Assembly: GCA_022567305.1 (NCBI GenBank)
Contig: JADFHF010000025.1
Coordinates: 1 to 55,677 of the forward strand
Direction of reading: 5' to 3'
Length of the DNA: 55,677 bases
From: Bacteroidota bacterium
GTDB lineage: Bacteria; Bacteroidota; Rhodothermia; Rhodothermales; UBA10348
Positions 1 through 55,677 of this stretch are shown one piece after another. A program made the position numbers and the translations under genes. The notes below the pieces were generated by a model. The model did not search any database. It was not told the DNA's origin and was given only the letters and a program-made list of their open reading frames with translations. Each line of letters opens with the position of its first letter. Position 1 is the first letter of the stretch.

Positions 1-116
1 CTAAGGCCTGGCTTTTCCCGATCAGTGGGGAGTTTGAGTATTCGGAGCTGTCCGTCGACGAGATACACGAAATCCGTAAACGTTCCGCCAACATCGATCC
101 CGATCAATTTGGACAT
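1..116 (-). CDS. Hydantoinase A/5-oxoprolinase family protein, N-terminal fragment
   Basis: The minus strand opens with ATG at 116-114 and reads 38 codons to the window edge; the rest of the gene lies to the left. The protein starts MSKLIGIDVGGTFTDFVYL, the nucleotide-binding 'G-I-D-V-G-G-T-F-T-D' opening of the HyuA/OplA (hydantoinase A, N-methylhydantoinase, 5-oxoprolinase, acetone carboxylase beta) family. A good ribosome binding site (AAGGAG) lies about nine bases upstream of the ATG. The family hydrolyses cyclic amides in an ATP-dependent reaction or carboxylates ketones; which substrate applies cannot be told from the first 38 residues. It is downstream of, and on the same strand as, the two-component pair at 259-3054, with a gap of 142 bases. 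Confidence 0.85.
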   Translation of the reverse strand, partial: MSKLIGIDVGGTFTDFVYLVDGQLRILKLPTDREKPGL

Positions 117-258
117 CTCGACAAACTCCTTCAGTTCGATCTGCGAATATATTGCACAGATTTCTTGAAGAACCTCCAGAATCAACTCGAGCCCAGTTCA
201 CTTCACTCCTGAACGCAGAGAAAGAGTTGGTAACTCGTTCGGGAAAAGACGCTCGGGC

Positions 259-951
259 TCAGCTAGAGGTCAGGTCGCCCTCAATGTCGAGCGGAATGAG
301 GCCACGCTGAAGCGCAAATCGAATCATGTCCGCATGATTCTTCACTTCTAGCTTCTTCATGATATTTGAGCGGTGCTTTTCGACCGTTCTCGTACTGATC
401 GTGAGCTTTTGCGAGATTTCGGTGGCGGACATACCTTCACCGACTAGTTGTAGCACCTCGCGTTCTCGAGCTGTGAGCAGTTCGTAACGATCGGCGAGTA
501 TCGGCTCACGATGCACACGACTAGCGAGGCCCTTGCTGAGGAAACGTTTTCCAATCAGAGCACTTGCGATGGCGTCGTTAAGCTCCTTGATATCTGAATT
601 CTTGAGGACGTATCCTAGCGCACCGTTTCGGAAAGCACGGGAGACATATGAGTCGCTCGAATACATAGAAAGAACGACGACGGCCGTGTTGGGATAATCC
701 TTATGAACGCGCCGAGTCACTTCCAGCCCATCCAGGCCGGGCATTCGAAGATCAGCAATGAGAACGTCGGGGCGATGTTCTTTCACCAGTTCCAGGGCCG
801 TTGCTCCGTCGCCACATTCGGCAACAACTGTGTGTTTGGTCGTCTGGGTTAGAAACGCTCGAATCCCTTCTCGAACGATAGGATGATCTTCAACGAGAAC
901 AACGGTGGCCATTCCGCTACCCGCAGGCGAAGTTTCAACAGTATTATCCAT
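259..951 (-). CDS. LuxR/NarL-family response regulator
   Basis: A 230-residue two-component response regulator. The receiver domain spans roughly residues 16-135 (VVLVEDHPIVREGI at the start, phosphoacceptor Asp67 in DVLIADLRMPGLDG, conserved Lys in YVLKNSD), and a LuxR-type helix-turn-helix spans about 157-222 (LTAREREVLQLV, STRTVEKHRSNIMKKL). It should bind DNA after phosphorylation by the kinase encoded directly upstream on the same strand; the gap is 48 bases and the two are surely co-transcribed. An internal ATG at codon 14 (912-910, giving MATVVLVEDHP) fits the family's usual N-terminus and may be the true start; neither candidate has a strong Shine-Dalgarno sequence. The target genes are not visible from the sequence. 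Confidence 0.93.
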   Translation of the reverse strand: MDNTVETSPAGSGMATVVLVEDHPIVREGIRAFLTQTTKHTVVAECGDGATALELVKEHRPDVLIADLRMPGLDGLEVTRRVHKDYPNTAVVVLSMYSSDSYVSRAFRNGALGYVLKNSDIKELNDAIASALIGKRFLSKGLASRVHREPILADRYELLTAREREVLQLVGEGMSATEISQKLTISTRTVEKHRSNIMKKLEVKNHADMIRFALQRGLIPLDIEGDLTSS

Positions 952-999
952 TTCTATAACGTAATTACCATTGATATCACGACATGGTTATCGAAGAAT

Positions 1000-3054
1000 C
1001 TATACGGGAAGCCGAGCTCGCATGGTTGTGCCTTCACCGGCAATACTTTCTATCTCGAGAGATCCACCCAATAGAACCGCTCTCTCCCTCATTCCATCCA
1101 GACCGATACGATCAGGTGGATTGCTGTTCAAACCTACCGTACCCACTCCCTTGTCCGCAACGACAATCTCAAGCTCGCCATTTTTGCGTTTCACGCTAAC
1201 CGAAGCGGCCTGCACAAACGCGTGTCGGGCGACGTTGTTAAGCGCTTCTTGCGTAATTCGAAAAGTGGCAATCTGCAATTCCTGGCTAATGCTTCCGTCG
1301 TCGTCCAGGTCTACATCTACATCGAGGGCGATGCCGTGCCGATCCTCGTATTCTCTGAAATGGGCCAATAGGGTCGAACGGAGTCCGAGCTGATCCAGCG
1401 ATACAGGCCGTAACCGATGGGTAATGTGATGTATTCGATCGATCAGCTCATCAACAAATCGCTCTGCTCGAACCACATATTCGTCAGGTTGGTCTGACTG
1501 CCGACTGGTCATTTGCAATGCCAATTGAATGGCGGCTAGAAGACCGCCAGCTTCGTCATGCAGATCAAGCGCGATTCTTCGGCGCTCTTCCTCCTGGACG
1601 GTCGAGAGGCGACGCGAAAGCCGAAGGAGTTGTTCATGAGCGTGCTTCGTTTCCTCAAATAGCGTACTGAAACGCATTTCAGATTGCCGTAGGCTGTTAA
1701 GCATCAGATGATGATCCGTTATATCAAGGACGGTTCCAAGTGCTTTCAGCCCCGTGGCCTCATCTCCAAAGCGTTCGCCTTGACCTATTAGATACCTGAT
1801 GTTGCCGTCCGGCCACACTATGCGAAACTGTATCTCGAACGGAACGCCGTCCTCGTACAAGGATTTGAGTGCAGCTCCCACCTCTGGGACATCATCGGGA
1901 TGTACTAAGCGAATAAAGTTTTCGGTAGATGGGACAAACGTTTCTGGGTCAACCCCGAGAATCTTCAGGCCTTGGTCGGAATACGTAGATCGATTTTCAG
2001 ATAGGTCTCGTTCCCAGTGGCCGATATGGGCAATTCGCAACGCTTCTGATAGGGATCGTTGACTCTCAGACTGAACTTTTTCAATATCCGGGCGATCAAT
2101 TGTTCGAAGAATGTAGAATGAGTAACCCTCTAGACTGTCACCTGTAATAATGGGTTCAACTACCGCAACAAGCGGTGTTGCCCCGTTTCCGTTAGACGGA
2201 TAGTTGAATTCGAATTTGTGAAAGAGCAGCTGCTCCTTGACACGCCCAAGAATAGGTTTTAGAAATTCCTCTCTGAAGTACGGTGCAAATGAGAAGATCG
2301 AGTCGCCCACATGAACGTTCGGCGTCAGGCTCGAAAATGCCAAGTTTACATACGTAACCGTCCCCTCCGCGTCACAGAACAAGATGTATAGAGGAGACTT
2401 TAATTTCGAAGAACCCTGCTTCGCACCTTCTAATCTAATCGACGACGCCTCGATCGATTTTCCATCCGTCACATCCTGCGTGGTCCCATAGCGTCTTGGT
2501 GATGAACCATCGTCTCCGTCTTCGACCATGGCTTTCGTATGTAAGATGCGGATCTCGCCATCTGGACGATGGATACGATACATGATGGAAAGTCCGACCA
2601 TCTCTGCACCCTCCTGGCGAATATGGTTCTGCACGCGCGCTCGGTCTTCCGCAACCACTCTAGCCATGATCGATCGAACCGTTGGTATAAACGATTTGGG
2701 ATCTAGACCATGAATTTTATAGGTCTCATCCGACCAGGTTATTTCACCAGTGTCCAACAGGAGCTCCCAGGTGCCGATTCCGGTCAGTGCCTGTGTTTTC
2801 GAAAGCTGCGATTGGGCATGTTGCAGGGCTGCAAGCGAGTCATCGCGCTCCTGCTTCAACGATTTTATCTCCTCGCGGTAGCGTTTGATGAGAATCATTG
2901 CTTCTTCGCGTGAAGGAGAAGATTCTGGTGTCTTCACAGCGTCATTAGACTGGAAATGCGTTATAGTCGGGCAGAGGAGTCGATCCCTGAATAGGTCTGA
3001 TCCCGTCCAGTAAAATACGCAAAACGACGCATGTGTATTCGTTCGCTCATCCAT
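1000..3054 (-). CDS. PAS-domain sensor histidine kinase (HisKA_3/NarX type)
   Basis: A 684-residue kinase without convincing membrane segments, so probably cytoplasmic. In order: an N-terminal coiled-coil-like stretch (about 50-85), a PAS/PAC unit (about 85-205, ending GTTQDVTDG), a second divergent PAS-like region (about 215-325), a PAS/PAC unit (about 335-455, ending GTVLDITDHH), a HisKA_3 dimerisation domain with phospho-acceptor His499 in RRIALDLHDEAGG, and a HATPase domain (about 590-684, with DKGVGTVGL and GLDGMRERAVLLGG). This architecture pairs with NarL/LuxR regulators, and the regulator at 259-951 follows directly. The first ~50 residues look poorly conserved, and a start further downstream, such as the Met of AMILIKRYREEIKSL, is possible. 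It is divergent from the amidohydrolase at 3173 with about 118 bases between. Confidence 0.93.
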   Translation of the reverse strand: MDERTNTHASFCVFYWTGSDLFRDRLLCPTITHFQSNDAVKTPESSPSREEAMILIKRYREEIKSLKQERDDSLAALQHAQSQLSKTQALTGIGTWELLLDTGEITWSDETYKIHGLDPKSFIPTVRSIMARVVAEDRARVQNHIRQEGAEMVGLSIMYRIHRPDGEIRILHTKAMVEDGDDGSSPRRYGTTQDVTDGKSIEASSIRLEGAKQGSSKLKSPLYILFCDAEGTVTYVNLAFSSLTPNVHVGDSIFSFAPYFREEFLKPILGRVKEQLLFHKFEFNYPSNGNGATPLVAVVEPIITGDSLEGYSFYILRTIDRPDIEKVQSESQRSLSEALRIAHIGHWERDLSENRSTYSDQGLKILGVDPETFVPSTENFIRLVHPDDVPEVGAALKSLYEDGVPFEIQFRIVWPDGNIRYLIGQGERFGDEATGLKALGTVLDITDHHLMLNSLRQSEMRFSTLFEETKHAHEQLLRLSRRLSTVQEEERRRIALDLHDEAGGLLAAIQLALQMTSRQSDQPDEYVVRAERFVDELIDRIHHITHRLRPVSLDQLGLRSTLLAHFREYEDRHGIALDVDVDLDDDGSISQELQIATFRITQEALNNVARHAFVQAASVSVKRKNGELEIVVADKGVGTVGLNSNPPDRIGLDGMRERAVLLGGSLEIESIAGEGTTMRARLPV

Positions 3055-3172
3055 GTATCCGCTCCTGAAAAATAAACGCTCCTCTAAATCGTTGAGAACG
3101 ATCCTGGGATGATGTGGAATTGGTTAGATTGTTTTCAATTAGCGAAAACAAACATTCCCACTTGATTCAAAA

Positions 3173-4786
3173 ATGACGAGTAACAAGCCGCTCCTACTTT
3201 TAGTTTTAGTCTGGTGGACGGTTATTCCGTTGATTGCGCAGGACAGACCCCTGGATTCCTATACAAGCGACGGCGACGGCCCGTACGATCGGCTGATTAT
3301 TCGCGGTGCAACGATGATTGAGGGTTCGGGCGCCCCACCCGTAGGGCCTGTTGATATTGTAATCGAAAAGGATAGAATTACTCAGATTCAAAACGTGGGA
3401 GTTCCGGGCCTACCGATCAATCCTGATCGAAGACCTGTTGCCGGCGATCGGGAAATTGATGCGTCGGGTATGTATGTCTTACCGGGATTCGTGGATATGC
3501 ATGGGCATCCTCATACTTCGCAGTCTGGTCAAGGTGTGCCCCTTGAATACGTACTGAAGTTATGGCTGGCTCACGGCATTACAACGAGTCGAGTGGTTGG
3601 CGCAAAAGGGGTGGACTGGATTATTGAACTTCAAAGGTTGAGCGACGAGAACAAGATCACGTCTCCGCGAATCGTCGCATATCCCGGATTCGGTCAAGAC
3701 TTTGGTCGATCTATCGAATCTGCGGAAGACGCACGCGAATGGGTGCGTTGGGTTAAAACGCGCGGTGCGAACGGGATCAAGTTTTTCGGTGCACCGCCGG
3801 AGATCATGACAGCAGCCTTGGATGAAGCGAGCAATCAAGGCCTTCGTTCAACAGAGCACCATGCTCAACTGAACGTCACACGCATGAATGTGCTATCAAC
3901 CGCAAACCTGGGTCTGATGTCCATGGAACACTGGTATGGGCTTCCTGAGGCTCTTTTCGAGAGCCAGGTCATTCAAAATTATCCTCCCGATTACAACTAC
4001 CTCAATGAACAACACCGATTTGGGGAAGCAGGTCGGCTCTGGAAGCAGGCCGCGGCACCGTACAGCGAACATTGGAACAGCGTGATGAACGAGTTATTGG
4101 AACTCGATTTCACCATCGATCCCACATTTGTAGCCTATCTGGCGAGCCGCGACCTTATGCGGCAGAGCCGAAACACCTGGCACGCACTCTATACCATGCC
4201 ATCGCTTTGGGAGTGGTATCGGCCCAGTCGAGATGCCCACGGGTCATACTGGTTCTATTGGACCACGGAAGATGAGATGAACTGGAAGGAGAATTACCGG
4301 CTCTGGATGAAGTTCATCAATGAGTACAAAAATCGCGGGGGACGTGTGACGCTTGGTAGCGATTCAGGTTACATCTACAATTTGTACGGGTTCGGATATA
4401 TACAAGAGATGGAGCTGATGAGGGAAGCGGGTTTTCACCCGCTGGAAGTTATTCGTTCGGCTACGATCCTGGGAGCTGAAGCGGTTGGACTGGATGCAGA
4501 CATCGGAACGATTCAGGTCGGTAAGAAGGCGGATCTTGTCATCGTTCCGGAAAATCCGTTGGCGAATCTGAAAGTACTTTTTGGAACCGGAGCGCTTCGC
4601 CTGAACGACGAAACCGGAGAAGTCGAAATTGTAGGCGGAATTCAATGGACCATTAAAGACGGTATTGTATTTAATGCCAAAGAGTTACTTGCAGACGTTA
4701 GAGCAATGGTTGAGGAATCAAAAGCCGAGATGGGTCTTCCTGCAGGACCCATGCCGATGTCTATCGAAACCACCACCGATCACTAG
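3173..4786 (+). CDS. Exported amidohydrolase
   Basis: A 537-residue metal-dependent hydrolase of the amidohydrolase superfamily. It begins with a clear Sec signal peptide (MTSNKPLLLLVLVWWTVIPL, cleaved near IAQ-D), so it acts in the periplasm or outside the cell. The composite beta-sandwich segment (YDRLIIRGATMIEGSG) is followed by the metal-binding motif GFVDMHGHPHT with the first His at about 110, later His residues (TEHHAQL, MEHWYG), a catalytic-region Asp in VTLGSDSGY, and the C-terminal GTIQVGKKADLVIV typical of the family. The substrate cannot be deduced; relatives include imidazolonepropionase- and prolidase-like enzymes. It ends 15 bases before the GH95 gene, so the two are probably one transcription unit. 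Confidence 0.9.
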   Translation: MTSNKPLLLLVLVWWTVIPLIAQDRPLDSYTSDGDGPYDRLIIRGATMIEGSGAPPVGPVDIVIEKDRITQIQNVGVPGLPINPDRRPVAGDREIDASGMYVLPGFVDMHGHPHTSQSGQGVPLEYVLKLWLAHGITTSRVVGAKGVDWIIELQRLSDENKITSPRIVAYPGFGQDFGRSIESAEDAREWVRWVKTRGANGIKFFGAPPEIMTAALDEASNQGLRSTEHHAQLNVTRMNVLSTANLGLMSMEHWYGLPEALFESQVIQNYPPDYNYLNEQHRFGEAGRLWKQAAAPYSEHWNSVMNELLELDFTIDPTFVAYLASRDLMRQSRNTWHALYTMPSLWEWYRPSRDAHGSYWFYWTTEDEMNWKENYRLWMKFINEYKNRGGRVTLGSDSGYIYNLYGFGYIQEMELMREAGFHPLEVIRSATILGAEAVGLDADIGTIQVGKKADLVIVPENPLANLKVLFGTGALRLNDETGEVEIVGGIQWTIKDGIVFNAKELLADVRAMVEESKAEMGLPAGPMPMSIETTTDH

Positions 4787-4801
4787 CAAACGCCGAGTAG
4801 C

Positions 4802-7243
4802 ATGAGATGCCTCGCCATCTTCACGCTCTTATTTTTCCTGAGTTCATGGGTTGCTGTCGGCCAGATTGAATCTCGAGATGCGCCGTGGAGGGACTATCGC
4901 TTGTGGTACGAAGCACCTGCGCCAACCTGGGACCAGGCTCTACCCGTGGGGAATGGCCGACTCGGTGCCATGGTATTTGGCGAGTCGGCACACGAACGCA
5001 TACAATTCAACGAAGAGACTCTCTGGTCTGGAGGTCCATATGATCCCACTGTCGAAGGAGCTTCATGGGCCCTGCCTGAGATCCAACGTCTACTCTTCGA
5101 AGGCGACGTGCCGAAAGCGCATAATCTTTTCGGCCGGTCCATGATGGGTGTACCGTTCGAGCAGATGAAATATCAGCCGTTGGGAAATCTACGGTTCGAT
5201 TTTCCTGAACACGAAGAAGTCGATGACTATCGGCGCGAACTCGATCTGGATCGTGCCATTGCAACGGTCGCCTATCGCATCGGCGACGTCAACTATTTTC
5301 GAGAGATCTTCTCGTCGGCCGTTGATCAGGTCATCGTCGTTCGTATCAGTGCAGATCGACCTGGAGCGGTGACGTTTTCTGCCAACTTGCACGGGGTGAG
5401 AAATCCAGCGCATTCGAACTATGGGACGGACTACTTTCAGATGGATGGTCTTCCACCAAATGCGCTACGGATCACCGGGAAGAGTTCCGACTACCTGGGA
5501 ATTGAGGGTCAGGTCCGGTACGAAGCCCGGGTCGTAGCTCGGATCGATGGAGGTGACATGGACGTTGATTACAAGACGCTACAGGTGAGAAAAGCCAATT
5601 CTGCTACGCTTTTTATCGCGGCAGCTACGAATTTTGTCTCCTACGAAGACGTTAGCGGTGATCCAGAAGGCCGTGTAACGGCAACGCTGGATGCCGTCAA
5701 GGATCGCACGTATCAAGAGATCCGGGCTGATCATATTGAAGAGCACCGTAGCTGGTTTCGACGGGTGTCAATCGATTTGGGAAGAACGAAGGCCAGCGAT
5801 TGGCCAACGGATAAGAGAATTGAGCAACTCGCGAATCAGACGGATCCGCAACTCGCGGCACTTTATTACCAGTTTGGGCGGTACCTCCTCATTGCTAGCT
5901 CACATCCGGGCACACAACCCGCAAATCTCCAGGGAATCTGGAATGACAGTTCAAATCCCTCCTGGGACAGTAAATACACGATCAATGTGAATCTTCCCAT
6001 GAACTATTGGCCAGCTGAGGTGGGAAATCTGGCCGAACTCGTCGAACCATTGGAAGGATTCATCAGGGACGTTTCCAAGACGGGGCAGAGTGTTGCCAGG
6101 GAGCATTGGGACGCTCGGGGTTGGGTTCTGCATCAGAACTCGGATATTTGGCGCGCTACCGCCCCGATGGACGGTCCGTCCTGGGGAGCCTGGCCTGTAG
6201 GAGGGGCGTGGTTGATCACGCACCTGGGAGAGAAGTATCGATTTGACGGCGACAAGAATTCACTCCGCAGTATTTATTCTATTCTGAGAGGGCAGGCACA
6301 GTTTCTGTCGGACATATTGGTTGAGCATCCCGCGAAAGGATGGCTCGTAACGGCGCCTTCAAATTCGCCTGAGAATTTTCCTGCGTGGCCCGGCAACGGT
6401 CGGTTTTTTGACGAAGTCAGCGGACTTTTTCTCAAAGCACGAACCATGACCGTCGGCCCAACTATGGATATGCAGATAATCCGTCAGGTTTTTGATGACT
6501 TCGTTTTTGTAGCCAATGAGCTTGGTCTAGATGATAATTTGATCCAGACCGTCAGCGATCAGAAAGACCGCCTTGCCCCTAATCAAATTGGAAAATATGG
6601 CCAGCTTCAAGAGTGGATAGAGGATTGGGACGAACTTGAGCCAGAGCATCGACACCTGTCCCACCTGTGGGGACTTTACCCCGGAAGCGAGATTTCTCCT
6701 TTTCGGACCCCTGATCTGGCGGAGGCAGCAGCAATCAGTTTAGAGCGACGAGGTACTGGAGGTTGTGGTTGGTCTTATGGATGGAAGATGGCGCTCTGGG
6801 CACGACTTCTTCGAGGAGAACCAGCTCTCCACGAGTTCGATGCCTTGCTGCAAGAATCATCGCTTCCAAACTTGTTTTCAAAATGTGGGATAACCCTCCA
6901 AGTGGATGGAAATTTCGGGGCCACGGCAGGTATTGCTGAGATGCTACTACAGTCGCATGAAGGGGCGATCCATTTTCTTCCAGCTTTGCCGTCGGCCTGG
7001 GGGACGGGCTCCGTTCATGGATTCAGGGCGCGGGGCGGATTCGAAATTGATTTTGACTGGGAGGGAGGACGGATATTCCGGGCACAGATCCATTCCACTC
7101 TAGGAAATGTGTTAACCATCGCGTCAACGAATCCCGTTCGAATTCCGACTACTGGAGAGCTACACGAGCCCAGGAACGGTATGTTATCGATGGAAACTAC
7201 ACGTGGAGAGGTGATAGATATAGAGTTTGTCTACGAACGTTGA
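4802..7243 (+). CDS. GH95-family alpha-L-fucosidase, exported
   Basis: An 813-residue glycoside hydrolase of family 95 (inverting alpha-1,2-L-fucosidase; some members are alpha-L-galactosidases). A signal peptide (MRCLAIFTLLFFLSSWVAVG) precedes the N-terminal beta domain with WYEAPAPTWDQALPVGNGRL and FNEETLWSGGPYD. The (alpha/alpha)6 domain carries GTQPANLQGIWND, the Asn-rich NVNLPMNYWPAE motif near residue 395 (the catalytic Asn pair of the family), APSNSPEN near 520, TVGPTMDMQIIRQ near 555 and QVDGNFGATAGIAEML near 700, whose Asp is the family's catalytic base partner. The length matches the family. It probably removes fucose from host or algal glycans. It follows the exported amidohydrolase by 15 bases and its stop overlaps a small ORF. 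Confidence 0.95.
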   Translation: MRCLAIFTLLFFLSSWVAVGQIESRDAPWRDYRLWYEAPAPTWDQALPVGNGRLGAMVFGESAHERIQFNEETLWSGGPYDPTVEGASWALPEIQRLLFEGDVPKAHNLFGRSMMGVPFEQMKYQPLGNLRFDFPEHEEVDDYRRELDLDRAIATVAYRIGDVNYFREIFSSAVDQVIVVRISADRPGAVTFSANLHGVRNPAHSNYGTDYFQMDGLPPNALRITGKSSDYLGIEGQVRYEARVVARIDGGDMDVDYKTLQVRKANSATLFIAAATNFVSYEDVSGDPEGRVTATLDAVKDRTYQEIRADHIEEHRSWFRRVSIDLGRTKASDWPTDKRIEQLANQTDPQLAALYYQFGRYLLIASSHPGTQPANLQGIWNDSSNPSWDSKYTINVNLPMNYWPAEVGNLAELVEPLEGFIRDVSKTGQSVAREHWDARGWVLHQNSDIWRATAPMDGPSWGAWPVGGAWLITHLGEKYRFDGDKNSLRSIYSILRGQAQFLSDILVEHPAKGWLVTAPSNSPENFPAWPGNGRFFDEVSGLFLKARTMTVGPTMDMQIIRQVFDDFVFVANELGLDDNLIQTVSDQKDRLAPNQIGKYGQLQEWIEDWDELEPEHRHLSHLWGLYPGSEISPFRTPDLAEAAAISLERRGTGGCGWSYGWKMALWARLLRGEPALHEFDALLQESSLPNLFSKCGITLQVDGNFGATAGIAEMLLQSHEGAIHFLPALPSAWGTGSVHGFRARGGFEIDFDWEGGRIFRAQIHSTLGNVLTIASTNPVRIPTTGELHEPRNGMLSMETTRGEVIDIEFVYER

Positions 7244-7521
7244 TCGACGTACCGAGTGAATGCATGGCACGAACTAACGATCCTTCGCGCCTGGCAACAC
7301 GAATCGTAGCGCACCTTTGCGGGGGCCTGGTATATGTTACAGCAGATACATATCCAAAGAATCCTGGACGCGACTTATCCTGTTACACATTTGAACTCGT
7401 GCTCAGCGACAACGATTTCTGTGGACCTGGAATCATCTCCGGTGGAAATTTTAGTAGTTTTTCAAACACGATCGCTAGCTCGCTGGAACGTTTCCGCCAA
7501 GAACTAATGGCAATCTGTTAG
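7240..7521 (+). CDS. Small ORF of unknown function between GH95 and AcnX genes
   Basis: This is a 93-codon reading frame with a TTG start overlapping the GH95 stop codon; an ATG at 7264 would give an 85-residue product. I recognise no family. The middle is rich in Gly, Ser and Thr (CGPGIISGGNFSSFS). It fills the space between GH95 and the AcnX large subunit almost exactly (5 bases before the next ATG), which is the main reason to list it. It has no signal peptide and no motif. It could equally be a non-coding gap that is open by chance or the remnant of a lost gene. Confidence 0.35.
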   Translation: MIDVPSECMARTNDPSRLATRIVAHLCGGLVYVTADTYPKNPGRDLSCYTFELVLSDNDFCGPGIISGGNFSSFSNTIASSLERFRQELMAIC

Positions 7522-7526
7522 GATCT

Positions 7527-8792
7527 ATGTCACTTCGATTATCCGACTCCGATCAGGCCGCTCTTGGGGGTGAAAATGGCCCCGGGACGTCCATGGCCAT
7601 GTCAATCCTGGTTCGGATGGCTGGCGTCTATGGGGTCAGTGAACTCATGGATATCACCGCGGCTCATATAGACTCTTCCATCTATATGGGAATTGCGACC
7701 ATGGAATACGCCGAGCGGTTAGTTGACCTGGGGGCGCGAGTTTCCGTTCCGTCCACCTTGAATGTGTCTGGCGTGGATGAACATGGATGGCAAGAATGGT
7801 CCGTGCCGAAACAGCACGCTGAAAACGCGAGACGGCAAATGGTGGCCTATGAAGCAATGGGTTGCATTCCCACGTGGACCTGCGCACCTTATCAGACGGA
7901 GCATAGGCCTGTTTTTGGACAGCAGATAGCCGCCGGTGAATCCAACGCTATCTGCTTCTACAATTCGGTGATTGGTGCCCGCACCGAGCGTTATCCAGAT
8001 CTTCTGGACATCTGTGCGGCCATTACCGGACGGGTACCGGCGACGGGCTTACATCTGGAAGAAAACCGCGCTGGCACGGTTTTGCTTCAGCTGATCGAAA
8101 TTCCGCTCGCCCTCCAGGACGATGATTCGTTCTATCCCGTCCTGGGTTATTTGATCGGAGGGCTCGAACCGGACGGCGTGCCTGTAATTGCCGGTGTAGA
8201 GGCAAACGTCACGGAGGATAGACACAAGGCTATTTGTGCAGGGGCGGCGACCGCAGGAGCTGTGGCCCTGTATCACCTGGTGGGTAGCACTCCCGAGGCT
8301 GGGACGATAGAGCAAGCGTTTCACGGACGCGCCGTCGATAAGACGATTGAAATTCACATGCATCAACTCGTCGGCGCATACCGGCGCCTCACCACGGCGT
8401 CGAGTGAAGCCTTGGATATGGTCGTACTCGGCAGCCCTCATTTCTCACTGGACGAATTTCGAACACTTGCGCCACTTCTCGAGGGTAAGGCACGAGATTC
8501 AGATGTGGAATTTCTAGTCACATGCAGTCGCAGTATCCGCATGATCGCAGACGAGCTTGGATTACTTGAGTCGCTGAAATCCTTCGGTGGACGGATTACG
8601 GTGGATACGTGCCCGCTTGCTACACCTATGCTCCCTGAGCGAATAAAGCGCCTGATGACCAATTCCGCGAAGTACGCCTATTATTCGCCCGGACTTTTGA
8701 ATACCGAGGTTTCGTATGGGAGCCTGCAGGATTGTGTTCGATCCGCCGTCGAGGGCCGGGTTATCAGAGACGATTCGTTATGGATGGTATAA
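7527..8792 (+). CDS. Aconitase-X (AcnX) catalytic large subunit, DUF521
   Basis: A 421-residue member of the aconitase-X group (formerly DUF521). Conserved features are the opening LSDSDQAALGGENGPGTSMAM, VSVPSTLNVSGVDEHGWQEW, the three Cys positions expected to bind an iron-sulfur cluster (WTCAPYQTEHRP, TCSRSIRM, VDTCPLATPML), SNAICFYNSVIGARTERYPD and the closing NSAKYAYYSPGLLN. Characterised relatives are cis-3-hydroxy-L-proline dehydratase in bacteria and phosphomevalonate dehydratase in archaea; a bacterial two-gene form most likely acts on hydroxyproline or a related hydroxy acid. AGGA lies five bases before the ATG. The 3' end overlaps the small-subunit gene by 13 bases, so the subunits are translationally coupled. 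Confidence 0.92.
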   Translation: MSLRLSDSDQAALGGENGPGTSMAMSILVRMAGVYGVSELMDITAAHIDSSIYMGIATMEYAERLVDLGARVSVPSTLNVSGVDEHGWQEWSVPKQHAENARRQMVAYEAMGCIPTWTCAPYQTEHRPVFGQQIAAGESNAICFYNSVIGARTERYPDLLDICAAITGRVPATGLHLEENRAGTVLLQLIEIPLALQDDDSFYPVLGYLIGGLEPDGVPVIAGVEANVTEDRHKAICAGAATAGAVALYHLVGSTPEAGTIEQAFHGRAVDKTIEIHMHQLVGAYRRLTTASSEALDMVVLGSPHFSLDEFRTLAPLLEGKARDSDVEFLVTCSRSIRMIADELGLLESLKSFGGRITVDTCPLATPMLPERIKRLMTNSAKYAYYSPGLLNTEVSYGSLQDCVRSAVEGRVIRDDSLWMV

Positions 8793-9217
8793 TCAAGGGA
8801 AAAGTAGTTGTAGCTGGAACGGCTCGGGCACTTTTACTGGCCAGCCACGAACCGCTGAGCTTTTGGGGTGGATATGATCAAGCCACGGGCGAAATCATCG
8901 ATCGACGACATCCACTGTCAGGAGAGATCGGAACCGGGAAAATTATGGCCGTTCCTTTTACCCGAGGATCGAGTACGACAACTGGAATCCTTATTGAGTC
9001 TGTTCGCGCTGGAGTAGCTCCTGCAGGCATTATTACGACCGAACCGGATTCATATCTGGCGCTGGCATCGATTGTGGCCGATGAAATGTACAGTAAATCC
9101 TTTCCGGTGATTGCCGTTGGTCAAAAGGCATTCGGTCGATTCAAATCGGGTATGGAGATCGAGATCACCGAGGAAGGAGAGATACTGTTCATCGAAGAAG
9201 CCGGAAAGGAGAGATGA
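8780..9217 (+). CDS. Aconitase-X swivelling small subunit, DUF126
   Basis: A 145-residue protein matching the DUF126 swivelling domain of aconitase-X: MDGIIKGKVVVAGTARALLL, LSFWGGYDQATGEIIDRRHP, and the conserved Ser loop PFTRGSSTTTGILIES, followed by PAGIITTEPDSYLALASIVA and PVIAVG. It completes the active site of the large subunit encoded just upstream. The frame remains open upstream to 8732, but the ATG at 8780 is preferred because the family begins at MxGxxxKGxxVVxG and this creates a normal 13-base overlap with the large-subunit gene. It ends in an ATGA overlap with the next gene (9214). Confidence 0.92.
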   Translation: MDGIIKGKVVVAGTARALLLASHEPLSFWGGYDQATGEIIDRRHPLSGEIGTGKIMAVPFTRGSSTTTGILIESVRAGVAPAGIITTEPDSYLALASIVADEMYSKSFPVIAVGQKAFGRFKSGMEIEITEEGEILFIEEAGKER

Positions 9218-10275
9218 GAGGAATATTTGAGGTCGGACTGTTGTGTTTCTGTTCGGTGTCTCTGGTTCAAGCCCAGGAATTACGTACGGAGAATGTGATT
9301 CTGATCACCCTGGATGGTCTCAGATGGCAGGAAGTGTACTCGGGGGCTGATTCGCTATTGTTTTGGAGAGACGGAGCCGCTGTTGATGGGTTTTGGTCCG
9401 ATACTCCCAATGAACGACGCCGTATGTTGATGCCTTTTTTTTGGCAAACGGTGGCCGATCAAGGCATACTCTTCGGCAATCGATTGGAAGGAAACCGGGT
9501 CGACGTTACGAACGGTCGCGTTTTTTCATACCCCGGTTATAACGAGATCCTCACGGGCTTCGCAGACGATTCGATAGACAGCAATGACAAGATTCCGAAC
9601 AAGAATGTCACCGTCCTCGAATGGGTGAACCGACAGCCTGGATTCATAGGCCGTGTCGCCGCCTTTACTTCCTGGGATGTTTTCCCCTTCATTATCAATG
9701 AGGAGAGGAGTGGGGTGCCGGTTAACTCCGGATTCGAAGCAGCTTACGGTCAGATATCAGATCGGGAAACGTTCTTGTCCCGGTTACAGGTCGAGGTGGC
9801 TACGCCCTGGGATGGGGAACGCTTCGACGTATTTACTCACTACATGGCTATGGAGTACCTGGCCAGAAAGCGTCCCAGGCTGCTATATATCGCCTACGGT
9901 GACACCGACGAGTTTGCACATAGCGACGACTATGGCGCATATCTGAAAGCAGTGAACCAAACTGACGCCTTTATCAGAGATCTGTGGAAATGGCTTCAGG
10001 AAGATGAGACGTATACTGGCAAGACATCCATTTTGATAACAACCGACCACGGCCGAGGTCACGCCGACCGCTGGATTGGGCACGGGTCGGATTGGGTGGG
10101 CTCGGAGCACATCTGGATGGCCGTCCTTGGACCTGATACGCCAGCCACAGGAGAAGTGACTGCGACCGGCCAACTCTTTCAAAATCAGATTGCTGCAACG
10201 ATCAGCGCACTTCTCGGCCTGAACTATACGAATATCCGAGAGACAGGCCCACCCATTCATGCAGCGATTCGCTAA
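9214..10275 (+). CDS. Exported alkaline-phosphatase-superfamily phosphodiesterase/sulfatase-like hydrolase
   Basis: A 353-residue exported hydrolase (signal peptide about residues 1-21, LLCFCSVSLVQAQ) of the alkaline phosphatase superfamily. The metal-binding set is visible: NVILITLDGLRWQEV at the N-terminus, a probable nucleophile in GRVFSYPGYNEILTG, YGDTDEFAHSDDYGAYL in the middle and TTDHGRGHADRWIGHG plus SEHIW near the C-terminus. The family includes nucleotide pyrophosphatase/phosphodiesterases, phosphoglyceromutase-like enzymes and sulfatases; there is no C-x-P/S-x-R sulfatase signature, so a phosphodiesterase or phosphatase is more likely. It starts inside the AcnX small-subunit stop (ATGA), so it is in the same operon. 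It is convergent with the MBL-fold gene, with only six bases between. Confidence 0.88.
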   Translation: MRGIFEVGLLCFCSVSLVQAQELRTENVILITLDGLRWQEVYSGADSLLFWRDGAAVDGFWSDTPNERRRMLMPFFWQTVADQGILFGNRLEGNRVDVTNGRVFSYPGYNEILTGFADDSIDSNDKIPNKNVTVLEWVNRQPGFIGRVAAFTSWDVFPFIINEERSGVPVNSGFEAAYGQISDRETFLSRLQVEVATPWDGERFDVFTHYMAMEYLARKRPRLLYIAYGDTDEFAHSDDYGAYLKAVNQTDAFIRDLWKWLQEDETYTGKTSILITTDHGRGHADRWIGHGSDWVGSEHIWMAVLGPDTPATGEVTATGQLFQNQIAATISALLGLNYTNIRETGPPIHAAIR

Positions 10276-10281
10276 TGTGAT

Positions 10282-11136
10282 CTACAATTCGTCGAGGGGC
10301 CTGGGGTTGGTGACCTTCGGGCCACGTTCGGTCATTTCGACATCGGCAACGGCGATCTCCGGGTCGTGTTCGAAAAACAATTGCCACCCACGGTCAACGA
10401 CGTCCTTCAGAAAATTTTCTTTCTCTTCAATCGTGGTCATCGGCCAGAGATCATAGGCCATGTTCCACGCGGGGCTAAGATGTGCATGTGTCGGTAGGAG
10501 ATCGGCCACAAAGACAAGCGTGCGCTCGGCATCGGAGATTTTGACAATCTGCATATTCTTCGTGTGACCATCCACCGGGATGACATCCACACCCGGAAAC
10601 AGCTCCTTCGTCCCATCTATCAGAGCGAGCTGTCCTGAGTCGGCCAACGGGTTCAAATTTTCGGCGAGAAAGGATCCCTTCTCCCTCACGTTTGAAACAT
10701 TGGCCCATTCCCAGTGAGCCTTCTGTACGAGGTACTGTGCATTGGGAAAGGCGACTTGTAGCTGATCTCCGTCGCGCGTAGTGCTACCACCACAATGGTC
10801 AAAATGAAGATGTGTAAGAATTACGTCCGTCACATCCTCTAAGCTGAAGCCCACCGATTGCAATGCACCTGGCAGATTCATTTCTGAATCTTCGATCGCA
10901 TATAGTTCGGCAAATTGATCTGAATACTTGTCACCCAGGCCGTTGTCAATCAAAATGAGTCTGTCGGAGCTCTCCAAAAGCAAGCAACGCATGTTGAGCG
11001 GTATTCTGTTCGCGTTGTCGGACGGAATCCGACGTTCCCAAAGAGCCTTCGGCACAATTCCGAACATGGCTCCTCCATCCAATCCCAATCGTCCCGTTTC
11101 GATAGTATGAAGTGTGTACTGACCTATTTGCGTCAT
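10282..11136 (-). CDS. MBL-fold metallo-hydrolase
   Basis: A 284-residue metallo-beta-lactamase-fold hydrolase. The di-metal motif is LTHLHFDHCGG (about residues 109-119), with a later His in VDGHTKNMQI, an Asp in LVFVADLLPTHAH and a C-terminal His in LFFEHDPEIA. It has no signal peptide, so it is cytoplasmic. The closest recognisable groups are the lactonase/methyl-parathion-hydrolase-like MBL proteins (quorum-quenching AHL lactonases share the HxHxDH core), but the exact substrate is unknown. It stands alone on the minus strand, divergent from the FAD/Fe-S oxidoreductase gene and convergent with the preceding hydrolase gene. Confidence 0.9.
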   Translation of the reverse strand: MTQIGQYTLHTIETGRLGLDGGAMFGIVPKALWERRIPSDNANRIPLNMRCLLLESSDRLILIDNGLGDKYSDQFAELYAIEDSEMNLPGALQSVGFSLEDVTDVILTHLHFDHCGGSTTRDGDQLQVAFPNAQYLVQKAHWEWANVSNVREKGSFLAENLNPLADSGQLALIDGTKELFPGVDVIPVDGHTKNMQIVKISDAERTLVFVADLLPTHAHLSPAWNMAYDLWPMTTIEEKENFLKDVVDRGWQLFFEHDPEIAVADVEMTERGPKVTNPRPLDEL

Positions 11137-11313
11137 TTTCTGTCCGGTTTGGATTCGATTTCCGCAAGATAGGGGTCGATTTAATGTTTGCGATCGAAAT
11201 CCCAGAGGAAAGGTGGCAACAAAACGCTGTGCGTCATAACCTCGTTCGGTATGAGAATTCGGGCCGAGGAGTCGGTATGAGGAATAGGATGAGGATCAGG
11301 ACGAGGCTATTTA

Positions 11314-14244
11314 ATGCGAAATCAATCGGATGTTCAGGATTGTCTGGAGAAGATCCGCTCTCAAGTGGCGGGTGATCTACGGACCGATGCCTACAGCCGG
11401 ATGTTTTACAGCACCGATGCCAGCATCTACCAGGTCAACCCCCTTGCGGTGGTCATCCCCCGAAATCGCGAAGATGTTCATGCAATGATTGAATCGGCGA
11501 ACGAATTCCAGGTCCCGGTTCTTGCCCGTGGCGCGGGGAGTAGCCTCGCGGGACAGGCTGTCGGTGAAGCGATCGTGATCGATTTTACGCGGCACTTGGA
11601 TACGATTCTCGAAGTGAATCCGGATGCGCGCACGGTGAAGGTGGAACCGGGGGTTGTCCTGGGATCGCTCAATACACGTCTTGCGCCATATGGTCTGCAA
11701 TTCGGACCGGATCCTGCCAGTGCCGATCGAGCGGCCATTGGTGGGATCGTTTCGAATAATTCGACCGGTGCCCATTCGATCGTATACGGAATGACGGCCG
11801 ACCATGTCATCGAAATGAATGTGGTCCTCAGCGACGGCTCCCGCGTTCGGCTCAGTCCATTGAGTGAAGATGAGGCTAAAAGGAAGACGACCCTTCAGTC
11901 ATCAGAGGGGCGACTGTATCGTGACCTGCTGAACCTGGTGCAGAATCCAGCCAACGAATCGATCATCCGGGAAGACACCCCCCGTCACTGGCGGCGATGT
12001 GGAGGATACAATCTTGATCGGATGATCGGGGAGGGTCCCTCGTTTCGTGTTCCTCAGGATTCGCGCTTTAACCTGGCGAAGCTAGTCTGCGGAGGAGAAG
12101 GGACGCTCGCTGTCATCGAAGATGTCACGCTGAATCTGGTTCCGATCCCCTCAACGACAGGGCTGGCGATTGTGCACTTCGAGGATTTGCATTCTGCCTT
12201 GGAGTCCATCCCCTTGATTCTGGAATCTGAACCCTCTGCCATCGAACTGTTGGATCGTCTTGGCATGTCCCTTTGCCGAACCGTGCCCGCCTGGCGAACA
12301 AAACTCGAGTCTTTCGTTGCCGGAGAACCGGAATGTGTTCTGATCACAGAGTACTCGGGTGAAAATGTGGCTGAGGTCGCGTCGAAAATCGATCGACTCG
12401 AGGAACAGCTAGCCGGACCATCGTCAGGCGCGGGCGAAGTGGTTCGTGTACTTGAGTCTGAAGGTCAACGCGATGTATGGAGCGTGCGCAAGATGGGTCT
12501 CGGATTTCTGATGAGTCTGAAAGGAGATTACAAACCCATTCCCTTTATCGAGGACGCCGCAGTCCCGCCTCAGCACCTTGCCAAATACGTCACAGGCATT
12601 GAGGAATTCTGTCAGAATCTCGGGACAAAAATCGCTTATTACGCCCACGCCAGTGCAGGCTGCGTACATATTCGCCCTCTTATTAATACGAAGGATGCGA
12701 AGGAAATCTCCAAGTTGCCGGAGATCACATCGTTTGCGATCGAACTCCTGCATGGATTCGGTGGAGCGTTGTCGAGCGAACACGGAGACGGGCGAGCAAG
12801 AAGTGCATTCAATGAACGGTTTTTCGGCGAGAAATTGTATGGTCTTTACCGGTCCGTCAAATCAGTATTTGATCCGGGGAATCTGTTGAATCCGGGCAAT
12901 ATTGTAGACGCAAAGCCAATGACCGAGAATCTGAGATTTGGCCCCGATTACTCAGTCGCCCCGATGGTCTCGTACCTGGACTTTTCGGAAGACCAGGGCT
13001 TTGATCGCGCGGTCGAAATGTGCAATGGCTCCGGAGTTTGCCGAAAGATTGGATCGGGGACGATGTGTCCCAGTTTTATGGCGACCCGGGAAGAAGAGCA
13101 TTCGACTCGAGGTAGAGCCAACGCCCTCCGTGCCATCTTGACGGGAGAAATCGAGACGGATGGTCTGGCGGACAAGCGACTTTACCAGACCATGGACCTT
13201 TGTCTCGAATGCAAAGCCTGCGCGTCCGAATGTCCCTCGTCAGTGGACATGACGAAACTCAAGATGGAGTTCTTGGCCCATTATCAGTCTTCGCATGGTG
13301 TCTCACGTCGATCCAAGCTATTCGCGAACATTGCTCGAACGAATCGACGGTTTAGCGGGAGAGGGGCGGGAGTCGCCAATGCCATTCTCGGATTTTATCC
13401 TTTCCGCTGGGCTTTGGAGCGATCCGTCGGTATTTCATCGAGAAGAAGTTTCCCTCCGTTTGCACGTGAGCCGTTCACAGAATGGTTTAAGAGCCGCTCC
13501 AAGATCAAGGCATCCGGTCGTCGTGTCGTGCTCTTCAACGATACATTCAACACGTTCAACTATCCGAACGTGGCCATCTCTGCAACGAAATTTCTGGAGG
13601 CGTCAGGATTCGAAGTGATCCTTCCCGGCCATGGGTGTTGTGGCCGTCCGATGCTTTCAAAGGGGCTCATTGACCACGCCAGAGAAGCAGCTTTGGAAAC
13701 GGTGGAAAAGCTCTATCCACTTGTAGAACAAGGCCTTCCCGTTATTGGACTGGAACCCAGTTGTCTGCTCACCTTTCGCGACGAGTACGCTTCACTTCTT
13801 CCGAACGACGACCGGATAGACCAGATTGCGAACGCGTCTTTTATGTTTGATGAGTTCGTCGCTACCGAGGCTTCGGAGGGAAGATTATCTGTTCGTTTTC
13901 GTGATGAAGCGAAACAGATTCTATTTCACGGTCATTGCCATCAGAAATCAATGATCGGAACAACGGAAAGTCTTGCAGCGCTGAGTCTACCGGATGGATT
14001 TACGGTTCACGAAATTGACTCCGGTTGTTGTGGCATGGCGGGTTCATTCGGATTTGAACTCGAGCACTACGATCTGTCCATGAAAGTAGGTGAGGATAGG
14101 CTTTTTCCCGCCGTGCGCAATGCCCCCGCTGAGTCGATAATCTGTGTTTCTGGAGTGAGTTGCCGGCAGCAAATAGAGCATGGGACGGGTCGGAGACCCA
14201 AGCATTTGGCAGAAGTGCTCTGGGAAGCCGTAAAACTAGAGTAA
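11314..14244 (+). CDS. FAD-linked/Fe-S 2-hydroxyacid dehydrogenase (YdiJ-like fusion)
   Basis: A 976-residue fusion of a GlcD-type flavoprotein and a GlcF-type Fe-S/CCG protein. Residues about 40-250 form the FAD-binding PCMH domain (PVLARGAGSSLAGQAVGEA, ADRAAIGGIVSNNSTGAHS), about 270-540 the FAD-oxidase C-terminal domain (SSEHGDGRARS, DPGNLLNPGNIV), then two Fe-S cysteine sets (around C570 with TMCPS, and CLECKACASECP from residue 630), and two CCG motifs (HGCCGRPM, SGCCGMAGSFG). This is the layout of E. coli YdiJ and D-lactate/D-2-hydroxyglutarate dehydrogenases, which pass electrons to the respiratory chain. It lacks a signal peptide. It begins a four-gene plus-strand run; the decarboxylase gene follows after 25 bases. 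Confidence 0.92.
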   Translation: MRNQSDVQDCLEKIRSQVAGDLRTDAYSRMFYSTDASIYQVNPLAVVIPRNREDVHAMIESANEFQVPVLARGAGSSLAGQAVGEAIVIDFTRHLDTILEVNPDARTVKVEPGVVLGSLNTRLAPYGLQFGPDPASADRAAIGGIVSNNSTGAHSIVYGMTADHVIEMNVVLSDGSRVRLSPLSEDEAKRKTTLQSSEGRLYRDLLNLVQNPANESIIREDTPRHWRRCGGYNLDRMIGEGPSFRVPQDSRFNLAKLVCGGEGTLAVIEDVTLNLVPIPSTTGLAIVHFEDLHSALESIPLILESEPSAIELLDRLGMSLCRTVPAWRTKLESFVAGEPECVLITEYSGENVAEVASKIDRLEEQLAGPSSGAGEVVRVLESEGQRDVWSVRKMGLGFLMSLKGDYKPIPFIEDAAVPPQHLAKYVTGIEEFCQNLGTKIAYYAHASAGCVHIRPLINTKDAKEISKLPEITSFAIELLHGFGGALSSEHGDGRARSAFNERFFGEKLYGLYRSVKSVFDPGNLLNPGNIVDAKPMTENLRFGPDYSVAPMVSYLDFSEDQGFDRAVEMCNGSGVCRKIGSGTMCPSFMATREEEHSTRGRANALRAILTGEIETDGLADKRLYQTMDLCLECKACASECPSSVDMTKLKMEFLAHYQSSHGVSRRSKLFANIARTNRRFSGRGAGVANAILGFYPFRWALERSVGISSRRSFPPFAREPFTEWFKSRSKIKASGRRVVLFNDTFNTFNYPNVAISATKFLEASGFEVILPGHGCCGRPMLSKGLIDHAREAALETVEKLYPLVEQGLPVIGLEPSCLLTFRDEYASLLPNDDRIDQIANASFMFDEFVATEASEGRLSVRFRDEAKQILFHGHCHQKSMIGTTESLAALSLPDGFTVHEIDSGCCGMAGSFGFELEHYDLSMKVGEDRLFPAVRNAPAESIICVSGVSCRQQIEHGTGRRPKHLAEVLWEAVKLE

Positions 14245-14269
14245 TCAAGCAGCAATAAAGACATTCATC

Positions 14270-15700
14270 ATGCCTGATGATCATATGACCCCGGATGAGT
14301 TTCGGGAGTATGGAAAAGAGGTGATCGACTGGATCGCCGATTATTACAAATGGGTAGAAACGTATCCTGTGCTTTCTCAGGTCAAGCCTGGAGATATTCG
14401 TAGTGGATTGCCGCCCAGTGCACCTCAGAAGGGCGAATCTATGTCTGCGATGCTGGACGACATGGACCATCTCATCATGCCCGGAATAACTCACTGGCAA
14501 TCCCCAAACTTCTTCGCGTTTTATCCTTGCAATAGCTCCGGCCCTGGAATTCTAGGTGAGTTGCTATCTGCCGGGCTAAACGTGCAGGGTATGAATTGGG
14601 TTACGAGTCCGGCCTGCACTGAACTGGAGGCCCACGTGTTGGATTGGCTTGTCGAGATGCTGGACCTCCCGGAGAAGTTCAGATCCACAAACGCGGGTGG
14701 AGGCGTCATCCAGGATACGGCCTCGAGTGCAACGCTCTGTGCTACGTTGGCCGCGCGAGAACGTGCGACGGACGGTCAGTCGAATCATGTTGGAGCAGAT
14801 CATTCGCTGGTTGCTTATGCATCACACGAAAGCCATTCTTCCATTGAAAAAGCCCTTCGCATCGCTGGAATCGGAACTGATCGAATGCGAGTCATTCCCA
14901 CCGATGAATCGTATGCCATGGACGCTCATGAACTGGAAGATCAGATTCTGAGGGACAAGGCCGAAGACTTCAAGCCGTTTATCGTATACGGAACGGTGGG
15001 TTCGACGTCTTCCGGAAGCCTGGATCCACTCGAGTCAATTGGATCGATTTGTCAGCGCGAAGGGATCTGGTTTCACGTAGACGCTGCGATGTTGGGGACC
15101 GCCGCACTCTGTCCGGAATTTCGCTACATACAGGAAGGGCTTGAATACGCGGATAGTTACTGCTTCAATCCGCACAAGTGGATGTTTACCAATTTTGATT
15201 GCGACTGTCTATTTGTTGCCGACCGGAATGCACTTACCCGGGCACTCACGATTAATCGAGAGTATTTGGGAGATTTTCCGTCAAAATCAGCCGGTGAAGA
15301 TAACTACCGCGACTGGCAGATCCCGTTGGGGCGCAGGTTTCGATCGCTGAAACTCTGGTTTGTTATTCGATATTACGGTGTCGAGGGTCTCCAGAAGCAC
15401 ATTCGCGAGCATGTTGAAATGGCGCAAGAATTTGCCCGTTGGGTGGATGACGACCCGAATTTTGAAAGGCTTGCCCCCGTCTCATTGCAGCTCGTTTGCT
15501 TTGCTCATACAGCCGGGAATGACATCACAAAGTCACTCCTGGATTCGATCAATGCCAGCGGGAAGATCTATCTGAGCCAAACCATGCTGCGCGGACGATT
15601 CACGATACGGATCTCGATTGGCCAGGCCAATACCCGGAAGAGGCATGTTCGAGCGGCCTGGGAGTTGATTCAGAAAACTGCGAGGGAACTGGCCCTTTGA
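14270..15700 (+). CDS. PLP-dependent group II decarboxylase (aromatic-L-amino-acid type)
   Basis: A 476-residue pyridoxal-phosphate enzyme closely resembling animal and plant aromatic-amino-acid decarboxylases in length and sequence. The PLP lysine is K303 in FNPHKWMFTNFDCDC. The cofactor-stacking His is present (SHESHSSIEKA, His189), and the PLP-anchoring Asp is in FHVDAAMLGTAALCPEF. The flexible catalytic loop keeps its Tyr (DNYRDW) just before QIPLGRRFRSLKLWF. That Tyr and the His argue for amine formation and not the aldehyde-synthase reaction. It would make tryptamine, tyramine, dopamine or a similar amine; the exact substrate cannot be read off. It lies in an operon between the FAD/Fe-S dehydrogenase (25 bases) and a DAO-type oxidase (13 bases). 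Confidence 0.94.
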   Translation: MPDDHMTPDEFREYGKEVIDWIADYYKWVETYPVLSQVKPGDIRSGLPPSAPQKGESMSAMLDDMDHLIMPGITHWQSPNFFAFYPCNSSGPGILGELLSAGLNVQGMNWVTSPACTELEAHVLDWLVEMLDLPEKFRSTNAGGGVIQDTASSATLCATLAARERATDGQSNHVGADHSLVAYASHESHSSIEKALRIAGIGTDRMRVIPTDESYAMDAHELEDQILRDKAEDFKPFIVYGTVGSTSSGSLDPLESIGSICQREGIWFHVDAAMLGTAALCPEFRYIQEGLEYADSYCFNPHKWMFTNFDCDCLFVADRNALTRALTINREYLGDFPSKSAGEDNYRDWQIPLGRRFRSLKLWFVIRYYGVEGLQKHIREHVEMAQEFARWVDDDPNFERLAPVSLQLVCFAHTAGNDITKSLLDSINASGKIYLSQTMLRGRFTIRISIGQANTRKRHVRAAWELIQKTARELAL

Positions 15701-15713
15701 TGGCACGCAAACT

Positions 15714-16889
15714 ATGACCAACACATATGACGCAATTTTAATTGGGGGCGGCATTATGGGATGCTGCACGGCCCATGAATTGGGTCAGCGTGGATTAAGC
15801 GTCGCGGTCTTGGAGAAAGGACGTATCGGCGACGGGCCTACGGGCGATTCAGTGGCCATTATTCGGCAGCATTATTCCAATCGGCTGACGGCCCGGATGG
15901 CACACTATGGAGTTCGTGTCTTTCACGAGTTCGAGGATCGAATCGGAGAGAGTTGTGGATTTCATCAATCTGGATTCGTGGTTCTTACATCCGAGTCAAA
16001 TAGAACGGGACTCGAATCGAATCTGGCTCTTCAGCGGGAGATTGGAATAGATACGCGAATTATTTCATCTGAGGATTTGTCGGATCTGGTGCCGGAGATG
16101 AACCCGCAACCGGACCTTATCGCCGCCTTCGAGTCCGAGAGCGGCTACGCCGATGCCTGTTTGACGGTCAAAGCATACGCCAACTCGGTAAAGCGACAGG
16201 GTGCGGATTTGTTTGAAGACACGGAGGTGACGGATATTTATTTTTCCGGAGAAAGAGTATCAGGTGTTCGAACACCGAGCGGAGATTTTCAGGCTCCCGT
16301 TGTCATCAACTGTGCCGGTGCGTGGGGAGCCCGGATTGCAGCTATGACCGGTCATGTAATTCCAATCGAATCATGCCGAGCTCAGGTCGCCGTAGTTTCG
16401 AAGCCCAAAGGTTTTAGGTCGGAGTTTCCCGTCGTGATCGACTTCAGTAACGGGTCATATATTCGTCCTCATTCTCGTGAAAGCATATTTGGTGGGCTGG
16501 TCGATCCCACAGAAGCCCATGCGGTCGTGGATCCGGATAACTATAAGAAGAGTGCGGATGCTGACTTTTTGGACAACGTTTCGGACCGACTCGCCGAGAC
16601 CTGGCACGGCTTGAATGAGAGTGACTCCGTTGGCGGGTATGCCTCACTTTATGCGATTACACCCGATTGGCATCCTATTGTAGACGAGGTGCCCGCTGAC
16701 AGCGGCTTCTATATTTGCTCGGGATTTAGCGGGCACGGCTTTAAACTTGCACCGGCAGTGGGTCAAATGACAGCCGATATGATATTGGAGGAGTCGAACC
16801 CTCTGTTTGATCATCGGGCGTTTCGACTCAGCCGATTCGATGAAAATGATTCAGTTATGGGGATTTACAAATTTTCAATTTTGGGGTAA
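15714..16889 (+). CDS. FAD-dependent oxidoreductase, DAO family
   Basis: A 391-residue flavoprotein of the D-amino-acid-oxidase/sarcosine-oxidase/glycine-oxidase superfamily. The Rossmann dinucleotide motif opens the protein (ILIGGGIMGCCTAHELGQRG), followed by ESGYADACLTVKAYANS, VINCAGAWGARIAAMTG and a C-terminal FSGHGFKLAPAVGQMTADMI, where the second FAD-contact segment lies. It is cytoplasmic, with no signal peptide. The substrate is a secondary or D-amino acid or an amine; its position directly after the aromatic-amino-acid-type decarboxylase raises the possibility that the two act in one amine/amino-acid pathway, but this is inference. The stop overlaps the next start (TAATG). Confidence 0.9.
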   Translation: MTNTYDAILIGGGIMGCCTAHELGQRGLSVAVLEKGRIGDGPTGDSVAIIRQHYSNRLTARMAHYGVRVFHEFEDRIGESCGFHQSGFVVLTSESNRTGLESNLALQREIGIDTRIISSEDLSDLVPEMNPQPDLIAAFESESGYADACLTVKAYANSVKRQGADLFEDTEVTDIYFSGERVSGVRTPSGDFQAPVVINCAGAWGARIAAMTGHVIPIESCRAQVAVVSKPKGFRSEFPVVIDFSNGSYIRPHSRESIFGGLVDPTEAHAVVDPDNYKKSADADFLDNVSDRLAETWHGLNESDSVGGYASLYAITPDWHPIVDEVPADSGFYICSGFSGHGFKLAPAVGQMTADMILEESNPLFDHRAFRLSRFDENDSVMGIYKFSILG

Positions 16890-17440
16890 TGAAAACGAAA
16901 ATGATGGCCTTCTCTGCCTATCCTCGCATCGTAGGAACCCTCCTGCTGATCGTCTTCTGCACCGAACTCGCCGCGGCGCAGAACACTAAACTGATAGTAT
17001 TGGTTCGGCACGCGGAGCAGGAAGACTTGCCAAGGAGTAATCCCGCTCTGACCGAAGCGGGTTGGGATCGGGCGACCGCGTTGGCGAAAATGCTTGAGGA
17101 CACGCACATTGATCATATTATTACGTCACACCTGGACCGAACCATCCTGACGGCGAAATACGTGGGAGAGGCGAGAGATCTGATCCCCGAAGAAGTATCT
17201 ATCGAAGCGGGACTTTTAGCTCACCTCGAAGCTGTGGTGAATGCGGTGCATCGACGACCCGACGGGGAGGCGATACTCGTCGTTGGACACAGCAACACGA
17301 TACCTGGAATTGTAAACGCACTCACAGGCGAAGAGTATTCGGATCTGAATGAATCAGTCTTTTCGACCGTCTTCATCGTCACTCTTACCGACGGCGAAAA
17401 TCCGCGAATTATTATTTCATCCTTCGGTGCTGAAAACTGA
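16889..17440 (+). CDS. Exported histidine phosphatase family protein
   Basis: A 183-residue branch-1 histidine phosphatase (phosphoglycerate-mutase-like). After a Sec signal peptide (about residues 1-31, ending ELAAAQ) comes the catalytic LIVLVRHAEQED motif, with the phosphohistidine at about 40, then TSHLDRTILTAKYV and the second His in LVVGHSNTIPGIVNAL. The enzyme would remove phosphate from a small molecule or a sugar phosphate in the periplasm. It is coupled to the DAO-family gene by a TAATG overlap and ends the four-gene run starting at 11314; a DUF5916 gene begins 75 bases further on. Confidence 0.9.
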   Translation: MKTKMMAFSAYPRIVGTLLLIVFCTELAAAQNTKLIVLVRHAEQEDLPRSNPALTEAGWDRATALAKMLEDTHIDHIITSHLDRTILTAKYVGEARDLIPEEVSIEAGLLAHLEAVVNAVHRRPDGEAILVVGHSNTIPGIVNALTGEEYSDLNESVFSTVFIVTLTDGENPRIIISSFGAEN

Positions 17441-17515
17441 GCGGGACTGCAACTCGAGATCCGAACTTTCGATACAGACAAAGCGATTCCCGCATCAACA
17501 GACCATGATCACTCG

Positions 17516-19696
17516 ATGCATCGATTGGTAGTTCTTCTGTTCGTACTCGTCTTTCTTACTCGTATCGCCAACGGGCAAGTCGACCCATCCGGGTCTGGCG
17601 ACAAGGAGGTCATAGCCGTCTTCGCGGATGAAGCGCCAAAGCTCGACGGGATTCTTGATGATCCGATCTGGCAACAAATAGATCCGATTGTCGATTGGGT
17701 TCAGAGAGTCCCCAATGAGGGTGCAAGTCCGACCGAACGATCCGAAATGCGAATCGCATACGATGAGAACAATCTCTATTTCGCCTTTAATTTTTTTGAC
17801 AGCGAACCGGAGAAAATCAGAGCGAATTATCTAAACCGGGGTGGTCGACTACACCGAGATGATCATATTTGGCTCATGCTGGATACCTATCACGACAAAC
17901 GAAACGCGTATCTGTTTGAAATAACAGCAGCGGGCACTCAGGATGACGCCATCATCAACGATGAGAGCTTATCGATTGATGATTTCAAGTGGGATGGGAT
18001 TTTCACAACAGAGACGAACATCGATGAATACGGCTGGACGCTGGAAGTTGGAATTCCTTTTCGGACTCTTCGGTTCAGCAAGGACGAAGAGCCGCTTATG
18101 GGCCTGGCCATTGAACGTCGCATTAATCGAAAGAATGAACGAGTCATCTGGCCCTTTATTCCGCTTCGATTCCGTTCCGGAATACTTCAAGTTTCTCAGT
18201 ACGCTACGCTTCGTGGTATGCGCGGCCTAAAACGGGGGCGAAACATTGAGATCAAACCGTACATCCTTACCGGTGCCCAAGAACTTCGTACTGACGAAAG
18301 TGAAATCGAATCAGATATCGTACGCGATGTCGGTCTTGATGTAAAGATCGGACTTACGTCGAATCTAACAGTCGATCTTACCGCCAACACAGACTTTGCA
18401 CAGGTGGAATCGGATGACATTCAACTGAATCTGACCCGATTTGGATTGTTTATCCCAGAAAAGCGGGAGTTTTTTCTCGAGAGAATTGGGCTTTTCGAGT
18501 TCGGCGACCAAAAACGTACCGAGACGTTTTTTTCGAGGACGATCGGAATCACGAATGAAATACTGGCCGGAGCGCGTCTGACAGGACAAATTGGTCCGGT
18601 ATCGATCGGCTTTCTGAATATTCAAACCAAAAAGGACGACGATTTTGACTTACCGGGTTCCAATAACCTGGTCGCGCGAGTCCGGACTGACGTTGCGCCG
18701 AGAACAACGATCGGAGGCATCGTTACGAATTTCGAGCAGGGCGAGGCCTTCAACCGCGCTGTCGGGGTCGATGGGGTGTCGCGGTTCTGGGGAAGCAGTC
18801 AGATAAGAGGTTGGTTCACGAATGTGTGGGATGACGAGTACGGCTCGTCGAACGGAGCCGGAGCAGCCAGTATTACACTTCGAAATGATCTGCTGAGTAC
18901 CGACGTATCGTACACCAATGTCAGTTCCGATTTTCGGCCGAAACTTGGTTTCGTTCGGCGGCGAGACATGATCGCGTATTCAATTAATAGTTCACTTAGC
19001 CCGCGATTCACACGGGATGAGTCTGCCATTCGTCAGATATCGTTCTCAGCACTCGGATCCGTTACGACGGGCCAAGATCATCATAAGCAGTCTTCAAGAG
19101 TTTCGTCTGGCGCGCGCATATCGTTCCACTCAGGAGAGCGCATAGATCTTCAAGTTGGCCGAGGCTTCGAGCAACTCGACGACTCATTTAATATCCGTCC
19201 AGAAACTGAAATACTCGCGGGCGAATATGTGTCAGATAACGTGACACTCGGTGTAAACACATATGACGGCCGAAAATTCTGGATGCACTCAAAGGCCTCA
19301 TATTCAGAGTTTTTTGGTGGAACACGAATTGACCTCAGCGGGACCCTTGCCCAAGGCTGGTCCAAATATTTTAAAACTGAGCTACGATTCAATCACAGCA
19401 TCATCGATTTACCCGTTGAAAGTGGTGAGTTTGATGCTACCACACTCACGCTCGTTTTATTTGGTGCGACGAGTCGAAAACTTTTCGCCAACGCACTCAT
19501 CCAGTACGATAATTTCTCAAACGATGTCCAGGCAAATATTCGCGTGAATTGGATTCACACGCCAGGAAGTGATCTCTTTGTTGTGTTCAGTACGAGTTAT
19601 AATTTTTCAGGCGATGAGAATCGGTTTGATCCTCGGAGTGCTATATTGAACGATCGAGTGGGCGTTGCCAAAGTAACTTACCTGGTGATGATCTAG
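17516..19696 (+). CDS. DUF5916 outer-membrane beta-barrel protein with CBM9-like domain (copy 1)
   Basis: A 726-residue exported protein. A signal peptide (MHRLVVLLFVLVFLTRIANG) is followed by a carbohydrate-binding-module-9-like domain (about 35-215; APKLDGILDDPIWQQI, RNAYLFEITAAGTQDDAI, GWTLEVGIPFRTLRF) and then a long DUF5916 beta-barrel region (about 230-726) with alternating polar/apolar strands, the segment VDLTANTDFAQVESDD, EKREFFLER and ARVRTDVAPRTTIGG. The final residues VGVAKVTYLVMI end in a hydrophobic residue, as outer-membrane barrels do. The role is unproven; these proteins are common in Bacteroidota-type genomes next to hydrolases. It is clearly paralogous to the protein at 51531-53768. 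Confidence 0.88.
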   Translation: MHRLVVLLFVLVFLTRIANGQVDPSGSGDKEVIAVFADEAPKLDGILDDPIWQQIDPIVDWVQRVPNEGASPTERSEMRIAYDENNLYFAFNFFDSEPEKIRANYLNRGGRLHRDDHIWLMLDTYHDKRNAYLFEITAAGTQDDAIINDESLSIDDFKWDGIFTTETNIDEYGWTLEVGIPFRTLRFSKDEEPLMGLAIERRINRKNERVIWPFIPLRFRSGILQVSQYATLRGMRGLKRGRNIEIKPYILTGAQELRTDESEIESDIVRDVGLDVKIGLTSNLTVDLTANTDFAQVESDDIQLNLTRFGLFIPEKREFFLERIGLFEFGDQKRTETFFSRTIGITNEILAGARLTGQIGPVSIGFLNIQTKKDDDFDLPGSNNLVARVRTDVAPRTTIGGIVTNFEQGEAFNRAVGVDGVSRFWGSSQIRGWFTNVWDDEYGSSNGAGAASITLRNDLLSTDVSYTNVSSDFRPKLGFVRRRDMIAYSINSSLSPRFTRDESAIRQISFSALGSVTTGQDHHKQSSRVSSGARISFHSGERIDLQVGRGFEQLDDSFNIRPETEILAGEYVSDNVTLGVNTYDGRKFWMHSKASYSEFFGGTRIDLSGTLAQGWSKYFKTELRFNHSIIDLPVESGEFDATTLTLVLFGATSRKLFANALIQYDNFSNDVQANIRVNWIHTPGSDLFVVFSTSYNFSGDENRFDPRSAILNDRVGVAKVTYLVMI

Positions 19697-19732
19697 TCGG
19701 AGACTCACAACCATCCACGTTTGATTCAGATT

Positions 19733-20110
19733 ATGAAAAGAGACGACATCACCAGAAGGAAATTCTTGGTTCGTTTATCTGCTGCCACAGGTCTCTCAGT
19801 CGGAGCGGGCGCGTTTCTCGCCGCATGTGGAGGAGGGGACTCAGGCTCAGCGCCCGAAGCGGAAGTAGCTGCCGCCGCTGAACCCGTTGCCATGGGATGT
19901 ACGGATGTAAGCGGGCTTACGGATCCTGAAGTACTGTTAAGAACGAGCCTGCAGTATGTTGATGAGACGCCTGACGCAGATAAGACGTGCGAAGGTTGTG
20001 CGCTATTCGTTGCTCCCGAATCAGGGGCTGGTTGCGGTACGTGTACACTGATTAAGGGTCCCATCGCAGCGGCTGGGTATTGCACATCCTGGGCTGCTCT
20101 GCCAAGCTAA
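19733..20110 (+). CDS. High-potential iron-sulfur protein (HiPIP), Tat-exported
   Basis: A 125-residue small electron carrier. The N-terminus has a twin-arginine motif (DITRRKFLVRLSAATG), a hydrophobic stretch, and a Cys immediately after it (FLAACGGG) that could be a lipoprotein cysteine, then an Ala-rich linker. The mature domain has the HiPIP cysteine spacing: CEGCALF, GCGTCTL and GYCTSW, which bind one [4Fe-4S] cluster. The ATG at 19733 is chosen; a TTG at 19721 would add four residues. HiPIPs carry electrons in the periplasm, usually to cytochrome oxidases or from bc1-type complexes. It lies 36 bases after the DUF5916 gene and is convergent with the amidase gene. Confidence 0.93.
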   Translation: MKRDDITRRKFLVRLSAATGLSVGAGAFLAACGGGDSGSAPEAEVAAAAEPVAMGCTDVSGLTDPEVLLRTSLQYVDETPDADKTCEGCALFVAPESGAGCGTCTLIKGPIAAAGYCTSWAALPS

Positions 20111-20174
20111 AAGGAATTCGCCGGTATTTCGTGACTAGCGGGAGACGCTCTCGTGGTTCGGAGACGATACGCGC

Positions 20175-21149
20175 TTATTTGGCGGACTTCTTCGCGTCTT
20201 CGATGAACCCGAGGGTCAGCCAATCAGCAAGAAACTGACGGTTATCCCATTGGATGATGCGCAGTTGGTCGCCTCGGTGATTGATATTTCCCAGCTCAAT
20301 CAGGGCTGTTACGGGTTCCGTGTTTCGAAGCATGTAAAGGTGAGAACCTTTTTTCAGGCGACCGCGGTATCCGCGATCCGGACGGATCATGCCGTATTGC
20401 TGACCCATCGTTTCACGCAGTGTCTTGGCCAGTTCAAGGCCCTGCCTGGAGTGGTAGTAGAAATCGACATCTACCTGTTTCGAACGCTCGTAGGAGTCTA
20501 CGTGTAATTCAACGACTCGCTGCAAGCGGGCATTGCTATGTTTGGCTGCAAGGCGATTGATGTCTTTGACACGTTGCCGAAGCCGATCGCGTTGGCTGTC
20601 ACCAATATATTTCCCTCCCAGATGCTTCTCGTCGTGATCAGCGGGAAAGTACTCCAGATCACGAATCCCTTCATCGTCGCGATTCAGGATGTAGACGGTG
20701 GCGCCTTCCGCGATCAAGCCACGAGCCAGGCGCAGAGCAACATCATATGCGTATTCGTCCTCGTAGAGAAACTTACCGTTCCGCTTTCCGATTGCACCTG
20801 GATCTCGACCGCCGTGGCCACCAAGGATGTAGTAGACAATTCCTTTCAACTTGTTGCTTTGAATGGTAATCGTCTTGTAATCGTCTCCGAATATTTCGTA
20901 GGTCTTCGTTACAACAGTAGACGGAAGACTGTAGGCCACACCACTACGGAGTCCCGAGCCGTTGATCAGCTTGTTTGCGTTAAGCTCTCGAAATTCGGCC
21001 AAAATGGCTTTGGTAGGTTCGATTCCATTTCTCGTGAGCAGTCGAAAGATACCTTCGCCCTGCTCTGGGACATCCGTCTGAGATTGAGCAATCGCATTGG
21101 TCGAAACGACAATGAAAAAGATAAAAAGAGGAAGATGCCTAAATTTCAT
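20175..21149 (-). CDS. N-acetylmuramoyl-L-alanine amidase (Amidase_3), exported
   Basis: A 324-residue exported cell-wall hydrolase with a signal peptide (LPLFIFFIVVSTNAIAQSQ). Zinc ligands and the catalytic residue are visible: the first His in YYILGGHGGRDPGAIG, Glu in YEDEYAYDVALRL, the second His in VVELHVDSYER, and the catalytic Glu near the C-terminus in TALIELGNINHRGD. The order and spacing match AmiC/CwlV-type amidases, which cut the amide bond between MurNAc and the stem peptide. The region before the catalytic domain (about 25-100) lacks a LysM or AMIN domain that I can recognise. It is a single gene, convergent with the HiPIP gene and divergent from the NRPS locus. Confidence 0.9.
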   Translation of the reverse strand: MKFRHLPLFIFFIVVSTNAIAQSQTDVPEQGEGIFRLLTRNGIEPTKAILAEFRELNANKLINGSGLRSGVAYSLPSTVVTKTYEIFGDDYKTITIQSNKLKGIVYYILGGHGGRDPGAIGKRNGKFLYEDEYAYDVALRLARGLIAEGATVYILNRDDEGIRDLEYFPADHDEKHLGGKYIGDSQRDRLRQRVKDINRLAAKHSNARLQRVVELHVDSYERSKQVDVDFYYHSRQGLELAKTLRETMGQQYGMIRPDRGYRGRLKKGSHLYMLRNTEPVTALIELGNINHRGDQLRIIQWDNRQFLADWLTLGFIEDAKKSAK

Positions 21150-21562
21150 GCTCGGGCTAGTCGGCTGAGCGAGTGTTGAAAATTTAATCTTGTTATCGAC
21201 TGTTTGAGGCGAAAATCAAACGTTTGGGATATATAAAAAACCTTTGGGATGGTCGGATTCGGAGGTAATAGAAACAACTCCTCTCAGCGCATCTATATTC
21301 CTAACAATTAACCTCGGGTGCAGAAGAGAGCTATTGGATCTTACAGATAGAGTGGTCTTTTGTGAATGGGTTCCGCAAGATCCGAACCCGAGAACGCCGA
21401 GCTAACGGCTTCAACTGGCTCGTTGGGAAAACAGTTTCGACGCGGAATAAGCCTCCAAGGCATAGTTTTTGAGAAACAGAGATTCACCGATTTACGACTA
21501 ATCGACACGGATTAGCGAGACGGCGTACCTAATCAAACGACGCATCAACGAATTCGACAATT
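21150..21562. other. Intergenic region upstream of the NRPS locus
   Basis: This is about 410 bases between the divergent amidase and NRPS genes, and it must hold both promoters. The first ~110 bases are AT-rich. There is a short inverted repeat near 21208-21227 (GTTTGA and TCAAAC around an 8-base loop). I see no recognisable riboswitch, no RNA gene and no convincing consensus promoter; Bacteroidota-type -33 TTTG / -7 TAnnTTTG boxes were looked for without a clean match. Confidence 0.4.
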
Positions 21563-21574
21563 TTGAACCTACAG

Positions 21575-23428
21575 ATGAAACTGGTTGGAACGATTTCGGG
21601 AATATTAAAGTCGAATGCAGAAACGCGACCGAATGGACATGCTGTACTTGCTCTCGAAAGGCCCGCTCTGACGTACAAAGGACTGTTCAAACACATTTCG
21701 GACACCGTAAGTGCTCTGAACGCAATTGGGCTAACCCGAAATGACCGGTTAGCAGTGGTCCTTCCAAATGGCCCCGAAATGGCGACAGCGTTTTGTTCCT
21801 TTTCATCCGGGTTTTCCTGTGCCCCTCTGAATCCGTCGTTTCAGGCACCCGAATTCGATTTTTACCTTTCTGACCTAAACGCGAAAGCAGTGATCGTACA
21901 AGCCGAATTCGATTCTCCGGTGCGCGATGTAGCTACGAGATTGGGCGTGTCCGTAATCGAACTTAATCCAGATTCGTCCTGTTCAGGCCTCTTTTCTTTA
22001 AGTCACGAAGATGAAACTCTCGAGAAACACGACCCTCCCGAATTTTCTGGACGATTAGACGAAGCTCTCGTCCTTCATACGTCGGGAACGACATCTCGAC
22101 CCAAGTTGGTACCGCTCTCGCACGAGAACCTGGTTGTCTCGGCCGTAAATATATCCGAATCACTGGCGCTATCTGATCGAGACGTATGCATGAACGTGAT
22201 GCCACTTTTTCACATTCACGGATTGATGGCAAGTGTTCTGGCATCATTCCAAGCCGGCGCGGGTGTTGTCTGTACGCCAGGATTCTCCGCAAGGTCATTT
22301 CTAAAGCAGCTTTCGACCACTGGTGCAACATGGTACAGTGCGGTACCCACTATGCATCAGGCCATTGTTGGACGGGCTCAAGCTAATCCGTCTTCGACCC
22401 ACAAGATCAATCTTCGATTTATTCGATCGTCGTCGGCGTCTTTGGCTCCCACTGTCATGCACGATCTGGAGCATATTTTTGGCGTACCCGTGATCGAATC
22501 ATACGGGATGACGGAAGCCTCGCATCAGATGACGAGTAACCCATTACCTCCTCTTGAGAGGAAGCCAGGTTCAGTCGGACTCGCGGCAGGTCCCGACGTA
22601 TCTATCATGATTGACGGAGGCGTGGTTGTTGGGCCCAATCAGGTTGGGGAAATCGTCATTCGCGGGAAAAATGTGACGGCTGGCTCCTCAGAAAACCCCG
22701 AAGCGAATGCGCTTGCATTTACAAACGGTTGGTTTCGCACGGGGGATCAGGGATACCTGGATGATGACGGGTATTTAAAGATCACGGGTCGCCTGAATGA
22801 AATCATTAATCGAGGTGGAGAGAAGATTTCTCCTCGGGAGATCGATGAGGTGCTCTTGGAGCATCCGTCGGTTCGTCAAGCCGTCGCCTTTGCGGTTTCA
22901 GACCCGAACACCGGTGAGGAAGTAGCTGCTGCCGTAGTTCTTGAGGCGGGTAGCAAAGTGGGTGAGCGAGAGCTTCAGGATTTCGTTGCCGAAAGACTGG
23001 TCGACTTCAAGATTCCTCGCCGGGTTGTTTTTCTAGATGAGATTCCCAGAGGACCGACCGGAAAACTGAGGCGGATCGGCTTGGCTGATCAACTTAAAAT
23101 TCGGGGTGAACTTCCACGTCAAAGTTCATACGGCCAAGTCGGAGATACCGAAGATCCAAACACCGACACGGAGCAGACGATGTTAACGATATGGAAAAAC
23201 ATTCTGAAGCTCGAAAATATCGGCTTAAAAGACGAGTATCTGAGTTTGGGAGGTGATTCGATCCTGGTCGGTCAGATACTCAATCGCGTAGAATCCGAAC
23301 TGGGTGCTCGACTGTCTATCATAGATTTTTTTGGCTTGCCGACTGTTCGCCGGCTCGCAAAAAGAGTTGACGCTATCAAAGCCCTGTCATCAGAATCGTC
23401 ACACACCGCGTCTTCTTCCCAGGTATAG
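21575..23428 (+). CDS. NRPS-like A-T didomain protein 1 (acyl/aryl-acid adenylation + carrier protein)
   Basis: A 617-residue protein. An AMP-binding domain of the acyl-CoA-synthetase/4-coumarate-ligase-like branch (about 10-510: A3 loop LHTSGTTSRPKLVPLSH, ESYGMTEASHQM, WFRTGDQGYLDDDGYL, GRLNEIINRGGEKI, catalytic Lys in RGPTGKLRR) is joined to a peptidyl/acyl carrier domain (about 535-605; phosphopantetheine Ser562 in LSLGGDSILVGQ). With no condensation domain it is a candidate loading module or a stand-alone carrier loader. ATG 21575 is preferred over the upstream TTG (21563). It is the first gene of a four-gene NRPS locus and a tandem paralogue of the next gene. The substrate is probably a carboxylic acid rather than a standard amino acid; that is inference. 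Confidence 0.9.
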   Translation: MKLVGTISGILKSNAETRPNGHAVLALERPALTYKGLFKHISDTVSALNAIGLTRNDRLAVVLPNGPEMATAFCSFSSGFSCAPLNPSFQAPEFDFYLSDLNAKAVIVQAEFDSPVRDVATRLGVSVIELNPDSSCSGLFSLSHEDETLEKHDPPEFSGRLDEALVLHTSGTTSRPKLVPLSHENLVVSAVNISESLALSDRDVCMNVMPLFHIHGLMASVLASFQAGAGVVCTPGFSARSFLKQLSTTGATWYSAVPTMHQAIVGRAQANPSSTHKINLRFIRSSSASLAPTVMHDLEHIFGVPVIESYGMTEASHQMTSNPLPPLERKPGSVGLAAGPDVSIMIDGGVVVGPNQVGEIVIRGKNVTAGSSENPEANALAFTNGWFRTGDQGYLDDDGYLKITGRLNEIINRGGEKISPREIDEVLLEHPSVRQAVAFAVSDPNTGEEVAAAVVLEAGSKVGERELQDFVAERLVDFKIPRRVVFLDEIPRGPTGKLRRIGLADQLKIRGELPRQSSYGQVGDTEDPNTDTEQTMLTIWKNILKLENIGLKDEYLSLGGDSILVGQILNRVESELGARLSIIDFFGLPTVRRLAKRVDAIKALSSESSHTASSSQV

Positions 23429-23665
23429 GTCTGTACAAGTCGACCTTACTTCCAACATATTTTTAACGATGTAATCCTAAGTCGTTAATTGTATTGATTT
23501 AGCGTATACTCGAACGGCGAATTACCGCTGTAACACCCTTCGTTCCAGACACACAGGTGAGGCACAATTTTTGAAAGTCACCACCACGTGATCCCACATT
23601 CGATGTTTAGGGCGATGTGGTCCGATCTCTTAGCCGGCAAACGGTCATTCAGGACCTAAAGAAAA

Positions 23666-25522
23666 ATGAAAGAAGCTTCCATTCCCGGAATTATTAAGGC
23701 ACATGCGGAACAGAGACCGGATAATCTAGCCATCCTATCGATCAACAGAGCACCGATGACGTACGGCCAGCTTCAGAGACAGACTTCGGCCGTCGTTGGT
23801 AGTCTGAACGGCTTGAACATAGGGAGAGGAGACCACGTTGCAGTTGTTGTTCCGAGCGGTCCCGAGATGGCAACGGCATTTCTGACTATCTCTTCGGGAG
23901 CCACTTGCGTACCGCTAAATCCGGCGTTTAAACGGTCTGAGTTCGATTCCTATCTCTCCGATCTGGATACCAAAGTAGTGGTCGTTCAGTCTGGATTTGA
24001 TTCGCCAATTCGAGATGTCGCGAAGGAGCAAAATATTCGAGTATTAGATCTAATTCCCGACGCCGACATTTCTGGTGTTTTCGAGTTGACGCTGAACGGG
24101 GAGATACTCTCATTGGATAATTCGGCCCCGAGAGTTTTTTCGAAGCCCGAAGACGTTGCCATGATCCTCTTCACATCGGGCACGACCTCTCAGCCAAAGA
24201 AAGTGGCAATCGGGCACCTCCATTTAGACATGTCTGCCGACGCAAGGATTCAGATATTCTCGCTTACTGAACAGGATCGCTGCCTAAACGTGATGCCGTA
24301 TTTTCATGTACACGCGCTCAAAACTTGTCTCCTGACGACTATGAAGGCAGGAGGAAGCATGTTTTGTACAAACGGATTTTCACCTTCTTCATTTTTCGAA
24401 ACCCTGGCGTTGTCGCAGGCTTCCTGGTATAGCGCCGTGCCGACCGTTCACCAGACAATTCTGGCGCGAGCGGAAAATTCAGAAATGGTCGAAAAGTACC
24501 CGCACCTCAGATTTATTCGTTCAACATCGGCCGGTCTAGCTCCAGATACCTTAGAGAAGCTCGAAGATCTGTTCAACGTGCCTGTAATAGAAACCTATGG
24601 GATGACTGAGACTTCTCATACGCTTGCGTCCAATTCCCTTCCTCCAGCCATAAGAAAATCAGGTTCTGTAGGCCCGGCTTCTGGTCCAGAGCTCGCCATC
24701 ATAGATACGAACGGGGGGTTCCTAGAAGTGCGGGAAACCGGAGAAATTGTGGTACGTGGTGATGAACTCGAATGCGGATATATGGATGATGATGAAGCGA
24801 ACGAGAAGTCATTCATTAACGGATGGTTTCGAACAGGCGATCTCGGATACCTCGATGAAGATGGCTATTTGTTTATTACTGGGCGCCTAAAAGAAGTAAT
24901 TAATCGCAGTGGGGAAAACATTATACCAAAAGAAATTGACGACGTCCTTTTGCGTCATCCTGCAGTTCGTCAGGCGGTAACGTTCGCAGTTCCGGACGAA
25001 CTAGCCGGTGAGGAGGTGGCCGCTGCGATCATTCTAGAAGAAACCGAAACGGTCCTAGAGCGCGAGTTACAAGATTTTTGTTCTGTGCACCTCGTTGATT
25101 CGAAGGTACCGAGACGAATTATTTTTCTGGCTGAGATTCCGAAAGGCCCATCGGGAAAGGTGATGCGAATCGGACTGGCCGAGCATCTTGGGATGGATTC
25201 GGTAAACGACCAAGTATCGAACAGAAACCCAGGAGTATCCAAGGTCCCTGAATTAGAGAATCCCAATACACCGACAGAAGAACATCTCGTAGAGGTCTGG
25301 AAAGACGTACTGGGTCTTTCGGAATTAGGAGTTACACAAGAATTCCTAAACGTAGGGGGTGATTCTATTCAGGTCGGGCAGATCCGCGCTAAGGTCGAAG
25401 ATGAATTTGGAGTCGAGTTGTCCTTTATCGACTTCTTTGGTTCACCAACCGTAAGAGACTTATCGGGTGTGATTGACAACATGCTCGCGAACGGCTTACG
25501 ATCGGGCCAGAATCCATGTTGA
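23666..25522 (+). CDS. NRPS-like A-T didomain protein 2 (paralogue of protein 1)
   Basis: A 618-residue didomain protein built like the preceding one and clearly derived from the same ancestor: adenylation domain (about 5-505; LFTSGTTSQPKKVAIGH, ETYGMTETSHTL, WFRTGDLGYLDEDGYL, GRLKEVINRSGENI, catalytic Lys in KGPSGKVMR) plus a carrier domain with Ser567 in LNVGGDSIQVGQ. The pair share stretches such as GPEMATAF and ASWYSAVPT/TWYSAVPT. Substrate-pocket regions differ (HVHALKTCLLTT here, HIHGLMASVLAS in protein 1), so the two may load different acids. The gap from protein 1 is 237 bases, long enough for its own promoter; the next gene starts 46 bases later. Confidence 0.9.
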   Translation: MKEASIPGIIKAHAEQRPDNLAILSINRAPMTYGQLQRQTSAVVGSLNGLNIGRGDHVAVVVPSGPEMATAFLTISSGATCVPLNPAFKRSEFDSYLSDLDTKVVVVQSGFDSPIRDVAKEQNIRVLDLIPDADISGVFELTLNGEILSLDNSAPRVFSKPEDVAMILFTSGTTSQPKKVAIGHLHLDMSADARIQIFSLTEQDRCLNVMPYFHVHALKTCLLTTMKAGGSMFCTNGFSPSSFFETLALSQASWYSAVPTVHQTILARAENSEMVEKYPHLRFIRSTSAGLAPDTLEKLEDLFNVPVIETYGMTETSHTLASNSLPPAIRKSGSVGPASGPELAIIDTNGGFLEVRETGEIVVRGDELECGYMDDDEANEKSFINGWFRTGDLGYLDEDGYLFITGRLKEVINRSGENIIPKEIDDVLLRHPAVRQAVTFAVPDELAGEEVAAAIILEETETVLERELQDFCSVHLVDSKVPRRIIFLAEIPKGPSGKVMRIGLAEHLGMDSVNDQVSNRNPGVSKVPELENPNTPTEEHLVEVWKDVLGLSELGVTQEFLNVGGDSIQVGQIRAKVEDEFGVELSFIDFFGSPTVRDLSGVIDNMLANGLRSGQNPC

Positions 25523-25568
25523 GTATTACCATACCAAACAGTTAACGATTAAATAGCACAACTACAGC

Positions 25569-28500
25569 GTGATACAAGATTTTAAGGTCCCCACTACCTC
25601 TGCCGACGGTTTCGACAAGAATGATCGTAAAAGCGAAATCCAGAAAAGCGAACCGTCATTTGCACAGGAACGCCTGTGGTTCTTAGACAAATACGAAAAT
25701 GAAGAGAATGTCGCTTACAACAGCTCTTTTGCGGTAAGCGTTGACGGGATGTTGAATGTTCACGCTTTCGAACGGGCACTGGATGAAATCTATCGTCGCC
25801 ACGAAGTTCTGCGGGCGTATTTCATTGAAGAGGATGGACGTCCAGTAATGGCTGTGCGTGCTTCTAACTCGTTTCTGCTAAAGCACGTCGATCTTAGCGA
25901 ACTCTCCGAACCGACTCGATCAGAGAAACTCGAAGAAGTATTAAGAAAGGGACTCGGGGCTTCATTTCGTCTAGCCACGGGGCCACTCGTTCGCGGATAT
26001 TTAATTCGACTTCGAAATGATTCGCACGTTTTTTTGTTGGTCATCCACCACATTATAACTGACGGTTGGTCGAATCAGATTTTTCGATCCGATTTATCCG
26101 CATTGTATTCGGCGTACATCGAAGGGCAGTCGTCAGCGCTCGAACCACTGCCTGTTCAGTATTCTGAATATGCGGCATGGCAGCGAGGGCGACTGAAAGA
26201 TGACATTCTAGCGAGAAAAACTTCCTATTGGAGCGAGTACTTGGCGAGTCCTCGATCCACACTAGATCTACCGACAGACCGTCCACGACCCGCCATTCAA
26301 GCGTTTCGTGGAACAACACAGTCGTTCAGTCTCGATCGTGAATTAAGCGAGCGTATTCGCCTACTAGGCAGAAAACAGGGTGTAACCCTCTTCATGACGT
26401 TGGTGGCAGCGTTCAAGACGCTTCTTTTTCGATATACGGGAGAGCCCGACGTGATTATCGGGACGCCCGCAGCAAATCGTTTACGTAGCGAATATGAATC
26501 GCTGATCGGTTTTTTTGCAAATACGCTGACTCTTAGGACGGATTTTAGCGATGACCCAACATTTTCCGAACTCGTTATTCAAGTACGAAACTCGTCACTG
26601 AAATCGCTCGAACATCAGGATATGCCATTCGAGTTACTCGTGGCCGAGCTCTCACCCGTCCGTGACCTGAGCCGAAATCCACTCTTTCAAGTGATGTTTG
26701 CCCTGCAAAACGTTCCTCAACGTGGATTAGAGCTTCCAGGACTTCAGGTTGAACGATTCATCGTGCGTGGCAACAGCACTAAGTTTGATCTTACGTTAAA
26801 TGTATTTGACGAGCCTGCCGGCCTCAGAGGTAGCATCGAATTTAGTACGGATCTGTTTGACGCATCGACAATCGATAGAATGATCGGGCACTTCGAGATG
26901 CTTCTGTTGGGAATTGTCGAGAATCCCGATGAGCACGTATCGCGACTCCCGCTAATAAGCAGAGAGGAGCGCAACGTACTCATAGATGAATTCAACAGTA
27001 CGGCTGCCGACTATCCATCAGATAAGAATGTCCACAGTCTAGTTAGTGAGCAGGTGGCACGCACACCTGATCGAACAGCTGTAGTATTTGAGACTGAACA
27101 TCTTTCGTATTTAGAACTGGAACAAAGGTCGAATCGGCTTGCGCATTATCTGCGAGATAGTGGAGTTGCGCCCGGTGATCTAATAGGAGTCTGTCTGAAC
27201 CGTTCTGCAGACCTGGTGGTGGCTTTACTTGGAATCTTGAAGACAGGAGCTGCCTATGTCCCAGTTGATCCAGACTTTCCGACTCGGCGCATTGGCTATA
27301 TGATAGAAGACGCTGAGATGCACTACATGGTAACAGAGGACGCGCTGTGTTCAAGATTGTCTGACCACGAGTTACATTTTGTATGCTTGGATACCGATAA
27401 GAAATCGATTGAATTGATGAGTTCGGATTCCGTCCCGCTCGAAATCTCGAGTGAGTCCCTTGCCCATGTCATATTTACATCAGGATCGACAGGAAGACCG
27501 AAAGGTGTTCAGATTTCTCATCGTGCTTTTGTGAATTTCCTCACGTCAATGCAAAGCGAGCCTGGCTTCGCCGAAAATGACGTAATTCTGAGTATTACAA
27601 CTCCATCGTTTGACGTGGCGGGTCTCGAGCTATTTCTGCCGCTGATGTGTGGTGCAAAAACGGTAATCCTGTCCGAAAAAGTTGCGGGCGATGGAAAGCT
27701 TCTAGCAAAAGCACTCGATGATCATTCGGCGACCGTGTTACAGGCGACGCCAGTGACTTGGCGCTTATTGGTCGACTCGGGATGGGAGGGACGACCAAAT
27801 CTTAGAATGTTTTCCGGAGGGGAAGCGCTACCAAAAACACTTGTCGAATCACTCACCGGTAAAGGTGCCGAGCTATGGAATATGTACGGCCCAACTGAAA
27901 CGACAGTTTACTCTTCGATAGAGAAAATCCAGAATAGTGCTGATCTGGTATCTATCGGGCGACCCATCGCAAATACACAAATGTACATTCTCGATAATGA
28001 ACTCGAACCGGTACCGATTGGTGTAGAGGGTATGCTTTATATCGGTGGCGATGGACTAGCAGACGGATACGTGAGTCGTGATGAACTAACAGATGCTGTA
28101 TTCATAACGAACCCGTTTGGGAAAGGTCGGATTTACAAGACAGGGGATCGCGCTAAACGGCTTTACGACGGACGACTCGTTTGTCTTGGCCGAGACGACA
28201 CTCAGATAAAACTACGGGGATTCCGAATAGAATTTGGTGAAATCGAGCATGTCTTAAATCAATACGAACACATTCGCTCCTCGGCCGTGGTTATTCGTGA
28301 GGATACACCTGGAGACCAAAGGCTTGTAGCCTACATCGTAACCAATAGTAAATCGGACACAAGCGAGCTACTCCTCTTTCTTCGAGACCAACTTCCCGAG
28401 TATATGATTCCTTCAGCCTTCGTCTATCTAGACGAGTTACCGGTAACTCCGAATGGAAAGGTTGATAGAAAGGCACTTCCTGAGCCAGATGAAATAAGAC

Positions 28501-28751
28501 CAGAGTTATTTCAAAGTTACACGGCTCCGAAAACGGCAATTGAAAGGGCCATTGCTGAGATCTGGAGTGAGGTTCTTAGGCTTGATCGGGTTGGAGTCGA
28601 TGATGGCTTTTTCGACCTCGGAGGACATTCTCTGCACGCCATTCAGGTACAATCGCGTGTACGAGAGTATTTAAAGAAGGAACTGCCACTCAAGGCCATA
28701 TTTGAATATCCAACCATTGTTCGATTAGCCCGGTTTATAGATACTCTGTAG
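25569..28751 (+). CDS. Nonribosomal peptide synthetase, C-A-T module 1
   Basis: A 1060-residue single NRPS module with a GTG start (MIQDFKVPTTSADG). The condensation domain (about 25-450) is complete, with the catalytic HHIITDGWS near residue 160 and DLSRNPLFQVMF near 375. The adenylation domain (about 475-970) has IFTSGSTGRPKGVQISH, NMYGPTETTVYSS, KTGDRAKRLYDGRL, the catalytic Lys in TPNGKVDRKALP, and an Asp in PSFDVAGLELF at the position that binds the alpha-amino group of amino acids. The carrier domain has Ser1021 in LGGHSLHAIQV. There is no epimerase and no thioesterase. It should add one alpha-amino acid; by-eye pocket residues (D-V-L-V-F-G-M-V-Y-K) match no code I know with confidence. 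Confidence 0.93.
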   Translation: MIQDFKVPTTSADGFDKNDRKSEIQKSEPSFAQERLWFLDKYENEENVAYNSSFAVSVDGMLNVHAFERALDEIYRRHEVLRAYFIEEDGRPVMAVRASNSFLLKHVDLSELSEPTRSEKLEEVLRKGLGASFRLATGPLVRGYLIRLRNDSHVFLLVIHHIITDGWSNQIFRSDLSALYSAYIEGQSSALEPLPVQYSEYAAWQRGRLKDDILARKTSYWSEYLASPRSTLDLPTDRPRPAIQAFRGTTQSFSLDRELSERIRLLGRKQGVTLFMTLVAAFKTLLFRYTGEPDVIIGTPAANRLRSEYESLIGFFANTLTLRTDFSDDPTFSELVIQVRNSSLKSLEHQDMPFELLVAELSPVRDLSRNPLFQVMFALQNVPQRGLELPGLQVERFIVRGNSTKFDLTLNVFDEPAGLRGSIEFSTDLFDASTIDRMIGHFEMLLLGIVENPDEHVSRLPLISREERNVLIDEFNSTAADYPSDKNVHSLVSEQVARTPDRTAVVFETEHLSYLELEQRSNRLAHYLRDSGVAPGDLIGVCLNRSADLVVALLGILKTGAAYVPVDPDFPTRRIGYMIEDAEMHYMVTEDALCSRLSDHELHFVCLDTDKKSIELMSSDSVPLEISSESLAHVIFTSGSTGRPKGVQISHRAFVNFLTSMQSEPGFAENDVILSITTPSFDVAGLELFLPLMCGAKTVILSEKVAGDGKLLAKALDDHSATVLQATPVTWRLLVDSGWEGRPNLRMFSGGEALPKTLVESLTGKGAELWNMYGPTETTVYSSIEKIQNSADLVSIGRPIANTQMYILDNELEPVPIGVEGMLYIGGDGLADGYVSRDELTDAVFITNPFGKGRIYKTGDRAKRLYDGRLVCLGRDDTQIKLRGFRIEFGEIEHVLNQYEHIRSSAVVIREDTPGDQRLVAYIVTNSKSDTSELLLFLRDQLPEYMIPSAFVYLDELPVTPNGKVDRKALPEPDEIRPELFQSYTAPKTAIERAIAEIWSEVLRLDRVGVDDGFFDLGGHSLHAIQVQSRVREYLKKELPLKAIFEYPTIVRLARFIDTL

Positions 28752-28852
28752 TTCGGACGAAAGTGCGCCCATCTCAAGCAAAAGAATGCGGCGCTCCTTT
28801 TGATCAACCATCCCACCTCACGTAGATATTTCGCGGCTTTAATAGTTGGAAT

Positions 28853-31800
28853 ATGTCCATCCCTCACATTTCTCGCCGAAATCCAGAAGACGTAACGCGG
28901 CTCTCGTTTGGACAGCAGCGGCTATGGTTTTTGGATCAGCTCGATCCCGGCAGGCCCACGTTCAGCATTCCAGCCGCCTATCAGATTGACGGGTCTGTAA
29001 ATTTTTCTATTCTCGAAGAGTGCTTCTCCGAACTGGTCAGGCGTCACGAGTCGCTACGCACCCATTTTGGCGTTGTTGCTGGCGAACCCGTTCAACTCGT
29101 CGTAGATCCATTTTCAGTACAAATCGATGTAGTGGATCTCTCTGTATTCGCTGAAAAGGAACGAGAATCAGAGGCGCTTAGGCGTATTGGCGAAGAGAGT
29201 ATGCTTCCTTTCGATATTTCGACTGCGCCGCTTTTTCGTGTCAAAGCGTTTCTCTTCAGTGGTGACCGATGCCTTCTGTTTCTCTGTATGCACCATGCTA
29301 TCTCAGATGGTTGGTCCATGAAAGTCTTGTTCGAAGAGCTGTCATCTTTATACGGGACGATTTCTAAAGGAAAACCCAGTCGTCTTCCCGAACCGGAAAT
29401 GCAATATGGCGACTTTTCCGAGTGGCAGCACGATTGGCTTCAGGAAGAGGAGCTTCGAGAAGATCTGGATTTCTGGACGGAAAACCTCAAGGACGTTTCC
29501 GAATTGGAATTACCAACGGATATTTGTCGATCCGACATTCATCGGTACGTCGGCGCATCCGAATCCATCGAACTTTCAAAGGAGCAGACAAATTCAATCA
29601 AGAGGTTTAGCGCCAATGAAGCGGTCACTGTGTTCATGACGCTACTTGCTACCTACAAGATCTTACTCTTTCGCTATTCCGGTCAGGAGGACATAGTGGT
29701 CGGAGCCCCCATTTCAGGGAGGAACCGATTAGAAACTGAGCAGATGATTGGTCTCTTCCTGAATATGATACCTCTTCGCACTCAGCTCACAGGCGACCTG
29801 ACGTTTTTAGAGCTTTTGAAACGCGTTCGAGGAGTTAATTTGGACGCGTATGTACACCAGAATCTACCATTCGAAAAGCTGATCGAGGTGCTAAGTCCAG
29901 AGCGCAATTTGGACCGTGAGCCGATAATCAGTTCGATGGTCAATTTCTTACCGCCATCGTGGAGACATCTCGATCTTGACGGTATGGTGGTCAAGAGACT
30001 TCATCTCGAAAATCGTTCAGCACATCTTCCGCTATCACTCTATGTCGGTGAGGAGTCAGGTCGTCTCTTCATACGCTTCGTGTATCAGTCAGCAATATTC
30101 AGTTCAGAAGGCATGAAGTGCATTGTTGAGCAATACGAATATTTGCTGGAACAGATCATTGCTGACCCAGAAAAGCGTTTGTCAGATTACTCGCTCGTGA
30201 CGGTGAAGGCTACGACCATTCTCCCGAATCCTACTCAAAAGCTAGACGAACCATACCACCAACCCGTCCCAGAACAGTTTCTGTCAAAGGCGTTGATCAC
30301 GCCTGCCGCCACTGCAATTTCATGCGGAGACCGAACATGGAGCTACCTGGATCTGGAAGAATCGTCAAGGAAAGTAGCCACAGAGCTTCTCTCAAACGGG
30401 CTTGAGAAAGGCGATGTCGTTGCTGTTGACGGGTCGTCGTACTTCGCGTTGGTGGCTTGCATTTTAGGAGTGATTCGGAGTGCAGGCGTCCTTCTGATAC
30501 TTGATTCTGAGCTGCCAAACTTGAGAAAGGAGATCATGCTTGAGGAGGCCGCTGCAAAATGGACTCTGACACCGGTTGATGACCACGACGTGGTACGGCT
30601 GTGTACGCTTCCAGACTCGAATGATAATAGCGTTTTCATCCACATTGAACGATCACAGGATTCTACGGATCAGCAGCGTATCAGCGATGCTGAAACAGCC
30701 AACGAGCTTCCCGTTATCGATGCCGCGGCCGCCGCATATATCTTTTTCACATCTGGAACAACAGGAATCCCTAAAGGGGTTTTGGGAAGTCATAAGGGAT
30801 TGAGTCATTTTCTGGACTGGCAGCGGGAATCGTTCGATGTCGGTCCAGACGATCGTGTCGCCCTGCTTTCGGGATTGTCCTTTGATCCTGTTTTACGAGA
30901 TATATTTTTACCGCTCACCAGCGGTGCTACACTTTGTATACCGGAGACGGGAGTCAAATACGATTCCGGTGCTGTCTTGGACTGGCTCGAGATGGAGAAG
31001 ATTACCATAGTCCATGCTGTTCCGACGATTGCCCAACTATGGTTGTCCAAAGCGACGGGTGAAAGTCGAAGTCACACACTTCGACACGCCTTCTTTGCCG
31101 GAGAGGTGTTGACGGATGACCTCGTAAAGAAATGGCGCCGAGTTTTCCCGGGCTGCGAAATCAATAATATCTATGGTCCGACAGAGACGACGCTCGTCAA
31201 GTGTTGTTATCGCGTACCGACTGAAATGAGGGAAGGAGTACAGCCACTTGGAACGCCACTTCCTCAGACGCAGATACTGATTATGACCGAATATAATCAG
31301 ATGTGTGGATTCCGAGAGTCAGGAGAGATCGTCATACGGACACCATTTCGGTCAATTGGATACGTCAATGAGAACTCTGGAATCGGCCGATGTTTCGAGC
31401 AAAACCCGTTCAGACTTGACGATAGCGACTTATTGTATTATACCGGCGACAGCGGTCGGTACTGCGCTGACGGAACGCTGGAGATATTGGGACGTCTCGA
31501 CGATCAGATCAAAATTCACGGAGTCCGGATCGAACCGGACGAAATCACGGCGTCTCTGACGAGTCATCCGGACGTGGAATCATGCATTGTAATAGTCAGC
31601 AATAATGAGAACGGAGATCCGTTTTTGACGGCTTATATCGTGGCTGAAACTGCGGAAGCGATCGATCGTGCTGCCTTGCGGACGTACTTGAGCGAGCGAT
31701 TGCCTTCGGCGATGATTCCGGCGTCAATCGTATTCTTGTCGGAGATGCCGTTTACCCCGAATGGAAAAGTAGACCGAAAGGCGCTGCCGGCGCCCGATGA

Positions 31801-32083
31801 GGAGTTTCTTGTTCTCCAATCCGATTACGTGACACCTCGTTCACCAGAGGAAGAAAAAATTGCCTCAATTTGGCGAGAAATATTAGGTCGGGAACAGATC
31901 GGTGCACATCAAAATTTCTTCGATTTGGGAGGTCATAGTCTTGCGGCCGTTCAGGTTATCAATCGACTAAGACACGAATTCAACGTCGAACTCCCGCTTC
32001 GAGTGATCTTTGAGGCCCAGACGGTTTCGCAGCTAGCGGCGCGTATTTCAGCTGGAGAATTCGATCAACACTCAGGTTCCTAA
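28853..32083 (+). CDS. Nonribosomal peptide synthetase, C-A-T module 2
   Basis: A 1076-residue module: condensation domain (about 10-440; MHHAISDGWSM near 147), adenylation domain (about 465-985; FFTSGTTGIPKGVLGSH, NIYGPTETTLVKC, YYTGDSGRYCADG, catalytic Lys in TPNGKVDRKALP) and a carrier domain (Ser1029 in LGGHSLAAVQV), ending in a short tail without thioesterase or reductase. The adenylation core 'GLSFDPVLRDIFLPL' differs from the usual amino-acid form and resembles the FDPxxRDIF segment of alpha-aminoadipate reductase (Lys2) and related domains. As the last enzyme of the locus it would carry the full-length product, yet no release domain is encoded. It ends 70 bases from the convergent membrane protein gene. 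Confidence 0.93.
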   Translation: MSIPHISRRNPEDVTRLSFGQQRLWFLDQLDPGRPTFSIPAAYQIDGSVNFSILEECFSELVRRHESLRTHFGVVAGEPVQLVVDPFSVQIDVVDLSVFAEKERESEALRRIGEESMLPFDISTAPLFRVKAFLFSGDRCLLFLCMHHAISDGWSMKVLFEELSSLYGTISKGKPSRLPEPEMQYGDFSEWQHDWLQEEELREDLDFWTENLKDVSELELPTDICRSDIHRYVGASESIELSKEQTNSIKRFSANEAVTVFMTLLATYKILLFRYSGQEDIVVGAPISGRNRLETEQMIGLFLNMIPLRTQLTGDLTFLELLKRVRGVNLDAYVHQNLPFEKLIEVLSPERNLDREPIISSMVNFLPPSWRHLDLDGMVVKRLHLENRSAHLPLSLYVGEESGRLFIRFVYQSAIFSSEGMKCIVEQYEYLLEQIIADPEKRLSDYSLVTVKATTILPNPTQKLDEPYHQPVPEQFLSKALITPAATAISCGDRTWSYLDLEESSRKVATELLSNGLEKGDVVAVDGSSYFALVACILGVIRSAGVLLILDSELPNLRKEIMLEEAAAKWTLTPVDDHDVVRLCTLPDSNDNSVFIHIERSQDSTDQQRISDAETANELPVIDAAAAAYIFFTSGTTGIPKGVLGSHKGLSHFLDWQRESFDVGPDDRVALLSGLSFDPVLRDIFLPLTSGATLCIPETGVKYDSGAVLDWLEMEKITIVHAVPTIAQLWLSKATGESRSHTLRHAFFAGEVLTDDLVKKWRRVFPGCEINNIYGPTETTLVKCCYRVPTEMREGVQPLGTPLPQTQILIMTEYNQMCGFRESGEIVIRTPFRSIGYVNENSGIGRCFEQNPFRLDDSDLLYYTGDSGRYCADGTLEILGRLDDQIKIHGVRIEPDEITASLTSHPDVESCIVIVSNNENGDPFLTAYIVAETAEAIDRAALRTYLSERLPSAMIPASIVFLSEMPFTPNGKVDRKALPAPDEEFLVLQSDYVTPRSPEEEKIASIWREILGREQIGAHQNFFDLGGHSLAAVQVINRLRHEFNVELPLRVIFEAQTVSQLAARISAGEFDQHSGS

Positions 32084-32153
32084 ATCGGATACGTGTTTCC
32101 AATTCTCGCACTTAAAAACGTGAATATATTTTTGTTATTTAAGGACAATGACC

Positions 32154-34529
32154 TTACCCCGTCCTGACGCTCACGATCGCCACAAGCCCGTACGCTGCAA
32201 CCGCAAATAACATCACAGCCACAAATCCGAGTTCGACGGCGAGAATGGCTGCCAAGGCGGTGCTTATCACCGAGAAACATCCATTGATACCCCACGCCCA
32301 TGGAACCTGCGCATCGCTACGGGTCGAGAGGAAACGAAGTCCAACGGGGAAAGGTATTCCCATGAAAAACGTGGGAGGCGCAATCAAAACGAAGGCAAGA
32401 ATCACTTTCCAGACGGTCGGTAGCGCAATCGTCGCTTTCAGTAACGGTGTAAGAAAAACGACGTACGGAAGAAGAATAAGGGCGACGAATCCGGCAGCCC
32501 GCATTACTGTACGCCGCTCGGGCTTCAGGCGTTCGGAAAAGAGACTGCCGGCTCCGGAGCAAATGAACAAGGTAGCCAACACGGCCGCCGTAGCGTAAAT
32601 CGGGTGGCCTAGATACAAAGTGAATCGCTGAATCAGGACGATTTCGACGAAAAGGTAGCCCAATCCCAGGCCACCGAAATAGCTAATCGTCCAGGCTTGT
32701 CCGGGACCGCGCCACCCGAGACGAAATAGAGGAATGATGATTAATAGGAGCGCGGCCAGGAAAATCTGAATAAAGGTGACTCCCGTTATCAGATATCCGA
32801 CTTCAAGAAACGGAAACGTCTGCGATCCGAACTGATCAAGCAATTGTGGCAAGTGACGCCATCGTAGGAATCGTGAGAAATACGGTCGATTGTCGGTTGT
32901 CGGTCGAATGTCGAAGTCGTAGGCCTCGTAGAGCTGGTCCCGCTCGCTCGAGAATATCTGATCCACGTACTCGAAAAAACGCTCGTCCTGGACAGCGTTG
33001 AATTCGGCTCGTTCCTCCCGGTCGAGGCCAGGAAGTAGAAGCGGATCAAATGACGAACGACTCGAGAAAGCGCGAATTCTTTCTACTTCGTCTGCTGTGA
33101 AGGCTGATCGCGCAACAACGATCGTTACGGATCCCCAGCTACGGACAGCCACCATATGGTCTGCTGTATTTTTGACGCCTGCTTCATCAAGAACTTCAAC
33201 CAAACTTGCCAGCATTTTCAGAATGTAGCGGTATGGGTAGTCCATCCACACCGTAATGCTGAGCGCGCCGGTGGAACTCAGCCGATCCCACATCGCACGA
33301 AGACCTTGCGTCGTTAGCAGGTACTGCTCCTGCATCGCGGATAATCCCACGGTTCCGCCAAAAGCTCCCACGGCCGGAATGGTTATCACGTCGTATCTCG
33401 ACGAATCAGTAGCCAGCATGGCTCGGGGCTCCAGCTTGAGAACCGTAATTTCATCCCGATAGAAGAGTGAATCGGTAAACTCAGTCAGCTCAGAGCGCAT
33501 CAGCCCGACCAGAGATTCATGGGGTTCTACGACCACAATCCGCGTGGCGCCGTTCGCTAATGCGTGAGCGATTTCGTCTCCCGTTCCCGCGTTTAATGCC
33601 AGGACCGATCTTCTCTTACGGATAACGTACGGCAGCGCAGAAGTTGTGTGGTCCAGAATGTGGGTGCTGTCGCCCGGCATCCATGCCGTAACAGGCCCAA
33701 CCCAGTCGCCGTTGTTGAACACACCCCGTTGGGCTGGAATATCGACTGGATCGCTCAGGCTCATTCCGGGAGCGAAGCGGAGCGCTGAGGAGGACACTAC
33801 CTGTAGAAGTCCCTGAGGACTGTTGCGCTCTAACTCGATCCGCGCATCGGGAAGCGTAAGGGTTCGGCTCAAGCTCTTGTATTGGGACAGAATGGGCTCC
33901 GGACGTACAAGTAGCGCAACGTGCACCAGGGTCAACGCAAAAATTCCGAGTGCGACGGGTATGCGCGCTTTCCGCTTTGGTATGATGAGTAAGCCAGCCA
34001 AAACGGCCAGAAGTCCTGCGAGTGCGGGCAACTGTTCGGCGTCGATGTTCCAAAGCAAGACGAGCGCTACGAGGCCGCCCACCCCCGATCCAAGCAAATT
34101 GGCGAAATAGTAACTCCCTATTTGCTCGACGTGCTTGATCAAGGTGAGGCCTATCGCAAGCGCAGCAAAAAAGAACGGAATGAAGAAGAGTAGATAGCTG
34201 AGGAAGAGAGATGCGACCTGAGCAGCATCCACGAACAACAGATACGAGTCAAAACGGGCGACCGAGGTTTGCGATAATCCGAAGACCCAGGCCATCGAGG
34301 CGCCGCTCGCCATCATGAGCGCAGGCAAAAGCGATTCGAATCGATCGAGCAACCACGTCCGCGCGAGCGCTATGACCGTCCCACTTGCACCGAAACCCAA
34401 AAGCGCAACCGAGATCACCATGTAGGCGAAATGATACCACTGCACGATGGAGAGCAGGTGCATCAGTATCAACTGATAGGCAATGACCGCAGCTGACAGC
34501 GCTCCAATAGATGTGTGCAGGCGAGTCAT
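32154..34529 (-). CDS. Polytopic membrane protein with spermidine-synthase-like domain
   Basis: A 791-residue integral membrane protein. About six hydrophobic helices at the N-terminus (residues 5-215; LSIVQWYHFAYMVISVALLG begins the pattern) are followed by a soluble SAM-methyltransferase-fold/spermidine-synthase-like domain (about 300-460; VLALNAGTGDEIAHAL, RIVVVEPHESL, TDNRPYF) and a second block of helices (about 560-790). It belongs to the group of fused membrane 'spermidine synthase-like' proteins of unknown reaction; the acidic aminopropyltransferase residues are not clearly kept, so real polyamine synthesis is doubtful. It is convergent with the last NRPS gene, 70 bases away. It could be unrelated to the NRPS locus, and nothing shows that it acts as an exporter. 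Confidence 0.82.
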   Translation of the reverse strand: MTRLHTSIGALSAAVIAYQLILMHLLSIVQWYHFAYMVISVALLGFGASGTVIALARTWLLDRFESLLPALMMASGASMAWVFGLSQTSVARFDSYLLFVDAAQVASLFLSYLLFFIPFFFAALAIGLTLIKHVEQIGSYYFANLLGSGVGGLVALVLLWNIDAEQLPALAGLLAVLAGLLIIPKRKARIPVALGIFALTLVHVALLVRPEPILSQYKSLSRTLTLPDARIELERNSPQGLLQVVSSSALRFAPGMSLSDPVDIPAQRGVFNNGDWVGPVTAWMPGDSTHILDHTTSALPYVIRKRRSVLALNAGTGDEIAHALANGATRIVVVEPHESLVGLMRSELTEFTDSLFYRDEITVLKLEPRAMLATDSSRYDVITIPAVGAFGGTVGLSAMQEQYLLTTQGLRAMWDRLSSTGALSITVWMDYPYRYILKMLASLVEVLDEAGVKNTADHMVAVRSWGSVTIVVARSAFTADEVERIRAFSSRSSFDPLLLPGLDREERAEFNAVQDERFFEYVDQIFSSERDQLYEAYDFDIRPTTDNRPYFSRFLRWRHLPQLLDQFGSQTFPFLEVGYLITGVTFIQIFLAALLLIIIPLFRLGWRGPGQAWTISYFGGLGLGYLFVEIVLIQRFTLYLGHPIYATAAVLATLFICSGAGSLFSERLKPERRTVMRAAGFVALILLPYVVFLTPLLKATIALPTVWKVILAFVLIAPPTFFMGIPFPVGLRFLSTRSDAQVPWAWGINGCFSVISTALAAILAVELGFVAVMLFAVAAYGLVAIVSVRTG

Positions 34530-34599
34530 CTAAGAGCGTGAACGATTCATCTCAGTCTGGAGCACAGGTGATTTTAGCTTCAAAAATAGGCGGAATCGC

Positions 34600-35295
34600 T
34601 TATTTCACACGCGTGAACGGCACGAAAATGACCGGCATCATGTTCTTCGTCGTCGTGCGCCCTTCCTTCTTCTCCACGAGCATGAGCGACTGCGTGAAAA
34701 ACGGGGATCCAACAGGAATGACCATCTTGCCTCCATCTTTCAACTGGCGTATGAGAGGCGGCGGAATGTGCTCGGCCGCCGCAGTCACAATGATGGCGTC
34801 GAACGGCGCATATTCTTCCCACCCGTGATATCCGTCCGCATTCTTGGTTCGAATATTGTCATAGCCAAGACTGAGAATCCTTTCCCCCGCAGCTTTCGCG
34901 AGCTCGGGAACTATCTCTATCGAGTACACCTCGCCGATGATTTCTGCGAGAACGGCTGCCTGGTAACCCGATCCTGTTCCGATTTCAAGTACACGATCGT
35001 CGGGTTCGAGCATAAGCAGTTCCGTCATGTAGGCAACAATGAAGGGTTGCGAAATGGTTTGTCCGTACCCGATTGCCAGCGGCCGATCGTCATAGGCCGA
35101 TTTAACGTATGTCTCTGGCACCAGACGATGTCGCGGCACGGTTCTCATTGCGCGAAGTACTGCCCCATCCGTGATTCCGCGACGCACAAGCTGCGTCTCG
35201 ACCATCCTTGCTCGCTTAGTCTCATACTCTTGGCCATATGCGGATGCAATTGCAATGACCAATAAACAGATGACCGCGGAGACGATTTTCTTCAT
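34600..35295 (-). CDS. pcm: Protein-L-isoaspartate O-methyltransferase, exported form
   Basis: A 231-residue protein-L-isoaspartate methyltransferase that repairs isomerised Asp/Asn residues. Characteristic segments are RRGITDGAVLRAMRTVPRH, YDDRPLAIGYGQTISQPFIV, the SAM-binding VLEIGTGSGYQAAVLAEI, VYSIEIVPELA and DAIIVTAAAEHIPPPL. Unlike the cytosolic E. coli enzyme it begins with a signal peptide (MKKIVSAVICLLVIAIASAYG), so it is probably periplasmic, where the source of SAM is unclear. Its start overlaps the stop of the CHAD gene (ATGA type), and both share the minus strand with the membrane protein gene downstream. Confidence 0.93.
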   Translation of the reverse strand: MKKIVSAVICLLVIAIASAYGQEYETKRARMVETQLVRRGITDGAVLRAMRTVPRHRLVPETYVKSAYDDRPLAIGYGQTISQPFIVAYMTELLMLEPDDRVLEIGTGSGYQAAVLAEIIGEVYSIEIVPELAKAAGERILSLGYDNIRTKNADGYHGWEEYAPFDAIIVTAAAEHIPPPLIRQLKDGGKMVIPVGSPFFTQSLMLVEKKEGRTTTKNMMPVIFVPFTRVK

Positions 35296-36191
35296 GATAT
35301 CACGTCAATTTCGGCTCCCCAGTGCACGTGAAAGCGCTCAACGAGAGGCACGGGATTCCAAATGGAAATCGCCTCGCCAATCGGTAGGCATTTGGCTCGT
35401 AATGCGGCGCGCTTCTCCCGGATTTGTTCCTGAATCCATACGGATGCGTTCCTGTCTTCTTCCTGGGGTGTCATCTCAGAAATCGCCTCACTCAACGTAA
35501 ATAAATCCCGTTCACTGCCCAGATGATCCGTCAGTTCGTAGACGGTCTCCTTGTACGTCGTCATCTCGTCAAGCCATAGAGGCTTCAGAAGGCGAGTATG
35601 GTACCAATGGTTCTTCGCGCTTTTTCGCCACTCGTGATAGTTCTCCGTCGTCGGATCCGATTGCGCCCTACGCATCGCTTTTACAACGCGTCGGTACGCT
35701 TTGAAGAAACCTTCCTGCAAGAGCACACCGCACACATTGTCGAGAGGCCACTTCAGAATGCGCTCCCGACCCGAGACAAACCGCTCTTTCGTCTTCTTAA
35801 GGCGCACGTCAATTCCGCCTTCCATTTCTTCCACGACTCGACAACGGGAAACCAGGAAATCACGGAAGATCGGCGTCATATCAGGATGGGCGACGCCATC
35901 AACGATTTGATCGAAGACCTCGATTGTAATCTGCGCATCCCTGACATCGGAAAGAAGCATAGATGTATCCCGATACCGCTCATTTTCCATTCGGACCGCA
36001 TCACGTCTGCCGGGATAGACCAAGCGCACGAGCGCTCGCATTTTCTTGCAGCGTTTCCGGAGGTCATGAACGGTCTCGACGGGCCCGCTCTCCGCATCAT
36101 TGATTTGCGCGAGTCCTTCTTCCAGCAGTTCCAGAGCGACTTGCCGGACATTTTCTCTCAGTGAGAGAGGCGGGTTAAAAGAGTAACTCAT
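35292..36191 (-). CDS. CHAD domain protein
   Basis: A 299-residue CHAD (conserved histidine alpha-helical domain) protein: VHDLRKRCKKMRALVRLVYPG near the N-terminus and ENYHEWRKSAKNHWYHTRLL in the middle, each holding the conserved His and basic residues of the two helical repeats, and a helical C-terminal half. CHAD domains bind polyphosphate, and many associate with polyphosphate granules. No CYTH (triphosphatase) domain is attached or adjacent. It is translationally coupled to the exported isoaspartate methyltransferase by a 4-base overlap; a functional link between the two is not obvious. The upstream 600 bases lack a gene. Confidence 0.88.
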   Translation of the reverse strand: MSYSFNPPLSLRENVRQVALELLEEGLAQINDAESGPVETVHDLRKRCKKMRALVRLVYPGRRDAVRMENERYRDTSMLLSDVRDAQITIEVFDQIVDGVAHPDMTPIFRDFLVSRCRVVEEMEGGIDVRLKKTKERFVSGRERILKWPLDNVCGVLLQEGFFKAYRRVVKAMRRAQSDPTTENYHEWRKSAKNHWYHTRLLKPLWLDEMTTYKETVYELTDHLGSERDLFTLSEAISEMTPQEEDRNASVWIQEQIREKRAALRAKCLPIGEAISIWNPVPLVERFHVHWGAEIDVIS

Positions 36192-36795
36192 TCGTTAGCG
36201 GCCGACCTTTTGGCCTTGGTTGCCTGCCTGAAATGCAACATACCCGAGAGTATGAAAAAGAAATCGTTGTTGTCCACTCGTCCTCAAATTTTCAGAGCGC
36301 AAACGATCCTGAGTTGGTACAAGTGTAACAACCTCAACCACCTGATACAATCCATGGTGGCGATCATTCCGTTCCAGTCTGGCGGCATTTCAGTCATCTG
36401 GGTATCCATTTCCATGCCTACACGGCCAGGTTCTTCGAGGATCTCGTAGTGGGATAAGGACTTGTCGACCATCGTGATCCTGGGTGAGGTGGGCTACATG
36501 AAACGCGGTTCAAGTCGGAAGTGCAATGAGGGAGTGGAGGGCTTCTACAGATCAAGTTCGTCGTTTCATTCCTATGGGGTGGCGATTCACCCCTTCAAGA
36601 CTCCAAGTAAGGTAGCCCACGTCACAGAAGTCTAGTTTACTCGCCCTAGAAAAAGGTCCAGCTATCCGAGTCATTCTCTTATCCAAATTTCTCTCGGTAA
36701 GGAATGTCCTCCTTTTGTGACCATGATGCGCTAATTGTCTTCGGCTTCTTCCCAATCTTTTTTTCAGATGGACAAAGGATGAATGCTGTAGTTAA
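36192..36795. other. Gene-free region with a decayed kinase-stub repeat
   Basis: This is about 600 bases between the CHAD and DUF885 genes. The only recognisable content is the minus-strand kinase-stub repeat copy at 36412-36540. The short reading frames here (for example the 62-codon frame running from that stub to 36284) have no family resemblance beyond the stub. No RNA gene or strong terminator was seen. Confidence 0.5.
36412..36540 (-). repeat. Kinase 5'-stub repeat, copy A (decayed)
   Basis: On the minus strand this reads a ~70-base upstream block (CCTCCACTCCC, ATTGCACTTCCG, CGTTTC, CCCACCT) followed by ATG at 36472 and codons MVDKSLSHYEILEEPGRVGM, a degraded version of the Ser/Thr kinase N-terminus MVGKTLSHYKILEELGRGGM. 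After that Met the similarity to kinases ends. The same upstream-plus-coding block recurs at 47856 and 50646, and part of it at 46612. Confidence 0.8.
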
Positions 36796-38457
36796 TCATT
36801 TCGTGGCCGTCATCATCATCCGTATTTCGGAATCATCACCGCTGAGCTCCCAGTTGATCAGGGACACCGGAATGACGCCTGCACCGTTAAGGTCATCCAT
36901 GAATTGATAGAGGGTAAAGTCATCGCCCAGTTGACGAGCACGCGCCGCCAATAGCTTTTCGATTTCAATCTTACCGATGACATAGCTCTCGCCATAGGTT
37001 GGCTGGCGCAGGTAAAAATGTTGCTCGTGCTGAATGGTCGAACCATCCCAGGGCAGATAGCCCCGCGGCGTCCATTGATCTGCAAACTTGGTAGCTTGTT
37101 CGAGCGTCATCTCGTTCGAATGCTGATACAATCCACCGAGTGCTCTCGCAGCGCGCTGAGCAAGTAGAATCCACACGAGTTCGCGTCCCCGCGGCCGGGC
37201 GTCGAACAGTCCCGCGTGCATCATCATTTCCTCCATACTCGTGGCAAAACCTTCGGCGCGTCCATCGAAAATGTTGTACCAAAGGGGTGAGCTACGGATC
37301 GGAGATGGATGGGGCTCAAACCTCATGCGCGCTAGGTCGAACCAGTGGTACTGGTGCGTCCTCATGGCCATTTCATCCCGATACCCTACCTCGGAAAAAA
37401 ATCCTCGCAGTTCATCCGGGGAAGACAAGGGTGAAAACGAGCCGATCCGATCCCGAAGTGCTTTGTCCATATAGTCTTTCAATGGAAGAATCTCTTCCTC
37501 TTCAAGGAACATCATGTATTCGTCTACGGCTGCGTTGAGACGTCTGTCGTATTCGTCAGGCGAGTCGATCCGTTTCAGATCAGGTAGCGCCCGGTTGCGG
37601 TTCTCTTCGAGTCGCAAAGCGGTGTGTGCACGAACGAGTTCGCGCTTGACCAGCAGGACTTCCTCTTCCCATGTAAGGGGGATATAGTGAATGTTCTGGA
37701 GAGCCCATGTGATATTATCCTTGCCGACACCGGAAAGTCCGGTTTTGGAATCAGCCTGTTCTTCGAGCCAATCGGCAAATTCGTCGCTGGCCTGTCTGGC
37801 TGCGTTGGCAGCGTCGCTGATCCCTGGCCGGTTTTCGGCCACACGCCCAGAGTAGCTCTCTAGCGCTCCGGATTGCTCACGGATACTTTCAATGCCCTTC
37901 AACCATAGATCCCGGGCGTTGCCGGTCAGATTGGCACGGGCAGATTCGTACAGGGCGGGCATAGAGCGAAGCCCTGCCTCGATATGCGAGGCATCTCCAT
38001 CCGAGAGTGGGTAGTCGTAGTAGTACACTTCAAGCGAACCCTCGATCATCGGTCCCTCGCGCGAGGGTACATCGGTCGGATTCGGATAGAAATAGACATA
38101 GTACGCAGGATCTCGCTCCCACGGCTTGAGCACTTCATGATCAAATTGAAGTCCATTCAACTCGGCCCGGACCAGATGCCAGTCCACCTGCTGAGATACG
38201 GGCCAGTCCTGGATATCGAACGACTCTAGAGCTGCGCGCCAGGCCGGAAAGTCCGCCCATTGCCTGGCAATGGCTTTGCGGCTGAAGTCTGGGACACCCT
38301 CCACGCGTGGCGGCACGCGGTACTCTCGCCAGACCCCGAAGTAGGCCACTAGGTCGTCGTATGATTCGGTTGCAACGTCGAGCTGAGTAGGCGAAGACGA
38401 ACAGCCCGCGAGAAGAAGAGTCAGACAGACGAGCGTAAGCGATTTCGCGGCTTTCAT
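36796..38457 (-). CDS. DUF885 family lipoprotein (putative secreted peptidase-like)
   Basis: A 553-residue DUF885 protein. ATG 38457 is chosen because it gives a perfect lipoprotein signal peptide (MKAAKSLTLVCLTLLLAGCS, lipobox LAGC) and has AGAGAGG seven bases upstream; the frame stays open further up to 38508. The C-terminal half has family features: DGRAEGFATSMEEMMMHAG, with the acidic/His residues of the putative metal site, REL..ILLAQRAARAL and YLRQPTYGESYVIGKIEIEKL near the end. DUF885 proteins resemble M2/M3-like helical metallopeptidases, but their reaction is not established. It is anchored in a membrane facing the periplasm. The upstream gene on the same strand is the CxxCH ORF, 81 bases away. 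Confidence 0.88.
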   Translation of the reverse strand: MKAAKSLTLVCLTLLLAGCSSSPTQLDVATESYDDLVAYFGVWREYRVPPRVEGVPDFSRKAIARQWADFPAWRAALESFDIQDWPVSQQVDWHLVRAELNGLQFDHEVLKPWERDPAYYVYFYPNPTDVPSREGPMIEGSLEVYYYDYPLSDGDASHIEAGLRSMPALYESARANLTGNARDLWLKGIESIREQSGALESYSGRVAENRPGISDAANAARQASDEFADWLEEQADSKTGLSGVGKDNITWALQNIHYIPLTWEEEVLLVKRELVRAHTALRLEENRNRALPDLKRIDSPDEYDRRLNAAVDEYMMFLEEEEILPLKDYMDKALRDRIGSFSPLSSPDELRGFFSEVGYRDEMAMRTHQYHWFDLARMRFEPHPSPIRSSPLWYNIFDGRAEGFATSMEEMMMHAGLFDARPRGRELVWILLAQRAARALGGLYQHSNEMTLEQATKFADQWTPRGYLPWDGSTIQHEQHFYLRQPTYGESYVIGKIEIEKLLAARARQLGDDFTLYQFMDDLNGAGVIPVSLINWELSGDDSEIRMMMTATK

Positions 38458-38538
38458 GATATACCTCTCTGTCATTATTCGGCGTGGAGTCGTAAGGCTT
38501 GTCATCATGTAACTTCTAGTTTTACAGTGTACGCGTTT

Positions 38539-38943
38539 TTAGCCTATATATGAGCCCTGAAGAGCTGATGCCTTCCGAATGCAGAGAAGCGCCGAAAAGA
38601 TTAATCCCCGAGCAAAAAAAATCGCTTTAACCGTACTGGCTAGCTCCTGCGATTTTTTTTGATTCAACCGGAACTGACCAAATCTCAGACCCGATTCGAT
38701 ATATACCCTGACGGATTCCATGTCCTGATCAACGGACGAAGAAGGCATTATTGAGATCGCCTCGCCGAGCGAGTGATCCTCGATGCCATGGCAGGCCACA
38801 CATATACGCCGACGAAAACCCATAATCGCGTCACGTAATTCTTCCGCAGCCCGGGCACGAGCATGTACCATAAGAGGTTTTAAAAGTAGCCTGGACTCCG
38901 CTGCCGCATCCCTGAATTGTTTGACCGCACTTTCTCCGATCAC
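38539..38943 (-). CDS. Short ORF with a single CxxCH haem-binding motif (possibly broken)
   Basis: A 134-residue frame with one c-type-haem motif (RRICVACHGIEDHS, about residues 46-59). There is no signal peptide, which a cytochrome c needs for haem attachment outside the cytoplasm, so the 5' end may be lost or misplaced. The part after the motif (SVRVYIESGLRFGQFRLNQK) looks like coding sequence, but the last ~30 codons run across a perfect 12-base inverted repeat with A8/T8 flanks (38614-38660), which looks like a terminator, so the natural C-terminus may lie before it and the present frame could contain a small frameshift. It is probably a decaying cytochrome-like gene; confidence that it is functional is low. 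Confidence 0.42.
   Translation of the reverse strand: MIGESAVKQFRDAAAESRLLLKPLMVHARARAAEELRDAIMGFRRRICVACHGIEDHSLGEAISIMPSSSVDQDMESVRVYIESGLRFGQFRLNQKKSQELASTVKAIFFARGLIFSALLCIRKASALQGSYIG
38614..38660 (-). terminator. Terminator-like palindrome (A8TCGC ... GCGAT8)
   Basis: Two perfectly complementary 12-base arms, AAAAAAAATCGC (38614-38625) and GCGATTTTTTTT (38649-38660), enclose a 23-base loop. The arms end in eight A and eight T residues, so a transcript in either direction forms a stem followed by a U-run. It lies inside the open frame 38539-38943, on whose strand (minus) it would terminate transcription before the DUF885 gene. Confidence 0.55.
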
Positions 38944-39021
38944 AGAGCGGCTTCCGCCTAATGATGTTCGCCCGTTAGCCGGCAGCGCTCGGCCCGTGAC
39001 CGATATGGTTCAGGCTAGACC

Positions 39022-39375
39022 TCATCGATCCGACCAAACCGCCAATTCATTTCCACTTGGATCGGTGAAATGAAGGCGCCGCCCGCCTGGAAACTCGAAC
39101 GGGTCCCGCACGATTCGTCCTCCGCTCTCTCTGATACTGGCATTGATCTCTTCCAAGTTTGTGGAGTAGAGCACGACCAGTGGGCCGCCTGCCGTAACTT
39201 TGGGTGCTAAAGCATAACCACCCCCCAGTCTACCGTCCGTAAAGCTCGTGTACTCCGGACCGTAGTCAGTAAACTCCCAACCGAAGACCTCTGAGTAAAA
39301 GCTCTTGATCTCCTCAATGTCTGAGGTCAGAAACTCTACGTAATCCACACGACGGTCCTGTTCGGTTTGGTTCAT
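39022..39375 (-). CDS. VOC family (glyoxalase/bleomycin-resistance-like) protein
   Basis: A 117-residue single-domain vicinal-oxygen-chelate protein: RVDYVEFLTSDIEEIKSFYS, VFGWEFTDYGPEYTSF, and the closing GGRRLHFTDPSGNELAVWSD with the typical 'F-x-D-P-x-G-N-x-x-x-V/L-W' ending. The ATG at 39375 (MNQTEQDRRVDYVEF) is favoured because the upstream part of the open frame (to 39435) would overlap the neighbouring gene and is not conserved-looking. Members of this sort are small cytoplasmic proteins of mostly unknown substrate. It is on the minus strand between the CxxCH ORF and the unknown protein at 39396. Confidence 0.88.
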   Translation of the reverse strand: MNQTEQDRRVDYVEFLTSDIEEIKSFYSEVFGWEFTDYGPEYTSFTDGRLGGGYALAPKVTAGGPLVVLYSTNLEEINASIRESGGRIVRDPFEFPGGRRLHFTDPSGNELAVWSDR

Positions 39376-39395
39376 AAGTTCGTCGCTTCTAGAAG

Positions 39396-39980
39396 TCACT
39401 GCAGTTTCTCCCGGGTTTTGGCCAAACTGTTCCATTCAGGTAGAAAGCCCAGACTTTCAAACTGATTAAGAGCTCTGTGTAATATTGAACGTCGATATAA
39501 AATGAGATCGTGTTCATTCCGGCACTTTTGATATTCGTGTTTGAGTGACTCATATTCACGCCGAACCCGCTTATCTGCCTCCGATAGCGAGATTTCATCA
39601 GGAAGTGACAGTGAAGAGTCGCCTTGCCCGGGGTCGAACTTCATGGTTTTCGATTCTAGATCGTGTACCCATCCGTCCATTTCAAGGACTTCGCGCTCCT
39701 TGATAAGGATAGCTGAACCACCATGCTTTTTTTGCAGTTTTCCAATTGATGCAATCGCGAGTTCACAATTCCGCTTTCGTGCATCTGCGATCTCCTTCTT
39801 TCTAACTACCTCATGGTATAGATCATTCGCGAGATGAAACTGTAGCCTCACGTCTCGGGGATGAGATTGAATCATATTTTCCAGAATCTCCCACTGTTTT
39901 TCGCCGATGGTATCCCATGATCCCCCATCCGACGGAGCAAGGTATGGGATAGTAATCGGAAGGAAAATCGAATGGGTCAT
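39396..39980 (-). CDS. Protein of unknown function, helical and charged
   Basis: A 194-residue protein that I cannot assign. From Met39980 it starts MTHSIFLPITIPYLAPSDGG; the frame is open to 40046 and the start is uncertain, with no clear Shine-Dalgarno at either. The middle (about 40-110) reads as amphipathic helices possibly of a TPR-like kind (EKQWEILENMIQSHP, VRLQFHLANDLYHEVV), and 145-190 is charged and coiled-coil-like (EADKRVRREYESLKHEYQKC). No signal peptide is present in the shorter version. It neighbours an IS3 element on its upstream side, so its promoter region may have been altered by the insertion. Confidence 0.6.
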   Translation of the reverse strand: MTHSIFLPITIPYLAPSDGGSWDTIGEKQWEILENMIQSHPRDVRLQFHLANDLYHEVVRKKEIADARKRNCELAIASIGKLQKKHGGSAILIKEREVLEMDGWVHDLESKTMKFDPGQGDSSLSLPDEISLSEADKRVRREYESLKHEYQKCRNEHDLILYRRSILHRALNQFESLGFLPEWNSLAKTREKLQ

Positions 39981-40189
39981 AGGAGTAGGGAAGAGATGAT
40001 TCAAATTCGAGTGACCAAGATAATTGTCTTGGCCTAGTGGGCACAAATCCTCTTGTTAAAGCATATCCGGAATAAGTTTACAAGGCGCGCTCGGCTGGAT
40101 AATTGAAAGCCGTCACATTGGAACTATCTCTCGTCCCCGCATACAGTCTTGAACGTCTCTGGTCTTCCCCCGTTTCTGTGGACGGTTCG

Positions 40190-41065
40190 TTAAGCCGCTT
40201 TTCGATTGTTGACGGTTTGGTTTTCGAATTCTGCCGGACTAAGATATCCTAGCGTTGAATGGATTCGGTGAGGGTTGTACCAGCACTCAATATAATTGAA
40301 GATATCCCTGCGAGCTTCAAGGCGTGTCCGATACGTACGGTGATAAACCCTTTCGCGTTTTAAGGTGGAGAAAAAAGATTCTGTTGGAGCATTATCCCAG
40401 CAGTCGCCCTTGCGACTCATGCTCGTGATGAACCCGTGTTTGCCGAGGAGTTTCTGGTACTCCGCGCTCGCGTATTGGCTGCCGCGGTCGCTATGGTGCA
40501 GCAGCCCAGGCGCCGGGCGACGACGACCGATAGCCATCAAGAGAGCGTCAATGACGAGCTGCCGCTTCATGCGCTTATCCATAGCCCAACCGACAATCCG
40601 GCGCGAGAAGAGATCTAAGATGACGGCCAAATAAATCCAACCCTCACGCGTCCAGACGAAGCTTATGTCGCTCGTCCACACGGCATTCGGACGCTTGGCC
40701 TCAAACTCCCTGCCGAGTAGGTTCTCCGCTACCGACATCGTGTGCTTCGAATCGGTCGTGACTTTGAACTTCCTGGTCGTTTTAGCCCGTATGCCGTTGT
40801 CACGCATGATTCTGGCTATACGATTCTCGCTACACGAAAGACCTCTCTGGCGTAAGTCGTTGTAGATCCTCGGACTGCCGTAATTGCCGCGGCTCCGCTT
40901 GTGGACGGCCTTGATCTCAACGAGTAATCGCTGATTCTCATAGTCTCGCAGGCGTCTTTCTCGTCGTCTCCAGCTGTAGTATCCGCTCGCAGCAACGCGT
41001 AACACCCGGCACAACATGTGGACCGAGTGCTGCCCTCTCTGGCTATTAATAAATGGATACTTCAT
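40190..41065 (-). CDS. IS3-family transposase OrfB (rve integrase core)
   Basis: A 291-residue DDE transposase. The N-terminal HTH_21 segment (RVAASGYYSWRRRERR, RGNYGSPRIYNDLRQRGL) precedes the rve core with the catalytic triad in VWTSDISFVWTREGW (first Asp), GLLHHSDRGSQYAS (second Asp) and DNAPTESFFSTLK (Glu). The C-terminus ends NPHRIHSTLGYLSPAEFE, as in the family. It begins MKYPFINSQ at an ATG overlapping the last 20 bases of orfA; relative to orfA it lies in the +1 frame. It appears intact. Confidence 0.95.
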   Translation of the reverse strand: MKYPFINSQRGQHSVHMLCRVLRVAASGYYSWRRRERRLRDYENQRLLVEIKAVHKRSRGNYGSPRIYNDLRQRGLSCSENRIARIMRDNGIRAKTTRKFKVTTDSKHTMSVAENLLGREFEAKRPNAVWTSDISFVWTREGWIYLAVILDLFSRRIVGWAMDKRMKRQLVIDALLMAIGRRRPAPGLLHHSDRGSQYASAEYQKLLGKHGFITSMSRKGDCWDNAPTESFFSTLKRERVYHRTYRTRLEARRDIFNYIECWYNPHRIHSTLGYLSPAEFENQTVNNRKAA

Positions 41066-41363
41066 CGAGGGCGGTCGCTGATTCGCCGATAGACAATCGG
41101 CTACCGATAGCCTTTTTTAAGATCGCGTTCTCCTCCTTCAGGCGGGCATTCTCTCGCCTGATCTGAACCGTCTCTTCATCCTTGAAGTGACCCTTTCCCG
41201 GGAACGCTCGGCCGCCGTCTTCCTGCAAGCGGTCTCTCCAGTTGCGTATTAAACTTGATGAAATTCCAAGTTCGCGACCGACCTCGTTGAAGTTGCCGAT
41301 TTCCTCCCAGCGACGGACCGCTGCGATCTTGAACTCCTTTGTGTACTTCCTTCTTTCCTGCAT
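41046..41363 (-). CDS. IS3-family transposase OrfA (HTH_Tnp_1)
   Basis: A 105-residue OrfA: helix-turn-helix with MQERRKYTKEFKIAAVRRWE, ELGISSSLIRNWRDRL, then a leucine-zipper-like helix RENARLKEENAILKKAIG. The start at 41363 is chosen for the GGAG six bases upstream. A slippery A6G heptamer (A AAA AAG, around 41112-41118, codons L-K-K) sits in register for a -1 shift, but the -1 frame meets TAG after three further codons, while the +1/-2 frame stays open into orfB. OrfB is therefore made by re-initiation at its own ATG or by an unusual slip; see findings. Confidence 0.9.
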   Translation of the reverse strand: MQERRKYTKEFKIAAVRRWEEIGNFNEVGRELGISSSLIRNWRDRLQEDGGRAFPGKGHFKDEETVQIRRENARLKEENAILKKAIGSRLSIGESATALDEVSIY

Positions 41364-41382
41364 AATGACTCCGTGGTTGTCT

Positions 41383-41640
41383 TGACCTGCACCCCTGAAA
41401 GTGGACACCCGATAAGTTAGGATTTCGTTACAATTGAGGTCTCTCAAAACCCGAAGAGTGACCTATGAAGAGAAGACGATTTAAAGAGGAACAGATTGCG
41501 TAAGCGCTGCGCCAGGCCGAGTCCGGAAAAGCTGCTGAAGAGGTGTGGCGCGAGGTCGGTGTCAGCGAAAACACGTTCTACCGACGGCGCCGTAAGTATG
41601 AGGGGATGGGGATCGTGGAGCTTCGCCGTCAGTGATTAAC
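41383..41640 (+). mobile_element. Remnant of a second IS3-family element, plus orientation
   Basis: The terminal inverted repeat TGACCTGCACCCCTGAAAG at 41383-41401 (continuing GTGGACA) marks the 5' end of an IS3/IS407-type element running to the right. About 60 bases later its orfA begins (41465) but carries an in-frame stop and ends at 41635; no orfB or 3' end follows. The right limit is therefore an estimate. Confidence 0.75.
41465..41635 (+). pseudogene. IS3-family OrfA pseudogene
   Basis: Translation from ATG 41465 gives MKRRRFKEEQIA, a TAA stop at codon 13, then ALRQAESGKAAEEVWREVGV and SENTFYRRRRKYEGMGIVEL in the same frame up to TGA at 41635. This is the N-terminal helix-turn-helix of an IS407-type OrfA ('RF-EEQI--LR-AE-G---E--R--G-S--TFY-W--KY-GM'), different from the OrfA of the adjacent element. 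It is disabled by the nonsense codon and by the 3' truncation. Confidence 0.85.
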
Positions 41641-41995
41641 GTCAAGTATTTTTCCGGGCCAGAGAAAATTATTTCTCCCGTTTTCATCAGAGTGTTTTCA
41701 CAGGTTAACTTTCTTTCAGCGGTTCAGGCATTTTAGTTGGTGATTATTGATTGAGAAGGCGTTTCCTCAAATTCGGATCACCCGATGACCCGGGCAAGAT
41801 GTACTTCACCGGGCGCATGCCGATCAGATGAATGACCAGATCGATTGTGTCAGCCCGCCCAACGGCCGCGTCGCCTGAGCGGTAGAATGAGATAGTCTGC
41901 CTATTGAAGGGATGCGGATTAAGGACTACACTGGAATTGCTCCGCGACTCGTTACGCAGATCCGCAAACCGTAAATACAGCAAAATTGGAGTTGA
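41641..41995. other. Gene-free stretch between IS remnant and truncated SGNH gene
   Basis: This is about 350 bases without a supportable gene. A 79-codon minus-strand frame (41744-41983) exists but matches nothing I know and has no clear ribosome site. The base composition falls sharply to AT-rich at its right end, where the low-GC SGNH fragment begins. Confidence 0.4.
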
Positions 41996-42676
41996 TTAGC
42001 AAAGAGAAAAGTAAATGGACTACTAATAACAGTAATTACATTCTGGTTATGCATAGTACTTGCAGAATTATTTCTTTCCTTTATTGATCCCGTCTCTGAT
42101 CCATATGAAAAATGGAAACATCATGTAGTTGTAAATCAATATATCAAATCTGAATTTCCACCTGATTATAAAATTACAACTGAAGCAGAAAATGGGTTAT
42201 CACGTGTTCAAGGACAAAATATTTTTAGTATTAATAATATGGGGTTTAGAGGTGACAATTTAGTAACTCCCAATCCATTTAATGAATTCCGTATTTTCAT
42301 GATCGGTGGCAGCACAACAGAATGTCTTTCTTTAGATGATTCTCAATCCATCAATGCAGTACTTCAACATTATTTACAAGAACATGTCAACTCAGATATT
42401 TCCATCAAAGTGTATAATGCGGGAAAATCTGGTGATGCCAGTGACGATCATATTTCGATTGTAGCACACAGAATTGTACACTTGGAACCAGATATGATTA
42501 TTGTTTTTTCTGGAATCAACGATCTAACTAGATCTATATATAACTATGATTACCTCCACTATGTTAAAACATCTAGGAAGCAAATGCCCATATTTCGTTT
42601 TTTGGCTACTGAATTCCAAATTCCGAGAAGATTGTATTATTTAATGAACCGAATATCTCCAAAAAATCTAGCCTGA
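41996..42676 (+). pseudogene. Truncated SGNH/GDSL hydrolase with N-terminal membrane anchor, AT-rich
   Basis: An open frame of 226 codons follows a stop at 41993, but it has no ATG/GTG/TTG until codon 82 (42239). It encodes a membrane anchor (about codons 10-30: TVITFWLCIVLAELFLSFID), a linker, and SGNH blocks: nucleophile Ser in FMIGGSTTECLSLDD, Gly block in YNAGKSGDASDDH, and Asn block in VFSGINDLTRS. The last block, with the catalytic Asp-x-x-His, is absent because the frame stops four bases before the IS1380 element. The gene thus lacks a normal start and its 3' third. Its composition is far more AT-rich than its neighbours, which indicates foreign origin. Such proteins usually modify surface polysaccharides. 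Confidence 0.8.
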
Positions 42677-42679
42677 ATA

Positions 42680-44413
42680 ATTCACGCGTATAAAAAAAGA
42701 GCCCATATGACCTGCCTGTAAATCCTTATTTTAAAGTGGCTTAAAACTTGAATAAGGAGGCAAAATCGCATGGACTCTCTTTCAACCCAAGAACGCGTAT
42801 TTTACGGGATAAATCAAGCGCATCCGGACCTCTTTTCTGACAAAAACAAGCTGCTTGAAGCCTCGGCCGTGGGCCAGAAACCGGTCTACGTTGACTTCAG
42901 CGGAGGCGCCCTTTCGAGCGACGCCGGATTGCTGCTGCTAAAAGAAGTAGACGAGCAAATTGGCCTTACAAAGGCCGCTGCCGCCGTGCTTTCGGACGCG
43001 CGCGATGCCCGCTACACATTGCACAGCACGTGCGAGCTTTTGCGCCAATGCGTATATCAGATCGCGGCGGGCTACGAGGACGGCAACGATAGCAACGCGC
43101 TTCGCTTTGAGCCCATCATCAAGATGGCTGCCGGACGCCTTCCCGTGAGCGGGGCCGCTCTGGCCTCACAGCCCACGATATCACGTTTTCAGAACCGTCC
43201 CTCGCGTGCGCAGCTGTATCGTATGGCCACCTGCATTGTAGAGCAGTTCATCGCCTCCTACGATGAAGACCCCGAGATCATCGTGCTCGATTTCGATGAT
43301 ACCGATAGCCAGACCTATGGAGATCAGCAGCTTGCGCTTTTCAATGCGTACTACAACAGTTATTGTTACATGCCGCTGCACGTCTACGAGGGGCTCTCCG
43401 GCAAACTCATCACGACCATCCTGAAGCCGACGGTCATGAAAGGCCCAGCCGTGCTCTCGGTCTTGCGGCGGCTCGTCAAGAGGCTGCGCAAAGAGTGGCC
43501 ACGGGCAATAATTGTCTTCCGGGGCGACAGCCACTTTACGAAGCCTGAGGTAATGGATTTCATGGAATCCGAGTCCAACTGCATGCACGTCAGTGGTTTA
43601 AGAGCGAACGCGGTGCTTAAACGACTGGCCGCGCGGGTCGTCGAGAAGACCGAGCGGCTCTACGAGCGTGGCAACGGAAAGAAGGTCGAACGCTTTCACT
43701 CTCTTCGCTACAAAGCCGGATCCTGGAGCCGCTACCGGAGAGTGATTGTCAAAGTGGACGTCGGCCCTCAGGGCACGAACGTACGCTATGTGACGACGGA
43801 CATGGAAGAAGCGCCGGCCAGGTCGCTCTATCAGAACGTCTATTGCAACCGGGCAAGGGCCGAGAATTTCATTAAGGATCACAAGCTGTACCTGCATTCC
43901 GATCGGGCCTCTTGCCACCGCTTCGAGGCCAATCAGTTTCGCTTGTTTCTGCACTCACTCGCCTACATCCTCTTCGATACGCTCCGCCGCGAAGTCCTTC
44001 GCGGCACCGAGTGGGCCACGTCTACAATCGAGACGCTGCGCGTGAAACTGATCAAAGTGGGCGCCCGCGTGCGCGAGCTCAAGACAAGGATAAAAATCGA
44101 ACTGCCGACAGCATGTCCTCTCAAGGGAATGATTCGGCGCAGCTTCCTGCTCCTGGCGCAGCTTCGTCCCGGTTAGACGCCAGTCCCTTTCTTCAGTAGG
44201 AGATTCTCACAAGAAAATGCGAGCGTCCGCGCGTAGCGGCGGAGGGGTGAAGTGCGTCGTGCTGCGACAAATCGAGCGGCTGTGGGACCGACAACGGCTT
44301 CCAAACAACGTAGAATGAACTTGCGATCTTGCGCCAACTCGTATCCAGCCCCCAAGAAACAGTCAACTCCTAAATGGCCCCGCCAGATTCCGTACTTTTG
44401 ACGACGCGTGAAT
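42680..44413 (+). mobile_element. IS1380-family insertion sequence
   Basis: Ten-base perfect terminal inverted repeats, ATTCACGCGT at 42680-42689 and ACGCGTGAAT at 44404-44413, bracket a single long transposase gene. The total of about 1.73 kb fits IS1380 elements. The left repeat lies four bases after the stop of the truncated SGNH gene, and a gene fragment is open immediately to the right of the other repeat, so both flanking genes look interrupted. No matching 4-base target duplication is evident (left AATA, right AGAT), suggesting later rearrangement or that the ends are off by a few bases. Confidence 0.8.
42770..44176 (+). CDS. IS1380-family transposase (DDE)
   Basis: A 468-residue transposase of the IS1380 group (DDE_Tnp_1-like). 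Family landmarks are VYVDFSGGALSSDAGLLLLK at the start, VLDFDDTDSQTYGDQQL with the first catalytic Asp, IVFRGDSHFTKPEVM with the second Asp, and YCNRARAENFIKDHKLYLHS with the catalytic Glu, then FRLFLHSLAYILFDTLRR. AAGGAGG is placed about nine bases before the ATG (AATAAGGAGGCAAAATCGC). The protein looks complete, so the element may still be active. Confidence 0.95.
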   Translation: MDSLSTQERVFYGINQAHPDLFSDKNKLLEASAVGQKPVYVDFSGGALSSDAGLLLLKEVDEQIGLTKAAAAVLSDARDARYTLHSTCELLRQCVYQIAAGYEDGNDSNALRFEPIIKMAAGRLPVSGAALASQPTISRFQNRPSRAQLYRMATCIVEQFIASYDEDPEIIVLDFDDTDSQTYGDQQLALFNAYYNSYCYMPLHVYEGLSGKLITTILKPTVMKGPAVLSVLRRLVKRLRKEWPRAIIVFRGDSHFTKPEVMDFMESESNCMHVSGLRANAVLKRLAARVVEKTERLYERGNGKKVERFHSLRYKAGSWSRYRRVIVKVDVGPQGTNVRYVTTDMEEAPARSLYQNVYCNRARAENFIKDHKLYLHSDRASCHRFEANQFRLFLHSLAYILFDTLRREVLRGTEWATSTIETLRVKLIKVGARVRELKTRIKIELPTACPLKGMIRRSFLLLAQLRPG

Positions 44414-44717
44414 AGATACGGCTAGATATTGTGACAACTTTTATATGCTGTCCCTAGACGATAGGGGGCGTGCTCATACGCTCATGCTCGAACGCCTTGT
44501 TAGTTATAACCATGTGGCCAGGCTGCATGAAGAAGGATTGTTGGATGACGACGAGTTTGAGGCCATCCAAGGCACATATTTTTCGATTATGAGAACACCG
44601 GGTGCGGGTGCGTGGTGGGCTGCTTACAAGCATTGTGTTCCCAAAAAACTTGAGTCTCATGTGACCAGTCGCCTGGACGCTGTGAGTATTGCACGCAGAC
44701 CTATCATGGAGGAGTAG
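44412..44717 (+). pseudogene. Gene fragment of unknown function, 5' end cut by IS1380
   Basis: The frame is open from the edge of the IS1380 element (44412) to a stop at 44717; the first ATG is at 44445, giving 90 residues (MLSLDDRGRAHTLMLERLVS). The C-terminal part LLDDDEFEAIQGTYFSIMRTP and GAGAWWAAYKHCVP resembles the C-terminal half of small membrane-anchored proteins of unknown function that carry a 'PG-RAWW' motif; those usually have an N-terminal transmembrane region, which is missing here. I therefore read it as the 3' remnant of a gene truncated by the insertion. Translation from 44445 is possible, but no good ribosome site is present. Confidence 0.5.
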
Positions 44718-45016
44718 GAGTGGCTGTTCCACAAGGATTAGATTCGACCGAACTAGCAGCAGATCCAATTTTAGCTCTGCTAGCCGTATAACCAGAGCAT
44801 TCTGCGTTCGCCTTGCGTCCGGAGATCCGCCAGCCGGTATACCTATAATCAGAATATGATCCCAATCAAGCTCATGGATTTTCGGAACGGATAAGCATAT
44901 GTTTACTCTTATCCATTTGTTGAATCCAAATTAGATGATTCCACGCACCATACAGTGCAAACCGAAAATTGTGACGAGCTTGTCTATATAGTCATGAAAC
45001 AATTAACCTGAAGATA
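44718..45016. other. Intergenic region before the secreted PQQ/sorbosone-type dehydrogenase
   Basis: This is about 300 bases without a gene. It holds one short hairpin, GGATAAG (44889-44895) and CTTATCC (44908-44914) with a 12-base loop, not followed by a good U-run. The last 80 bases are AT-rich and presumably contain the promoter of the next gene. Nothing else was recognised. Confidence 0.4.
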
Positions 45017-46483
45017 ATGGTGAGAAATAGGTTCAAGCATTTCTTTACAGCATTCTTCATTCTTTTTTATGTGACATCATCTAATGAGGTCATCGGTCAA
45101 TCAGACCTTTGGAATGTACCAGAAGGTTTTTTGGTGGAAGAAGCGGTTTCAAACTTATTCTTGCCAGTTAATATTGCGTTTGTTCCGAATCCCCAATCGG
45201 ATCTAGACACACCAATTTACTATATCACCGAATTATATGGCCAAGTCAAGGTGGTGCTGCGCAGTGGCGACGTGCGAGTGTATGCCGACAGCCTTTTGAA
45301 CTTTACGCCAACCGGAGACTTTCCCGGCTCGGGCGAGATGGGCGTCACTGGAATTGTAGTTGAACCTAATACTGGCGATCTGTTTGTCACTATGGTATAT
45401 GATGATGGCGGTATAAAAAATAAAGTCGTGCGGATGAGCAGTAACGATGGCGGGCGTTCGGTAGCGACCATTACAACCCTGTTGGACGATATCCCCGGCC
45501 CACCACAGTCGCATCAGATTCATGCCGCCACCATTGGACTGGATGGTAAACTCTATATCCAAGTTGGTGACGGCACTGAAGCTGAATCTGCCCAGCGCGA
45601 TGACGACCTACGGGGCAAAGTCTTACGTATGAATCTCGACGGTTCGATTCCCGAAGATAATCCCAACGCAACGAGTTACGTTTATGCCAAGGGATTTCGA
45701 AATCCGTTTGGCGGTGCCTGGCGAGAGGCCGATGGGTTTCTCTATGTCAGTGACAATGGCCCGGAGTGGGATGACCGATTAGTGAAAGTTGAACCGGGCG
45801 GTAATATGGGTTGGCCAAATAGTCTGCTGCCCGGAGCCATCAAGTTGTGGAACCCGACTGTAGCACCGACAGCTGTGAAATTTTACGAAGGGGCTGGGTT
45901 TCCTGAGCCCTTCCAAGGCCGTCTGTTTGTAGCGCTCTCAGGACCAACTTACCTTCTCGGTCAGACCGAACGCGGTAAACGTATTGATATGTTTACTCTT
46001 GCAGAAGACGGTAGTGTGACTTCAGAGGAGATTTTTTTGAATTATGTCGGCAACGGCCGGGCAACAGTTGTCGGATTAGCTTTTGGTCCAGATGGGCTCT
46101 ATTTCACTGACCTGTACGGTGAAGACGGCTTCGATAGTAATGGTCTCACACATTCCAATGTTTATCGGGTTTCTTATCATCCCATAAAAGTTGCGCGGAA
46201 TAGTGAATCTTCTGCTCTAACTCAATTCACCTTGGCTCAAAACTATCCGAATCCTTTCAATCCCACGACTGCCATTGAATTCTCGATACCTGAGTCGGGG
46301 TTCATTACGTTGAGAATATTCAATATTCTTGGCAAAGAAATAACAACCCTAATAGCTGAAAGACTCACTAAAGGAATTAACAAAGTGATGTGGAATGCAC
46401 ACGGGCTCCCCAGCGGAGTGTATTTATATCAATTGCAGGTTGCTGATTTTGTTAAAACCAAAAAACTTATGTTGATTAGGTAG
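45017..46483 (+). CDS. Secreted sorbosone/glucose dehydrogenase-type PQQ beta-propeller with T9SS sorting domain
   Basis: A 488-residue exported protein. Signal peptide about 1-27 (FFTAFFILFYVTSSNEVIGQ). A six-bladed propeller of the glucose/sorbosone dehydrogenase family follows (about 35-385): ITELYGQVKVVLRSGDVRVY, HQIHAATIGLDGKLYIQVGD, LRGKVLRMNLDGSIP, GFRNPFGGAW, YVSDNGPEWDDRL, VGLAFGPDGLYFTDLYGED. The last ~85 residues are a type-A T9SS sorting domain (FTLAQNYPNPFNPTTAIEFS, LRIFNILGKEITTL, GVYLYQLQV). It probably oxidises a sugar or binds one at the cell surface. The 5' and 3' ends are AT-rich while the central propeller is closer to the genome average, which may reflect a mosaic origin. 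Known calcium/PQQ residues were not verified. Confidence 0.9.
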   Translation: MVRNRFKHFFTAFFILFYVTSSNEVIGQSDLWNVPEGFLVEEAVSNLFLPVNIAFVPNPQSDLDTPIYYITELYGQVKVVLRSGDVRVYADSLLNFTPTGDFPGSGEMGVTGIVVEPNTGDLFVTMVYDDGGIKNKVVRMSSNDGGRSVATITTLLDDIPGPPQSHQIHAATIGLDGKLYIQVGDGTEAESAQRDDDLRGKVLRMNLDGSIPEDNPNATSYVYAKGFRNPFGGAWREADGFLYVSDNGPEWDDRLVKVEPGGNMGWPNSLLPGAIKLWNPTVAPTAVKFYEGAGFPEPFQGRLFVALSGPTYLLGQTERGKRIDMFTLAEDGSVTSEEIFLNYVGNGRATVVGLAFGPDGLYFTDLYGEDGFDSNGLTHSNVYRVSYHPIKVARNSESSALTQFTLAQNYPNPFNPTTAIEFSIPESGFITLRIFNILGKEITTLIAERLTKGINKVMWNAHGLPSGVYLYQLQVADFVKTKKLMLIR

Positions 46484-46532
46484 ATCTCTCTTGTAAGCAA
46501 TCTCTAACGTTAGACCGTATGCTAAAGGAGAA

Positions 46533-46602
46533 GCGATAAACCCTGTTTTGTTTGTGTCCTGCCTGACACAACAACGTACCGAGCAGAACACGGGTTTATC
46601 GC
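46533..46602. repeat. Nested palindrome downstream of the dehydrogenase gene
   Basis: Outer arms GCGATAAACCC (46533-46543) and GGGTTTATCGC (46592-46602) pair perfectly and extend imperfectly inward (TGTTTTG against CAGAACAC). Inside lies a second perfect hairpin, TTGTGTC (46552-46558) and GACACAA (46565-46571) with a six-base loop. It starts 50 bases after the stop codon at 46483 and could act as a transcript terminator or RNA-stabilising structure, or be a REP-like or transposon-derived element. There is no U-run after it. Confidence 0.7.
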
Positions 46603-46611
46603 CACTTTAAC

Positions 46612-46655
46612 ATAGGGTCTTATCCCACTACAAGATCCTCGAACAACTTGGCCAA
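46612..46655 (+). repeat. Kinase 5'-stub repeat, copy B (short, no start codon)
   Basis: The stretch from 46612 contains TCTTATCCCACTACAAGATC and CTCGAACAACTTGGCCAA, reading L-S-H-Y-K-I-L-E-Q-L-G-Q in one frame, which is the kinase N-terminus SHYKILEELG. No in-frame ATG precedes it, the conserved ~70-base upstream block is absent, and similarity to kinases stops after the Gly. It is a vestige only. Confidence 0.7.
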
Positions 46656-46819
46656 TCCTTGCAAATTTGGAGTCGAATCTGTAACTATCGGTACCCAGTT
46701 TAAGGGTCGCTTCCGATCTCCCACTTAAGTCACGCAATCTCGCCTACGTTTTGATAGGCGTAGCGGTCGGAATCTCCATTTTAATTCAGCACGATAGTTC
46801 AATCACTCTGAGGAACACC

Positions 46820-47659
46820 ATGTCGAAATCATACGCAAGTAAAGCCATTCTCCTGGCCGTGTTATTCACGGTAATCGTCGTGCCCACATCCCGGGCCCAG
46901 GATGATACCCCAACATCCTATTTCCAAGTCGATTTCATGAAGGTTGCCCCGGGAAATGAGGCGGAGTATTTGGATGTTGAACACTCTATTTGGAAGCCTA
47001 TCCACGAGGCACGTCAGCGCGCCGGTAATCTCGTCAGCTGGAGTCTCTATATGATCCGGTATCCGTCTGGTACGAATACGGAGTACAATTTCGTTACGGT
47101 CAACGCGTATTCGGACTTTAACCACACCGAAAATAGCTTTTCTGATAACGTCGTACAGCAAGCCCATCCAGGAGCTAGCGAAGCGGATCGTAACGAAATG
47201 ATGAACAGGACAGGTGCATCAAGAGATCTGGTGCGCTCAGAAATGTGGATGTTGCACGACGTCCTTGCACCATCAAGTCCCGCACAGTATGTCACCGTGA
47301 CCCATATGACGGTTCCTCCAGGAGGAGGTGAAGATTACTTGACACTGGAGCGAGAAATCTGGAAGCCGATTCATGCAGCGTCCGTTGAAGCCGGATACAG
47401 ATCCGGTTGGGGCGTGTATTCCATGATGTTTCCCAACGGTGCATCTGAACCCTACAACTATGGAACAGTAAACTTCTTTGACGAATATTCAGATATCGTC
47501 GCCGATATCCCAGACGAAGTCTGGGAGAATGCGCATCCTGGATATACGGAAGCGATGTGGGACGATGTTTTTGCCCGTACCCTGGAAGTCAGGTCGGTCT
47601 ATGACTCGCAGCTCTGGCAGCTCGTTGAGACCACTAATACCGCAGCATATGAGGATTAG
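46820..47659 (+). CDS. Exported protein with two tandem repeats (dimeric alpha/beta-barrel-like), function unknown
   Basis: A 279-residue protein. ATG 46820 is chosen: GAGGAA lies seven bases upstream and the start gives a normal signal peptide (SKAILLAVLFTVIVVPTSRAQ). The mature part is an internal duplication of about 120 residues: repeat 1 has YFQVDFMKVAPGNEAEYLDV and SIWKPIHEARQRAGNLVSW, repeat 2 has YVTVTHMTVPPGGGEDYLTL and EIWKPIHAASVEAGYRSGW. Each also ends in a similar N-A-Y/N-F-F region followed by 'AHPG(A/Y)(S/T)EA'. This pattern looks like a tandem ferredoxin-like (dimeric alpha/beta barrel) fold, but I cannot name the family with certainty. No T9SS tail. Confidence 0.8.
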   Translation: MSKSYASKAILLAVLFTVIVVPTSRAQDDTPTSYFQVDFMKVAPGNEAEYLDVEHSIWKPIHEARQRAGNLVSWSLYMIRYPSGTNTEYNFVTVNAYSDFNHTENSFSDNVVQQAHPGASEADRNEMMNRTGASRDLVRSEMWMLHDVLAPSSPAQYVTVTHMTVPPGGGEDYLTLEREIWKPIHAASVEAGYRSGWGVYSMMFPNGASEPYNYGTVNFFDEYSDIVADIPDEVWENAHPGYTEAMWDDVFARTLEVRSVYDSQLWQLVETTNTAAYED

Positions 47660-47855
47660 ACGAGCACATTCGCCGTAAATGAACGCGAGGATAATATTCC
47701 TTGAACAGCTTCCGGCGGTTGCAAGTCAAGATCTAGGCAAGCAGTGTGCGAGTACCTGATTCATCCGCTAAGGAAAATCCAGGGACATATTGGTAGCTGA
47801 AAACCCTGCCCGCATATTGAGGGGAACAAGCTCCCTTCCCGGCTACCTATTTATC

Positions 47856-47985
47856 CCTCCACCCCCTTAATTGCACTTCCGCCCTTAACCTCGTTTCTTT
47901 AGGCTAACCCACCTGAATTGGCAATGCTTGGTAAATCCTTATCTCACTACAAGATCCTCGAAGAACTAGGCGGCGGAGGTATGCG
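47856..47985 (+). repeat. Kinase 5'-stub repeat, copy C
   Basis: The upstream block is CCTCCACCCCC, ATTGCACTTCCGCCC, CGTTTCTTTAGGCTAACCCA and CCTGAA, then ATG at 47924 and codons MLGKSLSHYKILEELGGGGM. Across ~130 bases it matches the copies at 50646 (same strand) and 36412-36540 (opposite strand), including the non-coding part, so the repeated unit carries its own leader. Confidence 0.85.
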
Positions 47986-48043
47986 GTTTGTCTATAAGGC
48001 CGAAGACATGAAAATCGACCTGAACAAGACCATCTGTCGGTGA
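47924..48043 (+). pseudogene. Ser/Thr protein kinase N-terminal stub (39 codons)
   Basis: The frame reads MLGKSLSHYKILEELGGGGM then RFVYKAEDMKIDLNKTICR and stops at 48043. It matches the first ~30 residues of the bacterial Ser/Thr kinases that open MxGKxxSHYKILEKLGxGGM-GxVYKAED, including the glycine-rich loop and the VYKAED segment, but loses the VAIK lysine and everything after it. It cannot be an active kinase. The next gene's ATG (48105) follows after 61 bases, so this leader-like peptide precedes the amidohydrolase gene. Confidence 0.8.
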
Positions 48044-48104
48044 GGCATTGATACCGAAAGCCGTGGCCATTATAACCAAAGAGAAATCCATTCGGAGGGG
48101 AGTA

Positions 48105-50594
48105 ATGCAATCTGGTCGAGTATTCCTGATCTGCGCGTTGTGTTCTTTTTCTGCAACGAGCGGTTTTGCTCAGTCGGACACCAACCACCAGGTCGAGAGT
48201 GGAGTCGTTGCGGACATTATTCTGTACAACGCCAACGTCATCTCGTTCGATGATCAGAACCCGAGCGGCGAGGCGGTGGCCATTGCGGGACGGCATATCC
48301 TGGCAATGGGTACCGACGCTGCGATGTTGGCCCTTCAGACAACGGGCACTCAGCTATTTGATCTGGAAGGGAAGACAGTGCTTCCAGGACTCATCGAGGC
48401 GCACGATCACTGGCTTAATAATGCGTTTTCAAACACAGGCACTGCAACCGAGAGTGATCAGAGGGAAGGCCTCAAGCAAGCAGCGCTCCGGGCGGCGGCC
48501 AGAGGGTATACTACTGTTCACGAGATCGGATATCCGGACCCCTTTTTTGAGATCGCGCAGGAATTGGCCCAGGATGGAGAGCTGGCCGTACGCATCAATA
48601 TCTACCCTCCGTATAACGATAACTGTAATGAGGATCGCGTCCCCTGGGACATCTTGCCTTACACCGAGGAAAAGGATGTACAGGTCCGCGTGGCCGGCAT
48701 CAAGATATTCGCCGACGGCGGGAGCTGCCAGCGGCCTTCGGTCACCATTCCATATGTCGGTGGGCGGGAGATTCCAGGTACCTATGGCGACCTGTTCCGG
48801 ACGCAAGTCGAGATGAACGACATCGTGAAGACGGTGCTGGACGCAGGATATCCGATAGCGATGCACGCGATCGGCGATTCGGCAATTGGTGTTGGCCTCA
48901 ACGCTTTCGAATTCGCCTTCGACGGTCAGGGTAATGTGCTGCGCAGCCGCATGGAACATCTGAGGGTCATGAGGGAGGATCTGGTCGACCAAATGGCAGC
49001 CCTGGGTATAGGCGCGTCCATTCAATACAGCTGGGCCCGATCCAGTAGAACCGGATCCGAGAACGTTTACGAGCCGCAGGTGCTCGAGTGGCTCTTTCCT
49101 TGGAGAAGAATGGCAGATCGGGGTATTCCGATCATCGGTGGAAACGACTTTCCACCCACAGGTCTTATGGATGCCATGCCAACCATAAGCTTGTTGGCTA
49201 CACGGCAGAGCGAGCGAGGCGCCCCACTTCCCGACTGGTTGGATGGGGATCAGCTGACGGTCGAAGAGGGCTTTCGAGCGATGACCGTCACCAACGCCTG
49301 GGTGGCGTTCGAGGAGGATGTGAAGGGAACGATCACGCCTGGAAAGCTTGCGGATATCGTCGTGCTATCAGACGATCCGATGGCGATCGATCCGTTTGAT
49401 GTACGCTTCATCGACGTGGAGATGACCATCATGGATGGTGTCGTTCGGCACAATCAGCTTGGTGAAACAAGGCTTGCCGTGCACGACGCGGGCACGTTCA
49501 GCGTAGGCATCGATGACCGCGGACTCTGGGGGCAGCATCGCGCCCCGGTTGGCTTCGAGGTAGGCGGGCTCTCACAACTGTACCAGGGCTCGATTCTCAT
49601 GTCCTATGACGAGCAGACCGTAGCCACAGCGACGCTCCGCCAGCAGGACTATGCCACGACGGCGGGCGGATTTTTGGACTTTCAGGAACCGGGCGTGACG
49701 GCCACGGAGCAGGCGCGAGTCATATACGAAGATGTCTCTACGAACAGTCCTAACAGCCTCAGGGTCATTCAGGACTCTTACATGTGGGATGGAGATCCAC
49801 TGCTCCTGGTGAACTATGCGTTCGAAAATCCGCACGACTATCAGGTCGACGACGTGTTTTTTGGAAGCTTCATGAGCTTCAATATCAACGGGACCGGAAA
49901 TGAGCAGATGGGCTTTACTGACGATCTCGGTGGCTGGGATGAAAATCAGGGTCTGGGCTTTGCCTACATGTACGACGACGATCCGAGCGCACCCTATATC
50001 GGCGTGGCCATGTTTGACAGATCCGGATCGAGCATCAACAACGCCCTGACGTTCGCAGCAAGTCACCAGCTGCGTGTAGGAGGCGGCGAGGTGGATTTCG
50101 CGGGATTCATGCGCAGCGGGGTCGTCGAGACGGAGGCGACGCCCAACGGAAGTTATTCGATCCTTATGTCGACCGGTCCCTATTCGATCGAACCCGAAGC
50201 GTCGATTTCACCGTTCATGTTGGCGTTCGTTGTTGGGAAGAGTCTGGACGAGTTAAGAGATGCAGTGAATCTGGCCTACCAGAGATCCGCGGCGATATCT
50301 ACCGATCTAGACGAGCCGGCGTCTTTACCGGACGAGTTCAGACTGTTTCAGAGCTACCCCAACCCGTTTAATCCATCGACAACGATCAAATTTCAGCTTC
50401 CTAAACCCGATCGCGTGAGGATTGAAGTTTTCAATGTGTTAGGTCAGCGAGTCGCTTTGCTTCTCGACGAAAGGTTGCCCGCTGGAATCCACCGGATTCC
50501 GTTCAACGCCGAAAACCTAAGCAGTGGATTGTACATCTTCCGAGTTAACGCAGGAGAAATTTATGCTACCAGGAAGATGATTCGGATGAAATAA
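48105..50594 (+). CDS. Secreted YtcJ-like amidohydrolase with T9SS sorting domain
   Basis: An 829-residue exported enzyme. ATG 48105 is chosen because GGAGGGG lies directly upstream and a signal peptide starts there (VFLICALCSFSATSGFAQ). The amidohydrolase_3/YtcJ-type domain (about 35-460) has TVLPGLIEAHDHWLNNAF with the metal-binding His pair, GIKIFADGGSCQRPS, PIAMHAIGDSAIGVG, MEHLRVMREDL, IPIIGGNDFPPTG and GTITPGKLADIVVLS. A beta-rich region of about 280 residues follows, then a type-A T9SS sorting domain at the end (LFQSYPNPFNPSTTIKFQLP, VFNVLGQRVALLLDE, GLYIFRVNAGE). The substrate is unknown. It is flanked by kinase-stub repeats on both sides. Confidence 0.9.
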   Translation: MQSGRVFLICALCSFSATSGFAQSDTNHQVESGVVADIILYNANVISFDDQNPSGEAVAIAGRHILAMGTDAAMLALQTTGTQLFDLEGKTVLPGLIEAHDHWLNNAFSNTGTATESDQREGLKQAALRAAARGYTTVHEIGYPDPFFEIAQELAQDGELAVRINIYPPYNDNCNEDRVPWDILPYTEEKDVQVRVAGIKIFADGGSCQRPSVTIPYVGGREIPGTYGDLFRTQVEMNDIVKTVLDAGYPIAMHAIGDSAIGVGLNAFEFAFDGQGNVLRSRMEHLRVMREDLVDQMAALGIGASIQYSWARSSRTGSENVYEPQVLEWLFPWRRMADRGIPIIGGNDFPPTGLMDAMPTISLLATRQSERGAPLPDWLDGDQLTVEEGFRAMTVTNAWVAFEEDVKGTITPGKLADIVVLSDDPMAIDPFDVRFIDVEMTIMDGVVRHNQLGETRLAVHDAGTFSVGIDDRGLWGQHRAPVGFEVGGLSQLYQGSILMSYDEQTVATATLRQQDYATTAGGFLDFQEPGVTATEQARVIYEDVSTNSPNSLRVIQDSYMWDGDPLLLVNYAFENPHDYQVDDVFFGSFMSFNINGTGNEQMGFTDDLGGWDENQGLGFAYMYDDDPSAPYIGVAMFDRSGSSINNALTFAASHQLRVGGGEVDFAGFMRSGVVETEATPNGSYSILMSTGPYSIEPEASISPFMLAFVVGKSLDELRDAVNLAYQRSAAISTDLDEPASLPDEFRLFQSYPNPFNPSTTIKFQLPKPDRVRIEVFNVLGQRVALLLDERLPAGIHRIPFNAENLSSGLYIFRVNAGEIYATRKMIRMK

Positions 50595-50645
50595 CGATTC
50601 GAAAAGCATTGACCGGCGAGAATATAAAACCCGTCCGCGTTTACC

Positions 50646-50776
50646 CCTCCTCCCCCCTAATTGCCTTTCCGCCCTCAACCCCGTTTCTTTAGGCTCACCC
50701 ACCTGAAAGCGTGATGGTCGGCAAGACATTATCCCACTACAAGATCCTCGAAGAACTAGGCCGCGGCGGCATGGGG
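50646..50776 (+). repeat. Kinase 5'-stub repeat, copy D (best preserved)
   Basis: The leader block CCTCCTCCCCCCTAATTGCC, TTTCCGCCCTCAACCCCG, TTTCTTTAGGCTCACCCACC is followed by ATG at 50714 and codons MVGKTLSHYKILEELGRGGM-G. It matches copy C through leader and coding part. Similarity to the other copies stops right after the glycine-rich loop, where an unrelated restriction-modification fragment continues in frame. Confidence 0.88.
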
Positions 50777-51277
50777 ATCGACAAAGGTCATCTGATACTA
50801 GATAAAGAGGAGCGAGCGAGTTTTCTCGACCGCGAAAGAAACGCTGCTCCGTACGTTCTACAATACGGAGGCGGTGAAGAGGCAATTAGCAACAAATGGC
50901 GTTATTGCCTGTGGCTTGTAGACTGTCCAGCGGACGAATTGCGCCGAATGCCCGAAGTTTTGGAACGTGTGAGGAAGACCAAAGAATTCCGACAAGGGAG
51001 CCCACGGGAGCAGACTAAACAATTGGCTTCTGTGCCTGCATTGTTCGGCGAGATTCGGCAACCTTCGTCGAGGTATCTCATCGTACCCAAAGTTCCCTCC
51101 GTGAACCGTGAGTATATACCCAACGCATTCTTCGAGGCAGACGTAATCGCTAACGGCTCTGCACTGATAGTACCGACTGCTACTATTTACGAATTTGGCG
51201 TGCTGCAGTCGCGAATGCACATGAGCTGGGTACGGAATATCGGCGGAGCGTTTGCGAAGACGATACTCCATAGTTAG
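50714..51277 (+). pseudogene. Chimeric ORF: kinase stub fused in frame to an MmeI-like restriction-modification fragment
   Basis: The 187-codon frame has two parts. Codons 1-21 are the kinase opening MVGKTLSHYKILEELGRGGM-G. From codon 22 the protein reads IDKGHLILDKEERASFL, WRYCLWLVDCPADELRRMP, LFGEIRQPSSRYLIVPKV, YIPNAFFEADVIANGSALIV and PTATIYEFGVLQSRMHMSWV, which is the target-recognition region of MmeI-type (type IIL) single-chain DNA methyltransferase/nucleases ('GGHLLLS-EEK', 'RWCLWLVD', 'HFG-LTS-MHMAWVR'). The fragment starts and ends inside that region; neither the nuclease nor the methyltransferase core is present. It is probably nonfunctional, though it has its own start and an unbroken frame. 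Confidence 0.8.
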
Positions 51278-51530
51278 AGGAAACATCTCCAGTCGCGACG
51301 ACTAGATTGCAACGCGCCAGTCCAGTAATCCCTGTATTGGAGCCTGCGGCCCCAAACTCACACCAAGAATCGTTCGAGTTTATGCATAACTTGCAACATT
51401 GACTCTTGATTCGCGTCCTGTTTTTTGGGATTCGGGATGATCGCGAATCAGGATCAAGGGCGAATCCGATAATGTATCACCCATTCTCGAAGATTCGGAT
51501 GCACCGTCAACTTCTCTCCTCTCCCATTGA
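51278..51530. other. Intergenic region with an interrupted inverted repeat
   Basis: Before the DUF5916 gene lie CTTGATTCGCG (51405-51415) and CGCGAATC (51442-51449) followed three bases later by ATCAAG (51453-51458), an interrupted palindrome enclosing a loop of about 26 bases. It may be an operator or an mRNA leader structure for the gene at 51531. Nothing else was recognised. Confidence 0.4.
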
Positions 51531-53768
51531 ATGAATTCGATTGTTATTAGGACCGGCCTAAAAACCGGACTGCTTCTTTCCATTCTTGCATCGTTTTTCT
51601 CGATCGCAGTAGCGCAAACGAGAGACAAGGATCCGGACAATCGGCTCCTATTATCCATTGAAGCCGTTTTTGCTGAGAATCCGCCGCGCGTGGACGGCCA
51701 TTTAGACGACGAGATATGGCAAAATATTGAGCCGATCAGGGAATTCGTACAAAGATGGCCAGAAGAAGGCGCGCAGCCAACTGAAGAAACGTGGGCAAAA
51801 ATCGCCTACGACATGGACTATCTCTATTTCGCATTCAAATTTTCAGACCGTGAGCCGGAATTGATCCGCGCCAAGAACATGGAGCGTGGCGGTCGCAACG
51901 ACCGGGACGACCACGCTTACATAGGACTGGATACCTTTCTCGATGGGCGAAACGCCTATCTCTTTGAGATGAACGCGCTCGGAACGCAGGACGATGCCAT
52001 GATCACCGACGAGTCACTACGTATCGACGCCTACAGTTGGGATGCAGTCTATCGTAGTGAAACCGTTATAAACGAGGAAGGCTGGACTCTCGAGGTTTCA
52101 ATTCCCTTTCGACAGCTTCGATTTCCGGATGGCGAAGAGTTGGAATTTGGCCTATTTATGCGTCGGAAGATCAATCGAAAAAACGAAACGCTGAACTGGC
52201 CGCTTATCCCACTCTCCTACGGATCATCGTACAGTGATGACATGCGAACGGTCTCAGAATATGGCAGATTAACCGGTCTAAAAAACATTCGTCGAGGCCG
52301 AAATATCGAGATACGACCGTACGTAATCACGGGTGCGCAAAGCGTCCGGGAAGACTTGAGCCTGAAGGCGACAGAATCGGATCTGACGCGAGACATTGGG
52401 GTCGATCTTAAATATGGTGTCACTTCAAATATCACGGTCGACCTTACGGTCAACACTGACTTCGCACAGGTCGAAGCCGACAATACCCGACTCAATTTGA
52501 CTCGATTCAGTCTTTTCTTTCCTGAAAAAAGACAATTTTTCCTGGAGCGATCCGGACTCTTCGAACATGGTGCCTCTCGGCAGACACAAACTTTTTTCTC
52601 CCGAACCATTGGGCTGTCAGAAGATATTCTGGCCGGTACACGCGTAACCGGACAGGTTGGACGATTTTCAATGGGTTTTCTGAATATTCAGACCGGAAGC
52701 GGTATGGACGAGTTGTTCAGCTCGAAGTCGGCCAATAACCTGGTGGCCCGGGTACGAACTAGTCTTTTCCCGCGTGCTACTGCCGGTGTCATTTTCACCC
52801 AAATGAAGCGCGGTGACGCTTGGAACAGAGCTGCAGGAGTAGATGCGCAGTTTCGATTCTGGAGCCGAAGCAACTTTGAGGCCTGGTTTACTGACGTAAG
52901 CGACGCCGACCCGAACGCTTCCGACCGCGCTGGATATGTGGGACTAAGTTTAAGGAACGCCATTTACGGGGCTAGTTACTCCTTCACCAGCGTCGGAAAA
53001 AACTATCGACCCGCGCTGGGATTCGTGCGGAGAAGAGATATTCTTCAGCACAGCGGATCAGCGACCTATAGTCCGATCTTTGAGCAGGGACCATTTCGCC
53101 AGATCACATTTCGGTCTTCTGGATCGTACATCTCTGGTCAGGATGGAGAAAAGCGATCGTGGCAAGTCAGCCCCAACATGAGTTTTCAATTGCCGCAACG
53201 GGATCGGTTTTCAGTTAACGGATCAAGTCAATTTGAGCGTTTGACGCAATCTTTTTTCATCCGACCGGGCGCGGAAATTCCAGCTGGTGACTATACTTAT
53301 AATCGATTCGGGCTACGGGTCACCATGGATCCCGGCCGCCGTTTCTTTGCTTCAACGAGTATCAATGGTGGTGAATTCTTTCACGGTACTCGATTGGACG
53401 TTACTGGTGCTGTCGGATTCCGACAATCAAAAAACCTGACCGTCGAAGGTCGGACATCGTATAGCAAAGTTGATCTTCCCATCGAGAACGGAGCCTTCAG
53501 CGCCACAACCGCGTCGCTCGACATTCTGGCGAGTGTCAGCCGGAAGTTATTTGCGAAAGCGCTCATTCAGTACGATAATTTCTCCCGAGACGTTCAGGCC
53601 AACATCCGAATTGATTGGATACACACGCCCGGAAGCGACCTATTTCTTGTCTTCAACACCTCTTACCATTTCACCCAAAGTCACGAAGACCTCTTCGATC
53701 CCAATCGCGATCTGATCATGAACAATTCCGTGGGTGTGGCGAAGCTGACATATCTGATTATGCTGTAA
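51531..53768 (+). CDS. DUF5916 outer-membrane beta-barrel protein with CBM9-like domain (copy 2)
   Basis: A 745-residue exported protein with a signal peptide (LLLSILASFFSIAVAQ), a CBM9-like domain (about 40-215: PPRVDGHLDDEIWQNIEPIR, GRNAYLFEMNALGTQDDAMI, GWTLEVSIPFRQLRFPDGEE) and a DUF5916 barrel (about 230-745: VDLTVNTDFAQVEADNTRLN, FPEKRQFFLERSGLFEHG, GFVRRRDIL). The end VGVAKLTYLIML matches the end of copy 1 at 17516-19696 (VGVAKVTYLVMI), and the two align over their whole length, so they are paralogues within this window. It stands alone, with non-coding regions of about 250 and 660 bases on either side. Confidence 0.88.
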   Translation: MNSIVIRTGLKTGLLLSILASFFSIAVAQTRDKDPDNRLLLSIEAVFAENPPRVDGHLDDEIWQNIEPIREFVQRWPEEGAQPTEETWAKIAYDMDYLYFAFKFSDREPELIRAKNMERGGRNDRDDHAYIGLDTFLDGRNAYLFEMNALGTQDDAMITDESLRIDAYSWDAVYRSETVINEEGWTLEVSIPFRQLRFPDGEELEFGLFMRRKINRKNETLNWPLIPLSYGSSYSDDMRTVSEYGRLTGLKNIRRGRNIEIRPYVITGAQSVREDLSLKATESDLTRDIGVDLKYGVTSNITVDLTVNTDFAQVEADNTRLNLTRFSLFFPEKRQFFLERSGLFEHGASRQTQTFFSRTIGLSEDILAGTRVTGQVGRFSMGFLNIQTGSGMDELFSSKSANNLVARVRTSLFPRATAGVIFTQMKRGDAWNRAAGVDAQFRFWSRSNFEAWFTDVSDADPNASDRAGYVGLSLRNAIYGASYSFTSVGKNYRPALGFVRRRDILQHSGSATYSPIFEQGPFRQITFRSSGSYISGQDGEKRSWQVSPNMSFQLPQRDRFSVNGSSQFERLTQSFFIRPGAEIPAGDYTYNRFGLRVTMDPGRRFFASTSINGGEFFHGTRLDVTGAVGFRQSKNLTVEGRTSYSKVDLPIENGAFSATTASLDILASVSRKLFAKALIQYDNFSRDVQANIRIDWIHTPGSDLFLVFNTSYHFTQSHEDLFDPNRDLIMNNSVGVAKLTYLIML

Positions 53769-54429
53769 ATAGCTTGCATGGTTGAAGACCCGATCGAACA
53801 GTGAAAATGTTGGACGATCTGTATAGATGATCGAGCCTCCGCTTTTCTCGACCGTTTTCTTCCGACCATGGATGAGGAATCGGCCACATAAATAATTCGG
53901 AATTGTGCGAGCGAGAATAATATCGAAGTGGTGAATATCGCGTTTCCAGGATAACGCAATCCTTCATCGCCCGTATTTATCGAAATCATTTAAAAAAATA
54001 TAAAATTGTATAAAACTTGAAGGTGTCTGTGCTAATCGCATCAGTAGCCTGAACAAGAGGGTCCACTTGGGACCTTCCTGAAAGTGCCCACACGAGATAC
54101 CCCAATCGGCCGCACCACGTCAGACAGTCAATTTCCCCAACGGGTACCCCCTCTCTCGTTTTTAGGTCGTAATCGATGGTGAGGATTAGACAAGGGTGAC
54201 GCAATGACGCTATGACGCTATGACGGAATATTTGCTCTAATCTTTTTCCTCTGCTCTCTCTTCTTCTATTATTTCTTTTTCTATAAAAAATTGTGTCATT
54301 GCGTCACCAGAGTGGAAAAGAGGCCTACGAACGCAATAGAGGCCGATTATCTGTGACGGAATGAAGAATAAGATTGCGTCATTTGCGTCACCGACTGAGA
54401 TCCGGCACTCAGCCTGAACGTCAAATCAT
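53769..54429. other. 660-base gene-free region next to the integrase gene
   Basis: No gene is supportable here. The region is AT-rich near 53985-54020 and has a pyrimidine-rich run at about 54232-54285. Between 54195 and 54392 it carries the GGTGACGCAATGAC repeat family described separately. It could hold recombinase binding sites or the attachment region of the element encoding the integrase; I see no RNA gene. Confidence 0.4.
54195..54392. repeat. TGACGCAATGACG direct/inverted repeat cluster
   Basis: GGTGACGCAATGAC (54195-54208) continues into a tandem array of ATGACGCT (54204-54219, then ATGACGGA). Its exact 14-base inverse GTCATTGCGTCACC is at 54295-54308, and a one-base-longer inverse, GTCATTTGCGTCACC, is at 54378-54392. 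The cluster begins some 235 bases from the integrase stop and ends 38 bases from it. Confidence 0.8.
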
Positions 54430-55542
54430 TCAATCGAACACATCGTCGAGCTCGCTCTTCAAATATTCCTGCGTAAGATGGATGTAGCGCATCGTAGTGT
54501 TAACATCAGCGTGACGTGCCGCCGCTTGTATCACGGCAGATTGTTTCCCACGCTCGGCCAATAGCGTACAGAATCCATGTCTTAGGCTGTGGAAGTTGAC
54601 GGCTCTCTCTATTCCGGCAGCCTGTCTAGCCTCTCTGAATGTCTTGCTTAATCGCTCTGCAACCCATCGAGCATTTCGGTTGAGCACACAATTTCCAGGC
54701 GCCTCAAAAACATAATTTTCTCCTTCTCGTTGTGGAACGGCTGCCAACCCTTCTCTCGCCTTCCTGTTTAGTGGTATAGTCTGTTCACGCCGATTCTTCT
54801 GCTCGAAAATGTAGATCAGGGACTTCTCCATGTCTATATGCTTCCAACGCAACCTGGCTATTTCTGAGGCTCGCATTCCAGTGAAAAAAGCTAAACGGTA
54901 TGCCGGAATCTTCCACACAATCTCTCCTTCGGCGATCTCTCGTTTTTGCAACTTGCTGTGATAATCATGCCTTAGATAGTCACATATCAGGTCAAGCTCA
55001 TCCAGCGTTATCGCCTTCGGGAGCTTGTGCGGCTTATCTGGTGCCTCCATTTGTTCGAGCGGATTTTTCCTGATGATCCGCTCACGAACGCAGAACCGAA
55101 AAAAAGTCCTCAGATGACCGAATCGTTTGAATTGCGTGGCCTTTGAGAGACCGGGATCAAGTACGAAAGACTCAACTTGCGAACAAGTGATGCCTGAAAG
55201 ACCAGGGTTTGAAGCCAGGTGCTTCATAAACAGGCTCAATACCTCTCGATAGGTCCGAATTGTGTTCGGGCTTCGGTTGTTTCGAACTTTCTGTTCCAGA
55301 AAATTCGACGACGCCTCGTCTAGATACACTGCTCGCGACGTACGACCATTTAGGATGACTGAGGGATCGTCAATCCACGGATCAAACAAATCCTCTCTGT
55401 GAGCACGATCTAGCTTAACAAACTTACCCCGAGCTTCTGCTTTGCGCGTTGTACTCAGCGAAATGAGCTTTCTAGTGGGTGTGTTTTGACTGTTTACGAA
55501 TTGAATGTAGTAGACTCGACGTTTCTTAATAAGACCTGCCAT
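54430..55542 (-). CDS. Tyrosine recombinase/integrase
   Basis: A 370-residue phage/ICE-type site-specific recombinase. The start at 55542 (MAGLIKKRRVYYIQFVN) is preferred for its GGAGGA just upstream; the frame is open to 55605. The N-terminal arm-binding part and SAM-like core-binding domain (about 90-180; FLEQKVRNNRSPNTIRTYRE) precede the catalytic domain with the full set: Arg224 (FTGMRASEIARLRW), His318 and Arg321 (HSLRHGFCTLL), His344 (AARHADVN) and nucleophile Tyr353 (TMRYIHL). The protein appears intact. It starts about 110 bases from a tRNA gene at the window's right edge, on the opposite strand, the usual setting of an integrated element. Confidence 0.93.
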   Translation of the reverse strand: MAGLIKKRRVYYIQFVNSQNTPTRKLISLSTTRKAEARGKFVKLDRAHREDLFDPWIDDPSVILNGRTSRAVYLDEASSNFLEQKVRNNRSPNTIRTYREVLSLFMKHLASNPGLSGITCSQVESFVLDPGLSKATQFKRFGHLRTFFRFCVRERIIRKNPLEQMEAPDKPHKLPKAITLDELDLICDYLRHDYHSKLQKREIAEGEIVWKIPAYRLAFFTGMRASEIARLRWKHIDMEKSLIYIFEQKNRREQTIPLNRKAREGLAAVPQREGENYVFEAPGNCVLNRNARWVAERLSKTFREARQAAGIERAVNFHSLRHGFCTLLAERGKQSAVIQAAARHADVNTTMRYIHLTQEYLKSELDDVFD

Positions 55543-55632
55543 GATTCCTCCGTTTGAAGAGAAATCTGACATGATGAGTACCCCGTTTAGTACCCCATCT
55601 GACAATTCATCCTTTTCGTCCTTCTCTATAAG

Positions 55633-55649
55633 CTCTTGCGCAGCAAGAG
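55633..55649. repeat. Short perfect hairpin between integrase and tRNA genes
   Basis: CTCTTGC (55633-55639) and GCAAGAG (55643-55649) form a seven-base stem with a GCA loop, three bases before the mature 5' end of the tRNA. There is no U-run, so terminator function is doubtful. It may be a recombinase core-type site or a tRNA leader structure. Confidence 0.5.
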
Positions 55650-55652
55650 AAT

Positions 55653-55677
55653 GGCGAGGTAGCTCAGAAGGTTAGAG
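55653..55677 (+). tRNA. tRNA gene, 5' part only (identity unknown)
   Basis: The final 25 bases read as the start of a tRNA: acceptor strand GGCGAGG (55653-55659), T8 A9, D-stem GCTC (55662-55665), D-loop AGAAGGTTA and the beginning of the D-stem partner GAG (55675-55677). The anticodon lies beyond the window, so the isotype cannot be stated. The tRNA is read away from the divergent integrase gene. Confidence 0.8.

Follow-up and report, generated by a model that had tools for sequence, protein, structure and literature searches.

A nonribosomal peptide synthetase operon in a Bacteroidota genome with an oxalyl-CoA-synthetase-like candidate starter protein

Which acid starts a peptide line whose first two proteins each join an adenylation (A) and a carrier (T) domain, and how does the product leave when the last protein has no release domain? 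Both questions are raised by region 21575-32083 of the window, as we call the whole 55,677-nucleotide stretch that was analyzed. As originally predicted, open reading frames and Pfam domains confirmed a locus of four plus-strand proteins in the order A-T, A-T, C-A-T, C-A-T (C, condensation), with no release domain. These are AT1 (21575..23428), whose reading frame 21563-23428 opens with TTG and has an in-frame ATG at 21575, AT2 (23666..25522), CAT1 (25569..28751, with GTG as the start codon), and CAT2 (28853..32083). AMP-binding, AMP-binding_C, and PP-binding domains were found in the first two proteins, and Condensation together with these three in the last two (E-values 2.7e-9 to 2.7e-106, which exclude chance for the domain calls); the scan covered 18 window proteins, namely the 4 of the operon and 14 others. 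The claim that all catalytic motifs are present and that the locus looks functional also held: HHxxxDG occurs in both C domains, and SGTT/SGST, the A10 lysine (GPTGK, GPSGK, or NGKVD), and the carrier serine (GGDS or GGHS) occur in four of four A or T domains each. With C, A, and T domains bearing their core motifs, the locus is a nonribosomal peptide synthetase (NRPS). The flanking genes lie on the minus strand on both sides (20175-21149 and 32154-34529), and a sigma-70-type scan of the upstream intergenic region (21180..21574), the expected place of the operon promoter, detected no plus-strand site of this type. We propose a small NRPS operon in which oxalate is the probable starter.

The proposal begins with AT1 (A core 21611-22684; T 23177-23368). 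Its closest solved relatives by sequence were oxalate/oxalyl-CoA ligases, with E-values of 1.6e-120, 1.4e-119, and 9.2e-110 against 3.8e-58 for the best other solved enzyme, the other ligases being compared by score only. The eight best folds for the AT1 model were likewise oxalate/oxalyl-CoA ligases with 38-43% identity, and the next fold had 26%. The pocket, read at what we take to be the usual A-domain code positions and from columns of sequence alignments rather than from ligand contacts, was HGASIRSSHQ in AT1, HGATIRSAHL in the Arabidopsis and grass pea enzymes, and HGGSIRSAHQ in the yeast enzyme. AT1 keeps the positions common to these three solved oxalate enzymes except for one Ala/Ser swap, which also occurs in 15 of 22 A-T and 13 of 36 standalone rows. 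The Gln of AT1 is replaced by Leu in the plant enzymes, so this position is no requirement. Six of the ten positions were invariant in 36/36 standalone rows and in 22/22 rows of shorter or multimodular A-T proteins, in a count that covered 69 of 80 fetched loci (11 lay outside it), the window, and one further genome of the class (G072). Since the 80 relatives had been picked by similarity to the query and by two peptide patterns, this conservation was partly selected for. A different pocket reading was obtained for all five other non-NRPS ligases of the same genome. AT1 and AT2 missed the cut-off of 650 bits for the NCBIfam family FadD7 (NF004511), with 409.5 and 377.3 bits, respectively, and, regarding an EntE/DhbE-type starter, the closest family of AT1 was not a 2,3-dihydroxybenzoate (DHB) or salicylate ligase. 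In PMC9485241, the yeast and Arabidopsis oxalate enzymes are reported to be strict for oxalate. While the A-T proteins had been predicted to be of an acyl/aryl-acid type, the acid-activating part of that prediction stands and the generic acyl/aryl part probably does not, as oxalate ligases are closest to AT1 in sequence, fold, and pocket. Judged by these resemblances, AT1 most likely takes oxalate or a close analogue as its acid, and its fused T domain suggests that this acid is passed to T and not to CoA.

The genomic context of the standalone relatives also points to oxalate. Among the 80 relatives, 48 lack a carrier domain (standalone) and 32 have one fused. A PanE-like reductase was encoded within 3 kb in 43 of the 48 standalone loci and in none of the 32 fused loci, while an isocitrate-lyase/PEP-mutase-type (ICL/PEPM-type) protein adjoined 7/32 fused and 0/48 standalone loci; the neighbor count, which took frames of at least 150 codons, shows five of these seven, the L075 and L076 proteins being 116-codon pieces. 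In Methylobacterium extorquens, the oxalyl-CoA reductase is reported to be PanE (PMC9485241). PanE is also the family of ketopantoate reductase, the name that NCBIfam gives to the copy in one locus (L119). At the Methylobacterium bullatum locus, the order is antiporter, FAH-like, PanE-like, and ligase, and the antiporter scored 629.7 bits with TIGR04259 against a cut-off of 335. ICL/PEPM is the superfamily of oxaloacetate hydrolase; the ICL/PEPM-type protein passed no NCBIfam cut-off, and no close copy was found in the window's own genome (one match, 24.9 bits). In one fused locus (L025), this protein has a serine in common with petal death protein that is absent in three other aligned enzymes, the solved hydrolase 3lye lying outside the alignment, and this serine may be what we presume to be a marker of oxaloacetate hydrolases.

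The substrate of the A-T proteins could instead be a different small acid, such as glyoxylate, glycolate, malonate, or pyruvate, in which case they would have the fold but not the substrate in common with oxalyl-CoA synthetases; we consider this possible although clearly less probable than an oxalate starter. Malonyl-CoA synthetases were among the next folds after the oxalyl-CoA synthetases for the AT1 model, and two long A-T relatives (L052_7 and L055) have lost both pocket histidines, indicating that the pocket can change. AT2 (A core 23696-24781; T 25283-25471) provides a further example: it is the sister of AT1 at 95/95 in a tree built with 20 of the 36 standalone A domains, its branch is longer, and its altered pocket, HATSIRSTHT, departs from the family in four of the ten residues and does not match that of oxalyl-CoA synthetases. 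Against this reading, AT1 itself retains the positions of the oxalate enzymes apart from the Ala/Ser swap, and the standalone relatives lie in a context that favors oxalate. With oxalate as the preferred starter, AT2 would be a duplicate of AT1 that, given its changed pocket, loads some other small acid or nothing at all.

In the proposed assembly, AT1 would adenylate oxalate and load its own T domain, CAT1, whose code makes glycine the most likely choice, would join this oxalyl thioester to a small amino acid, and CAT2 would add a second unit. The A-domain codes, interpreted by rules that we presume to apply, are DVLQMSMVY (Gly-like) for CAT1 (C 25656-26981; A 27045-28070; T 28548-28739) and DPRHAFILV for CAT2 (C 28889-30205; A 30299-31363; T 31853-32047); a literature text search returned no paper on three reference specificity codes. 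CAT2 resembles Lys2/aminoadipate reductase in its DPRH, which we take to be common to the Lys2 code, and in its match to TIGR03443 (261.5 bits, second-best family after the generic AA-adenylation model with 329.2), although the reductase domain is missing. This Lys2-like reading was set aside as weak, because TIGR03443 gives unrelated A domains, whose codes differ, scores not far below that of CAT2 (235.3 for the first module of L039 and 234.4 for L042). Nor was the C-domain tree taken as proof that CAT1 accepts oxalyl: the CAT1 C domain is placed with those of L075/L076 (support 71/87) and not within the main group of C domains after A-T proteins, and the constraint holding all 17 C domains together was not rejected (p-AU 0.07). 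Its top identity, 48%, was to a C domain that does not follow an A-T relative. More specifically, oxalate from AT1 and glycine from CAT1 would form the skeleton of N-oxalylglycine, a 2-oxoglutarate mimic and broad inhibitor of 2-oxoglutarate oxygenases. It is a rather unlikely but specific outcome that the operon builds an N-oxalylglycyl peptide and that the NRPS serves to deliver this warhead as part of a peptide, as the clusters of Xenococcus (L039) and perhaps Bryobacterales (L047) would also do. If AT1 loads oxalate, a whole set of A-T proteins from cyanobacteria, Acidobacteriota, Chloroflexota, Gemmatimonadota, Planctomycetota, and others gains a predictable starter unit. Oxalyl amides are able to act as metal chelators and to imitate 2-oxo acids, so such products might inhibit enzymes; we found no bacterial report of such inhibitors in the literature searched.

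With regard to release, CAT2 stops directly after its T domain without a thioesterase (TE), a reductase, or a terminal C domain, and the 70-base gap (32084..32153) before the convergent gene at 32154-34529 is too short for a TE or a TE remnant, bearing out the predicted lack of a release domain. A terminal TE was found on the last module in all five scanned relatives (L031, L037, L039, L047, and L081), which were picked for last proteins long enough to hold one, those of other relatives being cut by the fetched stretch or left unscanned. Since this TE is missing from the window, the product would leave the last carrier via a trans-acting hydrolase or nucleophile, and a release step with no fused TE would set the window copy apart from the rest of the family. 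Two further assembly lines of the genome likewise end in T without TE, and this organism may therefore generally rely on release in trans. Across the draft genome (115 contigs, 95.6% complete), a search with PF00975 detected no TE on any assembly line and returned three matches, on contigs C85, C107, and C45, none with a PP-binding match. Two of them, the free-standing proteins on C85 and C107, pass the cut-off of 26.4 bits (36.7 and 26.8 bits; frames of 300 and 283 codons) and could act as candidates for release in trans. An AMP-binding ligase is encoded about 1 kb away from the C85 match, and the two may, as a guess, be a MenH/MenE pair. The sole PF01648 match genome-wide was a 209-residue Sfp-like phosphopantetheinyl transferase (PPTase) on C107, a candidate for acting on these T domains. 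The suggested look elsewhere in the genome thus yielded a PPTase and two free-standing proteins that pass the TE model, but no TE on an assembly line, and a search of the draft genome for an MbtH-like protein, noted as absent nearby, likewise gave no match.

The missing TE could also mark a decaying or non-productive cluster, in which the TE has disappeared, AT2 has degenerated, and nothing is produced. The long branch and altered pocket of AT2 would agree with this, as would the rarity of AT1 relatives at E 1e-120, present in only two of 244 genomes of the class, the window's own and G072, which has a lone A-T protein inside a sugar-type cluster. We nevertheless regard decay as improbable, because the four long reading frames are open with every core motif that was looked for intact, and the other TE-less assembly lines show the same ending. 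A plasmid search found AT1 relatives in 15 records, all below 60% identity. An ordinary aryl- or fatty-acid-capped lipopeptide or siderophore NRPS is very improbable and was rejected as first choice: a stand-alone A-T protein loading an acid before C-A-T modules is presumably a general layout, but oxalate ligases outscore those families by far (2.1e-43 for the 2,3-dihydroxybenzoate ligase 6e8o against AT1), DHB_AMP_lig was absent from the best 25 NCBIfam families of AT1 (of 108) and AT2 (of 107), and no siderophore genes were present among the neighbors scanned.

Returning to the operon with oxalate as the probable starter, its arrangement, originally considered unusual, is not isolated, as C-A-T modules also follow oxalate-type A-T proteins in Gemmatimonadota, cyanobacteria, Planctomycetota, and others. 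That no described pathway with this layout had been recognized was consistent with our search of open-access literature, which turned up no NRPS started by oxalate. The A-T/C-A-T/C-A-T-TE clusters of Gemmatimonadota (L037) and Xenococcaceae (L039 and L031), for which we found no description, have two C-A-T modules behind an oxalate-type A-T protein as in the window, but with one A-T protein and a terminal TE instead of two A-T proteins and no TE; the codes of L039, DILQICLIW and DPRHAFFQV, resemble those of CAT1 and CAT2. An ICL/PEPM-type gene is present in some other fused loci. In L024 and L033, an A-T pair of the same type has a TE fused behind it (A-T-TE) and there is no C domain, so that a small product is presumably made on one protein. 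The oxalyl-CoA synthetases Arabidopsis AAE3, grass pea OCS, and yeast Pcs60 share with AT1 the A-domain fold, the pocket residues, and 38-43% identity; however, they are free-standing and hand oxalate to CoA, whereas AT1 and AT2 have their own T domains and are placed in an NRPS operon. The oxalyl amide chemistry of the proposed product is like that of plant N-oxalyl compounds, among which N-oxalylglycine is reported in rhubarb and spinach (PMC9939733) and beta-ODAP is reported to be made through oxalyl-CoA (PMC9485241). In the case of beta-ODAP, the oxalyl-CoA is used by a BAHD-type synthase, in contrast with the NRPS proposed here.

The four genes of the operon are all on the plus strand and are flanked on both sides by minus-strand genes. 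Pfam domain matches bore out the layout of the original prediction, with two adenylation-carrier (A-T) proteins, AT1 (21575-23428) and AT2 (23666-25522), preceding two C-A-T modules, CAT1 (25569-28751) and CAT2 (28853-32083), and the core motifs that had been claimed to be intact were so wherever we searched for them in the four proteins. The reported lack of a release domain also held, since CAT2 ends directly behind its T domain, 70 bases from the convergent downstream gene. The G+C content of the operon is 0.488, compared with 0.513 in the remaining window, and a DDE_Tnp_1_4 transposase lies at 42770-44176, about 10 kb 3' of the operon. The region at 11314-16889, upstream of the operon, encodes an FAD-linked oxidase/Fe-S fusion, a PLP-dependent decarboxylase and a DAO-type FAD oxidoreductase. 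Oxidases of these types can yield 2-oxo acids, and any connection to the operon is putative.

Among enzymes of solved structure, AT1 came closest to three oxalate-CoA ligases, from Arabidopsis, grass pea and yeast (E-values 1.6e-120, 1.4e-119 and 9.2e-110), and the best solved match outside these enzymes had an E-value of 3.8e-58. When AT1 was modelled with AlphaFold (16 sequences, mean pLDDT 78.6, pTM 0.71), the top eight folds for the model were the same oxalate-CoA ligases at 38-43% identity, followed by a malonyl-CoA synthetase chimera at 26%. The query TM-scores of the eight folds were modest (0.55-0.65), which probably reflects a different placement of the two A-domain parts in the model. 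At the ten acid-pocket positions, which we take to be those of the usual A-domain code, AT1 carries HGASIRSSHQ, while sequence alignments gave HGATIRSAHL for both plant ligases and HGGSIRSAHQ for yeast Pcs60, the tenth position varying between L and Q among these three solved enzymes. In a count covering 69 loci, the pocket residues H, G, R, S, H and Q were retained in all 36 rows of standalone ligases, which have no T domain, and in all 22 rows of A-T proteins either shorter than 800 aa or multimodular. Part of this conservation is built in, as selection of the relatives relied on similarity to the query and on two short peptide patterns. In four of the 22 rows (L027, L041, L068 and L073) the A-T protein stands alone, no C domain being visible. 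Among A-T proteins longer than 800 aa, three of 11 rows deviated from the family pocket (L052 twice and L055), and the pocket residues were different in five of five further non-NRPS AMP-binding proteins from the genome carrying the operon.

The relatives comprised 80 fetched loci, 48 with a standalone ligase and 32 with one fused to a T domain. A PanE/ApbA-like reductase was located within 3 kb of 43 of the 48 standalone ligases and of none of the 32 fused ones (Pfam was run on one example). A passage of PMC9485241 describes PanE of Methylobacterium extorquens as an oxalyl-CoA reductase; the family name derives from ketopantoate reductase, and the likeness to the M. extorquens enzyme is by family only. 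An antiporter-like gene was nearby in two standalone loci (L062 and L063) and in no fused locus. A Methylobacterium bullatum locus found via a plasmid search (L119) holds, in this order, an antiporter, a fumarylacetoacetate-hydrolase-like gene (by eye), a PanE-like gene and the ligase, and its antiporter and that of L062 exceed the cut-off of TIGR04259 (oxalate/formate antiporter). In the Rhodobacteraceae record H1, the ligase is followed by a gene annotated as 2-dehydropantoate 2-reductase. From these contexts, the nearest carrier-free relatives are very probably oxalyl-CoA synthetases.

The fused loci have a neighbor of another kind. Seven of the 32 (L025, L026, L028, L033, L035, L075 and L076), but none of the 48 standalone loci, encode an ICL/PEPM-superfamily protein carrying the lyase-type motif RPRRCGH; the gene is split in L026, and L075 and L076 each have a 116-codon piece of it. 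Neither of two copies tested exceeded any NCBIfam cut-off, and the best solved relatives were a protein named carboxyvinyl-carboxyphosphonate phosphorylmutase, petal death protein and dimethylmalate lyase, with a solved oxaloacetate acetylhydrolase at rank 13 of 16. Since fungal oxaloacetate hydrolase is placed in this superfamily in a part of PMC12006162 and is said to produce oxalate in a part of PMC9485241, it is plausible that the neighbor would supply oxalate. No close copy of it was found in the genome carrying the operon. The A-T loci L075 and L076 are near-identical, yet one MAG is labelled Verrucomicrobia and the other Acidobacteria, suggesting that one of the loci was misbinned.

AT1 and AT2 are sisters on the tree (support 95/95), with branch lengths of 0.62 and 1.21, respectively. 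The AT2 pocket, HATSIRSTHT, was matched by none of 71 other rows, and AT2 might serve as another starter or be a copy that is drifting. In Nostoc sp. 106C, a tandem pair of long A-T proteins (L052:9064-15516) resembles AT1/AT2; both deviate from the family pocket and one has neither pocket His.

A-T proteins followed by C-A-T modules also occur in cyanobacteria, Gemmatimonadota, Planctomycetota, Acidobacteriota, Verrucomicrobiota, Bacillota and others. The best relative of CAT1 was the first module of L039 (46.8% identity over 1087 columns), and those of CAT2 were, in order, the first module of L042_8, L097 and the second module of L039. The first-module codes of CAT1 (DVLQMSMVY), L039 (DILQICLIW) and L047 (DIVQISVIY) are close to the glycine code. 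Most other relatives have different first-module codes, such as DAEDVITVV and DLFNVLLTY, so the Gly-like first module is confined to few clusters. The CAT2 code, DPRHAFILV, is comparable with DPRHAFFQV of the L039 second module, whose A domain had TIGR03443 (aminoadipate reductase family) as its best NCBIfam match at 427.6 bits. While this family ranked second for the CAT2 A domain (261.5 bits) and 11th for CAT1 (206.7 bits), the differently coded A domains of L039 (first, 235.3) and L042 (234.4) scored nearly as high as CAT2, and a Lys2-like label for CAT2 is therefore weak. C domains directly after A-T proteins clustered on the tree, with two changes against a shuffle mean of 12.0 (0/500 as low). 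That of CAT1 grouped weakly with L075/L076 and fell outside the main group, its top identity (48%) was to L037_12, a C domain not behind an A-T protein, and flipping its label added no cost. That of CAT2 joined L042_8 (93/86), with the L039 second module next (89/76). An acidic, docking-helix-like LS(E/D)EEA-like motif was present in nine of the 16 A-T tails listed and absent from AT1 and AT2.

In the draft genome (3.76 Mb, 115 contigs, 95.6% complete; the window is part of contig C100), PP-binding matches numbered eight: four in the operon, two in a C55 protein, one in a C99 protein and one in a 149-codon frame on C73, by its size probably an ordinary ACP. The C55 protein (L015:9238-15846) is a 2202-aa formyltransferase / partial C / A / T / KS / AT / T hybrid adjoined by a DUF6875 protein, and the C99 protein (L016:8794-13932) is a polyketide synthase (AT, KR, DH, ER-type, T) whose start is lost at the contig end; both terminate in T without a TE. 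A PPTase elsewhere in the genome, which the original prediction had proposed looking for, was found as one Sfp-like match on C107 (L019:1483-2112). As the draft yielded no further PPTase match, AcpS included, this enzyme may serve all carriers, and MbtH had zero matches. For the free-standing TE proposed alongside it, PF00975 gave three matches, none on a contig bearing a PP-binding match. Two of the three passed the cut-off, both on short free-standing frames, and are possible candidates for trans-acting release enzymes.

A search at E 1e-120 of 244 genomes from the class turned up an AT1 relative only in the genome carrying the operon and in G072, and sporadic acquisition of the operon is likely. 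In G072, a lone oxalate-type A-T (L017:3951-8590) stands behind a hexapeptide-type protein (Pfam match below cut-off) and ahead of a glycosyltransferase (by eye) plus a PIG-L deacetylase, a neighborhood that looks as if an acyl group were transferred to a sugar.

Taken together, gene structure, homology and contexts are consistent with a pathway in which AT1 would load oxalate, CAT1 would couple the oxalyl group to a small amino acid, probably glycine, and CAT2 would attach one further unit before release in trans, all substrates being predicted. If glycine is right, the intermediate would be an N-oxalylglycyl thioester. By title or abstract start, no NRPS with an oxalate starter appeared among the papers listed from an open-access collection with few subscription journals. 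A terminal TE was present in all five NRPS-type relatives scanned to the end of the last protein (L031, L037, L039, L047 and L081), which were chosen for the length of that protein, and in both of the long A-T proteins scanned, L024 and L033. The window contains no such TE.
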